Position numbers and translations under genes: made by a program | Part shown: piece after piece, positions 1-64,000 of the stretch | How positions within the stretch are numbered: position 1 is the first letter of the stretch | Layout: each line of letters opens with the position of its first letter | Notes under the pieces: model-generated | Databases searched by the model: none | What the model saw: the letters and a program-made list of their open reading frames with translations, nothing else | What the model was told of the DNA's origin: nothing | Assembly (NCBI GenBank): GCA_914767715.1 | Contig: OU612071.1 | Location: forward strand, 4,528,001-4,592,000 | Origin: Membranipora membranacea | Lineage: Eukaryota > Bryozoa > Gymnolaemata > Cheilostomatida > Membraniporidae | Reading direction: 5' to 3' | Length of the DNA: 64,000 nucleotides

Positions 1-64
1 CTATTATTCTCTACCTATACGAACAGGATTACATATAGACTGTCGAATATCACAGTACACAAAT

Positions 65-442
65 ATGAATACTAGTGTAAATGGATTAGTTGGTAATGAT
101 TTAGACTTATGTAATTATTTTTCTGAAATTAATAGAATCTCCAAACAATGCACTGATTTTGATTTACTTCTTAATGCTTCTAAGAAAAAGGAAATGCTTT
201 TCTCTACTCAACGTCTCAAACCTGATACTCCTAAACTGACTCTAGATGGCACCGATATATCGTTTTGTGAAAAGGTAAAATACCTTGGTGTAGAGATTGA
301 CAACAGACTGAGATTCGAAGATTATGTGCATAAAATAACTGGAAAAGCAAGTCACAGGATGTATGTTGTAAAAAATGTTCTGTATCTGAGTTCAAAGACA
401 TTAGCTTCCATGCTGTTTAAAAGTTTAGAAGTTTCACTCTAA
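65..442 (+). pseudogene. non-LTR retrotransposon reverse transcriptase, C-terminal fragment
   Basis: An open frame of 125 codons resembles the post-catalytic part of a non-LTR reverse transcriptase. The stretch with KYLGVEIDNRLRFEDYV matches in layout the KYLSTIIDKKLKFQEY stretch of the better preserved copy at 3.8-5.2 kb: a strand, then basic residues and a helix. The catalytic YADD box and everything upstream are missing, and the frame stops at 442 before the usual C-terminal region. It is a dead, 5'-truncated and 3'-truncated copy, probably of a CR1/L2/Jockey-like element. The family is inferred from residue pattern only. Confidence 0.6.
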
Positions 443-504
443 ATGTATTGTCTGCCTGTTTTGCACACTAGCATGAGTGATATAGCATAATAGCATAATA
501 GTGT

Positions 505-1225
505 ATCATATCACAGAGTAAGGATAAGCAGAGGGGACACTTCAATGATCGTTATAGTGCCTGCGGTTTTTATCCACTGGGGGAAATTCATCAATCTGGC
601 CACCTGCCAATTTCAGAATATATATAAGTTACAGTGGAGTTTTGTCATGCAGACATAGCCACCTTTGATAGGTCATAATTCATTCTGTATTTATCCTAAA
701 GACTGATTTCTAACTTTTCTGAAATGTCCAATCTTCGAGCTATACACCATATTATTGTCATTTTTTGCTAGGATACATAGGCTATGAGTAATCCAGGTTT
801 TTAAAATGAGTTTTATCATATAGATTTACATAGGGCTTAGGTCAATGCACGGACATTTCCTAATTTTGATGACCAGCCGTCTATCAATTGTCACATGTAA
901 ATCTATATGACAAAACTCATTTCAAAAACCTGGATTACTCTTAGCCTATGAATCCTAGCAAAAAATGACAATAATATGGTGTATAGCTTGAAGCTTGGAC
1001 ATTCCAGCAAAGTTGGAAATCAGTCTTTAGGATAAATACAGAATGAATTATGGCCCATCAAAGGTAGGGATGTCTGCAAGAAAAATGCCATTATAACATA
1101 TAGAGATAATGAGTTTTTGGCATCCAGCTGTGCACAATTTTCCCCCAGTGAATCAAAAACCGCAGGCACTATAACGATCATTGAAGTGTCCCCTCTGCTT
1201 ATCCTTACTCTGTGATCATATATCA
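505..1225. repeat. foldback element with long terminal inverted repeats
   Basis: The left arm (about 505-840) and right arm (about 890-1225) are reverse complements with minor mismatches. For example, GATAAGCAGAGGGGACAC near 523-540 is found inverted at 1185-1203. Each arm is roughly 330 bp around a short unmatched centre. This is the structure of a MITE or foldback DNA transposon. The small open frame across the right arm (1020-1244, minus) is a by-product of the repeat. Confidence 0.85.
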
Positions 1226-1229
1226 TCCT

Positions 1230-2270
1230 CATTACTAGTCTCATAGGTATTCACATGCTGTGAAATATTTTGTTGTATGTAATGTGCAACAGATCTCAAT
1301 GGGATAAAAGAGTACAATAAAAAATCAAATTGTGTATCGTTTAAAATAATTGAGCCCTGCTTCTGGTCTGGCTTATAATTTATTTCAGCTAAGAGTGCAT
1401 GGTTAAGTTTCAACGCGTTAGAATATATTTACATTACTGAGGCAGTTAACAAGCATGAGATATTAATCTCAGTATCTTACAGCTTACTATGTATGATTTG
1501 TTCAATTATTTGGCTCACTGTAAAGTTGGCTCTCAGCAAGATTGGTACTAGGACAAAGATATGAATCTGAATTCGAGTTTTGCTCACAGGAAGAGAGATT
1601 ATTTCCAGCATGTGATGATTGAGTAGTAGATGCATAAGGACTACAAGAATAGATATGATAGTTCATTTACCACATTTTGGTGATCAAATCTGAGTTAGTA
1701 AGTCTTCAGTCAATCGGTAGCAAAGAGAGTCATTCATAATCATAATAGGGTGAAATGGTGCACTTCCTGTAACAAGTTTGATACCGATAGTGTCTGTGAA
1801 CACAGTGTACCTACTTGGTGTTCTTGTAGACATGATCACTATGTGTATTCTGATTCAGTGATGTATATGCGGGGTTGTCCTCATGACCAGCCATATTATG
1901 GTATTCTCCAGCAGTCTCACTAATGGTGCCAATACCTTTGTTAGAATTGTCTGCACTGTAACAAATTTATTTCAAGTTAAATCAAAAGATTTTGTGTTGA
2001 AAGAAGACATCCTGGTTCAGACCAGTACTTCAGGTGTAATAATGTTACATAAACAGGCTAGAATATATCAAAGTAGTGTATTGTACGCCATTATTTTAGC
2101 TTGCTCAAGACATGGGAAATTCACCAGTGCTTGTGTGGCACCATTTCATTTGACGATTGGTTGAACATAGGATGAAGGTAACTAGGGTTAAGTTGTTGAA
2201 GATAAGAATGGTAGGTTTTGGTGATATGAGCTTTCATGACTGCTCTCTGGGCATTTTCCTGAGCATACAA
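1230..2270. other. intergenic stretch, no supported gene
   Basis: Only short open frames occur here (for instance 1883-2164 plus), without recognisable domains or splice context. I see no repeat structure, RNA gene or conserved element. It could contain introns or a missing cytoplasmic exon of the minus-strand receptor-like fragment at 2278-2770, but I found no match to that exon. Confidence 0.5.
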
Positions 2271-2277
2271 CTATAAC

Positions 2278-2444
2278 TTAAGTTTGGTTAGCAGAATTTG
2301 CGTTTGTCCTCAGTCGTACAATATAAGCTACCAAGATAAACAGGGCGACTAAAATTATTGTTCCTGCTGTGGCGCCGGAGATTACAACGATGTTGTTGTT
2401 TGATTGGATTGGAGTTTCTGTAGTCTGACCAGTAGTGCTCTCAT
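2278..2444 (-). pseudogene. orphan transmembrane exon paralogous to the NHL receptor gene
   Basis: The minus strand has an acceptor (tattacag) followed by an exon in phase 1. Its translation closely matches the membrane exon of the gene at 45-49.8 kb: a TTETPI stalk end, then a hydrophobic segment ending VAYIVRLRT, then NANSANQT. In the 45-kb gene the same place reads VAYIVRLRT, QANSGNQR and ends in AAAG|GTGAG. Here the donor is gone and the frame meets TAA three bases later. The exon is therefore either a terminal exon of a tail-less version or, more likely, part of a decayed paralog. The stalk exon at 2720-2770 lies upstream in the correct order and phase. Confidence 0.75.
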
Positions 2445-2719
2445 CTGTAATATATGATATCATTCCCACTACTAACAACATAATTATTGGAAGTAATTAT
2501 CAGACCTTATTCCTGGAGGGAGCAAACGGAAATTAGACACCCGATGTCAGATCAAGTTAGAAATCTGGCGTAAAATGAAGCATGTCTCATTCAAGACTCA
2601 ACGGTTTTTTATTGCTGCTCAAGTTAAAGACATACTGATAGGGAGTTCACTTATCTTAGGTCTAAGGGAAAGGAGAACAATAATTAAACTCAGTAGTTTC
2701 ATTTCATACTTATCAATAC

Positions 2720-2770
2720 CTTTTGTTGATTTGGCAGTCTGGGTAGTCTCCGTTGTTCTAATTTGCTGTT
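2720..2770 (-). pseudogene. orphan Thr-rich stalk exon paralogous to the NHL receptor gene
   Basis: A 51-nt minus-strand exon is bounded by an acceptor (ccacaacag) and a donor (AAAG|GTATTG). It reads EQQIRTTETTQTAKSTK in phase 1 to phase 1. The corresponding 45-nt exon of the 45-kb gene (48197-48241) is also Thr-rich, ends in KSTK, has the same phases and uses nearly the same donor (AAAG|GTATTC). Together with the exon at 2278-2444 it shows that part of a receptor paralog lies here on the opposite strand. No NHL-type exon is visible upstream, where a foldback element and a retrotransposon now lie. Confidence 0.65.
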
Positions 2771-2774
2771 CTGT

Positions 2775-3305
2775 TGTGGTTGTAACCATTCTAACCATTC
2801 GAAATTAGAGTGAACCACAAATTCGAAGCATGGAACCATAGTGATTAAGAATCAAAACTAATGAATAAAGGCACAGAATCAAGGCATTATACAAACAAAA
2901 TACAAACCTTTGTGTATGACTGCTGTGTGCGGTGAATTAGTAAAAGCACAAAATAAAAAGCCTGGACAAGGAAGATAAGAATCTGATACAATCAATAATG
3001 TCAAACTATTCTGAGCCTTTCCTAGTGGGTGCCGCTGTCTGAGGCTTTCAACGTCTGAGCAAAGCGAACTGTAAATTCCATTACAAAGAATTCACATTTC
3101 CTCTATGGTTTCCAGGTGCAATGAATGATTAAAGTCTGAGCACACAAATCCGGAGAGTTTAATGTTATCAGTTTAGATAAAATCCAAGCAATAAGCGTAC
3201 ACCCAGGCTCATTAGAGTTACACTAAGGGTCAACTATGCATTTGGTTGACAAAGTGGCTTCTCTGTCGTATCCCCACCTGAGCTGAACAACTATACAAAA
3301 TAGAT
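2775..3305. other. no supported feature
   Basis: This stretch between the receptor-paralog exons and the 3.3-kb foldback element shows no long open frame, no NHL-like coding and no obvious repeat. It probably represents intron or flank of the decayed paralog. Confidence 0.5.
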
Positions 3306-3310
3306 AGGAG

Positions 3311-3797
3311 AACTCCCAAAATGGCCCGCGGCCAAAAACGGCCTGAGGCCCAAAACGGCCCGAGGCCCAAAACAGCCCGCGGCCCAAAACGGCCCAGCAT
3401 GATTTATGAGTTCTCCAAGTCCCAAAACCTCTAAAAAACGAGTTAAGTCAACGAACTTAAGTTTTTTTTGTGAAAAAAACTCACGTTTTCAAATTTTTCA
3501 AAAAAACGGCCTATCTTGGTTTTTGGGTTATCCAAGTTCCAAAACCTCTAAAAAATGAGTTAAGTCAACGAACTTAAGTTTTTGTGAAAAAAACGGCCCA
3601 CCATGATTTATGAGTTCTCCAAGTCCCAAAACAAAACTCAAAAACCAAGATGGGCCGGTTTTTTGAAACATTTGAAAACTTGAGTTTTTTCACAAAAACT
3701 TAAGTTCGTTGACTTAACTCGATTTTTTAGAGGTTTTGGGACTTGGAGAACTCATAAATCATGCTGGGCCGTTTTGGGCCTCAGGCCGTTTTGGGAC
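3311..3797. repeat. foldback element with GGCCCAAAACGG-rich ends
   Basis: The left end carries repeated motifs of the type AAACGGCCYGAGGCCC, followed by text containing TTATGAGTTCTCCAAG and TTAAGTCAACGAACTTAAG. The right part (about 3600-3797) is the reverse complement of the same text, including GGGCCTCAGGCCGTTTT. It looks like a MITE or foldback element inserted next to the retrotransposon at 3.8 kb. An internal duplication around 3540-3620 repeats part of the left arm. Confidence 0.8.
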
Positions 3798-5178
3798 CGA
3801 ACCCATCGATACAGACTGTCTGTAAGATCACCTACTGTTGTCAGATCATTGATTTGGTTCAGGTTCTTTTTCAAAACAGTGCAATATCTAAGGTATTTGA
3901 AAAGCTTCTGCTACAGTTTCTCAAACCATGTCTCACCGATAATACTCAGTTTGCATATCAGCAGCACCGTTCCACTGAAGATGCACTAGCATCCCTACTA
4001 GACATAGTCACAGAACATCTTGACAATAATGCTAAGAATCATGCGAGATGTCCATTTATAGACTTCTCAAGTGCATTCAATACTATCAGCCCTACCACAC
4101 TCTGCAACCAGCTGCAAGAAACCAGTCTGAATCCCGCAATACTCAACTTTGTATATGACTTCATGACAAACCGCTCTCAGAAGGTTCTCACTGAACAGGG
4201 CCTCTCATCTGCACTAGCTACCTCTGTCGGAACTCCACAAGGTTGTGTTATCAGTCCCCTTCTTTTTTCAATATATGCACAGCATATGCCTAAGCCTAGC
4301 TCTGGTAACTTTCATCTGATTAAATATGCTGACGGCACAGTATTGATTGAGCTTTTGTCGAGAAGTGATGTTTCATGTATGGGTAATGCTGCCCAAGATT
4401 TGGCTGGTTGGTGTCATGATAATGATCTATTTTTTAATGTGTCAAAGACAAAGAAGCTTGTATTGTGCAATCTTAGAGACAATCCTGTACATGATAGCTT
4501 AGTTATCAGTGGTAATAATGTAGAGCAGGTTGACAGTTTTAAATACTTAAGCACTATTATTGACAAAAAGCTTAAGTTCCAAGAATATTCCATCGAAGTC
4601 ATCAAGAAAGCCCGCAAGAGACTTTACATCATGAAGAAGCTGTATTCAATGCATATAGCTGTGCCTCTTAGAATACAATGCTATACTACTTTTATTGAAT
4701 GTACATTTTTTGTACCACCTTAGCACTCTATATGGCCACTTGTCCTCGTCATCTAGGAAATCGCTCAATAAAGTTATAAGCCTCGCAGGCTATCTAGGTG
4801 GCTGCGAGTTTGACACCATCGAGGCAATATACGAAAGAGTGATGAGAACAAGATGCCTCAGACTCGTAGCTACTGACCATGCGCTGACCCAGTATTTACA
4901 TTCGATAAACTTCCGTCTGGTTGATACAGAGCAATCAAAGCGAGGGTAAACATACGAACTGACTGTTTCCGATCCCTCTGTGTGCGGAAGTTGAATAGTA
5001 TACTTTTTTAGCCAACTAGTGATAATTCTTACTGTTTATTTTTATTTTTTTTCAATTTTTACAACCAACCAGACCAAAATTTTTAATGTTTACACCATAA
5101 CTTTTATTGCTCAGCGAAAACAAAATATTTCTCAAACATGAGACTGTAATAAACGATGAATGAATGAATGAATGAAAA
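3798..5178 (+). pseudogene. non-LTR retrotransposon, 5'-truncated reverse transcriptase and 3' tail
   Basis: From about 3870 the plus strand encodes a reverse transcriptase fragment. The finger/palm motif FIDFSSAFNTI is followed by GTPQGCVISPLLF and then YADG at 4325-4336, where the third catalytic residue of the usual YADD is replaced by Gly. The thumb-like part with KYLSTIIDKKLKF follows. The frame breaks near 4720 and continues in another frame to about 4949 with the usual C-terminal element region. Endonuclease and upstream parts are absent. The 3' end is a (TGAA)n run at 5154-5175, typical of CR1/L2-type elements. The copy is inactive: truncated, frameshifted and catalytically altered. 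It abuts the foldback element at 3311-3797. Confidence 0.85.
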
Positions 5179-5483
5179 AGATAACAGAGTGGAACAATTA
5201 TTAATTTTGACCACTGACTCATTTTACAGTAAGCCTCGTTTGTCAGTTGTTGGATGGTTGGCACCTTGCCTTCACTCTCTGGATAGGTTAAAGCAATGCT
5301 TTGATATGAGAGGATCGCACTTGACAGTATCAACCTATCCTATTGTTTTTTTTCCAGTATCAGCCTATCCTATTGTTATGTTTACAGCGTATGGATCATC
5401 AGAAATGTGACCTTGACACCAGATCTTCTGCATAGTTAGGCCCGTAGTGATTATGAGTCCAGCAGTGAGTTCTTACTAGAGAA

Positions 5484-5629
5484 GGACCACACACCGCGGT
5501 AGCTGTTTGTTTGGACCACACACCGTGTCAGCTGTTTGTTTAGACCACACACCGTGGCAGCTGTTTGTTTAGACCACATACCGTGGCAGCTGTTTGTTTA
5601 GACCACACACCAAGGCAGCTGTTTGTATA
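5484..5629. repeat. 29-bp tandem repeat, about five copies
   Basis: A unit of about 29 bp containing GACCACACACCG and CAGCTGTTTGTTT is repeated about five times with few changes. The length is not a multiple of three and no gene spans it. Confidence 0.85.
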
Positions 5630-5639
5630 GCCTGGTGTA

Positions 5640-6830
5640 ACTCTTTCCCGTCAACTAGCCAAATCAGTAAACACTTACATAATGTATAACGACTTGTGAA
5701 TTAAAGACACTATGCTTAATCAGCTGCTGATGTCCAAATATAAGCTGTGACCGAAGAATCTACTGTTATAACCATATAGATCCTCTAAACAATCAAAAAC
5801 ACTCTATAGCTGTGTAAGGCCAGGCCAGCCCCTCCCATCTTAATTTTCTACACTCTCGCCTAAGGCTAGGTAACTCATTGGCTCTGGTGTGCTTTCCAAC
5901 CCAACAGCCTATGAGATGAGAGTGAAGACACAGGCCATTCATAATCACCGTATAAATATAAAGGCTAAAAGACATAATCGGATTGCCAGCTTCACAGTCT
6001 ATCCTGCAGCTAAGGCCGTCATGTAAACCTAAAGGCTTCTCTTTATTGTGATTCTATTTCGACCTATCAATACCCTCTTAGGACTAAATATTATAACCTA
6101 ATCTTTAGGTTATCTTGTTCGGGTGACCTAATTTTGGCCCGCTTACGGCCCCCTGAGGGCTGGATGGAGGATGTTTTGCAGAAGCATGATACTGAGTAAA
6201 TTTTAGCTAGCCAGAAATTTCACGAGTTGATGCCTGTGCATAATTGTGAGCTCTTCCTCCTGCGATATGTTACTCCCCTCACTGATTGATATTGACAAAC
6301 TTCGACTTATATCACTGTTATTATCACATTGGACTGATCTGCTGTGCTGGTGTTTTGGCCTTTCTTTTGCTTCTTATGATGACCTTTCAACACATGACAA
6401 GACCGATCCTTTCGTTACAATTTACGATTTTTACAAATGATGTTTCAGTTTATCAGCTCCAGATTTATTTTTCTCGATTCCGCCTTATAGCTTTGCTTGC
6501 TCAACAGATAAACTTTGGGAATGGAAGACAACAAGCCCAATGCACTGAATATGGTAATGAAAAACAAACACTAGAAATAAAGTTATAAATTCTTCGAGCG
6601 ATTAGCCTGAATGTTGAAACTGATGTTAAAATAAAAAAAATGATGAAAGGTAAAAATATATTCCATATAAATACAATAAGTGCTGGCAGATAAATAGAAC
6701 ATTTTGCATGATTGGGAATGTGCGGCATCACAATTGGAAAACTTCATGGAAAAATCTTTTATCTATTTTAAATTTGTTCAAACTTCTAAAATAATTCAGA
6801 GATAAAAATAAAAGTTGTAGCTTCAGCCTG
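5640..6830. other. 3' flank and probable 3' UTR of the large minus-strand gene
   Basis: No coding feature is supported here. On the minus strand the inferred stop codon of the large gene is at 6831-6833, and an AATAAA signal lies at 6464-6469. That would give a 3' UTR of roughly 370-400 nt. The rest is AT-rich DNA with only short unsupported open frames. Confidence 0.45.
6464..6469 (-). promoter_or_regulatory. candidate polyadenylation signal AATAAA
   Basis: AATAAA on the minus strand, about 360 bp past the inferred stop codon of the VPS9-like gene. Such hexamers are common in AT-rich DNA, so this is only a candidate. Confidence 0.35.
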
Positions 6831-6865
6831 TTACGTCTTGTGTGTTACACTCAAAGTAAACTCTG
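6831..6865 (-). CDS. VPS9-like gene, last coding exon
   Basis: Acceptor tcatatctacag followed by CAGAG (a CAGCAG tandem acceptor that could remove one Ala). It reads [11 protein letters not shown] and stops at TAA 6833-6831. In VPS9 domains this position normally has a YxLT/S motif followed by one more helix. Here Phe may replace Tyr and the final helix is missing, so a further exon or a different acceptor cannot be excluded. Upstream intron text is a 70-bp tandem duplication (about 6885-7030). Confidence 0.5.
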
Positions 6866-9800
6866 CTGTAGATATGAATTTTAAAATATATGATGAAAGT
6901 TTAAAAAAAATTTGCAGGTCTTGGTAACGGGAAAAAAAGATTATAAAGCAATTAAATATATGACAAAAATTTAAAAAAAACTTGCAGGTCTTGGTAATGG
7001 GAAAGAAGATTGTAAAACAACTTATAAACACTCATCCTTTGTTTCAATGTGCATACTCAAAAGCATTCACTAAGAAGGTAAAAAGATATTAACCTATCAT
7101 CTTAAAACTTATTGATACTTTAATTCACTTCCTTGATGTATTGGTAAAGCGGTCAGCATCGACTCTCAGCCGGTTGTGTTTTAAATTTTCTTGTAAGGAT
7201 TTGGTCTTGAATGAAATGCATAGCTCCGATAAATTGTACGCAGGCAAAGTTATGTATACCTGCGTCCATAAACTCGACCATATATGTGGAGATGAACTTG
7301 AGCTGGATGTAAATAGACCTGCAAAAGAAAATGAAACAGACCTGTAAAAGATAATAAAATAGACCTGTAAAAAAATGATTAGATTAGGACGTCAGCATAC
7401 TGACTCTCGTGATCTGACTGGGCATGTAGATCACTGATAAACTAGGCTATCATTACCACAAAGCAGGTGTCGTAAGGCTAAGTATGCATCATGCGTGACT
7501 TGAATTTGCGCATGTGCAAGAACAATGAGTTTAGTTTGGGTTCTGAATGCAACTTTGGAAAGGGGAAATGGGATATCCCCTGCATAAACTGTCAATCAAA
7601 ATCAGCTAATGATGACAAGAGAGGATAACTATTAATAACAAATCCGCACGCTTTGGTGAGTATGTCACCAGAGCAGGTAGCCAATCAGATGGCTTCGGAA
7701 TTCCGAGACTCAATTTTGCAGAGATCAGCTCATGCCCAGCGCTGAGCATGCGCAGAATGGGACGTCAGGCCACAAGTGAGGGGCGTTTATTAGATAATAT
7801 CTCATGGTGGCCCAGCTCAGCTAAGGTAAAGAGTAAGAATAAAGGCTACAAATGGTGGTTTCCTGGCTAAGATAAGATTAGTTAAATTTCATTTGTTGCT
7901 TTCACCAAGAATGGAGTAAAATTAAGTGGCCGATGGTAGCTCGTTTAAAAATCGAATACTATTTGGTACAAAACTATCAGGGTATCTAGTTGTTCTAGTC
8001 TAGGCACAATTTTAGAGTTATCGTATAGTTTGTATACAATAACTCTATAGCCTCTTCCTCTCATACTATACATACCTAAAGTCGGGTGGGGGTATATTGA
8101 GGAGTAATACTATCGCCACGGTAACCAGGTCATCAGATGACGTCGCGGCGTAACCTTGTGTCCTTATATCTGATATAGTTGTACTCATACATCTCAAACA
8201 CTTAGCCAACATCTGCGCCTGAAGGTAAAAATATCAATATGAAATAATGAACAGAATTACACTTGCAGTCATATTTTACCCTAAGATTAAAATAAATTAA
8301 TTATGCATTACTTGTTACAGTTTTTTTCTTTGAAAAAAGTCCAAATTAAAGCTCCTGGTCTTCACCATCACAATAAAGAAACTGAACCCAAACTAGTATC
8401 TTCCTGAAGTTGTCTCCCTTACCTGAATTATTTGCATGAGCGATACAACCCCAAAAAAGGAGTAATAACTAAAAATATACTGAGTACAACACATCAGGAT
8501 AGCTAATCCTACAAATTTGAATGAAAGTGGAGTGTTATGGTACTGTTCACCTCAAGCAGTACACATAACAGTTAGGTGAACTGCTCACCTCAAACAGTAC
8601 CGTAACAGTTACCTCAAACTCAGTGTTCACAAACCTTGCCGAGAGGTGACGGCTTGGTCTCCATATCAATGAGGCATTGTACACTGTCAGCAAACATCAC
8701 AGTGAACTGATTGGCTCCTGCTATTGCAACACTCTGATTGGCCTGCTGGGGAGTGGACGGTGTGTTGATTGGCTGGCTACTGGTCGTCCTGAAAAAAAGG
8801 AATGTCAGTCAATGTTACAAGTGGTCATCGTAGATAAGAGAAAGAAAGAACTATCTTTGCTTGAAATCAGCTTGAATGGAGAATTACAGAGAATTCCCAA
8901 GACTATCACTTGCTTTTAATTGTCAAAGCAACTCATAGATTTACATGCACAATGTTGCAGTCATTGCTTAGACAATACATCAATTTATAGGGTGGTGAGA
9001 ATGTTAATTGCTCGCAGGGCTGCAAGTTTAGGCATTGGCCCACAAGATGTTGAACTTGTTCACGTAGTCCCAGTATAACTAACACTCAATGGGTCCCTTT
9101 GTATAAATGTATCGCAGTTTATCCCAAAAGGCTTTTAATCACCATACCTGTTACCACGCCTTGATTTGAATCTCCTGGACCGCCGCCGAGATACAACACT
9201 TTCCACATCCTTCATAGTGCGAGCCTGGAGTTCCCTGATTCTTGGGGACGGTAGTGGTGACTGGGGAGTACCGGGTGTTCCAGGTTGCTTCAGATATGTA
9301 TGAATGATACCATCTGTAGCTGAAAGAAAAATACACGGCTGATATTCAGTCCAGGTGAATCAGGGACATAGAAAAAGTTGTTCATCTGCGCTCTTAGGCA
9401 AAACAGTTTTGAAATACTGACATAGTGCTAGGATTCTTTCTGAGCAACTGTCTTCTATTGTCATATCCTACGTGGAAGATTCTCTTGGCTTGTTTTGAAG
9501 ATGGGTGAGAGGATGCAAGCTGTCAAATCATGTTGAGATGAGATTTGACTTCTTATGATTAGCATGGCTCTGTAGAGATGATATGAACATCATTGAAGCA
9601 GCAGTGTAACAAAACAGGTCAACCTCTGGATAAATGTTCTGTTCATGAAGCGATGCACTGTCTTAAATGAGAAGCTAAGAATAATGAAAAATAAAGACGT
9701 TCAAATGACTCATCATCATGATAGACTATACGTTGATACTTACCTCTGACGGCTGTGTCTCGGCTCCTGGCGCTAGTCTTAACCTTTGCACCCACAGACT

Positions 9801-12800
9801 TAGACCGGCCAGGTTTAGTCAGAGGCTTAGATGGCTGTGATGATGATGATGGCTCAGTGCTGCTTGGTCTCTGTATACTACGAGCTAAACGATATAAATA
9901 CAAAATAACACTATTGTATATTGTAGTGTCCCCAATACATAGGATTATCATATATAATATAATATATATATATTATAACTTGAAGATCCAATATGTGAAT
10001 CAATCAGGCGTACCCATTGGATGTATCTATAAAGTAACTGTATTACAGCGTACAGTCCAGTTATGGGACCAGGACGATTGTTTTACTAAATAGAGGAGTA
10101 AATATAAGCTACAGTTTAGTCAAACTAGATTTTGAGAGGGATAACAAGCACCCATTTTCACAAGGTAAGACTTTTCCTCCGCCAATTATTCACTCATGTA
10201 GGGTCTGAGCATAACTGTAACAAGAAGCATCACTGCCCTTTAATATCTGTCCGTTGTCATTACTGAGGAACACATGTACTCAGTAACAAGCAGTGCTGGG
10301 CCGTTGGTGCCACACAGTGAATGGGTTGTGACTACGGAATTGGGTCTGCAAACTTGGTCAGTCACAACACAAAATGAAGCCTAGACGTATGAAGCAAATT
10401 TTTAATCAAATTGAGACAAATGAACCGTACTTGTCTGTTATCACCCCTTACCCGATGAGGTACGACGAGAAAGGCGTTTGAAGGCAGGTTTTATGTCGTC
10501 ATTCAACTCTGAATCAGCTTCCATAGGATCATCTAATGTGTTCAGAGCTTCATCCAGCAGATCATCTAACTCTGCTGAAGTGTTGTTCTCAACGTCATTG
10601 GTCAAGTTTTCAGCGATAAGATTCTGATTGGATGTCTGTTGCTCATCTTGGCCCTGATTGGTCAGTTGCTTTTCTTCACCTTTGCTTTGCATAGGTGATT
10701 CAGTTCGATTGTCATCTTTGGAGGAATCAATTGTGTCGCTGGTAATCAGATCTGAAGCAACTGAGTCATGAAGTAAGTCTGATGGTATGTTACTAGAAAG
10801 TACACTTAGCTCTTCAGACCCATCTCTCGACTCTCTGTGTGAACTTTCCTGAGTTCTTTGAGATGCCTCTTCAGATTCTTTAGTCACATAACTATCATCT
10901 ATTTCTAATGAGGCCACAGATGTCAGCTCTAACCTCAGATTCAGCCGACTAGAATTTGCTGATGATGTCCGAGTGGTCAATGTTTCATGTTGGTTATCTC
11001 CGATGAGTCCAGCTCCACCATCAGCTGTTTGCTGACTTAGAGACTCAGACTGGATCTGGTGAGCGCTTTCCTCGACTATTGGAGAGGTACTCAATACTTC
11101 ATGGTACCCGCTGTCCGAATAACCAGGAGGCGAACTTTGTGCTGCTGCCCTTGGTGGATTCCTTTCTAATCCCAAATCATCAACGACTTGAGAAGCTTCA
11201 ATGAGACTACCTGATTCAGTTGAGTTTACTTTCAGACTGTTGAATGGTTGTGGTACATTAATTGTTTCGGACGCATTGCTTGTAGCTGTTGTCTCAACAA
11301 GGTGTGATGTGATTGGTTGATGTGCTGCATGATCCAAGTTCATTGGTTGGGATATTGTCTGGTTTGGGTTAATTGGTGGAGGTTTTGTGAGGTCAGATTT
11401 GATTGGTTGTTGTTTATTTCCATCTTCAACAGGAGTGTGCAGCAGTTTTAGCACCCATTCTTCTTCAATATCAAATTCTTCCCAAGTCAATCTTCTCACA
11501 TCATCGTTAAGGTTATCCAGGATACTTTTATACCTTTAAAATAAAAGTAGAATTCTGATGTGGCGGCCTGATTTTGCTTAATGTTTATTTGTTTAAAGAG
11601 GTTTTCTAGAAAGTTTACAGATAACAGAGTAGTTAAAAAGTAACTTGTTGACCTCTACACACTTTTTTGTTGTTGCGTGTTTATGTTTATTATTAATCTG
11701 TCGCTCATGAGGTTTGACAAACCAATCATGAAAATATCGGGCTCGAAACTTATACACCCGCCATTTAAAATACAAATATGTTTGCCACAAACGATTATGT
11801 ATTATGACATGAGAAAAATATTTAAGAATAATCCGATTTTATTCTAAACCATACGATATGATGGAATAGATCACTGTTTTGAGAATTCTCATAATGTATT
11901 TGATTCAGCACTCAATCTTGGTTCAGCCGTCTCTGCCTTACTGCTCAATGTTGAACGTTATCAAGCCATCATATCACCAGGGAGGGTAGGAGGGTGTATA
12001 TCCCACCCTCTCTGATATCACAGACTTACCTAAGTTCAAGCAGTGGTAATATATAAGGAGTTATCCTCTCATATATGATATTCTCATATGTAAGTATCAG
12101 CCTCTTAGTAGATGCAGGTGATGGCTTAATTCTACAACAAGGGAAATCAGAATAATGGGTTCAGTGTTGAGCAGATATGCCATAAGCTAAGCTACCGATC
12201 CGAAATTGTTACTCATAAAATGCACAACATCGCATCCCTTCTAATGGTTTACCCAACACAACATTCCTACCAATGGAGTAAACCACATGCGGCCGAAACG
12301 ATAGATAAGTGCTCTCTTTTTGCAGCCAATAGGGTTTCCCAGTCTCAATGAGAAAAAAAAGCCTGACATTTCACAGACTGAAGTTGCTGCATCCTTGTTG
12401 TTTGTCCAAAGGTTGTACTCAGTTGTTTTGACCCTTTGCGTCATATACTGCAGTTATGCCTATAGTTAAACTATGTTAACACCACAGACCATAATTAATC
12501 CTAACCAAACCCTAATTGAGATTAATGGATTCAAACTCCCAGCATTAGTTGGCTAACAGCTCTTACCCAAACCCAACTTTCATGATTATAACTAAAAATG
12601 CAGCAGGTCCACCCACAGGTCCGCCCACAGGTCCACCCACAGGTCCACCCACAGGCACACCTACAGGCACACCCACAGGTCCACCAACAGGTCCGCCCAC
12701 AGGCACACCCACAGGTCCACCCACAGGCACACCCACAGGTCCACCCACAGGCACATCCACTGGCACACACACATGCACACCCACAGGCACATCCACAGGT

Positions 12801-15800
12801 CCACCCACAGGCACACCCACAGGCACACACACAGGCACACCCACAGGCACACCCACAGGTGCACCCACAGGTCCACCCATAGGTCGGCCCACAGGTCCAC
12901 CCACAGGTCCACCCACAGGTCCACCCACAGGCACACACACAGGCACACACACAGGTCCACCCACAGGCACACCCACAGGCACACCCACAGGTCCACCAAC
13001 AGGTCCGCCCACAGGCACATCCACTGGCACACACACATGCACACCCACAGGCACATCCACAGGTCCACCCACAGGCACACCCACAGGCACACACACAGGC
13101 ACACCCACAGGCACACCCACAGGTGCACCCACAGGTCCACACACAGGCACGCCCATAGGTCCACCCACAGGCACACCCACAGGTCCACCCACAGGCACAC
13201 ACACAGGCACACACACAGGTCCACCCACAGGCACACCCACAGGCACACCCACAGGTCCACCAACAGGTCCGCCCACAGGCACACCAACAGGCACACCCAC
13301 ATGCACACCCACAGGTCCACCCACAGGCACACCCACAGGTCCACCCACAGGCACACACACAGGTCCACCCACAGGCACACCCACAGGCACACCCACAGGT
13401 CCACCAACAGGTCCGCCCACAGGCACACCAACAGGTCCACCCACAGGCACACACACATGCACACCCACAGGCACATCCACAGGTCCACCCACAGGTCCAC
13501 CCACAGGCACACTCACAGGTCCACCCACAGGCACACCCACAGGCACACACACAGGCACACCCACAGGTCCACCCACAGGTCCGCCCACAGGCACACCCAC
13601 AGGTCCACCAACAGGTCCGCCCACAGGCACACCAACAGGTCCACCCACAGGCACGCCCACAGGTCCACCCACAGGCACACCCACAGGCACACCCACAGGC
13701 ACGCCCACAGGCACATCCACAGGTCCACCAACAGGCACACCCACAGGCACACCCACAGGTCCACCCACAGGCACATCCACAGGCACACCCACAGGTCCAC
13801 TCACAGGCACACCCACAGTCACACCCAGTCACCCCACAGGTCCACCCACAGGTCCACCCACAGGCACACCCACAGGCACACACACAGGCACACACACAGG
13901 CACACCCACATGTCCACCCACAGGTCCGCCCACAGGTCCGCCCACAGGCACACCCACAGGCACACCCACAGGTCCACCCACAGGCACGCCCACAGGCACA
14001 CCCACAGGCACACCCACAGGCACATCCACAGGCACATCCACAGGTCCACCCACAGGCACACCCACAGGTCCACCCACAGTCACACCCACAGGCACACCCA
14101 CAGGCCCACCCACAGGCACACCCACAGGCACATCCACAGGCACACCCACAGGCACATCCACAGGCACACCCACAGGTCCACCCACAGGCACACCCACAGG
14201 CACACCCACAGGTCCACCCACAGGCACACCCACAGGCACACCCACAGGTCCACCCACACTCACACCCACATGCACACCCACAGGTCCACCCACAGGTCCA
14301 CCCACAGGCACACCCACAGGCACACCCACAGGCACACCCACAGTCACGCCCACAGGCACACCCACAGGCACACCCACAGGGACACCCACAGGTCCACTCA
14401 CAGGCACACCCACAGGCACACCCACAGGTCCACCCACAGGTCCAACCACAGGCACACCCACAGGTCCACCCACAGGTCCACTCACAGGCACACCCACAGG
14501 CACACCCACAGGTCCACCCACAGGTCCACCCACAGGTCCACCCACAGGCCCACCCACAGGTCCACTCACAGGCACACCCACAGGCACACCCACAGGTCCA
14601 CCCACAGGCCCACCCACAGGTCCAACCACAGGCACACTCACAGGTCCACCCACAGGTCCACCCACAGGCCCACCCACAGGTCCACTCACAGGCACACCCA
14701 CAGGCACACCCACAGGTCCACCCACAGGCCCACCCACAGGTCCAACCACAGGCACACTCACAGGTCCACCCACAGGTCCAACCACAGGTCCACCCACAGG
14801 TCCACCCACAGGTCCACCCACAGGCCCACCCACAGGTCCACTCACAGGCCCACCCACAGGCACACCCACAGGCACACCCACAGGTCCACCCATAGGCCCA
14901 CCCACAGGTCCAACCACAGGCCCACCCACAGGTCCACCCACAGGTCCAACCACAGGCCCACCCACAGGCCCACCCACAGGCACACCCACAGGCACACCCA
15001 CAGGCACACCCACAGGTCCACCCATAGGCCCACCCACAGGTCCAACCACAGGCACACCCACAGGCACACCCACAGGTCCACCCATAGGCCCACCCACAGG
15101 TCCACCCACAGGCACACCCACAGGTCCACCCACAGGTCAACCCACAGGTCCACCCACAGGTCCACCTGTTGTTACTTGATGTTAAACCACTGCTGCCACA
15201 CAGCCAAATGTGTGCTTATAGAATTCTGTACAGCTCAAAACTAATAAAATGAGGCTGCAATCTCAGCATTCTCACCAAATGAGCAAATAAATTGCACAAA
15301 CTGATCGTCAAATTTAGGGTATGAAATTAATTATCTACCGTCACGGCACGGGTGACGTAGTTACCGTCTTACTAATGCATACTGTACACATCATTAGCTG
15401 GTGGTAGATTTCATGCCCTGAATTTGAAGATCAGTTTGTGCAAATTATTTGCCCATTAGGTGACAATTATGAGATTTAAGTCTCAATTAATTATCGTGGA
15501 GCTATGCAGAATTCAATGAGCACAAATTTGCATGAGTGGCAGCAGTAGGTTAAGCTTATTATTGATGACCATTTCATCATTACTTCCTGGCTTCCTCAAA
15601 CTTATAGCTATTTTTATTCAGCCGTAAACAAATTGTCACACTGATGGAATTTAGTTCAATAATCATGAAGCGAGCAGCTGTGTTGTGAAGCCAAGCCAAA
15701 GTTTGGGATGTTGAAACTTGAGCGAATGAAATTGTGAGGTCAGTAAATTTTCAACGAGCATGAAAAGGCAACACCAAACACTAAAACTGTTACGTTTGTG

Positions 15801-18800
15801 CAGCAACCTGGAAACTGTTGGCATATTATACCATATGGAAGAGGCTCTAACCAAGGCCAGAATTAACGTATAATAATATGCAGCTTTAGCTTTGTTATAA
15901 ATATGCATTTGGAAGAATAAGGACTACAACCAAATAATGGGAATATTAGAGGTTACCACTACATAACAGGACTAGACCCCCAGCACCACCAAATATTCAT
16001 ACCGGCCTAGACGACTGAAACAGTGAAAGCAACCGATATCACAAACAGACAAAATGTGAGGGAAAGGTCAAGAGATTGTGAGAAAGAGTGAAATGTTGGT
16101 CCGAACCATAGACCTTATATAGAGTCTATTGTTCGGACCATGCTAAAGAGTAGCCTTTGCTCTCAGATGTCTTCATTCTAACAAACACTCTACTATTGTG
16201 AGTTTTTCATTGACTTCTCCTGTGCAGTTGCTCTGTGTATCAGGTGATTATGTTAAAGATATAAATCGGAGAAGGGGGAGGTATCAGTCGGTATTCATTG
16301 ATTCATAAAGAAAAGAAGAAACTGACTGACAGACCTCGCCAGAACTGTTCTGAGCGAGAGTGCAGTTGGAGACTTATAGAATCAAAGAGAGATAGTTAAA
16401 ACCAAAATTAAAACTATATGATAACCTTAGAATTTGATCAATGCAGGGTTCAGATTTGATTGGTTGCTCACAAACTAACTCACAAAATCGTTGGCCTTGA
16501 GTTTGGTGTGAGATAACAGAGTCTGGAGGATTCTTGGGCTGAGAAAAGCTCACATTGGAGTGGAAGAGGGAAGGAACGTACAACCACAAAGGTTCACATT
16601 TTGCTGGTGCAGTTGTGAGATGTTGCGATATTGTGATACAACAAAGGAATCAGCAAAGCATGTGCTTATATAAAGCTGTGAACAACATATTTATCAAAAG
16701 TGGCATAGTTGAATGCATATCAAAACTTGTTTACAACAACTTTTTCACCCACATCTGAAAAATTCGCGTCTGGCAAATTTAGCAGCATTTTTTAATTCTG
16801 AAAGGATAACGGTATGGCAAATATATTCGTCTTTTACAATTCAGCTGTTTTTTAATTATGCTATGGCATTATCTTGTCCACTTAAAGGTCCACAGAGAAG
16901 AACATCTATGATAACATGGGATCGAAAATAGAAACCTCTAAATATTTTAATTTAACTGTTTAGCATCTGATTTTTATTTGCTGCAAGAATTTCATTGGAT
17001 CCGTCTAGAGTTTTAAATAATAGACTAGGCCTAGTTAACTTGATGTTGAACAGTGTCCCACAATTGTAATCTGGACAACTCAGGGTCATCGATATCATAC
17101 ACCACATAGTTGACAAGTTACTCATTAACTTCACTCACTTGTAACAAGGTTAATTGGAATTTTGGGTATGTTGTTGACTTGGTGTATCTGATTCACCTAG
17201 GAAGACATGGTATATCAGGCTAACCTAGGAAGACATGGTATACCAGGCTCACCTAGGAAGACATGGTATATCAGGCTCACCTAGAAAGACATTGTATACC
17301 AGGCTCACCTAGGAAGACATGGTATACCAGGCTCACCTAGGAGAACGTGGTATATCAGGCTCACCTAGGAAGACCTGGTATATCAGGCTCACCTAGGAAG
17401 ACATGGTATATCACGCTTACCTAAGGAGACATTGTATATAAGGCTCACCTACGAACACCTGGTATATCAGGCTCACCTAGGAAGACATGGTATATTAGGC
17501 TCACCTAGGAAGACATGGTATACCAGGCTCACCTAGGAAGACATGGTATATCAGGCTCACCTAGGAAGACATGATATACCAGGCTCACCGAGGAAGACAT
17601 GGTATATCAGGCTCACCAAGGAAGACTATGGTATATCAGGCTCACCTAAGAGACTATGGTATATCAGGCTCACCTAAGAGACATGGTATACCAGGCTCAC
17701 CTAGGAAGACATACTATAACAGGCTCACCTATGGAGACCTGGAATACCAGGCTCACCTAGGAAGACATGGTATATCACGCTTACCTAAGGAGACATTGTA
17801 TATAAGGCTCACCTACGAACACCTGGTATATCAGGCTCACCTAGGAAGACATGGTATATTAGGCTCACCTAGGAAGACATGGTATACCAGGCTCACCTAG
17901 GAAAACTATGGTATATCAGGCTCACCTAAGAGACATGGTATACCAGGCTCACCTAGGAAGACATGGTATACCAGGCCCACCTAGGAGGACATACTATAAC
18001 AGGCTCACCTATGGAGACCTGGAATACCAGGCTCACCAAGGAAGACGTGGTATATCAGGCTCACCTAAAAAGACATGGTATACCAGGCTCACCTAGGAAG
18101 ACATGGTATATCAGGCTCACCTAGGAAGACATGATATACCAGGCTCACCTAGGAAGACATGGTATATCAGGCTCACCAAGGAAGACTATGGTATATCAGG
18201 CTCACCTAAGAGACATGGTATACCAGGCTCACCTAGGAAGACATACTATAACAGGCTCACCTATGGAGACCTGGAATACCAGGCTCACCGAGGAAGACAT
18301 GGTATATCAGGCTCACCTGGGTAGAAGATTGAGAAGCCAGCCGACAGTGTAAGCACTTTGTGTGGAGATTTTCTCTAGTATCAGAGTGAATACATCCGGC
18401 TCACTGACTAATAAGAAATCATCCTGTGTGATATCATATAACTGGTCCACTGCAGAAGGTATCAGGCTCGGGTCCTCCTAAAATTAAACATTAAAGACTA
18501 AACACAAACCAAAGGATCTTTTGCTCAGGCAACTAGTACTGATGCAATTAAGATGAGAATTCAACAGCTAAAAAGCTATAGATATTAAAAATACTCTGTT
18601 GGCTATATCGAATCGACAGAGTCTATTATTAATAGAAACAGGAAAGTGATCTAATGAAAACGAATTAAGTGTTTGGGGTTTGCCACAAAATGAGAGGCAG
18701 GCACATGAGCAGGCAACTCTCATATTTATATAATATTTGTATTGACATTATGTTAAGTCCACTATGTGGATTTAGAATGAAGGAAATGATATTAAGGGAA

Positions 18801-21800
18801 TCCTGTTGGACTTTTTGTAGTCATATTAACAACTTAATCAGGTGATTAAGGAGTTGGAAAGCTTGAACATTAAGGTCATGTACAGTATACTTTAAAAATT
18901 CCTTTATTATTAAATGTCTCAGATCTACAAATGTCTATTGTTACGCAGCAGGCCTGTTTTGGTTGAACATTACCCGGGGTAGTTGGTAAATGCCACAGAC
19001 TTTCCAACAGTAGAGTGCTTGTAAACTTGCTAGTTAACCTCACCGAAACAGTTAAGTAGCTTGACATGACAAGCTAACGAAATATTTGATCATGAAAGAT
19101 CAAATATGCCTGCATTTGGAGTTGCCCCCTTCCTTCAAGTGATAAGGAATACAGTCATTTTAGATCTAACTGGACCGAGGACAGACCTGCCACTGTAGCT
19201 TAGTGAGTTCACATTGCTCTATGATCCAGCTTGTCTCTAGTAGATGTTTCCTTCCTACTTCCTCCTCGACGTTCTGTATTATACTCAGCACGGCGTTATG
19301 TAGTGAGTGATGTGAGTGGTTTATAGTGTTCTTATATATCCGCGACGGAACGTCGTATCCTAGAATAAGAGGATGAACTTTGAATAGCTACTGATACCAG
19401 TTAGTTCTTCAGTAGTATGTAATGATAGATGTAAACAAAGATTTAGAGACAACTCCTTGGTGTAAAGGAAGAATTGTTTCCTTTGCAAATTGAAGTACCT
19501 TGGTAGGATTACAAAACTCAAGTCTTTATAGGAGAGGTATACACCCGAGGGTGCTGGGTGCTGGAACAATCAACAATGAAAGCTCCCCCAGTGGGACTCG
19601 AACCCACAACTCCTGCGGCACTAATCGCCTGGCAATGAATAGCAAGCTCGCTAACCGATTGCGCCATCTCATCATCCCCAAAACACGAAATTGAGAGTAT
19701 GGTAATAGTTAATCAACCACATCGATGATTTCAAACTGCTTTTCAACCTTAATTTACAGACATATAAACGGCATCAGGTTCTCATGTTGATGTGAATTCA
19801 TCTTACTAGATCTGCAAGAGATGAAAGACAGAGTCAGTGTTCCCCTTTACTCCCTTATATCATGTGGGAGACAACTCTTACTTTCATTTTGACAGCACAC
19901 AGTAGTAAGCTTTATCTAACCGACCAATAGCAAAATCCGAAATATCACACTATTACTGACCGTAAGTCTCGGGCTGACTGGCTAGCCTGTGTGTGACGTT
20001 ACGTATCTCCTCCTTGACTTGAGTAGCTTTGATCTTACCGCTGAGTAATAGTCCCTCCATCTTTTTAACTTTTCTCAGTTCGTCAGTGGCTGACTGGAAC
20101 GCCTCGCACACTATCGTCAGTTCTGTAAAATAACAGGGAGAATAGGGGTGGAAACTTTCACGTAGAGCCCTATCCATGTGCTACTTGTTTTGCAGATAAC
20201 GTGGGCTCAAACACTGATTACACGAAAGACCACTACGACTGAATAGCTGATAGAATTTTGTGTGGTCACCATTTGCAAATTAAAATGAAGTATGAGGACA
20301 CATTCAGCACTATGATGAAACTCCTTCTTCTATCCCTCTCATATACACATTCTTAAGGTGTGATCCCAACGCCTGTATATCAAACCATATCATCTGTCGG
20401 GGCCTTAGTTTACGACCATGTATTGAGCTATATGAGGTGGAGTGGTACTGTCCCCTGTGTCAGAGCAGAGTGACATGGGAACACATGCTTAGGAAAGTAG
20501 TGAGTCTGCTGGCTCCAGCTGTAGTGTTTTGGATAAAACAGCAAAATCCTCCTAGCAGCTGTTTGGGGACCTCGTAATCATCAATAGGGGAGAATTCAGA
20601 AGAGCAGAGTGTGCATTGAATTTCTTTGTCCCAATGTCAAAAGATGCTTGAGTTCCTGACACAATTTATTTGCTCAAAGTGTGGGGCTGGTATTTGAATT
20701 GATTGACTTATGCACAGAATGTATCCATCAGCAAGCACTTTTGTACACATGATACCCTATAGGATGCTCAGCTCAAACTTAAGTCATAGATCATATTCCA
20801 GGCTGGCCTGTTATGTCAAGCTTAGAAAGTTTAGAGGGGGGAGGGAACACAACAGCTCCCCCACACCAAGCCAACAATGCTTGTCAAGGCAGGCTATCTC
20901 CTACCATACAATGGTGAAGTGACTGTTATGACAAATTCTGATTAAGCTTAAGATCAACAAATTTCCAGCTGGCTGATATTTTTGTATTCTGAGACAGGAC
21001 AACTTACCACCAAGAGCCAAATCTGTGAAATTGAAAAGCAAACTCAACTTTGAAAAGCAGACAAACTAGAGCGGAACTCTAATGATGATCAAGATAATTG
21101 TGGTGATAAACACTAGGACTAAGACTAGGGCTCATGGGCCTTCTCCTGGAAGCCTGGATGTCTATTTGGTCGATGGAAATACCAAATTTGTATTTATGAC
21201 AAATTCTGATCAAGCTTAAGATCAACAAAATTCCAGCTGGCTGATATTTTTTTATTCTGAGACAGGACAACTTACCACCAAGAGCCAAATCCGTGAAATT
21301 GAAAAGCAAACTCAATTTTGAAAAGCAGACAAACTAGAGCGGAATGTCTATTTGGTCGATGGAAATACCAAATTTGTATTGGAAAAATTCCAAATAATTC
21401 ATGTGAAATGCCGCCGATAAGATCTCAGGCACATGTTTTATTTTTTTTCAGCAATTTGAGAGCAAGAGCTTACTCCCTCTGTTGCCCTAGACCAAGTCCG
21501 GTCCGTTCGTCTGCATTCGGAGTTGCTCCCCATCCACTGGTGGAAGAGAGCAACTGGAATGCAGGCAATTGAATTAAACTGGATCTACTGTTTCCCTATC
21601 GATCAAAGCTTGTGGAGACATGCTCTTTATACAGGTAGACTTACCATTCAGTAACTCAGCGTGTTTTCTCTTCCACTGACCAGAGACAGACTTTCTGCGC
21701 TTCTGCAGAGCTTTGATTATCTTGTTCTGTTCCTCCATCTGTTGCCTCACCACTGGGGTCAAGGTCACTCTCTTCAGCTGTGAAAATCAAGAGGGTCATG

Positions 21801-24800
21801 TGTGTGATATTGAAAAGTGATGATAGATTATTGTAGTTAGTATCGAAGCAACAGATGTTTCTTTTTCACTGAGAATAATGCACCATGAAGCTTCTTTTAA
21901 TGGAACAACCACAGATACATCATGTTCAGTCATGCGTGTGTGAAGTAACGAAAGAAATGAAGGGGTTCAATACCGGGTACAAGGAGAAAAATTGTTGTTG
22001 CTATTGGAGCAATTTCTCTTTCTTGACTTGTCATTTTTCAGCCCTTCCAGGCTTATTTCAATCAGGCCACCCGTAAAAGAAGTTGAAACTTTAAAACAGC
22101 AAATGTCATATGTAAATCCACCTGACAATATTTACAGGGTTCAATATCACTGACAGCAGTGCTTTTGAATTGGCTACAGCCTCATTTGTCATTAGTCTTA
22201 CTAATTAATTTATTCTAGGAGCAGTGAAACAAGTTGACCTGATTCAATTACAGGTGTATTATCATAGATCAAGGAATTTCTTACCTTATTCTGATTGTTT
22301 ATATCTCACCTCATTCTGATTATTTATTTCTTACCTTATTCTGGTTGTTTATTTCTCACCTTATTCTGATGTTGTTCTATCCTTGTGATGATGATCTCTG
22401 TTATATCAGGATATAGAGCTCTTAACTGAGGGTATCTCAACAGATCAGGTATCAGTTTCTCCTGTAGATTACTTAGTGTGGATTTAAAGGCTGTCCCGGT
22501 GTTGTTCCACATCTCCAAATCTTTGTCTATATAAATAAATAAATAATTATAAACTAAATAAATATAAACCAATATAATTAATAATTGACAACAATAAGGT
22601 TACCGCTGATGATACGCTTTTTTAAATTGAAGGCCTTCTGTAGTTGGTGCAAATCCAGTAGTTGACTAGCACCAACTACACATGGTCTGCGCTTTTGACT
22701 ATGCAAGGTTAATCTGCAGCACTTTTTGTTCACAAAGATTTAAAAATCATTGTGACATTTCTATCGACTACTGCTCGATTTTTTACATTGACATCGACAA
22801 ATTCAAAAATACTGGGCCAACAATTGACTTGTGAATATCATTGTGTTTGACATAGGAAAACAGGAGATATAGGACTTGTAGTTTCTTTACTCAGTTCAAT
22901 ACTTGTTGTAATCTAACACTATACTATAAAAAAGAAGCTCCCTTGCGCATACAAATATCATATTGTAAGCTCTCTAAATCAATAGACCTAGAAATAGATG
23001 TATTTTTTACTACCCCAGCAGTGGAAGAAGGAATTATTTCCAATTGCTTCAATTATATTTTTGATATAGAATCCAGAATACATTGTCCGCTTGATCTATG
23101 TATTTCTCTCCTTGATCATTGCTTTTTAACTTTTTATATACCTTCTATTTACGTAGTGGAGTTTGACTGCCCTACCGAGTTTGACTGCCTTACCCAGTTT
23201 GACTGCCTTACCGAGTTTGACTGCCTTACCGAGTTTGTCTGCCTTACCGAGTTTGACTGCCTTGCCGCGTTTGACTGCCTTACCGATTTTGACTGCCTTA
23301 CCGAGTTTGACTGCCTTACCCAGTTTGTCTGCCTTACCGAGTTTGACTGCCTTACCCAGTTTGTCTGCCTTACCGAGTTTGACTGCCTTACCGAGTTTGA
23401 CTGCCTTACCACGTTTGTCTGCCTTACCAAGTTTGACTGCCTTACCGAGTTTGACTGCCTTACAGAGTTTGACTGCCTTAGCGAGTTTGACTGCCTTACC
23501 GCGTTTGTCTGCCTTTGCGAGTTTGACTGCCTTACCGAGTTTGACTGCCTTACCGAGTTTGTCTGCCTTACCGAGTTTGACTGCCTTACCACGTTTGTCT
23601 GCCTTACCGAGTTTGACTGCCTTACCGAGTTTGACTGCCTTACCACGTTTGTCTGCCTTACCAAGTTTGACTGCCTTACCGAGTTTGACTGCCTTACAGA
23701 GTTTGACTGCCTTAGCGAGTTTGACTGCCTTACCGAGTTTGTTGATGGCGTTTAGTTGTGTCTCAGTAGCTTTGTGTAGCAGCTCTGTATCTTGTTGTGA
23801 TATGGTAATGAGAGGTAAGACCTGGTGATAGAGGATCTGTACTAGAGATTCATGCCTCTCTATATTCGTGTACTGGTCATCAGACATGCTACAATCAGAG
23901 TGGTGTTAGACCATAGACTTAATAGTAAACCTTGACAGGACACTATATGGAGCATTAGCATTGAGGCACAACTAAGTGCCTCACTTCAGCTGTATATGGT
24001 GTCCTGTCTAGGTTTAATATTAAGTCTATATGTTAAACACACTTCATAAATATACCATGGTGGATTAAAGAGGTTAGCAGAAGAGAAATATAAGGCTAGT
24101 TAAAATTTACTCAGACTCTTGGCCCTCTACCTTATGTTTAATCCTCTCCGTTAGAACCTTTTTTTAGGGAAGGGTGAGGCTGCCACTACTTTACTCAATT
24201 AATCTCAGTTTAAAACATGGCATCGCAGCAAATATTCATCTGCGGCCTTCATGTTTGAATTACACCGCAGAGGGTGTCTCAACATGTTGGCATGTTTTAA
24301 TGAACACATCGCACAAACTCCAATAGATGTAAGTGTAGAATATTCTCAATTTCTTAGTATGTCAACTCTTCCCCTAGTTTAAGAGCTCAAACTGTGGCGA
24401 GATACCAACAACTTTCCACTTTTTTGGTTGATGATGAAATGCCTCTACCAGCTATCCCTCCACAGTTTGAGCGCATGAACTACTCTTTCCCCAATCATCC
24501 CTCAGTCATTCACTACCTAGCCTTTTACAGGACAGTAGAGATCATGACCCTAATACTCACCATTCGATGAGTCTTTGCGTCGAGTCGAAGAGCTCATCCA
24601 TATTTATATTATACTCTTCGTCCTCCAAATATTTTATACTAGAAGGTTCCTGTAGAAAATAGAACAAGATTGAATTCGCTTCCTGTTTATTTCAAACTAT
24701 AGAAAACCTTGGTAAGACGGGGTCCAGTTGAAAACAACTAGAAAGAGATCGATAATCTTGTGGATAACAAGGATACATGAACTGTTTGAGGGAAAACTGT

Positions 24801-27800
24801 ATGGTTATTGCTGCTGGTGCTTGGCCTAAGCATGATTTACTAATTGATGAAATCACGAGACCAGCATTGACCAGAAGACACTAGTGTGCGAAGATATTTT
24901 AGACTTAGACTTACACTTAAAATATTAAATCTATGGGGAGGACCAAACAAAAATATCTTTGAGAACATGGGAGCATTCAGTGAATTCCAGCTAGATCGAG
25001 TTTAATCCAATTGCTCCCTTCCACTGGTCACGCCGCAGTGGAAGGGGGGAGCAGCTCCGAATGCAGGCAAATGGACCAGATTTGTTCTAGATTTTAACAG
25101 TTACCGAAAGGCTATAAATTTTCGATGGATAAAGGGAAGCTAGTTAGCAAGGAGGAAGTCAAATAAATCAAAAGGGCTTAATAAATAAACCTGAAACTAT
25201 AAGTGGTTTAGTATCCTAGAGGTCCTTACAGTTATTAGTTATCTAAACAAGGTAGTAAAGTTGGAGCTGTTCAGTTTGGAGAGCAGTTGAGTTGAGCCAT
25301 TATCAGACCACTTATAAGCCCACTTTATCCCCTGGACCAGTGATAGGCCCCCATATCCCCTGGACCACCAGTCCTATAGGCCCACCGGAACCCCGGGACT
25401 AGTGATAGGCCCACCTAAACCCCTGGGATGGTTGTAGCGCTAATGATGAGTCATATCACCCTTTAAGTTTTACGGAAGCCAAATTTCAGTTTAAAAGTAC
25501 TCATCAGCTATTTTGCATAATGTTAAAATAAAATAAGCACAATCTGAACTCCTGTAATTGCCGCTTGTAAAGTAAAATCACCTGGTACAAAAGTTTTAAT
25601 TAGTTGACTGTCAACACTCAGCAGGCAAGGATCATGAAAAATAGTGATGGTGGAAAATCAATCAACTAGATACAAAGCACAGTCATCCTCAAAATACAGT
25701 CATTAAACCTCGGCTTGTAAACCTGGCTGCAGTCCAATGAAAATTTAAGTTAACCTTCAGGGATTTATTGATAATAAGCCCTTCTTTACTACTGAGATTA
25801 TAATATGATTATTCAGACTGTCCGCTGTCATAACCAATGGTGGCCACTTCTCTACTTTATGCATTGCAGAATCGGGCCAGGGACCTAGATAACTACTGGA
25901 AAAACATTATCTTTTCACGGTTGAACAAGACCAGAATGGGTTATATGCTCTTTATCAGCTTGAGAAAGACTGCCGTTAGATTTGCCAAAGCAAACTAGTA
26001 TTTTATCTAAGCTGTGGGGTATAAAACAATAGCAGTGTTGTGACCTGTGTTATTGCTACCCTTGCACAATAGCCAGCTTCACTGTTATGCCCATTATGGC
26101 AAGTCATTGACTGCACTGACTAAATCTAAACTGGTGAATGCACCAAATCCCTGATGCACCTAATAATTGTAATTCCATTTTCTGACTATGTTAGAACATG
26201 GTTGACTTACAAGATCAGATATAAGTTTTTGTAAACTATTAAGATTAGGCCTACTATCAAGATTAGGCCTATGAGCTTTTTAGTTCTTGGCATGCCTAGC
26301 CGTACAACCAGGAGCCCGAGGGGCCGTCGGAAGAGGGGCAAAAGTCTGGGGGGGGGGGGGGGCTCAGACTAAGGAAGACCTTGTTATATACACCAGACTA
26401 AAATCTGCTTAACAGTAGGCCTACACTTATCAAAATTAAAATCCAGGCAGACACTCTGATAGCAAATGCCAAAATGCACTGAGCCATGGATTTCCTATCA
26501 GGGTCATTGCATTAAAACTGACCACATTAAAGTTATTTAAATCAAGGAAATGAGTCACCACTAGTTGGTAATTACATTGTACATAACTAATCAATCCATC
26601 ATCAGATACAATAGGAAATCTCTATTAATCATTCATAAAGTGCATAGATTAATCACCAGGTTCAAATTGCATCTATTCATGGAAAGATTAGAGTCTCTAG
26701 TTCCAATTGGGGCTAACTGTCATAGCTAAAGGTGGGGACTATAAGGACTCCCACAGAGCCATGAGTCATTAGTATTTCAGATATTTACAGACAAACAAAC
26801 CTCGAGGCAGCAAACAAAATAAACTATGGATGATGACAGAGGTGACTTTAATTTGAACAAATAAACAATGACTAGCAGTCAGTCAATTTATCTAAGAATG
26901 TGACATGGTTTGTGAGCTAGGTCTGTTCTATTTGAGAGTGGTCCCTGGGAGCTAGAAGCGTGAGAGTCATCATTTAAACCCTGAGCGCACTGTCTACTCA
27001 GGATGGGGGGGGGGGGCGCAAGAGTCTGGGGGCTCAGACTAACTGTCTGGTCTCTTAGGTTATCATCTATCAACCAGGTATATTTCCTGTATTTAAATGC
27101 TATTGAAATGTTACTGTAGGACAAGGATATTCAAATTCAAATGCAAAGAAAAACACAATAGGAAGAATGTTTGCAGATTGAATAATAAATAGGCCTAGGA
27201 AATTTCTATCCACGTGACTTCAGAGTGTAAGGATTATGACTTTCAGAGATTTTTCCTGTTAATCAATGATCTATAAAAAAAGAAGTGATGTGTGAAAATA
27301 ATATACCTGAAGGGTCTAGTCTATGTGGAGTTGTAAATCTATGCTATTTGTGGTATCAAGACCAATCATCAGATTGAAATCGATACCTTTGTACCTAACC
27401 CTTTCCATCATTCACCACCAATACTGAGCTGAATTCTGACCTGTTTTAAAGAGTTCTGTTGATTTATAAAATGTTCTGTTGTTTGTTCTTTGTATCAAGT
27501 TCATTAGCTCACCCTGCCATAGAAGCACCATTCTATCTGACGCGCTGAACAGTTAATGGAGACCCAATCTAGCAGATAAATCACAAACCAGATACCAAAG
27601 TTAGTATGGTTATCATCAATATCTTCCTCCTCTCTAACAAGGATAAATGAGGATCCATGGTGTTCTGTAAAATAAACCACTCAGATTGAAGTGCGCAAGA
27701 CACAGCTATACACAAGGGCAGGCAGGGTGGCGTAGTGGTTAAGATTCGAGCATCTCAATCTGAGAGTTGCAGGTTCAAATCCCGTCACTACCCATGCTGC

Positions 27801-30800
27801 TGAAGGAGGTGAGCTCTCAGGACAATAGCCTAGCTTGCCCACTCCTACCTTGTACAGGAGTGCGCTAAATTGAATATGTATATGTCTCAATGTTCTATTC
27901 ATGTAAAGATTGCTGGAGAGCAGCTAAGTAAAAAAAAAAGTGATTTACATTTACACTTATGAGAGATGAAAAAATTAACTTGACCAGAATAACTAACAAT
28001 TATAGTCCAGATATTGAACAAGTTGTCACATACATATCCGGACTGTGCTGACATTCCATTAAAAACTAACTGTGTCACATGACATGGGGATACCAAAGAA
28101 TCATTTTTGTAGCAGCTGGAAATTGGGAAAGTTAACAGTCACATGTGGATGAGGCTTTGCAACATGTATTCTGTTGATGACTTTGCTTCCTTGTTTTGCG
28201 GTTTCCTTACTGGGCTGTCGAGGCAGAGGGAAAGCTAAAGCCCAACGGGGACGTGAGACAAGGAAAATTCATATTCCATTATCATTTTTATCAGTTATGT
28301 GTGGAGAGTAAATTTGATAGAAGAAGATAAGTTATCTTTGTGATCATCAGGTGAAACTGTAGTAGGTACACAAGCTCATTATGTTATGTTCAACATTTAT
28401 AGTGTGCCTTTTACCCACTAGTATGTAAAGCATGTCTGTTCACTCAGGATCTACATGGTTACATCAATGTGTGAGCGATTTGGGGACAAGAACCCCTCCC
28501 CCCAGCAGGTCTGTGAGTGATCAGATAGTGATTTTCTTATTTTATAATTGATATACCCCAATGATTGACTTATTGAACTGCTGCCAGTGTAGAGCCTGTC
28601 AAACAATGCCTCAAAATTTATTGTGGTCACCCAAGCTCAATGTCCAGTCATTGCTCTCACATTATGTTAACCTTTTGATGAATGCCAAGAACTTGGCCAT
28701 TTGGTCTGCTTTATATACCAATCTTCCCAAATTGTTCATACATGCCCTACCATCTTATAGTGGAGTATGACTTTTCCCAAATTCAGAGCACAGCTAAAGT
28801 TATAAGGCAACACTAGTTGGTCTATTCGGATCAGGACCGTCAATACAGGAGGTCTACAGTGTGCCTGCATACAGTATAAAAATCCCCCTCTGCCTCTTCG
28901 AAAAAAAGGGTAGCCGGCAACGGCGGCCCAATGTATAGGGTATCTACCCAACACAAGCCGCATACGCTTAAGGACTTTTACTTTCCGGGAATAAATAGAT
29001 GCATCATCTGAATTCAAGACATATGAATACAAACAACCTTGAAATCGCATAACTTGACTTAATGCCAAACCATCTATTTCTAATGCGACTGTCACTTGTG
29101 GGAAGTTTGGCAACTTGACTGCATTATCAAAATATCTTGCACTGTGCCAAACCCTCCCAAGTATGACAGGTGCAGGAAATTTTAAACTCGATATACAGAG
29201 CATTGTACCATGTATGTGGAGACTTATTTCTGTTCTAAATTCTGATTAAAGAGTTACTGAACGAAAAAGGCAATCATAACAAACAAGTTCACCTGGAAGT
29301 TTGAGCCCTGCGATGTGTTTACCAGTTGCCCGGCCGCACTCCGCCCCGTTTATCAGACAGGACTCTATCCTGTGTCCTGACACAAGCTCAATCTTATCCA
29401 CTGCATGACTACATGAGCAGTCACGTATGAGGTGGAGTAACATGACTGTTATCGGCTGCAGTTTGTAGATCGTTTACTAGATATCCTCATTTCATGTCTG
29501 TCAGTTTCTGTGGAGTACAAATCAGTTATGGGTGTCAGTCAATGAGTTAACAGAATGATTTAGGCAGCAGAGTTTAACGGGTGTAAATAGCAAGCTTTGT
29601 TAGATAGTATACAACTTACTAATTAAAAGTAATGAAATCAGGCCTCCTGCTGGCCAGAGGAACTTGTCACCCGAGGTTTGCAACTGTGGCTTATTATGCA
29701 GGTCAACAAGAATCTTGCACCAAACCTGCCAAATCAATTCACTGAGAAATTGAAATGTTATGGTCCTATCTGAGTGATGAATTTAGAATCCAATCTCTAC
29801 AAACTAGACCAGAGAAGAGAAGAAGAAGTGGCTTCTTTCACTGCCCATGAACATCAGCCATTGCAATTACCTTTGATTGAGCTGATCAGGATATCTTCAT
29901 TCTATTTCTAATTAGGTGAGGAACGATCGTATGCACATCAATGTAAGTAGAGCAATGATATTAATTTGGATGTACAAGTAGAAAAGAAAACTGTAATGAG
30001 TATACCTCAACTGGTCTAGTTCCTCTCATTAGCCTTAAGTGTCAGTCAGTTTGGTGAGTAACTTCAGTTAATTCCTGGTGCCTGATTATTCCAACTGATG
30101 CAATGATAAGGAGAAAAATAAAAGAATAGTACCTGTCAAGCACTTGCTGAGGAGTGACTCAGCCAAGAACTTGACTAACCTGGGATATCCAGTGCTGGTT
30201 ATTGTGCTGATGTCATCAAATTATGTGTAGTTGCTTAGACCGGAAACCAAAATCCCAATGATATCTACCAAAATATTCAGTGTGTATCACTAAATTGTGA
30301 AAGCCAGCAATGAGTATTATTTACCTGCTCCTAGGCAATCACTTAAAAGGGCACCTGTCGTTATTCACCCCAATTTCCTCATTCTTAGCCTTCAATCCAA
30401 ACTTTAAAGATGGCATGCACTCTTGAAAGTATTAATTGAATTAGCAGATTAATGCAGTCACAATCAGGGGATTGAAGCTAACAAAACTACATAAACCACC
30501 AGGTAAGGAGTCAACCCTCCATTTCAGTCTGTTGAGTACATACAGCAATGTGGTTGCCTGCCATCAATGAACTAAACCTCCTGACTTCATCAACTTCATC
30601 ATCTTCATAAACTTCATAAAATTGAGGTTTAGTTCATTGCTGTCATGACAAGCTCCCACCTACAACAGACTGCCATGACAGAGTATAACTAATGATGACA
30701 GCCTCAAAGTAAGTCCACAAAGCAACTATTGCAGGGTTAAAAGATATTTACACTCTCTACTTCTTGCCACAGTTAATCTATACTGCTTGTAGGAGAAATC

Positions 30801-33800
30801 TTCTCTGTTCTGTTGATTTTATGAAATTTCTGTGGACCAGGATTTGTTGATGAAGTCAGGATTGTTTGTGAAGAGAGATTTTAGGATTTAATCTAATTCA
30901 ACGCTCTAACTGCTACCCTGAAACATCTCATACTATGTGCAATAAAGTGGACCAGCATAAACTCTGACACAGGATCCTCTTTGACACACCCTGTCCTGTA
31001 TATTATATATGCTTGTTGTCTGCATACAACACCTGTCGTACATTTACATACTGTGAAGGACCGCAAGGGGTATCAATTCGCGACTCCAGATCATCTGATC
31101 TGAAGTTTGGTTTCCTAATACTCATACCCAAGCCCATGCGTGCTTTAAGGTCAAGTCAGAACACGTGGCCTGCATTATTGTCCTGATCCGATCTGTGGTC
31201 AGCCAGAGGTTTCCAACCCCTTCCCCCACCGGGAATCAAACCTGGGACTGGCGATCAAGAGGCAGGCATCCTACCGCCGCGCCATATTGACACATACTTG
31301 CAGCACACAGCACCCGGTACATTGTTGAAGCCTCATGTTGTGCCGTCAGGATTGTGCAGACAGCATGCTACAGTACCCTTCACTGTCATTCAGAAATCTT
31401 AACCGTATCAATTGACCAGTGACTGCCTTAGTCTCCATCTCAAAACATGATCAACTTTGTTGATGGGGTTTCTTTTGTTTTTTCATGCAGAGAAAAAAAG
31501 GCTAAATGTCAATTCTCTTTTCATAAGCCAAATGATGAGCTAGCTCAAATCTGCAGACTCAAACCAATTTTGTAAACTATAACCTCCTGATTCTGAGACA
31601 TACTCATGGTGCCTGGAGAGATGCACCCTTTGAACCTCCTAAACTAATAAGAAATATCCAAACATGAAGTTATCATTCATGTCACCATGATTAAAACTGA
31701 ATGAAGGCCTCCCTTTGAATACAAAATGGTATGCAACCTTTGCTCGACCTCTTGTATAGGTGGTCATCGACAATAAATATCGTTCACTGTCCTGTTTACA
31801 AAGGGCACACATTTTCAGAAACCAGATTAATCGACTTGCTTTTTCTAGACCTAAATTGGCTAAGATATTACTAAAATTTAGAATTCCTGAGTGACATTGT
31901 ATGTACCATCTGGTTGTTGGCTTCATTCAAGTTGATTATTCTAGATTTCAAGTGTTAATTCAGTCGATCAACTCCTTCTTGGTGCCTCATTGCTTGAGCA
32001 ATTAACCTGCTAAGTCTCAATATTGCGGCACTCAGAAAGCTTGAAGGTCTGACAAGGATTTTTTTTATTTTATACTTTATTTTTACACAGGGGACAAATA
32101 TTTCCATACCATTCAAAGAAAATAATGGAACAAGAATCAAGATAATCTTAAGAATAGACCTTGGTGATTAATGACCTGATTTCAACACTACAATGCAGTT
32201 GGGTTTTATCTGCAGTTGACATTTTTAGTAAAATGTTCACGTCGAATGAGACTGACCTGGCTGGCTCTTTAGTCTTTTCTTATTTTTCCTATGTCATTTT
32301 AATGGTCGGTTCTTTCAGCTACATGTGTTTATTTCGACCTTCATATTCATTTTCAAAGTTACCTGTGTTTTACAGTAGAAGAAGCAAATTTAGAGAACCT
32401 TGCGGAGTATTCCACCAAGTCTCATGAGAGCAGAAGAACTATTAGTATATTTACTACGGGATGACTATAGCCATCATGGGATGTGGTAGCTCTATATATG
32501 ATGATCCAGGTAAGTTGCACACTGACATCGAGATTACACTATTAACATGACGTGTATCTCTGATCGCTAGAGTCTATTTAGTAGCAGTACCTAACGTGTA
32601 ACCACCCCTTATTAATAAAATTGAACTCGGGTCGTCACACCAAATTCCATATGATGGTACTCTTACTAAGTGAATTAATTTACTCTCTATCGATCAGAGA
32701 TATACATGTAATAGTATATCACATGATCAGTGTGGGTAAGTTATTGAGCACTTCTCTCAGTCTGACTGCTGTAAATACGCACACTGATCACTTCCTATGC
32801 TATCGCATGTACATCTCTGGTCAGATGAGCATGAATAAATTTAAGAGGCCTGAGTACCTTTTGAAAGAATTTGGTGTGACAACTGAGTTTTTTAATAATA
32901 TTAGTGGGCAAATCTTGGGTTCTAATACTAAATCAACTCTACTAATCAGTGCAATGAACTCCAGTGGAAGGGAGCAACTGGAATGCATGCAATTGCATTA
33001 AACTTGATCTAGGGTAGGATGGCACCAATGCTGTTCTCCATTAAACACCCTGATATAAACAACAACAGACAACCCTGAGCAATAGAGCATAGAATTAATG
33101 TCTTGTGTGAGAAGTTTTATGCAAGTACTCAGAATTTAATTGGGCATCCTTCTAGATACTGGTATAGATCTTTAATACCATGAGCTCTTATTTTAATTTC
33201 ATGAGTTTGGAGTTTATTGAGTAATACAAATTTTGAAAAAATTAAATGTTAAACCACTGCTGCCACAGCTGGGCTTTGCCCAGCATAGCCACCAGTCAAA
33301 TATTTAAATAGAGAGTTGTGGCATCAAAACATCTAGCCAGTAGCTTTGATTGGAGTTATATCAGCTCTCAAAATGTAGGGAGTATCTTCTTCCCCAGCCA
33401 TCCACCATGTGTGTGACAAATGTTGTTGTTGACCATTCAGGTGCCTTCAAAATCTAGCTGAGATCAAACATTTTTATTGGTGTCGGATCGCAGCTAGATT
33501 ATAAGCTACTGGCTAGATGTTTTGATGCCAGAACTCTCTATTTAAATTTTTAACTGGTGGCTATGCTGTGGCAGCAGTGGTTTAAAATAAACTGCACCAG
33601 ATAATTGAAAACTCATGACTGATAAAGTTTCGGTAACACGTTTTCCGTGTCCCTCTACCACCAATACAATTGGTTGGTTTGTTGGCTCTGTGTTATTGGG
33701 AAGGTCATTCGCCTGACCAATCATATGTTTGGAGAAGGCCAACAGGCATTATCAACTAATCAGAGCCACACTAACTAATAAATTGCAAAGACTCTGCTTT

Positions 33801-34523
33801 GTCCTCATGAATTAAACACACACATCATTTCAAAACTCCAACTAGTCTCCTTACAAGAACTAGAGACAGATAGGCCTGTTGAGAATAACAAACAAGTTCA
33901 GATCAAAGAGTAAAAATAAAGATTTTTTCTAAGCCTAAATTGTTTGTCTTGATGAGCAATAACTTGCATTCCAACGCCCAAAATGACACTGGGTTTGTGA
34001 TTGTATAGATATAACAGGTTTGTTTCGATATATTGACATCAGTGGGTAGATGCTGCCTTTATGTGACAGGGATAATGACAGCATTCTTCCTTAGTGATGC
34101 CGGTACCTGGCCGTGCGGTCTTGTGTATTTGGTTACTAAATCAGAAAATCAATAAACAAAGTGTAATCTCTCAGATTGACTGAATTTCTACACTCTTTGA
34201 TAGCTTGATTGTCCTTACAAGAAGTATAGCCCAAGGGTCCCAAGCTAGTAGTTTGACCAAGACGGTGGAGACAGTATAGGTGTCACCACCATGCATAACA
34301 TATCAAATTTTGGACTTCAGGGATTATTTGTGATCTTTCCGATATAGCTTATATTAATAGGTGATGGAAGGGTGATGATGTATATATATACTGATATTGA
34401 GTAATATAACTCAACGCAAATTCCAGTAAAATGTTACATTGAATATTACGTTACCTGCGCGACATTTAAATCATTCAGCTGATTATTATATTGGGTAAAA
34501 CATTTAGATAACAACAGGTGCAT
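6831..34523 (-). CDS. 16-exon gene model: coiled-coil protein with C-terminal VPS9-like domain
   Basis: The complete inferred coding sequence joins exons 34455-34523, 24561-24649, 23734-23888, 22360-22526, 21645-21777, 19961-20122, 19187-19359, 18317-18477, 12030-12131, 10452-11533, 9744-9884, 9148-9319, 8635-8788, 8076-8218, 7260-7318 and 6831-6865. That is 2997 nt including stop, giving 998 aa. Every junction has GT-AG and matching phase, which is strong support for the structure. Residues 1 to about 430 are helical with charged heptad-like segments. About 430-810 are acidic, Ser/Thr/Gln-rich and low-complexity. About 810-880 are basic and Pro/Ser-rich. From about 885 the pattern matches VPS9 domains: [15 protein letters not shown], then KCLRCM, then SSDDL followed by a hydrophobic helix and PPP. 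VPS9 proteins activate Rab5-family GTPases on endosomes. The domain end is short and the conserved Tyr is not evident (possibly Phe). Function is inferred; the rest of the protein is unrecognised. Confidence 0.7.
7260..7318 (-). CDS. VPS9-like gene, coding exon 15
   Basis: Acceptor ttttcttttgcag, donor GCAG|GTATAC, phase 2 to 1. It reads [19 protein letters not shown], matching the helix after the VPS9 core. Two additional acceptor copies lie upstream at 23-bp spacing; only the nearest gives the right frame. Confidence 0.7.
7319..7372 (-). repeat. 23-bp triplication of the exon 15 splice acceptor
   Basis: The minus strand reads TTTTACAG|GTCTATTTTATTATC, then CTTTTACAG|GTCTGTTTC, then CTTTTGCAG|GTCTATTTAC. 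The three possible exon starts are 7364, 7341 and 7318, exactly 23 bp apart. Using either upstream acceptor changes the frame. This mirrors the donor repeats elsewhere in the gene. Confidence 0.9.
8076..8218 (-). CDS. VPS9-like gene, coding exon 14 (VPS9 core)
   Basis: Acceptor tttttaccttcag, donor TTTAG|GTATGT, phase 0 to 2. It reads [19 protein letters not shown] through [19 protein letters not shown]. This follows the VPS9 signature of a C-x-x-C/M helix, then a small-residue plus DD motif. A hydrophobic helix and Pro then follow. The first Asp of this motif is catalytic in Rabex-5-type proteins. Confidence 0.75.
8540..8634 (-). repeat. short imperfect repeat just inside the intron after exon 13
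   Basis: On the minus strand TTTGAGGTAACTG, TTTGAGGTGAGCAG and CTTGAGGTGAACAG follow each other at about 25-40 bp. They lie within partly palindromic text (GTACTG, CAGTAC). Each carries a GAG|GTRA donor-like string. None is usable without crossing an in-frame stop. Confidence 0.6.
8635..8788 (-). CDS. VPS9-like gene, coding exon 13 (start of VPS9-like domain)
   Basis: Acceptor ttttttcag, donor GCAAG|GTTTGTG, phase 2 to 0. After a Ser/Gln-rich start it reads [19 protein letters not shown] and PSPLGK. The pattern I-x2-[IM]-x5-P-x2-K matches the first helices of VPS9 domains. The donor GTTTGT is weak. The following intron repeats TTTGAGGTGA-type text three times. Confidence 0.75.
9148..9319 (-). 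CDS. VPS9-like gene, coding exon 12
   Basis: Acceptor ttctttcag, donor AACAG|GTATGG, phase 1 to 2. It reads [19 protein letters not shown] through [13 protein letters not shown] second GT lies 7 nt upstream (CGTG|GTAACAG), but only the chosen donor keeps the frame with exon 13. The end is strongly basic. Confidence 0.85.
9744..9884 (-). CDS. VPS9-like gene, coding exon 11
   Basis: Acceptor tatcgtttag, donor AGAG|GTAAGTA, phase 1 to 1. It encodes [19 protein letters not shown] and then a basic Ser-rich segment ending RDTAVR. Low complexity; candidate phosphorylation-rich linker. Confidence 0.85.
10452..11533 (-). CDS. VPS9-like gene, coding exon 10 (long acidic linker)
   Basis: Acceptor ttattttaaag, donor ATCGG|GTAAGG, phase 2 to 1. 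It begins [20 protein letters not shown] and continues [15 protein letters not shown]. About 310 residues follow that are rich in Ser, Thr, Gln, Asn and Asp/Glu, ending in a basic stretch [13 protein letters not shown]. The middle is predicted disordered, a common linker between structured ends. An internal Met after VRR could look like a start, but splice evidence favours an internal exon. Confidence 0.9.
12030..12131 (-). CDS. VPS9-like gene, coding exon 9
   Basis: Acceptor cccttgttgtag, donor CTTAG|GTAAGT, phase 2 to 2. It encodes [19 protein letters not shown] through YILPLLEL. The exact phase match across a 6.2-kb intron filled with two minisatellites supports the model. Confidence 0.85.
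12600..15168. repeat. 2.6-kb 12-bp minisatellite (GGTCCACCCACA / GGCACACCCACA)
   Basis: About 214 units of 12 bp, mostly alternating between GGTCCACCCACA and GGCACACCCACA with rarer variants (CCAACAGGTCCG, CATCCACTGG, CACACACATGC). Longer blocks recur, such as around 12680-12870 and 12990-13140, so there is higher-order structure. No unit has a stop in any frame on either strand. This creates open frames of 820-876 codons that are not credible genes. It lies in the 6.2-kb intron between exons 8 and 9. Confidence 0.97.
15182..15553. mobile_element. MITE with TTAAACCACTGCTG-type ends
   Basis: The left end TTAAACCACTGCTGCCAC and the inverted right end GTGGCAGCAGTAGGTTAA bound a 372-bp palindrome with arms of about 180 bp. 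The ends match the elements at 33249-33585 and 40717-41103, but the interior differs. It abuts the 12-bp minisatellite. Confidence 0.8.
17171..18320. repeat. 28-bp minisatellite anchored at the exon 8 splice donor
   Basis: About 40 units of roughly 28 bp. On the minus strand each unit starts AGGTGAGCCTGATATACC and ends with CATGTCTTCCT. Almost every copy therefore carries a near-consensus donor AG|GTGAGCC. Units with CCTAAGAGACTATGG or ACATACTATAACAGG variants recur in blocks (near 17640-17750, 17890-18030 and 18180-18290), showing higher-order duplication. Short open frames on the plus strand (for example 17571-17900) are artefacts. Confidence 0.95.
18317..18477 (-). CDS. VPS9-like gene, coding exon 8
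   Basis: Acceptor tttaattttag, donor CCCAG|GTGAGCC, phase 0 to 2. It reads [18 protein letters not shown] through [10 protein letters not shown]. The donor is the first unit of the 28-bp minisatellite. If it is not used, the frame reaches TGA at once. Confidence 0.85.
19187..19359 (-). CDS. VPS9-like gene, coding exon 7
   Basis: Acceptor ctcttattctag, donor TGGCAG|GTCTGT, phase 1 to 0. It reads [19 protein letters not shown] through CELTKLQWQ. The donor is weaker than the others (GTCTGT). Confidence 0.75.
19540..19680 (-). mobile_element. tRNA-derived SINE
   Basis: On the minus strand TGGCGCAATCGGTTAGCG (A-box-like) is followed about 50 bp later by GGTTCGAGTCCC (B box) and then a non-tRNA tail. 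No clean cloverleaf can be folded, so this is a SINE rather than a tRNA gene. A decayed relative lies at 53686-53790. Confidence 0.75.
19961..20122 (-). CDS. VPS9-like gene, coding exon 6
   Basis: Acceptor gttattttacag, donor TTACG|GTCAGT, phase 1 to 1. It encodes [18 protein letters not shown] through RLASQPETY, continuing the coiled coil. The symmetric phase would allow in-frame skipping. Confidence 0.85.
20308..20577 (+). pseudogene. SLX1-type zinc-finger exon (orphan), inside an intron on the opposite strand
   Basis: A 90-codon open stretch follows an acceptor-like acacattcag and ends at TAA 20575-20577. It contains [18 protein letters not shown] and later [20 protein letters not shown]. 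The spacing C-x4-C-x3-H-x2-C, then a helix, then CPLC and a W plus helix matches the second half of the C4HC3 finger at the C terminus of SLX1, the structure-specific endonuclease subunit partnering SLX4. The first CxxC and the GIY-YIG nuclease domain are not found nearby. It may be the last exon of a gene whose other exons I cannot see, or a relic. The residues past the finger are not recognised. Confidence 0.55.
20928..21400. repeat. 268-bp tandem duplication containing the microexon candidate
   Basis: Two copies of a segment containing GACAAATTCTGAT, TCCAGCTGGCTGATAT, GACAGGACAACTTACCACC and GGTCGATGGAAATACC lie head to tail with a 268-bp period. They are nearly identical, so the duplication is recent. 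Confidence 0.9.
21008..21022 (-). other. candidate 15-nt microexon (DLALG)
   Basis: Between exons 5 and 6 the minus strand has ttttcaatttcacag, then 15 nt (ATTTGGCTCTTGGTG), then GTAAGT. Its phases are 1 in and 1 out, so inclusion would insert DLALG between AELLN and ELTIV without a frame change. A tandem copy at 21276-21290 keeps the donor but has GG in place of the acceptor AG. Whether it is ever spliced in is unknown. Confidence 0.35.
21488..21590. mobile_element. short palindromic MITE
   Basis: About 100 bp with ends of the type GTTTAATTCAATTGCCTGCA and an inverted partner. It contains CATTCGGAGTTGCTCCCC and GGAAGAGAGCAACTGG. Relatives lie at 24991-25090 and, as a half copy, at 32947-33013. 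Confidence 0.7.
21645..21777 (-). CDS. VPS9-like gene, coding exon 5
   Basis: Acceptor gattttcacag, donor GAATG|GTAAGT, phase 0 to 1. It encodes [18 protein letters not shown] through KRKHAELLN, a basic coiled-coil segment. Confidence 0.85.
22279..22376 (-). repeat. 25-bp repeat of the exon 4 splice donor
   Basis: The exon end CAGAATAAG|GTGAGAAATA recurs as four copies. The exon-intron boundaries would fall at 22360, 22335, 22310 and 22285, spaced exactly 25 bp. The three downstream copies read GTAAG, GTGAG and GTAAG. Use of any downstream donor brings an in-frame stop after VRNKQPE, so only the first gives the long protein. Confidence 0.9.
22360..22526 (-). CDS. VPS9-like gene, coding exon 4
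   Basis: Acceptor tttatatag, donor AATAAG|GTGAGA, phase 1 to 0. It reads [17 protein letters not shown] through [13 protein letters not shown]; helical. Three further donor-like copies of its end lie downstream at exact 25-bp spacing. Confidence 0.85.
23159..23742. repeat. 18-bp minisatellite anchored at the exon 3 splice donor
   Basis: About 32 tandem units of 18 bp. On the minus strand the unit is GGTAAGGCAGTCAAACTC. About 28 units keep GTAAGG or GTAGGG; four have lost the GT. Units with variants such as CGTTTGTCT form a higher-order pattern, with the block around 23400-23480 recurring around 23580-23720. The 18-bp period is divisible by three, so several frames stay open. In the frame of exon 3 the array reads GKAVKL-type repeats without stops. 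Other open frames through it are artefacts. Confidence 0.95.
23734..23888 (-). CDS. VPS9-like gene, coding exon 3
   Basis: Acceptor tctgattgtag, then [19 protein letters not shown] through [16 protein letters not shown], donor CTCG|GTAAGG in phase 1. The exon's last bases are already part of the 18-bp minisatellite that fills the start of the next intron. Each unit repeats the donor in frame, so downstream donors would add blocks of six residues. A foldback element (23903-24040) sits about 15 bp upstream of the acceptor. Confidence 0.85.
23903..24040. repeat. foldback/MITE hairpin upstream of exon 3
   Basis: The arms GTGTTAGACCATAGACTTAA and the inverted TTAAGTCTATATGTTAAACAC flank inner arms containing GACAGGACAC, with a further small hairpin (GAGGCAC / GTGCCTC) in the centre. 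A related short hairpin with ATAGAC arms occurs at 16098-16140. Confidence 0.8.
24561..24649 (-). CDS. VPS9-like gene, coding exon 2
   Basis: Acceptor ttttctacag, donor ATG|GTGAGTA, phase 0 in and 2 out. It reads [20 protein letters not shown] and continues to RLIE. Acidic and helical. The internal Met could be an alternative start if exon 1 is wrong. Confidence 0.8.
24991..25090. mobile_element. short palindromic MITE, second copy
   Basis: Starts CTAGATCGAGTTTAATCC and ends with TTTGTTCTAG. The interior GGGAGCAGCTCCGAATGCAG matches the element at 21488-21590 in inverted orientation. Confidence 0.7.
27715..27941 (+). mobile_element. tRNA-derived SINE with poly(A) end
   Basis: Plus strand: GGTGGCGTAGTGGTTAAG (A box), then GGTTCAAATCCCG (B box) about 35 bp later. 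A tRNA-unrelated body follows and ends in an A-run at 27928-27941. Confidence 0.8.
30556..30645. repeat. small inverted repeat
   Basis: AATGAACTAAACCTC and its exact inverse GAGGTTTAGTTCATT are separated by about 50 bp of CTTCAT-rich text. Likely a minimal foldback element. Confidence 0.6.
31060..31300 (-). mobile_element. tRNA-derived SINE
   Basis: Minus strand: TGGCGCGGCGGTAGGATG (A-box-like, at 31286-31268) and GGTTTGATTCCCGG (B box, about 31230-31245), then an unrelated body. No intact tRNA fold is evident. Confidence 0.7.
32476..32509 (+). CDS. MGCGSS gene, exon 1
   Basis: ATG at 32476 encodes [11 protein letters not shown] and ends in CCAG|GTAAGT, phase 1. It joins the next exon as E-LVRKQTANRS. 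It is short and found by eye, so the call rests on the strong donor, the phase match and the acylation motif. Confidence 0.55.
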
Positions 34524-37500
34524 AACAATAAATAGCAATGAGTGTACTTTATTCTACTAATTTTATTATTTATTAAAGTTTATCAGATAATCAGCTGTGC
34601 TAAATTTGAGTCTCCTTCTCCTAGAAAAAAAATCATTTTATTGGCAATCGATGTAAGGCAGGTTTAAGTATTTGTGATTGAATTGTTTTTCCTATTTTAA
34701 AATCTGGCCACGCCTACTTCAAAGGGCAGACAACTAGCCTGAGACAGCTCAGATCTTTTATTCATCTTTTGACCCTAGGCAGGTGAACCTTTGGAACATA
34801 CTGCTTATATTATGAGCTAGTCACAGTCTGAGCCCCCCAGACTCCCACCCCACCCCCTCCCTCGACCTGACAGCATGTGACCAGCTCACATACTGTCTAG
34901 GTAAAAGGTGCGCATACTGGCTCTAATATTCCAGTATCCCCACAGCTCAACCAGCGATATTGGCAGACTATGACCTCTTAAACTTGCAAGATTTGATTTA
35001 AAACAAAAAAACCTCAGATTTGTGACAATTTGAGGCAATGATATATCTCAAAATTAAATATTCAATTTGCGGTGATCTAGAGCGGAAAAAGCACGGAATA
35101 CTACAGCTTAAAATTCTGGAATCCAAATATAGTTGCACAATGTTACTCTTTTCAAAGTAATATTCTTAGCTTTGCTTACCCGTGGGCTGAACTGTTTTAT
35201 ATCGAATTAAATTGTAACACAGACTAAAATCAATAGCCTTAACAACAACAATCAAGTACATATAAACAAAAAGCTGTAAACTTGACTAGTATATCAAATG
35301 GCCGTAGAATAAAAGGCTTGGTTATCCATTCAGAAGGTCAGTTTAGTCGGAGCTTTTCTATAAGGTTACTGTTTGTGGCGGGGATTTGGTTATAACTCAA
35401 ACGGAGCCGTGAATGGCGTTCCTTATCTGTAGTGAGAACCTGTTATTGATCTACAAAGAACGGAGAAAAGTGTTCTTACTCATTTCCTGTCCATCTTCTC
35501 TAGCAGAAAAATATGACCTCTCCCACAAATTACTTTCTTGATTCACTGTAGAACCCTGTCATGTCTAGCATATAAACTGTTCTACAATGCTAGTTTTAGT
35601 ATAGGGTCAGTCTGAAGTTTCAATGAGACATCTACAGTGTATCACTGATCACCTCACATTGTGCCGCAAGAGTTTTGGATTCGAGACTCAGTGAGAAAAC
35701 ATACTTGACAGTTCCAGCCCGTAGTATCTTCAGGTGTATCCATCTAACGCTGACCTATATAGCTTGCCGTGTGATGTGCTCAAACTAATCCATCGTAAAT
35801 ACAAAACCTCAGTGTACAACTCTCTGAGTACATAGTTCATGTTGTCATACTATGATTTTGCCTTGCCTTGGTATCCTCTGAAGAATCATCGATCCTCTTT
35901 TCAATTCTGTTACAGAGTTAGTTCGGAAACAGACAGCGAATCGGTCAATCATAAAAACATCAACGTCAGGAAAACCTGTGCATACTCATAACACACACAG
36001 AGGTGATAACTCTCACTCAAATATATCTCTTACCTCAAAACTCAAGCGAGGAAAAGTGGCTCCTATCATCACTGCAGACAAAAATAGTTCTCCAAATGGC
36101 GGTCATTTTGGAACATCAACTGACTGCAACAATCGTAACAATACCAGATGCAATAATCTGACTAATCACAGGGCATCTTCCCCAGCCTTTTCAGATCGAA
36201 CTGACAGGACTAACCGCTCAATCAAGCGTGTCGCTTTCACTGACCAACCAGCAGTTAACTTAGAGCATCAGGATAAAATGATGAATGGAGTTGAGGGGGA
36301 TGTAGGAACCATAACTGGGTCGCCAACCGACAGAAAACGAGCTAAAAGGAAACGTGAGCGGGCTCTGAGAAAAAGACTCCTAGATAAGATGGGTGAATCT
36401 GAGGTGAATATTTCAATGCTTGTAAAAATTGGGCGAAATTGATTGGGGGTTTTTGGTGGCGTTTCATCAGTATTAATACCTTCAGTCTTCTATCTGATAA
36501 TTTTGCGGCTAATTATTGTTGTCCTGGCACCATTATTATCATATTTAAAGGACAACCAAGGTTTCAAACAACTTCTCATTGATGGCCATTGATTAATAGC
36601 AGTTTGCACCTTCTGCATGGGGAAAAAGACAAAATATAATTCGGATGATTATTCAGCCAGAATTCTTGTGAAACATTTCTTCCATCAGGTACTCAAACTC
36701 AGCTAAAAGAGAATACCACATAGCAGTTTCATGTTCCTGTTATTATTTAGCCTGTGCTCTATAATTATTACAGCAAAGTCTTGGAACCTCCCCTAAACTG
36801 AGGTGTTACCCAGCTTAGAGTCAGCAACTACTTTGAGTTTTGCATCGCGTAATTCACTAAGCTGATGCTGCCTAGCACATTATTTGCTACCCATTAATGC
36901 ATTGCTGCGAAACCTTGGTTGCCCTTTAAAGATGGTTGGCAGTGGGGGCACCTTCAATTATATATAACCTAATATATGGATTCTCCATGTCTTTTTACAT
37001 CCACAGGTCCAAGTTTCTATGAGGAATTTTGACCTGAAACAGTAATTCGGGCTTGTTAGAAAACCTTTTGTTGGGGAATCCCTCCTTCAGGATGGGTAGA
37101 GGTAACATTGTCGTAATTACTATATATGAGTAGGAGGTGGCTCAGTTGGTTAGAGCGCTGGACTTCAGCATGCAAATGTTAAAGGCCATGGGTACAAATC
37201 CCACTGCAGTCCACTGACTTCTGGGACTTATTGGATCCCCATGTGTGCTCCGGCGGCAGACATTGTGGCCGCGCCCTGAAGGCACAAACTATTTTGCCAC
37301 CCATTCTTAAGAATGAGGTTTGTGACTGAACCTTGCAATTTTTTTTAACCAACATATTACAAGCTGAAAAATTATTGTTTTCTGTTCGTGTTTTCTCCTC
37401 ATGAATGACCTTTAGTGTCTTTAAACACCCCATTATCTTCTTCTAGTTTTGTTTAAATGTCTTCAAATGAGCAAGTAAAGTTGTAAGACAATATAATGGC

Positions 37501-38476
37501 ATTTTATGATCAGAAAACAACAACATAAACACTCAACTTCCAGGTTGTTAATACATTTATATGTCTTGATGTTAGCTCCGCCCTTACATCATCCTATAGG
37601 AGGGATTCCAAAATATAAGGTTTTCTAACGAATAGAAAACAATACTTTTCACTTGACTTATTCATGGAACCACAGAATCCGTAAACATGGTTCTGTGAAA
37701 ATTCTGAAGTTTCCCCCTCCTAGTGAATGTTGTCCATTTGCCTCACAATAACTTGTTTTAATCCGCAGTCAATATCTGAGAGGTTGTTATTGGAGAGTGA
37801 GAGACTGTCCTTGACCTCTTCAATGTCCAGAGCCACTTCTAGAACTTGCTCACCGCTGCATATAAGAGCATACAACTATGAGAAAAATACAGGTAAGTTA
37901 CTTGACCAGTACATACCCGAAGACTGTAATGGACTGTTAGACCGTAGACTGTTCTTAATAACAGATGTTCGACCGCATGTAAGAGAGGATGCTTTCTAGG
38001 GTTCCTATCTTGAATAAGCGAACTAAGCTGTCATACAAATGTAATCTTAAGTATAAGTCATAAGTTTTTACAACCAGAGTTCACTTAAAATCACTATGAG
38101 TTTGAAACAAAAGTTGGTGTTTTGCAAAATTTTACTACTCTCCTTGTGATTGATCATTACAGTCAGAATTATATCATAAGCAACGAGATGTCATGGAATT
38201 CAGAGGAGAACAAGCATTCCACTTTGGTCTTAACTTGACTTGCCTTTAATTTATGTTGTGAAAATTTCTGCAGTGAAAAAAGGCTGCCAAATTTTGAATC
38301 ATAGCCCTGCTCTAGCGTGATATGTGAGTCTTTCTTATTCCTTAGATGACAATGGTACAGAAGTATCGTCTGTAGCACCTGACACACCAAGAGGAGCCCC
38401 GCCTCCTCAAGGAGAAGCTCCACCTACTCCAGTAGAAGCCCCGCCTACACACCTGTCAGAAGGAAATGATCAGTAA
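32476..38476 (+). CDS. four-exon gene model: MGCGSS acylated, basic/Pro-rich protein
   Basis: Joins 32476-32509, 35916-36403, 37769-37892 and 38346-38476, giving 777 nt and 258 aa. All junctions are GT-AG with matching phases (1, 0, 1). The start MGCGSS fits an N-myristoylation site (Gly2, Ser at position 5-6) with a Cys3 for palmitoylation, suggesting membrane-anchored signalling or scaffold function. The middle is polar and Asn/Thr/Ser-rich. Next comes a basic helix (DRKRAKRKRERALRKRLL), a Ser/Leu-rich segment and a C terminus with repeated A-P-P-x units (GAPPPQGEAPPTPVEAPP). No enzymatic domain is seen and I do not recognise the family. A decayed relative of exon 2 lies at 57333-57434. Confidence 0.65.
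33249..33585. mobile_element. MITE with TTAAACCACTGCTG ends
   Basis: Left end TTAAACCACTGCTGCCAC, right end its inverse CAGCAGTGGTTTAA. Arms include GGGCTTTGCCCAGC and CATCTAGCCAGTAGC and run for about 120 bp. Related to 40717-41103 in full and to 15182-15553 at the tips. Confidence 0.85.
34455..34523 (-). CDS. VPS9-like gene, coding exon 1 (start codon)
   Basis: Starts ATG at 34523-34521 and encodes [18 protein letters not shown] and five more residues, ending GCGCAG|GTAACG in phase 0. This joins cleanly to the next exon. An in-frame TAG lies about 40 nt upstream of the ATG, so this is the first Met after a stop. A possible 5' UTR acceptor (tttttttctag) lies further upstream near 34620. The intron to exon 2 would be 9.8 kb, so an extra exon could have been missed. 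This exon sits inside intron 1 of the plus-strand MGCGSS gene. Confidence 0.55.
35916..36403 (+). CDS. MGCGSS gene, exon 2
   Basis: Acceptor attctgttacag, donor TGAG|GTGAATA, phase 1 to 0. It encodes LVRKQTANRSIIKTSTSG through LLDKMGESE, including the basic helix. The open frame continues 13 codons past the donor before a stop, so intron retention would give a short alternative C terminus. Confidence 0.8.
36544..36931. mobile_element. MITE with TTTAAAGG ends
   Basis: Left end TTTAAAGGACAACCAAGG, right end CCTTGGTTGCCCTTTAAA, about 390 bp apart, interior without coding. It lies in intron 2 of the MGCGSS gene. Confidence 0.75.
37128..37350 (+). mobile_element. tRNA-derived SINE
   Basis: GGTGGCTCAGTTGGTTAGAG (A box) and GGTACAAATCCC (degenerate B box) about 45 bp apart, followed by an unrelated body ending in a T-rich run. 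It lies in intron 2 of the MGCGSS gene. Confidence 0.7.
37769..37892 (+). CDS. MGCGSS gene, exon 3
   Basis: Acceptor taatccgcag, donor TACAG|GTAAGT, phase 0 to 1. It encodes SISERLLLESERLSLTSSM through HIRAYNYEKNT, rich in Ser and Leu. Confidence 0.8.
38346..38476 (+). CDS. MGCGSS gene, exon 4 (stop)
   Basis: Acceptor cttattccttag. It reads DDNGTEVSSVAPDTPRG, then Pro-rich repeats, and ends LSEGNDQ at TAA 38474-38476. AATAAA follows at 38912-38917. Confidence 0.8.
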
Positions 38477-38479
38477 AAT

Positions 38480-39750
38480 GAGTCTGGGTTTAGCAATTGC
38501 GGCTGTATGAATGGCTGAATGAACCATTCAGGATTATGGCTCGAATTGAGGCAAGGCAACCTGACAGCGAAAGAGTCATCGATTAGTTTTATATATCATG
38601 GAACATTATAATAGTTGTCTTTCCTTTGTTCATGGCAAGACAACTCAACCATAAAGTCTGTGAAGCTGGTATAAATGCTTTGTAATTGATGTTTTATGGT
38701 CAGGACTTCATGTTTACGAAACTGTCATATCTCTCTCATATATAATTATATTTGTGAATCAAAATAATACTGTTTTGGTATCAAAGTCACCTTCTGCTTG
38801 CATTTCTCTAGAGGAAAATTTGTATTACTTTCCACAGAGTCACTTCCTTCACAACACTCTAGTATATGCTCTTATAATTAATAGCTGATTTGCGCTGATA
38901 TTTTATCTATAAATAAAGTGAGGCGCTGATTGTTGCACCCAGACCTCGAAATATGTAGTGGTGAGTATGATCATTGAATTTTAATTTACATTCAATATAA
39001 AAAATTGTGGCTGGCATTCATTAATCAGCTGTCTTGTTGTTAGATAAACCTTGCCCCATGCCCTTAATTTTCATTAGAGAAATAAGATGTTCTTAGCCAG
39101 CCAAGCCGTGCTGCTTTGACAAGATAAATCAACTTGAGCTGCTCCCTATTAAGTGCAGACCGGGATGTAGTAGAGGCAAATCAAACAAATGATCTGAGGC
39201 ACACTATGCTCATAGTTCAATTGAATATCCTAGTCTAATCTTCTTATAAAGTTCCTATTGGCGTTGAATAGATTGTCTAACAATACAAACTAGAGATACC
39301 GGAGGAATAAACCCCACAAAACTTCAGGGGAATGGATAACAGATTCTTTATATCCTTTTAGGTAAATTTAGTGATGTAGTTGTGTGAATGGTTGAACAGA
39401 TTCTCCAGTAATGGATGGTTGATTCTGGAAATGGGCAAATTACAGGCTTGCACGTCTCAGAGGCCCCTGGAATGAAATCTCTCACCCTATCCGCTATCCA
39501 CACTTCTCCCATTTGCCCCGTCTGCCGTGCCAAAGCAGCAGGTGCAAAGGTAGCCTGTATTGAAAAAAGCTTGTCAAAACAGACAGCATCGTTGTAGAGT
39601 TGCACGTTTGTTATGTATGCGGTGCCTAGTTCTAATTGTGTTATTTTATACATACTTTTATTAAGGACTAGGAATCTTTGGACTGGGTGCCTTAGTATTT
39701 GCCTATATTATTACTTCCCTACTTAAGATTTACAATAAATTTATCTAATT
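38480..39750. other. 3' flank of the MGCGSS gene; unassigned open frame
   Basis: Mostly AT-rich with no splice-supported exon. A 101-codon minus-strand frame at 39348-39653 is relatively GC-rich and reads WIADRVRDFIPGASETCKP, but it shows no recognisable domain. I leave it unassigned. Confidence 0.4.
38912..38917 (+). promoter_or_regulatory. candidate polyadenylation signal for the MGCGSS gene
   Basis: AATAAA about 435 bp after the stop codon, in the right orientation. Confidence 0.4.
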
Positions 39751-40716
39751 TTTTATTTGTGTTCACAAGAGCCTTCAATTCTGGCAAAGGCCATATTTTT
39801 ATCATCATCATCAATATTCAATATTCCTCTGAGGCGTGCTGAAAGAAATGCAAGACAAGCTTGTGGATACAGTGCAAGCTTCAACTGTATAAACAGGGAT
39901 TACTTGTGCACAAATGCGACTCATTCAGACAGGGAAGTGGAACTGTTTAAAGTTGTAATGATTGTATCGAATGAATTGAAGTTTGTATTGACAAAAGGAC
40001 AGTGTAGGCCTAGCCCCTTTTGTATAGGTGAAACGTGAGAAAGAATCTAAACTGAGTGCACACTAAACAAATTATACTTAGCACTGAGATTGACTTATGC
40101 TGAGATCAGACAGGGAAGTAAACAGCAGAGGAAACTCATTATGATGGCATAGAGAGAAACATTGATCGATGTGATATATGGGAATTTACAAGCAAAACAG
40201 CCGTAGCAGCATCCAATGTTCTCTCCCTCAGGCTTGAATAAAAGCAGCAGCAGTAACTTTGTAATGTGCAGAACAGATATGATCCAAAATGTGATACACA
40301 ACCCTAAGCAATAGTTTTGTTCCTAATGCAATTAAACTTGCCCAGACCGTAGAAATTAGATTTTAGAATAAAATAATAGTACGATTACCTCGACTACGAT
40401 AAATATGATACACACAATAAACTAAAACCAAGGTATTTGGTTTGACCAGAAAATGACAACTCGAGCTGCACCAGCTCTAAGTCTGACAGGGAAATGGGAG
40501 GTACAAATCAAACCCAATATGTTATGCTATATATCAAAGACTACTTTACTTACTTAAAGTGGCTGTTCATGAGTGTTCAGGGGTTGTAAGTAGGTGAACA
40601 ATCTCAATTAATTTCTTATACAAAAACATCATTGCTAAACATTGCTGAGCTGTTTATTTAGATATTATCTCTTTGACAGCACAAATCAACCTCATTCAGA
40701 CACAAAAGTTTAGAGT

Positions 40717-41103
40717 TTAAACCACTGCTGCAACTGCTGGGTTTTCCCAGCAGAGCCACCAGTCAAAAATTTAAACAGAGAGTTGTGGCATCAAAAGATC
40801 TAGCCAGTAGCTTTGAATGGAGTTATATGAGCTCTCAAAGTGTAGGGAGTATCTTCTTCACCAGGGATCCACCATAAGTGATGACGAATTTTGTTGTTGA
40901 CCAATCAGGTGCCTTTAAAATCTAACAATATTTGTCAATACTAATAGTGGATGGCTTGGGAAGAAGATGCTCCCTACATTTTGAGTGCTCATATAACTTC
41001 ATTCAAAGCTACTGGCTAGATGTTTTGATGCCACAAATCTCTATTTGAATTTTTGACTGGTGGCTCTGCTGGGCAAAGCCCAGCTGTGTCAGCAGTGGTT
41101 TAA
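40717..41103. mobile_element. MITE with TTAAACCACTGCTG ends
   Basis: The ends TTAAACCACTGCTGCAAC and CAGCAGTGGTTTAA bound a palindrome closely related to the element at 33249-33585. It is inserted inside the first unit of the 39.8-45 kb array. Confidence 0.85.
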
Positions 41104-42904
41104 AGTATTATTGGTACGTAAGTGTCTTACAATATAATGTGATGGTTCCTATGATGCAGCTTTGATCGAGGCCAAATACAATCATATGTGAGAAAGGCCC
41201 ACAATTTTGTGCAGCGAGTTTTGCAAAAACTCATGGTCTGATGATAAGCTGTTGTGGTCAACTATGATATCTTATTTATGACAACAGTTATTTATGGATA
41301 TTTTGACTGATTGAAACCGCTGGTGATGGTGGATATATCATCCTATAAAAAGCCCTGTCCTTTACTGCTTTGAGTGAACATTAAAATAACAGAAAGCAAA
41401 TAAAATTGTGAGGGATTTTCTAATCACATTTGAGAGCACAAGTGGATTATATCACAATGCCTCATAAATCTAGGCAACGCTCATAATCTGTCACATCAAC
41501 AATGCCATAGATATTTTCAGTTATTTGTGTTCATAGGAGCACTCAATTTTTGCAAAGGCCATATTTTTACACGCATTATCGATCAATATTTCTCTGAGGC
41601 CTTCTGATCAAAAAGCTAGCAAGCTTGTGTATATAGTGCAAGTTTCAATTGCTAAATATATTTCAATGTATAAACATGAACTATTTGAGCACAAAGGAGT
41701 CTCATACAGACAGGAAAGTTGAAGTAAAAATCTTATTATAGCAGCTTTTAACTTGAGTAGAGGTGTTTAAAAAGAAAACAGCAGAGTTATTTCTTCATTT
41801 GCGCTATTCAATGAAATCAAACGTAAATCTGTGGGAAGAATTTGGATGTATAAACATGAACTATTTGAGCACTAAGGAGACTCATTCAGACAGGGAAGTT
41901 GAAACATTTTTAGTTGTGATAATTTAATTGAATGGGTTGAGGGGGTTTAACAAAAGACAGTCTCTTTTGTTTAGCTGATCGAGGGGTGAGACTGAATTTA
42001 AACTGAGTGCCGCTAAACAATTATACTAAGCACTGGAAGGGCGACTTATGCTGAGCTCAGACAGGGAAGTAAACAGCAAAGGAAGCTCATAGAGAGAAAT
42101 ATTAATCGATGTAAAACATTGGGATTTACGAGCAAAACAGGGGTAGCCACATTCAGTCTTCTCTCCCTTAGACATGAATAAAAGAAGTAGCAGTAACTTA
42201 ATAATGTACAGAACTGATATGATCCAGAATCTGATACACAACCCTAATCAAGTCTTGTTCCCAGTGCATTAAACTTGCCCAGACCCGTGGAAATTAGATT
42301 TCTTCAATAAAAAAATAGTGCAAGTACCTGCTACTCAGATAAATATGATACACACAATAAACTACAACCAAGCTCTTTTGTTTGACCAAATGGAGGGGGA
42401 AATCGAGCCCAATATGTTATGCTGTATATCAAACACTACTTTGAATAATTCAATCAGACCAGTCCAATTCGCAGAACCACTTAAAGCGGCTGTTCATGAG
42501 TGTTCAGGGGTTGTAAGTAGGTCACCAATCTCAATTGATTTCTTATACAAAAACATTGCTAAACATTGCCGAGTTATTTTTTTAAACATTTACTCTTTGC
42601 CAGCACAAATCAGGCTGATTCAGACAGGGAAGGTGTGAGTTCAAAGTTCTTGTTGGTTCCTAAGTGTCTCCCAATACAACGTGATGATTCCTATGATGCA
42701 GCCTTGATTGAGACCAAATAAAAATATATGTGAGAAAGGCGTACAATTTTGTGCAGTGCAGTGCAAAAACCCATGGTCTGATGATAAGCTGCTGTTACGG
42801 TCAAATTATGATATATTATTTATGTTCATGTTCATGTTAATGTTCATGTTATTTATCGATATTTTGACTGAATGAAGCCGCTTGTGATGGTGGATATATT
42901 ATCC

Positions 42905-42912
42905 TATAAAAA
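42905..42912 (+). promoter_or_regulatory. TATA-like box, conserved among array units
   Basis: TATAAAAA followed by AGCCCTGTCCTTTACTGC. Equivalent boxes lie at 41344-41351 and, altered to TATTAAAA, near 44313. About 105 bp downstream an ATG (43019) opens MANKSRQSSKSVASIICQLL. The same ATG in the other units is followed by an early stop. Confidence 0.4.
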
Positions 42913-45036
42913 AGCCCTGTCCTTTACTGCTTTGACTGAACATCAAAAGAACAGTCAACAAATCAAATGGTGAGGGATTATCCAGTCGTATTTGAGAGTG
43001 CAAGTGGATTATATCACAATGGCTAACAAATCTAGGCAAAGCTCAAAATCTGTCGCATCAATAATTTGCCAACTCTTACTATTAATAATGCCAAAGTTAG
43101 TTTCAGTTATTTGTGTTCATAGGAGCACTCATTATTTGCAAAGGCCATGTTTTTACATTAATTATCGATCAATATTCCTCTGAGGCGTTCAAAAAGCTAG
43201 ACAATCTTGTGCATATAGTGCAAGTTTCAATTGATTAGTTTATTTTGATGAATAAACATAGACTATTTGAGCACAAATAAGACCCATTTAGACAGGGAAA
43301 TTGAAATTTTCTTAGTCGTAATAATTGAATTAAATGGAATGAATTGAAGTTTGCATAAAACATAAAGACTGGGTAACGGATACACATTAACTATTGGGCA
43401 CAGATCACACTGACTCAGACAGCGAAGTTGAAAGATTAAAATATCATTATAGCAGCTTTTAACTGGAATAGAGAGGTTTAAAAAGAAAACCACAGAGTTA
43501 TTTCTTTATTTGTGCAATTGATTGAAGTCGATCAGAAATCTGTGGGGATAAATTTCACTGAGTGCACACTAGAGTGCTTAGTACTGCAGGCAGCTCACAT
43601 TGAGCTCAGACGGCGTAATCTATTTTGTCTAGGTGATTGAAGCATAAGAAAGAAGTCAAACTGAATGCACGCTAAACAAGTTATACTAAGCACTGAGAGT
43701 GACTTATGCTGAACTCAGACAGGGATGTGGACGGCACAGGAAGCTCTATATCACAGCATTGAGGGATATGGCTTTATGTTTCAAGATTTACATCGATCAT
43801 TGATGTCAATAGCAAAATAAAAGGCACTAGTAGCTTTTAGTGTACAAAACAGACATGATCCAGAATGGGATACACATCCCTTAAGTTTTATTCCCAGTGC
43901 AACATCCTTGCCCAGATCCGTAGAAATCAGATCGATATTATACATACACTTAAACTAAAACCGAGCTCATTTGTTTGACTGCCTTGTATAGTTCAATTAA
44001 ACCCGTCTAATTTGTAGAACCATTTCAATTTTCTCTGTTCGCCAGTGTTCAGGGATATAATCAGGAGAACAATCTGAATTAAATTCTTATGAATTCTTAT
44101 AAAAACTAACCTTTTGACAGCGCAAATAACTCTGACTCAGGCAGGGAAGTTGCGAGCTCAAAGCTCTTACAATACGCCATGATCATATTTAAGTTGCTTG
44201 AGTCCAAATACATAATATTTGAGAAAGGCTTTTAGTTTGGTGCTCTGAGTTTAAAAAACACAATCAGGATGAAAAGCTGTTACAGTAAGCCATGAGGTGG
44301 ATATTATATTCATATTAAAAAAAAGCTCTGTCTTTTACTGCTACAGATGAAGTGATGAGGTATTTTTGTATTATACTGAATAGCACATATTACGCACTAT
44401 TTCACGATGCCTAACAAAAACTAAACGAAGCTTATGCTCTGTTGTGTCAATAACTTGTCAGTTCTAACTATCAATCTAACCAAAGTTAGTTTCAGCCATT
44501 TGTGTTCACAGGAGCACTCATTTTTGGCAAAGGCCATATTTTTACATTCATTATCGATCAATATTCCTGGGAGGCGTTCTGATCAAAAAGCGAGACAAGC
44601 TTGTTAATATAATGCTAGTTTCAATTGTTAAGTTTATTTTGTTGTATAAACATGAACTATTTGAGCACCAAAGAGACCCATTCACACAGGGAAGTTGAAT
44701 GTTTTTAGTCATAATAATTGAATTTAATGGAATGAATTGAAGTTTGTACAAAACTAAAATGCAGCGTAATGGATAAACATAAAGTATTTGAGCACAAATC
44801 ACACCGGTTTAGACGGAGAAGTTGACAGATTAAAATCTCATTCTACAAGCATTCAACTTGAATAGGATTGTTTGAATGCCATGCAAGCAGCACACATTGG
44901 AAATTATCATGTTAAGTACTGAAGGCAGCCCACACTCAGCTCAGACAGGGAAGTTGACAGTGTATACTTGCTAGTGTACAGAACTGGAGGAACAGCTCAA
45001 CAGCTTGGAGGTATTTTGCTTGATACCAATATCAGG

Positions 45037-45069
45037 ATGTCTATAAAACTTTTCACTGCAATCATCGAG
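45037..45069 (+). CDS. NHL receptor gene, exon 1
   Basis: ATG at 45037 reads MSIKLFTAIIE and ends ATCGAG|GTAAGC, phase 0. A TCAGACAGGGAAGTTGACAG motif lies about 90 bp upstream (44940-44960). The same exon end and donor occur at 62333-62338 (ATCATGGAG|GTAAGC). Translation could also start at Met in exon 2, with exon 1 as 5' UTR. Confidence 0.6.
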
Positions 45070-48000
45070 GTAAGCATAACATTTTCATTACGTTTTAAAA
45101 TAGTGATATGGTGGTCTAGTGATCTCCTGGGTTAATATTTCTCAGTAGGGCAGGTTCTTGGTGGGAACGTTTATGCATTGCTAGAAGGTCTACTGTGATT
45201 TGAGATGTACATGATGTTCCCATCTGTTGAGCTAGCACAGAACTAACCACATTTATTCTTGACTCAATACATTACATTACATTACATTACAACTTATCCT
45301 TCACGCCGGCGGAAGGATAAATGTAAAAGTAAACACTCCAGTATTCCAGTATTTATGTATCACAAAAGACGAGATTATAGTTAAAATCTATTTTACTGAG
45401 GTGAGATGTTCACCTTTTGAGGGCAGAGAATTGTTTAAGATTTTCATCTGAAGGTTAGACATTTTATAAGTGAAACGTTGAAAGCATGGCAATGCATGGG
45501 TTTGATGTCATAAAGTTAAAATGTAGGTTATACCAATGAAAAAACTTTGAGAGCAAATCTAACACAGGATCTTAATTTTAGATGAGATTCTTAGGTAAAG
45601 CCCCTATAGTTTCCTTATTTCAATACAAGGATACACAGCTAGTCAACATTTGGCTTAAGCCACAATACAGACTAATCTGAGATGTTTATCAGCACTACTT
45701 GAGACTTGGAATACAGGCAGAATTTCTGTGGTTGCGTTTACCAATAATTTAAATGGACAATGGAAATCCAATCGTAGCTTTTTAAATCTGATCTGACATA
45801 TATGCTCTTCGAATGGTGGTGTTTTTAGGCATTTTAGGGATTTGTCTTTCTAGAGGCGAAAGTTTGGAAGCTTATGCAGTGTTTATGAGTTAATCATGTT
45901 CTTGTTTTCTACTACTGTTGCCTTAGTTTGGTCATCCAGCAACTGAGCCGACGATTTTTCCGCTGGGAAAAGGTAGATCGAAACGGATCATAATGAATGC
46001 AATATGCAGTATGTTTTATCTGTTCTACAGCTGCAGCCTTATAGTTTCTCTTCATGCCGTAAAAGAAGGAGCTGCCACCCTGCACTCTCAGCAAAAAGAG
46101 TACAAATGACAGTCAAAAGGGCATAGCATGTGAACCGTAGAAGTAAAAATGCAACATTTCTACACTCAGCTAAGCACATTGATTGTGATGAAGTTATGAA
46201 ATCGGAAATTTCAGTGTATTATTTTCAAATAAAACACCTACATAATAATAACAAAAGATGAGGGGATATTTTGAGCAAATCATTAAACACATAGCGTATT
46301 GAAAGACCGCCAGCATGTCATAGTGTGCTTTCATTTCACTGTCTTAGTTGGAAGAAAACTTTTCGCATAACTCAGACTAATACATACTCACTCACACAGT
46401 GTAACCCAGTATTTAACCTTCATTCAGAGATTAGCTGGCTGCTCCCCAGTAAAATGCGATTTGTATTCTAGTAACAGCAGTCATAAATACAGATTTACTA
46501 ATCTGTGTAACGATACGGAGGACTATATCAAAAATTAATCTCTCTTTGGCTCTTTAGATTAGGTATATTGGGTTCACTGTCTTTCAATCGCTCTTATTTT
46601 CTATCTTCAGATGATCATGATTTGGTGTGTAGTGCTGTTAATGAGTTGTACAGCTGGACTAAGGTGAGTTATTTGCCATTATCAGGATAACCCAATGTTC
46701 ATTTTATCAATTTAAAATTAAACAAAACTCAAGGATCGTATTACATTATATATTTCTATATAATATATATATTTTTGAAAATGGTGCCGATGATTCTGAA
46801 TTTCTTTGTATTATTGACTATCCATTGCATTAAGATCACAAATTATTGTAACGTTTATTTGTGTCTTTTGCAAATTTCCCACAATTAGATTGGTAACGAT
46901 GAATAGACCAACCGTTTTTCAATTTTACTGTTTAATTTGCAGTGTAGCCTCAATTTAAGGAACAAAAAAGAAGTTTAGTATATATGGTAACTTAAATCAT
47001 GATCTTTTATAGGCTTTCTCCTAATGATTATATGGACACATACACCATCACGGAAAGCGATGTGTACCATATGGCAGAGGATAGATTCAAACCCGGAAAT
47101 GTTCTTCTCAGTGATAGTCACTCGCTCAAATCTACAGACGGTACTACCACATCACTCATAGTAGGGTCAGCGCTGCAGCCTGGATACACTGAGGGTGTCG
47201 GGGATCTGGCTAGGTTTAGATATATCACTTCCTTCTTTCAGCTGTCCGACACTAACGTTCTTGCAGTGGATTACTCAAATCACTGCTTCAGGACTGTTGA
47301 TCGGTTTACAAATTCAACCGCTATATACATAGGCACATGTGAGGTCATTGGTGATAGAGATGGGACTGATACAGTCGTCTATTATCCAACGGCAATAATA
47401 GAAGATCTGAAGAACCCTGGTCATTACTTCGTTACTGAATCTTCGGGAAATGTTCTGAGGTACCTGTCAGTCAGCGGAGGAAAGAAAAATGTCACTACTC
47501 TGTACAGAGGATCACTATCCTATATTAATATGGCCCAACAGAAATCAACAGGAGATATCTACATTACATACGGTCATGGTGTGACTGTGTATGACTATCT
47601 GAGTAAGACAATGTCCAACTTAGTAGGATCTTCATCTTGGGGATTTGTTGACGGAGTTTTCTCTGTTATCAGATTTTACAATCCACGGGGCATTGAATTT
47701 TTGTCTGGTGAGCTCATACTCCTTGCTGATCGGAATAACCGCAGACTGCGATTATTAGATCTGACCACAAACAAGAGTTCATCAATCTGCTCTGGGACAC
47801 AAGAACATGAAGATGGAAATCTAGCCTCCTGTCAGCTCAACTTTCCTTGGTCACTACTGATCATTCATGACACCCTCTATGTCGGCGATTATCAAAGAAT
47901 TAGAAATATACATGGTTAGTAAAGTCAAATAGTAACAGGAAACTGTGGAGATAACAGATCTATGAATACAGGGAGATAACCCTCGTAGGTTACTTTATGT

Positions 48001-49785
48001 CTGAATATGGTTTATTTGTTTTCTCTCACTGAATTAAAGCCAGCTTAACTTAAATCATCATTGGCGGTGATTATGTGAGTTCATTGCGCAGCAATCGAAT
48101 GAGATTTCCAGTAGGAATGTTTTATCAGTATCAGTGTTCTGTATGTCTAGCTCAGATTGTTTATTGCTGTTCAATATTTGTGATCTGATTATTCAGGAAC
48201 TGCTTCCACTACCACAACAGATGATGACAAATCAACGAAAGGTATTCTTTATCAGACGCAACTCCATTTCCTAGCCTGTATTGATTATTATCAGTATAAT
48301 TCCGCATAAGCAAATGTCCTGTGTAATTTAATTTTTTCGTTCAGTGCTATGATAGAAACCACATTGCAAATTAATTTTGATCATTGAAAGCATTGGCATG
48401 TCATTTTTGACTTAGAAAATACACTTTTTGTAAGATTTTGTAAAATTCAAGATAACATGTATTTATTACAGATGGATTCAACGAGAGAACAACTGACGAG
48501 GCAATTGAAACTCCGATTCTGTCAGAGGTCCACATTGCGATAATATCTGCTGCGACGCCTGGGACTATTATACTGATTTTATTCTTCATCTCAGTAGCTT
48601 ACATAGTAAGACTGAGGACACAGGCAAACTCAGGTAATCAAAGGTGAGTTCCTTTTATAGTTTGTTGATGAAGCCCCCTCAGAGGAATCAGCTGTGGTAA
48701 TATGACTTTGTGAATAGTTCTCATCTGTCTAAATTTATATTTTGTTATTTGCATCCTCAATGGTAATGATTTTCAAACGCTGTGAGATAGTAAAAAAAGG
48801 AAAAAACAAGCTACAATAATTTGACATACCCTTGTTTTCAGCATAAAAAAATCAGATAATATAATTGAAGTCTTGACAAGAACAGAGTCATCAACTACGA
48901 AAAGGAGAGTTATTTTGTTTGAGTTCATAATTCATTTGTTGTAGGGCAGATAACTCTAACATGAGAATGCAAGACCTAGATGAGACAAATGCTGATGGTC
49001 AGACAATGACTGATCACCACAGTAACCAAACATACACCACACTTACCCAGCACAGAACAAGTGATCATATCTACAGCACTGCTAAGTAAGTTAATTGTGC
49101 TAGCAGACACTACCTACTAGTTATATAAAAAGATGAAACATACATAGAGATTGTAATATCAGGTCAAAGCACCCAGTAAATCAAAACGTACATGAGGGCA
49201 ATAGTGTGCTGATGTACGTTTAAATTTAAATTTATGAGCTAAGCTCTATCGAGTCTAACAAGAATGTATCCTAGAATGACCACTTCCCTTTGTCAATTGA
49301 CTTACCTATCTGGGGGGTCTTTCAATTAGAAACAGCCAAAATCACAATTTGATTGCTCACTCCCCGAGTGAGTGATACCTGCTAGGCTCTCACTTTCAGA
49401 TCGCTCACTCACTTGATGGAACTATATACATTCTGAGTGAACGATTTGAGAGCGATTTTGTCTAATTGAAAGACCAAGTGAGTGATAATTTTGGAGCGAT
49501 GTGATAGTGATAACTTGCTTTAGTAAAGGATCACTCTTTCTAATTGCAAAACCCCCCTGAGTAACAAACTAAACACGCTCTATAGGTTTTTTTATCATGG
49601 GGATTATGTTGAGACTCTGTATATCCATACAGTTCTGATCTTGTAGTCAAGCAGCAGCCAATATTCAACCAATTCCTACTGGATGGAATCTTTCTGCCGG
49701 AGACGAAAACCCTTACGAGGGTCCATATCAGAATCCAACAAGCCCTCAAGCTGACTGTGAAGTTTACAGCGAGCCAAGATATTAA
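45037..49785 (+). CDS. seven-exon gene model: NHL-type ectodomain receptor with tyrosine-motif tail
   Basis: Joins 45037-45069, 46611-46663, 47013-47914, 48197-48241, 48472-48643, 48945-49085 and 49647-49785. That is 1485 nt and 494 aa, with all junctions GT-AG and phase-compatible. Residues 1 to about 28 form a signal peptide (MIMIWCVVLLMSCTAG). Residues 29-330 form a repeat domain with NHL/beta-propeller features (AVDYSNHCFRTVD, LADRNNRRLRLLDL) and N-glycosylation sites NST, NVT and NKS. A Thr-rich stalk follows, then a membrane helix at about 366-390. The cytoplasmic tail has Tyr432 (YTTL), Tyr445 (IYST), Tyr472 and Tyr476 (YQNP, a Grb2-SH2-type YxN), Tyr489 (YSEP) and Tyr494. It looks like a type I receptor signalling through SH2 proteins; ligand and pathway are unknown. 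Paralogous pieces lie at 2278-2770 and near 62.3 and 63.6 kb. Confidence 0.75.
45070..46610 (+). other. intron 1 of the NHL receptor gene
   Basis: No supported feature except an ATTAC pentanucleotide microsatellite at about 45270-45292. The minus-strand open frame at 45912-46094 is unsupported. Confidence 0.5.
46611..46663 (+). CDS. NHL receptor gene, exon 2 (signal peptide)
   Basis: Acceptor ttctatcttcag, donor CTAAG|GTGAGT, phase 0 to 2. It encodes MIMIWCVVLLMSCTAGL, a typical hydrophobic secretion signal. Confidence 0.8.
47013..47914 (+). CDS. NHL receptor gene, exon 3 (beta-propeller ectodomain)
   Basis: Acceptor cttttatag, donor CATG|GTTAGT, phase 2 to 1. A single 902-nt exon holds the whole ectodomain of about 300 residues. 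Repeated units run from a hydrophobic strand through a D-x-x-N turn to IR/LR-x-[VL]D, as in NHL repeats. Cys residues (HCF, GTC, SIC, SC) could form disulfides. The weak donor GTTAGT is supported by the phase match to the stalk exon. Confidence 0.85.
48197..48241 (+). CDS. NHL receptor gene, exon 4 (stalk)
   Basis: Acceptor gattattcag, donor GAAAG|GTATTC, phase 1 to 1. It reads GTASTTTTDDDKSTK. The symmetric phase would permit skipping. Paralogous exon at 2720-2770 (minus). Confidence 0.75.
48472..48643 (+). CDS. NHL receptor gene, exon 5 (membrane helix)
   Basis: Acceptor tatttattacag, donor CAAAG|GTGAGT, phase 1 to 2. It contains TTDEAIETPILSE, then a hydrophobic stretch ending ISVAYIV and a basic stop-transfer RLR. 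Paralogous exon at 2278-2444 (minus). Confidence 0.85.
48945..49085 (+). CDS. NHL receptor gene, exon 6 (cytoplasmic)
   Basis: Acceptor atttgttgtag, donor GCTAA|GTAAGT, phase 2 to 2. It encodes ADNSNMRMQDLDETNADG, then NQTYTTLTQ and SDHIYSTA with two candidate phospho-tyrosines. Confidence 0.8.
49312..49558. mobile_element. MITE with GGGGGG ends in the last receptor intron
   Basis: Left end GGGGGGTCTTTCAATTAGAA and right end TTCTAATTGCAAAACCCCCC are inverted with two changes, 247 bp apart. Internal copies of GAGTGAGTGAT and CAATTAGA add further symmetry. Confidence 0.75.
49647..49785 (+). CDS. NHL receptor gene, exon 7 (tail and stop)
   Basis: Acceptor tgatcttgtag. It encodes QAAANIQPIPTGWNLSAG, then ENPYEGPYQNPTSP and CEVYSEPRY, with stop TAA at 49783-49785. 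Four tyrosines are clustered, one in a YxN context. AATAAA follows at 50518-50523. Confidence 0.8.
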
Positions 49786-49789
49786 AAGA

Positions 49790-52190
49790 ATCAAAGATAC
49801 CGAGCTGAAAATCTTCAGATTAATAATTGAATAACATTGTTTACTGTGCCCTGATCATTCAAATATGCTAACATTTATTTTTTCATGCAGAGTGAATTTT
49901 GAGCCGACAAGGTTTTTTGAATGTGACCAAAAAATTACCGATAGTGTAATTTAACGAACAAAGCCTAACAAACGAAGTGTCCTAATTAATGTTTGAATAT
50001 TCACAATCATTGTTCACATCTTCTTTTATTTGATTAAAATGTGTTTTAAATTTGAAGAAAAATATTTCATATCACAAGTAAGAATATTAGATTATATGTA
50101 TTTTGCAATATTCCTGGCCTTTGTTTTGCACGAAATAACTTTTATTAGTAGTGATTCCTCAACTGGTCTGCGTTACCATTATCTGCATTAGTCTCATACA
50201 CTGTTACCACTACTATGATTATTATTATAATAACATTCAACATTTTAATTATAGATATTATTATGGTGTTCAAAAATATTCGCTTTCATTGGAGCTCACA
50301 CTATGTAATCTGAAAACATTCTATGACCTGTGAGTGTTCTGAGTTGTACCTTTATGCTTTTCTGATATTATGTTGCACTCATTAGAATCATTAAAAGATA
50401 GATAAACAGTTTATTTTCTTTTGCATTGCTTCTTCCACACAAAAAAAAACTAGTTTTGTTGATAGTAGTTATTTTATGAAAGTATACCCTTTAAGCTATT
50501 ATGCTATTATAGTCGTAAATAAAGTATTTCCTAGCTAAACAGAATAAGCTATGCGTCTGTTGAATATTATCAAAACTTGATCATTTTGAGCTTCAGTCTA
50601 TAAAGTCAAATTTTAGAAACGAAGACCCTAAAAAAAGTAATTTTGCATCTTCAAATGATGAACTCGTAGATGTGTTTGATACGTGGAGTATTTAGACACT
50701 GCAAAAGGGTTTCACAATACTCAAACAAAATATGACAGTATATTAATTTACTGTTGAATGTTTGTTATACAACTTCTAATTGGTAGACACTAGATTATTA
50801 CTACACAACAACTGGGTCCTAGCATTCAATTGTTGGCTGTGGCTTCTAGGTACCTACATTGCATACCGGTCTAGTACTCATTGGATCGCAATACTGAATG
50901 GTGGCCTAGAATTTGCCATGTCTATTGATTTTAGAATTCGGTGTTGTCCTCTTAGAAATTGAGAGAGGATAACTCCGACCCTCATGGCTATATTTTAGCT
51001 TACACCAAGAGCTTTATAAGGCGCCGACTATTACTTTCTTCAACAAAAACGTTCATATATCAGAGTATTTAAATATATATATATAATCTGATATATATAA
51101 ATATGTTGAGATATACTAACTTGAGCTGCCCTTGTGTAAAAATTCAAATGATAGGATGGGTTTGATATGTTATCAATGAAGTAGTGGTTTCCTCCAACCA
51201 ATGGTGTTCCAATGGCTCCTCAACCTTGAGCTTTTATTGGGTGCATTCGGTCAGTCACCTCAAATAAACCATGAATCTATTGAAGCTACGGATTTACTTT
51301 TCGTGTTCTCACAATGATAATAGTTTAAGTGGTTCGAAAAGGTGTGAATAGACACATCGTAACTTTGAAACTTTAGTAACCAACGGATGTAACAAAGTGT
51401 AGGTGTAGCCTTGAGACCTAGCCACATTCTCATTTCTACAAAAAACTGGCCGCAAGACAAGGCTAGCATTGTTTCTACATGCACTTATTCACGTCTAATT
51501 GTTCTCTCTGGGTAAAATGTTAGAATAAAGGAACTGGCTAAACAATACTGACAAGATTGTAATATTATTTTAAGAATCCATATTTAGAGCGACACCTCAC
51601 TAGAAATGTAACATGTTTATTACTATGAACGGCCCTAAAATCTGTGTCACAGCGGCCATCTTTTTATTGCTTTATAACATTGCGAATGGATATTTTAGTA
51701 TCTTTGTTATGTTAATATTGAGGCAGTATAAGATTTGTCACAGTATTCCGGGTTTGATTGTAGGGTTAACCTGGTGGGTCTATGGGGGGGGGGGGGGTTA
51801 ATTAGTTTGCACTGTACCACGGTGTACTTTAATTCAATTTTAATTAGCGAATATAGTTATATTAACACGCTCAAACATTTTGACAAATTTGTACCCTCAA
51901 GGTTCACAAGAATAACTAGTCCCTACAAGCGTGAGTAATAGTAAATCTCGACACTGTAGTGGTAGTTTTAATAAATCAAAGGCCCCCCTCCGTGCCTGAG
52001 CTTTCAGTCAACCCTTGGCTGGGAGTATTACCTTTATTTTGTTTAATATTGGTAACAGTGTCAACACAATTACCATGTTACCGCTGATACGGCTTATCTG
52101 CTGAAATCAAATTAGCTCTTCTCGCCTGTGTATCATAAAAATACACTCGCCCTATAGCCACAGATAACTTCAGTAAGTCTTATGTATAAT
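49790..52190. other. 3' flank of the receptor gene, dispersed repeat
   Basis: No coding feature is supported. About 50820-50985 is a diverged copy of 55830-56000, sharing TTGCATAC, GTCCTAG and TCCTCTTAGAAA-type segments in the same order. A G-run of 13 lies near 51785, and AT microsatellites lie around 51070. Confidence 0.5.
50518..50523 (+). promoter_or_regulatory. candidate polyadenylation signal for the receptor gene
   Basis: AATAAA about 730 bp past the stop codon. Confidence 0.3.
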
Positions 52191-52512
52191 TTGTAAGTTA
52201 TGTATAATTTGTCACCTCAATACATTTCTGAGTTCTTTGTAAATGTAGATTATAGATTTCCTAAACGGTATGATAAACTTGTAAAAGTACCTTTTGACAA
52301 CCTAAATCATGTAGTTGCGAGCAAATTCAATGGCTTACCTTACCATATCAGATCAGTTGACAAGTTTACACACTTTAAAAGAATGGTCATCAATCATATA
52401 TACCAATCTATATGATTTTTAATACACTTATTCTTTCCTCTTTATTTTTATGTCACATCATGTAAAACATCTTTTCAATATGATGTTGATGACAATAAAA
52501 TGATTGAAAAAA
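52190..52512 (+). pseudogene. 3' end of a non-LTR retrotransposon
   Basis: A 71-codon frame (52200-52415) ends FNGLPYHIRSVDKFTHFKRM. This is the W/F-N-x-L-P then F-K pattern seen at the C terminus of many non-LTR reverse transcriptase proteins. It is followed by AATAAAATGATTGAAAA, a typical element tail. Everything upstream is missing. Confidence 0.65.
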
Positions 52513-52761
52513 ATGTTGGGCACTCATGTGATACCCTAATATCAGTGTTTAACTTGAGAATATTACAGACTAAGAGCCAAAGATAAAACGTTAGCTACGC
52601 CTGTTCAATATAAGGTTAGCTAGAGAATTCCACATACTTTGTTGGGTTGCTGTCTCTGCTCACGTTGGACTTCTGCTGTTATACTGAGTCTTACGGGTAA
52701 GACACGCTCTTATAATTTAAGACTGAATTCGGGTTAGTGATTTCTTTCTTCTTTGTCTTAC

Positions 52762-52926
52762 CTTGCCTTGCAGAGATGGCAGGTTGAGATTTAACACTAG
52801 TCTGACCTTGATTAAGGTCTCTGTGACCGGTAGAACTCACAAAATCTTTTTTTAAGTCTGTATTCGACAAATCGACCCGGATATGTAGCGAATCTGAATT
52901 TTTAACCCATGTCGACTTGGCTGCTC
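52762..52926 (-). CDS. isolated internal exon of an unresolved minus-strand gene
   Basis: Acceptor taccagcctttag, donor GGCAAG|GTAAGA, 165 nt, phase 1 to 1. It encodes AAKSTWVKNSDSLHIRVDLS and continues through SSTGHRDLNQGQT to QPAISARQ. Hydrophilic, no stops, clear splice sites at both ends. The open frame extends past both, which is why it looks longer. I could not find neighbouring exons or recognise the protein; a 12-nt candidate (CAGAAGTCCAAC) near 52660 is too weak to call. Confidence 0.5.
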
Positions 52927-53685
52927 CTAAAGGCTGGTATGACCAAAGAATCGCTGTCTCAATCATCCATAGCAATGACCTCACAAATCAAGATGCTGTG
53001 TCTCTGGATTGAGCACATTATAAGACTGAAGTTTAGCGGTCGGAATGAGTGTTGACGCGGCTTCGCAACTTCAATGTCAGGTGGATATTTCATGTTTAGA
53101 GGTTGATCTCAGGGTTCAGTTTTTGCCTTAGTCTTTTCAATCATCGTCAACATTTGAACTAATGTTCTAATCAGAAGTTCACCTGGAAGTCGTGACAATA
53201 CATGCTGATAGCTACCCTCCCTATTTTCTGTAAAGTGATATTAGTACACAAATTGTGTTCAATTGTAGCTAACATCCACCAATCCTTCCCTGTTCCCCAT
53301 TTGGAAACAGCATCGTGACAGTTATTTGTCACCCCCTTCAGCTCTTGTGTGCAACTTAGTCTAAATCTAAGTCCTATTTTAATTCAATATTTCAATCTGT
53401 CCCTGCACTAAACAATCAATACAAAGGGAAACACAATAAATATTGAATCAAGCCATGTGTATGTTCCTCAATCATTGACGTGATACACAGAAATGCTAAT
53501 TGTGACAGTCTTAGTAAAACATTCACAGTTTATGATTATGAAACTTTCTCTCCAGCAGACTTTTGATATCTAAGTTAGTTTTTCTGTCACGTTGTGTCAT
53601 TGACAGCGCTGCCAATAGACAATATAAATCCAAATTATGGGTTTTACCACGCATGAATGTAAGTGTATATGGGTACATCTGGGGA

Positions 53686-53790
53686 GCTGGCGGCTGGTTG
53701 ATTCATAATGAAAGCTCCGCAAGAAGCACTCGAACCCACATCTCCTACCACATCAATCATTGCAATTTTAAGTGATGAATAGACCATGTG
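53686..53790 (-). mobile_element. decayed tRNA-derived SINE
   Basis: On the plus strand TAATGAAAGCTCC and ACTCGAACCCACATCTCCT match the element at 19540-19680 in order, with the A-box half eroded. Confidence 0.55.
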
Positions 53791-53799
53791 CATAACACT

Positions 53800-56700
53800 T
53801 TGGCGATGACGTGAATGTCCCATCGCACCATCCCCTAACCATGAAGGTAACTACATGTGTCGTACCGGTAGAAAAAATACTTCATATAAGCCCTCACCTT
53901 AAAGACAACAGAACGACCACAGCAATATATAGTCTGGCAGCTAGTTCTGCAGTAATTGTCCAATATTTTATCATTTAGAAAATTCAGAGCACTTCTGGAG
54001 AAAAATTATGTGTAGTATTAGGGATTTTCCTCCCTTCTCATCTAAGAGCTATGAGGTATTTATGCGCCCTAGTGCTGAGCCAACCTAATGAGCTAATACT
54101 TCTATCTACTTGAGACAACTGTAAAAATTATTAGATGAAGTTATCTACTGTTGTAAAATGTCTCCTGACAATGGAACTATTTTTATTCTGAACTTATGTG
54201 GGAAAGAATGGCAATTAAACGTATTTGGGCCTAAATGGAACACTGGTTTTGATATCTCATAACGTTGAACCCTGGGAGTTGCCGTTCTTGATGGAAGGCA
54301 GCGCCACCACTGCTGTGCTGCAGAGATATGTCACAAGGCTATCCTGCAAGCAGAATGAGTGTCGCTAGTTCAGACATTGCATTCAGAGGGCTAATAATTT
54401 TCATGAAAGTCATTCATAAACGCTGGTGCTGATAGCTCAGGTTTTAGGGCTGAGTCTGGTTGGGGCGCTGTCCTACATCTCTAGATAACTGTGTACACAT
54501 GCAAGCTGTTACATATAGCAGGAACTTGTAGGTATGCAGGTTACAGAACATTGATGAGTCCCGTAGATACAGTCATAGAAACATCCTGATCGAGTAAATA
54601 TCAGCTAGGGCTAAGTTTAGCTCGTATGCGAATGACACATTAATGTCAGCTAGCACTGGATTTACAAACCAAATTAAAAAGGGTGAGTAAATACTTGGTA
54701 GCCATAAATTTCACTATTCAACTCAGCCCAAAAGGTGAACGTCTCCATTTGTGAATGTTTTATTACTCTAGGCAGGCCTCCTTAGTAACAGCTATAGATA
54801 ATAAACTACAGGTAGAGGCAGTTTGTCATGCGCTGCCCGCTGTGTTTTATCACTGCTCCCGTTTTATCGCTAAATGTTTGTACTTTGGTTAAATGGTTGG
54901 GGTGTATTTGCGTTGCTCGCGAGAAGGTAATAAATTATGATAAATGAAGCCTGTGATCTTGACACATAGTCAGTAACCAATTTGGCAATCTGTTACCCCT
55001 AAATAACCCACACTACCTGCTTGTGTATAATGATCACACTTCTCTAGTTTAGGGTTATCTGTTCCCTATCTTTCTTTGCAATGACATTATACAGCTGCAT
55101 ACTCAGTATGGAGGGAATTACCTGCAAGATAATGTCCTGGATCCGGGGGCCGTCAGACGAGGGGCAAAAGTCTTGGGGGCTCAGAATAGGAAAAAGCTAA
55201 TAATATTGATAGACTAAATCATAGATACATAAGAATGGGGGGGGGGGGACAAAGCTCAATGAGCCAATAGAAGAAAGTCATAGCAGTATATACCTGTGTA
55301 AAAGATAAATCCACAAACACCTACTGATATATGATAGGCTACACAGTTTATATGGATCAGTACGGAGTTATTCCTAGGTTTATTAAGGCTGCAAATAATC
55401 GAGGAATGATCGGGTCATAATTAATGTAAATCACTAACAGGTACATTGGGAATATGTTGGGGTTATTATTATTATACAATGTACATCATAACAAATACAT
55501 AAATTATACATGTTACATTACGTGACAGGGCTCCTTACAGGGGCGGATATATTCCTGCCTTGCCAATAAGGGGTTAAAAGGGCAATGATTACCCATATAT
55601 TGCGAATATTGAGTCTGGCATGGTCACAAAATAATATAGTTTGGAAAATAACCTATACTCATGTGTGTGTTAATGAATAAGTTACTGCTAGGATCTCAAT
55701 ACAACAAATTGAGGGTAATTTTGAATTTGCCACACCATACACTCCTGCGAAATAACTGCTGCTAGAAGCATCTTGCAGCAGCATCCTATGCGGTAGGCAC
55801 TATATTAATATTACAGCCCTGTCAATGTGTCCAAACATTCCATGGCCTTATCTGGCTATTAGGTACATATGTTGCATACAGGGCTCGTACCCATCAGACT
55901 GCACAACTGATTGTGATGTCCTAGCATTGGTTTTGTTATACAGATTTGTCCACTTAGAAAATGACAGAGGACAGCTCCAATCATGTTTTGCAATTTTCAG
56001 ATCCAAATGTCGAAACTTAAAATCAAGATCATATGGCAGATCTATCATAACTATGGACGTTTTCAACAGCCTTATAATAAATTATAAGATGGCGATGCTA
56101 AATTGTAATTTGGAACTGAGTGCCCGTATCATACTGAGTGAACTTCTCAAACACACAACACTCAGTAGTAAGGCAGGTGAATAAACAGATTTCAGCCAAA
56201 GAATTTTAACTTTCACTAAAGGTGGTCTTGGTGTATTTATGTTACCTGATTAGTATACCTAGTATTTTGGAGTGAAAAACTATGTCAATAATAATATTAA
56301 TTTTAATTAATTCAACAGCCGACATAAATTCATAAGGAGATAACTATTAATGGGTCCCTCAAGATGAAGCTGTGCACACCAGCACCAGCACAAGGTATCA
56401 TATATCAGCATCCTAAATGTAAATAAATGGGCATAAGAAGACTTTTTGACTTTGGCAGATCCATTTGCATAAAAAACTAATAGCATTATCTGCCTCAAAT
56501 ATTGTATCACACAAGACATTCAAAGTTTTACACCCAACTCCATATCATTAAGCTCAGCCCTTGTGGCTCTATACTTCATGCTGGGAAAAGCTGTCAGTGG
56601 TTGAAAGGTGACACTAACGACTTTGAAACCTAGTTGTCAATATAAACCTCTTCCTAAGCAGTACCAGTCATTGTCTACATAAACAGACAGCAATATCATC

Positions 56701-57330
56701 AGTTAACGGAGCATAGTTACTTTAAATCAGGGAAATATTCACCTCTCGGCATATCCACTGGCCATGTACTTTCACACTTAACTCCCAGTGAGGTTATCGG
56801 GCTATCGAACAAGCGCAATCAATCCTTTACTTTTTGAGGATGGTGAGACGGCATAATGTGGCTTGCTAATCACTGCCAGGCGATAAGTGCCACTAGAATC
56901 GGTACCGCACAATAACTCCTTAGTGAGAGCTAAGAAGGAGTGACCAGAATGAGCATGATTATTTAATGTTAGCTCACACTTGGCGACCTGAGGTAGGCAT
57001 CTATGATCTATGAATCAGGCAAAGTAAAGTTAGCAAAAGTAGGTGCCAAATGGGGTTCTATGTAGCAATTGATGTCCACAATCTTGAATTTAACTATCAA
57101 TATCTCCTCTCCCCTGTAACTCCTTGCTTTTACATTGCTATGTATTTAGTATTTTCTCAATCATTTTCATGTAGATTTCAACTTTTTTTGGAGTTTGTAA
57201 GGGAAAAATCACACAATAATGCAAACCAGCCAATGAAAGGAAAGGTTTACCACAGGAAAAGCGGTGTTTTCAATCTTGGTGTTTCTTAACAGGGACATAC
57301 TAAAACAAAAATAAAAGTACGATCCGAAAC
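53800..57330. other. intergenic/intronic stretch with dispersed repeats
   Basis: No splice-supported exon was found. A G-run repeat (GGGGCCGTCAGACG then AGTCTTGGGGGCTCAGA) lies at about 55145-55180, and a run of G at 55239-55248. A 119-codon plus-strand frame at 55825-56184 overlaps the dispersed repeat shared with 50820-50985, so it is probably repeat-derived. Confidence 0.45.
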
Positions 57331-57332
57331 AG

Positions 57333-57434
57333 CCTTACCAATCACAGGGCGGTGCCCTACCCGTTTCAGTTCCGAGAGACATACCAAATCGCTCAATCAA
57401 TGAGTCACTTTCATTGAGCAACCAGAAGGCAACT
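57333..57434 (+). pseudogene. decayed copy of MGCGSS-gene exon 2
   Basis: The run CAATCACAGGGC, then CCGTTTCAGTTCC, then CGCTCAATCAATGAG, CACTTTCATTGA and CAACCAGAAG follows the same order and spacing as 36167-36257 in exon 2 of the MGCGSS gene. There the matching text is TAATCACAGGGC, CCTTTTCAGATCG, CGCTCAATCAAGCG, CGCTTTCACTGA and CAACCAGCAG. The copy has an in-frame stop and no open frame. Confidence 0.6.
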
Positions 57435-57448
57435 AAGACTATTAAAGA

Positions 57449-57586
57449 CTTTGTTTTAGGCTGCTCTTTTGTATCACATCTTATTCTCCATATTTTATTC
57501 TATCATGTGAGTGATTTTCAGCTTTAGAATCCAAATATTGAGGAAGTTATGGCTCCTCAAACTTCCAAGGTGACGGCAATTTATCG
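57449..57586 (+). repeat. dispersed repeat, inverted partner at 60975-61112
   Basis: About 140 bp containing GGCTGCTCTTTTGTATCACA and TTGAGGAAGTTATGGC are present inverted at 60975-61112 with only a few differences. The two copies lie 3.5 kb apart and flank the exons of the minus-strand gene at 58.5-60.3 kb. Confidence 0.85.
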
Positions 57587-58470
57587 GCAGTAAAAATCAG
57601 CCGGCAATCCCTAGGGTACGTCACAATTAGCTAACCTAGTTGGTCCAAGTGGCGTGATGGCGGCGGGCTCGGGGATATACTTCTCGGTGAGAGCGGGGAA
57701 AAGGGGGAGGAGAAAAGAGAGAAAAGGGGAGGGGCAAAGGAAAGAAAGAGAATAAGTTGTCTTCTCATTTTACGTGTCATGACAACTCCTGGGATATTTC
57801 ATAGTTTTTTATAGATATACAGTATTATCTTAACACATACAATGGGCAGTAGAAACGCCATTTCAATTCGCAGATGAGGATTTATTGTCTTATGAGTCAT
57901 CTAAATAACTGACTTCTGATGGCTGGCAAAGAAATTCTCAGCATTGAATTATTTGACCAGGTCGTTAATGATTTGATAGTCGCCAATAAAGGTTAGCTAC
58001 AGCCTGCAACACTGCTTGTTCATCACATAAAATGAACTGAAGTAGTCCTTTGTGTTAGATAGAAATGTCTATCTATGCAGCAACTTGATCAGCGATATAA
58101 CAGAAACGGTATAGTTTTATTTTGCCAAATATTTATCAACATCATGGGTACAAAGCATATAAGATTGGTTATATTGTATTATACAAGATAAAATTTTAGA
58201 CAGATTATTTCTCAACATTATAATTATAGCGCCTCAATGATGACCTCAACAAAAAAACTAATACTATTATTCAGCCTGAAAAGTTGCTACTAGAACATGA
58301 GAGTCAAGTAAAAAAATAATACAACAGGAAATATCAAGCACAGTGCTATGTTTGTGTACAGATCAGAAGTCATTCATATGCCAATCCTTAGTAGGTACTC
58401 ATATAATATGTATGTTGACATCATGTCGGCCTCACAATACCTCATTGCACGCTGGATGCAGAACTTGAGG

Positions 58471-58630
58471 CTAATATAAAGTTGGATGAGACTGCAGCTC
58501 AGCTCGTATGGCCGTACTAATGTGGACAAGAGGTGTCTTTGCAGCAGGTGATGAGTTGGCAGCGTGCAGTCGACGTATAAGATGTGACAGTGTGATATTC
58601 TGAATCTGGTCAACAAGACTCCCACTATAC
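58471..58630 (-). CDS. 58-60 kb gene, last exon
   Basis: 160 nt ending in TAG at 58473-58471. The frame with LVDQIQNITLSHLIRRLHAA is preferred over a longer overlapping frame (83 codons) that is unusually rich in Cys, His, Leu and Tyr. Confidence 0.6.
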
Positions 58631-60343
58631 CTGCAAGAGGAGAATGTTTATATTATGCAAAAGGGGCAGTGTGAAAGTATCTGATCGAACAAAAGATATT
58701 TTTTCTAGTTTATTACATCGGCAAAAGTATCTCTTGTCTGATCAGATGTGATCTTGTCAGGTTTGGTTGTTTTGGCGTGAGCTTTGCCATTTTACGTTGT
58801 AATAGCACATATTATTTGATTCAGCTGATACTATGTGACGGTCGCCTCAGTACAACGTTAGAATGAAAACTATTCAAAGTGTCTAAACATCAAGCTAGAA
58901 GAGTAAATATATGTTTGAAATAAATTCAGCTAGATGAGTTAATGTTAGCTAGCACTTAATTCTAGCTAATTGAAGTAAGAGTATATTTAATGTAAAGTGT
59001 AAATGTTTGCGAGAATTAGATTTAGCTCATTCAAATAGCCGATGTGCGGAATGGCGAGCTTCTCCTACTCATCTAAGGTATGATGTAGTTCCTCAAATCA
59101 AACACTGCAATAAACATTGGGCCTACTTTGCTTTAAGAAAACAACGTACCATTTGCAAAGAGTTGATGTGTCTTCACGGGTCAGGTAATGGATAAGTAGT
59201 TGAGTTCTTAGTGGAAAACTGCCTAAGTGATCCCATCGTTCTTTGCATCATCAAGGAAACTAGATATAAACGGAAAGCACAGACCAGCCGATTATTCAGT
59301 ATATTGTCCTTTCGTTTGTACAACGCTAAATAAATCCATGACCTTTCTGCCCAAAATATTAAGCCACGTTTACACATGAGGTTGAAATGGCCAAATACTA
59401 CTATGTCATGAGTATCGTTGTAACACACTTTTAGCGGAAAAGACTTAATTAGAAAGTTGGAGCATGGAAGAGAATAATAATTGCGTGCATCCACCTTGTC
59501 GCCAATAAGCCATAATTTGCATATAATATTGATTATGTCATTATCTCACAATCGGCAAGATGACTTACCCATTACCTGTATTAGATGAGGCTTGTAACAA
59601 CTAGGGTTAGGGAGTTATAATCTCAAGCCAATCTGTGGCCATGTATGCCTGCTAGACATGTCACAAGACATAGGGCCTACTGTTACCAATTCCACTGACA
59701 AAAACACTGGTAATGCATATTATACATCTGATTAGGCTTAGGCTACTTACGCTTAGCGGAGGATACTTTCTTCTCTCCATCAGTCATTTCTGCATTGAAC
59801 CATGTCTTCCTCTGAATAGCATTCGGGTCTTCAACTTAACTGCTGGCAGCCTTGTCCCAAAAAGTACATCCAGAAATATAGATTGTGTACCTACAAGATC
59901 ATGCAATGGAGATTTGAGCAAGAGAAAGACTATGTAAATACTCAACTGATCGCTGAATCAGGAGCTCTTTCAATGAGAATGAGCAAACTACGCTAGTCAA
60001 TATGTTGCCATCACTTCGCCCTAATCCTTTACTGTCCCTCAGTTCCAAAGACAGGGCTAGTAACTGAGGTAACTCAGTCAGTCCACCAACAAGGAATCAA
60101 TCAATCAATTATTGGAGATAGAAATTAAGCTACTACCCACCTAAGTAACCTGTCTTGACAAGCTTGTCAAAGATTGACAAAGCTTGTCAAGAAAAGCTAC
60201 CACCTAAACAGCCATCCAGCCCTTTAACTCCTTGCTAAGAGTAAGTGTAAGACTACTTACTAGCTAGTATCTACTTCTAGTAGTAAAAAAATACTCACAT
60301 CATCATCTTTCTTTGGTTCAAAACTAACCAGACTTCTTCTCAT
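58471..60343 (-). CDS. small minus-strand gene, three exons seen, middle unresolved
   Basis: Exons: 60299-60343 (ATG; MRRSLVSFEPKKDDD; donor GATGAT|GTGAGT, phase 0); 59751-59811 (acceptor gctattcag; RKTWFNAEMTDGEKKVSSAK; donor TAAGC|GTAAGT, phase 1); 58471-58630 (acceptor cctcttgcag; YSGSLVDQIQNITLSHLIRR through RAELQSHPTLY; stop TAG). The last acceptor needs phase 2, so at least one more exon of length 3n+1 must lie between 58631 and 59750; I could not find it. The protein is hydrophilic and helical, with no signal peptide or membrane segment. I do not recognise it. Confidence 0.55.
59751..59811 (-). CDS. 58-60 kb gene, second exon
   Basis: 61 nt, phase 0 to 1, RKTWFNAEMTDGEKKVSSAK, with a good acceptor and a GTAAGT donor. 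Confidence 0.6.
60299..60343 (-). CDS. 58-60 kb gene, first exon
   Basis: Starts ATG at 60343-60341 with an in-frame TAA shortly upstream. Reads MRRSLVSFEPKKDDD and ends at a consensus donor. Confidence 0.6.
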
Positions 60344-60636
60344 CAGGCCAGATGTTTTTTATACATGCTGTACCTGTCCAGTCTTCAACCCACTCAAATG
60401 AGTAAAACATGCAGCTAGGCTTATTTTGCTTCATCATAAAAAGAGTATAAGGAATTTGTCCAGTGCTTGCTTGAACGCTTTCAGTCTCTATTCTCCTGTC
60501 AAAACCACTCGGTTTGCTTCATAATAGTTGAGCAGGAATGTAATTTGGAGGATAGTGAGGGATTTATGTAGTTTTCAATAACAATTCAACTTGAAATAAT
60601 ATTTAAATCATATATAACTAAATAATTTAATGGAAA

Positions 60637-60773
60637 TATTGAGAATTGAGAATAAATAAAAATTGAGAAAATGCGAGACAATGTATTGAAGGGATATATT
60701 TTCTCAATTTTGAGATAGTAGAGTTGTCCACTCTGGCAAGATTCTCAATTTTCTCAATTATTCTCAATTTTAG
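60637..60773. repeat. inverted repeat of GAGAATTGAGAAT type
   Basis: ATTGAGAATTGAGAATAA on the left and TTCTCAATTATTCTCAAT on the right form imperfect arms around about 70 bp. Confidence 0.6.
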
Positions 60774-60784
60774 GTGAAAGTATA

Positions 60785-60855
60785 GTGGATCTCTGGGCGG
60801 CGTTGTTGCCTTTAGGTACGGGGTCCCGGGTTCGATTCCCACCCAGGTCGGAATT
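60785..60855 (+). mobile_element. tRNA-derived SINE head
   Basis: GGGCGGCGTTGTTGCC (A-box-like) and GGGTTCGATTCCC (B box) lie about 30 bp apart. The body is short and decayed, and no full tRNA fold is evident. Confidence 0.55.
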
Positions 60856-61114
60856 TTGATCATCAATTATTATGTGATTATTAGTGTATTTACTAATAAC
60901 TCATGTCCATGTCACATGTCTATGGTTGTGACGTACCCCAGGGGAAACATCCGCTTATACCCAATGCCGATTGAAGGCAATCACCCTGGAAGTTTGAGAG
61001 GCCATAACTTCCTCAATATTTGGATTCTAAAGCTGAAAATCGCTCACATGATAGAATAAAATATGGAGAATAAGATGTGATACAAAAGAGCAGCCTCAAA
61101 CAAAGTTTTCAAAA

Positions 61115-61900
61115 TGAAAGTCTCTGAAATGATGAATTGCATGGCTGAGGATTTTAGGACTATGATGGTGACACCAGCGAACACAAAATAAGATAGGCAG
61201 ATTGCTGGATAAAATTGGTGAAAATAATTCTGTGCTAGAGCATTGAGCGCTAAGAGCATTGTCTAATAGTAACAGAAGAAGCCACATGATTATAACTCTT
61301 TTTTTTTATATTTCAGGCCGTTTGCAGCAATTTGGTGCAACCTGACTAATGAAAGTCAATTGATAAATCTTTCACAAACGTGAATGAATATTTTATGACG
61401 CAACAGATTTCTGAATGGCCTAAATTATTAGTTATTATTTGTTTAGGTAGTTATCGTACGTTTAGTATGAAAACACAACTCCCTCATATAAGGTTGAGCA
61501 TCGCTCATACTGTCATGCAATAAATCACGTTGATTTCTTTATCAAGTTACAAATAACGACTTACTCTTTATCATAAAACTACATTAGGTCTATCGTACGT
61601 TCCTTTCCTTGATATTAATTTACTTTCAGCACAAATAATAAAATTCGGAGTGTCTAATCATGCAATATCAACAATCAGGGGCCAATGGTATTCCTCGTTT
61701 TTTGCTGATCAGTCATAATTAATTGTTCTGTAGCTTTGCTCTGCATTGACTTATCTATAATGATTCAGTTTATTCCTGAGATTATATATAGGTTAACAAT
61801 ACCTGAAACTAAACTAAACAAATATTCTGTTCTCAGAACGGTGCTTAGTGAGTAACACAGGGAATTTGAATGAACAAATCAATACCCCAAAACACGATAA
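61115..61900. other. no supported feature
   Basis: AT-rich DNA between the inverted repeat copy and the 62-kb duplication, with only short open frames and no recognisable exon or repeat. Confidence 0.5.
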
Positions 61901-61949
61901 ATGACTTCAGGTTAGTCAAAAATCATATTTCAACCCTGTTCATAGGTGT

Positions 61950-64000
61950 GTAAAAGGATTATGATCAGGTGAAGAATCTGTATGATGAGAACATGAGCAT
62001 GACATAAAAAATTAGATTAAGCGATAATAATTGCTGAGAGAACACAATCACATGATGCAGGGAGGCTGTGAGAGTTCTCATTGTTGTTTACTATGATGCA
62101 TGTCATTTCGAATAGAAATGTCTAACAGAGCGGTAACATTGAAATCAGATACATAAGTATGTGAGGAGGGGTTTCAATTAGATGCAAAAAACACAACCAA
62201 CAGTGACTTCATAGAGGGAAGGTGATAGATTCCAGCATTTGTTGAGCAACAAAGAACTTTAACCCGACCGCACCGAGAAGTTATCGATCAGCAGTATTTG
62301 TCTGTGAATGTAAGATACTATCCGCTACAATCATGGAGGTAAGCTCAATCTTCTCTGATGAATTGTAAATATTTAAACTGTATTCATGAAGTTAGATTAA
62401 CAATGTTGGAATTAGACAATATAGTTGATTTGGCTCCGGTAAGTACCTAGTCTCTACTCTCTCACTGATCCTATGTCTCGTGTGGTCTTCGAAGAAATTA
62501 CAGCAAATTGCTTTGTCATAATATCTGATATATCTGGAAATATATCAGTGCATCATTAATCTCTTCTTTGTCATAAATTGGTGCAGCCTTAATTATTTTC
62601 TCCTCGGTCATGTAAACTGGAACCCTCAGTTTTTCAGATTCAGTTTGTGTTAATGAAAGTTTGATCAATTATGAAACAATACATTTTATCCACACCTCAA
62701 TAGCTAACAACACACATTCCATAGGCGCAATTCAAAACAAATATGTATTAAGTGGCATGCCAAACAGACACCGCATCGGATTACAGCAACAAACCGCGGG
62801 TCTTAGTATTAGGTTGCTGTTTAACAAGTGTGTTTGATGATGTGAAACCTGATCATGCATTAAATTACATAAGTGCTAACATTCAATGCTTTCTTTGCTA
62901 TTAACTTGGTGTCACCAAAACCGAAGACCAACGCGGATGGAGATTTCTGTCATCGGCATATGGTCCTGCTTGTCACTTGCTTGTGAATTATTCCGGAGCT
63001 ATTCACTGTATTGTTTTACCTACAGTAATTCAGCCTTGCCCTAGGGCAGAGAAAATAATACTACACATAAATTGGAATACGACTACCTGCAACTCAGATG
63101 AATACAATGTTCTTAAAATACCACCAAGAGGTACAATAAGACTCAGAAAGGGTAGTTTAAAAGAAGCAAAACATTACCTTATGCACTAAAAATAATTTCA
63201 TAGACAAAATTAAATAATTCAAGTTCAATGGCAAGTAAAGTCTTAGAATCATATGAAATAATTCCTGTTACTGGATGTGTACAACGAATTCAATCAGGTG
63301 TAGGATCTTAGTTATGAGAACATGAGCATGACATAACAAATTAGTTCAATGATCACTTGATGCAGGCAAACCATGAGAGGTCTCATTGTTGTTTACTATG
63401 ATGCATGTCATTGTCAATAGAAGCGTCTAACAAACCCGCATCGCTGGAATCAGATACATAATTACGCGAGACATTTTATTTGGGTGCAAAATACACAACC
63501 CACATTTACCTCAGATAGGGAAGTTGATAAATCTCAGCTTTTGTTGAGCAGCGAAGGATCTAAACCTCACAACAAGAGGAGATTAATATCCATTCACAGT
63601 ATTGGTGTAAAAATAAGATATTATTCTCTCCGATTAAGGAGATAAGCTCAATGTATTTATACTATTGGTACATAATTGAACTGCTAATGCCAATATGTGT
63701 GTTTTGCAGTCACAGTGCAAATGTAGGAATGATACAAATATATTTGACTTTGGTAAGTTCATACTCTCCTTCTCTTTCTACTGCTTCTGTGTTTCCTCTT
63801 GTCTTTGAAGAGCCAGGGCAAAAAAATTCTAATATTTGGGTAAGGGATATGGGTTGGGGATTAAATGACAGCGAAAAGCCTTGTCCTTATATCTGATAAG
63901 TCTGGAAATATACCATTGCATCACTTATCTTGTCTTTGTCGAAAATTGTTGCAGCTTTAATCATTTTCTCCTCAGTCATTTAAACTGAAATTCCCTGATT
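61950..64000 (+). repeat. 1.3-kb tandem duplication resembling the receptor first exon and promoter
   Basis: Copy 1 (about 61950-63250) and copy 2 (about 63290 to the window end) share GAGAACATGAGCATGACATA, CTCATTGTTGTTTACTATGA, TTTTGTTGAGCA and later AAGTCTGGAAATATACCA-type text. In copy 1 the exon-like end ATCATGGAG|GTAAGCTC (donor after 62338) closely resembles exon 1 of the receptor gene (ATCATCGAG|GTAAGC). In copy 2 the donor is ATAAGC and therefore dead. Copy 2 carries a CTCAGATAGGGAAGTTGA motif at about 63512-63529, like that upstream of the receptor gene. Any following exons lie beyond the window. Confidence 0.7.

Follow-up and report, generated by a model that had tools for sequence, protein, structure and literature searches.

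A VPS9-domain gene with repeats at its splice junctions

The window, a 64,000-nucleotide stretch of the genome of Membranipora membranacea (Bryozoa), carries on its minus strand a gene of 16 coding exons and 1100 codons that encodes a VPS9 domain. Its coding span (7153..29443) was established from the gene model, the VPS9 domain and a protein of Watersipora (Bryozoa), which is the sole relative found for the host protein; an earlier note, made from the letters of the window, had placed the gene at 6.8-34.5 kb. Searches with part of the host exons gave no gene identity, whereas the fuller model did. Specifically, a shortened reading of the host protein scores 33.2 bits (E = 7.1e-8) for Pfam PF02204 (VPS9) and passes the curated cut-off of 27, while exons 14-15 taken alone reach 22.7 bits and fall under it. 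Within the window, ARAGORN and Rfam (gathering threshold) identified nothing, and tblastn comparisons of part of the host gene product to phages and of a retroelement ORF to viral contigs gave no match.

Four exons of this gene are of particular concern here, all on the minus strand. Exons 3 (23734..23888), 4 (22360..22526) and 8 (18317..18477) are defined by the gene model and by alignment to the relative. Exon 15 (7153..7318), which is additionally placed by Pfam, contains the stop codon and the end of the VPS9 domain.

Tandem arrays cross three donors and one acceptor

The donors of exons 3, 4 and 8 are each crossed on the minus strand by a tandem array detected by TRF, in agreement with the unit sizes and copy numbers given in the earlier note (about 32 copies of 18 bp, four donors in 25-bp units and about 40 copies of 28 bp). 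The 18-bp array (23159..23741; 32.4 copies of (CAAACTCG/GTAAGGCAGT)n) takes in the 8 nt at the end of exon 3, whose donor GT lies at 23733-23732, and the exon tail is identical to the unit. A 25-bp array (22276..22370; 3.8 copies, also read as 50 bp x 1.9) takes in the 11 nt that precede the exon-4 donor (22359), where the exon tail is identical to the third unit, and it holds four donors (GTGAG, GTAAG, GTGAG and GTAAG). The 28-bp array (17193..18325; 40.5 copies of GTGAGCC...TTCCTAG, all units starting with GT) covers the last 9 nt of exon 8 (donor at 18316), and 7/9 of these equal the usual unit. Thus, all three arrays start in the last 8-11 exon bases and then extend into the intron. Comparison of the units also bears out that they are unrelated in sequence except for the donor.

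A fourth junction case, new with respect to the earlier note, involves the last acceptor of the host gene. On the minus strand at 7311..7372, a 23-bp array carries three copies of the exon-15 acceptor (TTTNCAG/GTCTRTTT) and covers the first 8 nt of that exon.

Association of the arrays with junctions

For every junction of the gene, we took the 22 surrounding bases and sought the best copy within 150 nt, using unrelated junctions as a control. The donor surroundings of exons 3, 4 and 8 recur at 22/22, 20/22 and 19/22 positions, respectively, and those of the exon-15 acceptor at 19/22. In contrast, the remaining 26 of 30 junctions recur at only 10-15/22, and the unrelated-junction control reaches maxima of 13-15/22. 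Donor-like repeats downstream of the exon-13 donor (13/22) do no better than controls (maximum 13). The exon-13 acceptor recurs at 15/22, one over its own control maximum of 14.

Eight arrays with a TRF score of at least 50 lie inside the coding span, and four of them overlap a junction. Under a null in which arrays extend no more than 12 nt into an exon, 0.15 overlaps are expected (P = 5e-6, to be read with the fact that the gene was picked for its striking arrays). This supports the earlier contention that chance placement at the junctions is unlikely. When arrays are placed freely, exons included, the null mean is 2.4 overlaps and the observed count is not unusual (P = 0.13), as exons then come to lie within the long arrays. 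An array edge lies within 12 nt of a junction in 5/8 cases, compared with 0.52 expected (P = 5.5e-5). Two arrays were discarded as junction cases: a 12-bp array (12604-15166) that lies within intron 8 and touches no junction, and a 15-bp AT-rich array (22535-22580) that lies 12 nt or less from the exon-4 acceptor and does not cross it.

Donor words recur in close proximity across the genome

The genome-wide enrichment of repeats at donors that the earlier note had proposed as a check was examined with donor words in place of annotated sites, and with the same words reversed as a control. Close recurrence of donor words exceeds that of reversed words. The word CAGGTAAGT forms 103 close pairs genome-wide (29 of them contributed by one array) compared with 3 for the reversed word. 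Among the matches listed (100 places), these make up 31 clusters, 18 of which are single pairs with no visible repeat unit, versus at most 3 for the control and a chance expectation of 0.87. Counted by matches, of which the one array supplies 29/103, the per-word odds of close pairing are 20x as high as for the reversed word; counted by clusters, they are 6x as high.

Over 34.04 Mb of contig 1, donor clusters number 21 and control clusters 2 (P = 6.6e-5). Counting six copies at 33.57-34.04 Mb once leaves 16 (P = 0.0013 against the 2 controls), and 13 are left (P = 0.0074) when a simple repeat and a pair of coding repeats are also set aside, a set that still includes one further repeat-coding cluster. 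Control clusters are scarce on contig 1. In the control listing, which extends over contigs 1 and 2 and into contig 3 as far as 11.2 Mb (~92 Mb), 11 appear, and a fairer density ratio is therefore 0.62 donor clusters to 0.12 control clusters per Mb.

Among the 15 of 21 contig-1 donor clusters examined, six have an exon-like frame at the array start. Three of these show homology, two of them in the IP3 receptor, and the other three are assigned by frame and acceptor alone. An asparagine-synthase-like gene is also among the genes of interest here. At the six loci, the exon tail matches the first unit at 12/13, 16/18, 37/38, 28/30, 17/17 and 18/18 nt, and the first spacings are 28, 34, 44, 41, 38 and 24 bp. 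An exon start was not demonstrated for the other nine, of which three lie in open repeat-coding frames, one starts inside an apparent intron and five have no visible exon. A 200-kb random sample of contig 1 yielded no array whose unit scored 5 bits or more as a donor; the two donor-like counts in that tally are a single array of the window counted twice.

The outermost splice sites are probably used

The Watersipora protein spans the E3/E4, E4/E5, E8/E9 and E14/E15 junctions without insertion, and the sequence comparison thus indicates that the outermost sites (first donor, last acceptor) are probably those spliced. Likewise, the match of two IP3-receptor exons to IP3R1 chains of solved structure extends to the final residue preceding the array, and the IP3R1 chains continue past this point. 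When the last and middle acceptors of exon 15 were read, only the last yielded the VPS9 domain.

Alternatively, inner sites might be used purposely, with each extra donor lengthening the exon in the manner of a repeat-coding exon. In the frame of exon 3, its array stays open across the copies, each 18-bp unit amounting to six codons (GKAVKL). However, we rejected it as a coding repeat, given that it has no counterpart in the relative. In introns 4 and 8, splicing at the second donor would place a stop codon inside the first unit gained. Moreover, only two of ten unit lengths (18, 25, 28 and 23 bp here and those of the six contig-1 loci) are divisible by three, so there is no sign of selection for in-frame variants. 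Purposeful use of inner sites is very improbable on these grounds.

A precedent for such use may exist in humans. Turri et al. are said to have described, in 1995, a minisatellite in an interferon-induced gene (IFI6/6-16) that provides multiple splice donors. As in that gene, the minisatellite units found here supply splice donors. The human repeat is reported to give several donors to the transcript, whereas in the bryozoan gene the frame and the relative favor the first donor only.

Comparison with known systems

Junction arrays of this kind are already known from lancelets, and for the bryozoan occurrence we found no earlier report from that part of the animal tree. Two amphioxus reports (PMC3087553, PMC3902484) describe 'mirages', which are minisatellite-like tandem copies across exon-intron boundaries of several genes, with units of 10-160 bp. 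These occur at both 5′ and 3′ boundaries, and RT-PCR by the authors suggests that regular splicing continues. The genes named there are globin genes (PMC3087553) and PGBD5 (PMC3902484), with Adh3 (Canestro et al., 2002) and troponin C cited; length instability between alleles or tissues is also described. Together with the human interferon-induced gene, mirages precede the arrays for which the earlier note knew of no named class.

The bryozoan arrays resemble mirages in being tandem boundary copies, at four host-gene junctions and six contig-1 loci (three backed by homology), in unit length (18, 23, 25 and 28 bp in the host gene, 24-44 bp at the six loci) and in affecting both boundary types (three donors and one acceptor in the host gene). 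Duplications of several units within the arrays (234 bp or 13 units, 280 bp or 10 units, and 50 bp or 2 units) suggest a similar length instability, as judged from one assembly. Unlike the amphioxus examples, they occur in Bryozoa rather than Cephalochordata, reach ~32 and ~40 copies in two arrays, number four in a single gene, are accompanied by a genome-wide count of donor words, and are known from sequence alone.

Two other processes were compared. Intron gain by tandem duplication, as in the Rogers model (cited in PMC3087553) and a potato RdRp case (PMC4974935), also copies splice signals in tandem. There, however, an intron is newly made and both of its ends carry copied signals, whereas the bryozoan arrays occupy one end of an existing intron. 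The duplicated unit does not account for both intron ends here, as the acceptors of introns 3, 4 and 8 (exons 4, 5 and 9) have best local matches of 14, 13 and 12/22, within their control maxima of 14, 14 and 13. Human internal tandem repeats at exon-intron boundaries are minisatellites that alter gene structure, with effects on what exons or introns contain in recent paralogs; the portion of that report available describes no donor-anchored series in one gene (PMC2812944).

Origin of the arrays

We favor with reasonable confidence the view that the arrays are minisatellites that arose from junction-spanning tandem duplications, as in mirages, and later expanded, were tolerated because the original site remains in use, and were enriched by a bias in formation or retention. 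In such a scheme, the last exon bases and at least the first six intron bases would be duplicated in tandem, and the copies would multiply and homogenize through slippage or unequal exchange. The outermost site would keep its position and its splicing, and the array would be removed with the intron, so that the duplication would be cheap and could persist. Because additional strong donors beside the authentic one would be expected to do harm, near-neutrality is proposed rather than proven. The exon-8 donor bases, better kept (38-41/41) than many others, also run against a near-neutral origin, as selection would predict this pattern.

The junction arrays could also reflect plain neutral duplication anywhere in introns, with exon-changing events purged and junction arrays left as the visible edge. 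This requires no preference for splice sites, and it accords with the expected purging of wholly exonic changes and with the lack of donor-like arrays in the 200-kb random sample. However, the null with 0.15 expected overlaps applies exactly this neutral filter, and four of eight were seen, albeit in a gene chosen as striking; the genome-wide excess of close pairs argues against it as well, by matches (29/103 of them from one array) and by clusters. We regard pure neutrality as unlikely. A more active role, in which donor arrays serve as U1 snRNP sites that guard long introns from premature polyadenylation or reinforce exon choice, was suggested in the earlier note and draws a mixed response from the units themselves. 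GT is retained in 41/41 exon-8 and 4/4 exon-4 units, the unit median for U1 pairing in introns 3 and 4 equals the first donor, and three donor arrays fall in one gene and two in the IP3 receptor gene. In the exon-3 array, however, positions -3 to +2 vary more than most (23-29/31) and 5/33 positions lack GT (one being the decayed array end). Introns 3 and 4 are short (1207 and 582 bp), the arrays sit where a U1 site already exists, and an acceptor is duplicated too, though acceptors bind no U1. The proposed usefulness is unsupported, and we judge it quite unlikely. Although long near-identical arrays are difficult to assemble, an assembly or sequencing artefact is scarcely credible given unrelated units at many loci, internal mutations, higher-order structure and five contigs of 23-41 Mb.

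Junction-spanning duplication leaves the source of the bias to be considered. The earlier proposal of a process expanding DNA from 5′ splice sites fits the recurrence of donor words, but a retention bias may also account for it, and an acceptor is hit too. More tentatively, splice sites in this genome may themselves attract duplication, with junction-spanning tandem copies generated by some mechanism linked to transcription or splicing at the boundary (R-loops, U1 or the spliceosome on nascent RNA, or replication conflict). Such a process, a possibility to which we give limited credence, would strike some germline-expressed genes repeatedly in distant phyla (bryozoan, lancelet, perhaps human), and would feed intron growth and new splice sites.

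In the amphioxus reports considered here, mirages are tied to one lineage through a few genes. The protostome case, with four arrays in one gene and close donor pairs by the dozen in one genome, allows a general splice-site bias to be tested. Furthermore, the arrays, which hold between 4 and 41 nearly equivalent donors, constitute a natural competition series for the long-standing problem of correct 5′ splice site choice.

Arrays at four splice junctions of the host gene

As the earlier note had claimed, tandem repeats with units of 18, 25 and 28 bp are located at the donors of exons 3, 4 and 8, respectively, of a minus-strand VPS9-domain gene. The arrays start 8, 11 and 9 nt within these exons and continue into the introns. 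Exon tail and array unit are identical at 8 of 8 bases for exon 3, at 11 of 11 for exon 4 (third unit; 10 of 11 for the first two units) and at 7 of 9 for exon 8. The count of three junctions holds for the donors but was incomplete, as a fourth array was overlooked at the last acceptor of the gene. There, the exon-15 acceptor is present as three 23-bp copies, and the array reaches 8 nt into the exon.

The host gene (29443-7153, minus strand; 16 coding exons, 15 introns, 1100 codons) was modeled by hand using splice signals and reading frame. Exons 2 to 15 form a single frame with consistent phases at 13 of 13 introns, and two 5′ exons were added by comparison with a relative from the bryozoan Watersipora subatra. 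This uncharacterised protein of 1105 residues was the sole match with E ≤ 1 to residues 1-440 of the exon 2-15 model (7987 candidates scored; database of 5.8 billion proteins), and exhibits 48% identity over 94% of these residues and 40% over the whole alignment. This match makes a bryozoan the most probable source of the window. A shortened C-terminal reading matches Pfam VPS9 with E = 7.1e-8, which exceeds the curated cut-off. Exons 14-15 on their own score 22.7 bits, under the cut-off of 27, and Pfam gave no match for an exon-15 reading starting at the middle acceptor.

We compared 22 bases around each of 30 junctions with 150 nt on both sides. The best local matches at the four array junctions comprise 22, 20, 19 and 19 of 22 bases. 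The remaining 26 junctions yield 10 to 15 matches, and comparisons with unrelated junctions top out at 13 to 15; among these 26, the exon-13 acceptor alone exceeds its own control (15 matches versus a maximum of 14). Past the exon-13 donor (8540-8634) are three donor-like sites (TTTGAG/GTAACT, TTTGAG/GTGAGC and CTTGAG/GTGAAC) with loosely similar surroundings that do not exceed controls.

Chance placement of the arrays, which the note had considered unlikely, was evaluated with the eight TRF arrays (score at least 50) within the coding span. Four overlap junctions versus 0.15 expected when arrays are allowed at most 12 nt into exons (P = 5e-6), a result that agrees with the note, although host-gene P values are optimistic because the gene was chosen for its striking look. 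Under free placement including exons, the overlap count is ordinary (mean of 2.4 expected, P = 0.13), because the 2.5-kb and 1.1-kb arrays would often cover an exon. An array edge lies at most 12 nt from a junction in five of the eight (0.52 expected, P = 5.5e-5), the fifth being an AT-rich array that does not cross its junction.

Other repeats are present in and near the gene. On its intron side, the exon-4 array borders a dispersed repeat (22200-22273), which is found at 79-85% identity in at least 39 further genomic places among the matches listed. In intron 8, away from any junction, a 12-bp unit (TGGGTGGGCCTG type) recurs 214 times at 12604-15166; this array has a strongly strand-skewed base composition and several open frames. 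Downstream of the gene is a 29-bp array (5485-5630) with GGTGTGTG in most units. The window also has a reverse transcriptase ORF (3758-4720; RVT_1, E = 1e-22) whose close relatives reach 96% identity; the named organisms among the matches listed are fish, mostly at 34-41%.

Splice-site choice and donor conservation

The outermost sites are likely to be those spliced, because the W. subatra protein is without insertion at all four array junctions and because the second donors of introns 4 and 8 would bring a stop codon inside the first added unit. Later donors of intron 3 would add 6 residues each with no stop. Use of the outermost sites would be remarkable, given that as many as 40 donors of nearly equal quality come after. 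In introns 3 and 4, inner units pair with U1 about as strongly, by computed duplex energy, as the first donor does. In intron 8, inner units form weaker computed duplexes (median -9.5 kcal/mol), none of which equals the first donor (-11.1 kcal/mol). This weaker pairing may favor the first donor at exon 8 but offers no such help at exons 3 and 4.

Donor conservation within the arrays is mixed. GT is kept in 41 of 41 units of the exon-8 array, where positions +3 to +8 are kept in 38-40 of 41 units and other positions in 23-41, but is absent at 5 of 33 positions of the exon-3 array, including the decayed array end; variability in the latter is highest at -3 to +2 and +10. We do not take this pattern to support function, and the note's proposal that arrays of U1-binding sites are useful gains no evidence from it.

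Donor words across the genome

The genome-wide check proposed in the note was run with donor words in the 339-Mb assembly (18 contigs), using the same words reversed as control, and the outcome partly supports the note. The perfect donor CAGGTAAGT occurs in 103 pairs versus 3 for its reversal, and AGGTRAG triples with gaps of 8-38 nt number 1932 versus 436. These counts are free of the selection that affects the host-gene P values. Single CAGGTAAGT words number 4356 (2523 reversed), and therefore 0.87 pairs are predicted by chance. The 100 matches listed group into 31 clusters, or 30 when two places separated by 0.7 kb are merged, and their spacers vary where letters were visible. Thirteen clusters have at least two matches and are array-like, 18 are single pairs without a visible repeat unit, and one contig-6 array accounts for 29 of the 103 pairs. 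If the roughly 1800 surplus single words are real donors, we estimate that one to two per hundred have a nearby second donor word.

Among the matches listed, AGGTRAG clusters on contig 1 (C1) up to 34.04 Mb number 21 versus 2 for the control. Control clusters number 11 over the 92 Mb spanned by the control matches listed, and the densities are about 0.62 (donor) versus 0.12 (control) clusters per Mb. Donor-like arrays are thinly spread, as a random 200-kb sample held no array with a donor-like unit.

Fifteen of the 21 contig-1 clusters were inspected, and six of these arrays begin where an open, exon-looking frame ends, with exon tails that match the array unit over 13 to 38 nt. Homology backs three. 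Loci L053 and L054 are two inositol trisphosphate receptor exons, whose PDB matches (E = 6e-32 and 7e-16) run up to the final residue of the exon and stop there, although the solved chain continues beyond. L045, in a gene we take to be ASNSD1, resembles the Asn_synthase family with a score of 18.9 bits (cut-off 21; E = 0.0013). Putative exons at L042, L043 and L044 were assigned by frame and visible acceptor, and no Pfam family matched L042 or L043. Junction arrays occur more than once in two of the genes described here.

Among the nine other arrays, L047, L048 and L051 are repeat-coding frames, the L049 array starts some 80 nt past a donor-like site, and no exon is visible at L041, L046, L050, L052 or L055. 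The frames of L047 and L048 are similar and mucin-like; they are separated by about 34 kb and contain 18-bp coding repeats (TT-L/A-GE) that resemble donors by chance. L046 (C1:1.89 Mb) and L050 (C1:10.37 Mb) carry one 17-bp donor-like array in opposite orientations with near-identical flanks. The same 31-bp GTAAGT array occurs at six places in C1:33.57-34.04 Mb, perhaps a gene cluster.

Origin of the arrays and relation to mirages

The first unit spans the junction in ten cases (four in the host gene, six on contig 1). When the exon overlap is subtracted from the unit length, at least 6 intron bases remain in each of the nine cases at donors. A tandem duplication would need at least this many intron bases in its unit to leave the original donor intact. 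That such duplications are neutral and simply pass a plain filter is, in our judgment, improbable; a splice-site-linked process behind the duplications or their persistence is somewhat more plausible, and we advance it tentatively. Multi-unit repeats of 13, 10 and 2 units within the arrays show that later growth proceeded by blocks of units.

Searches of open-access literature for minisatellites and duplicated splice sites, judged by title, found no report of such arrays in Bryozoa. The note knew of no named class, but one has been described: two papers (PMC3087553, PMC3902484, which cite the original Adh mirage paper) present mirages in amphioxus genes, where exon-intron boundaries at one or the other intron end are copied in the manner of a minisatellite. 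According to these papers, RT-PCR suggests that regular splicing continues, and length instability is reported. In the features tested, the bryozoan arrays fit the mirage class.
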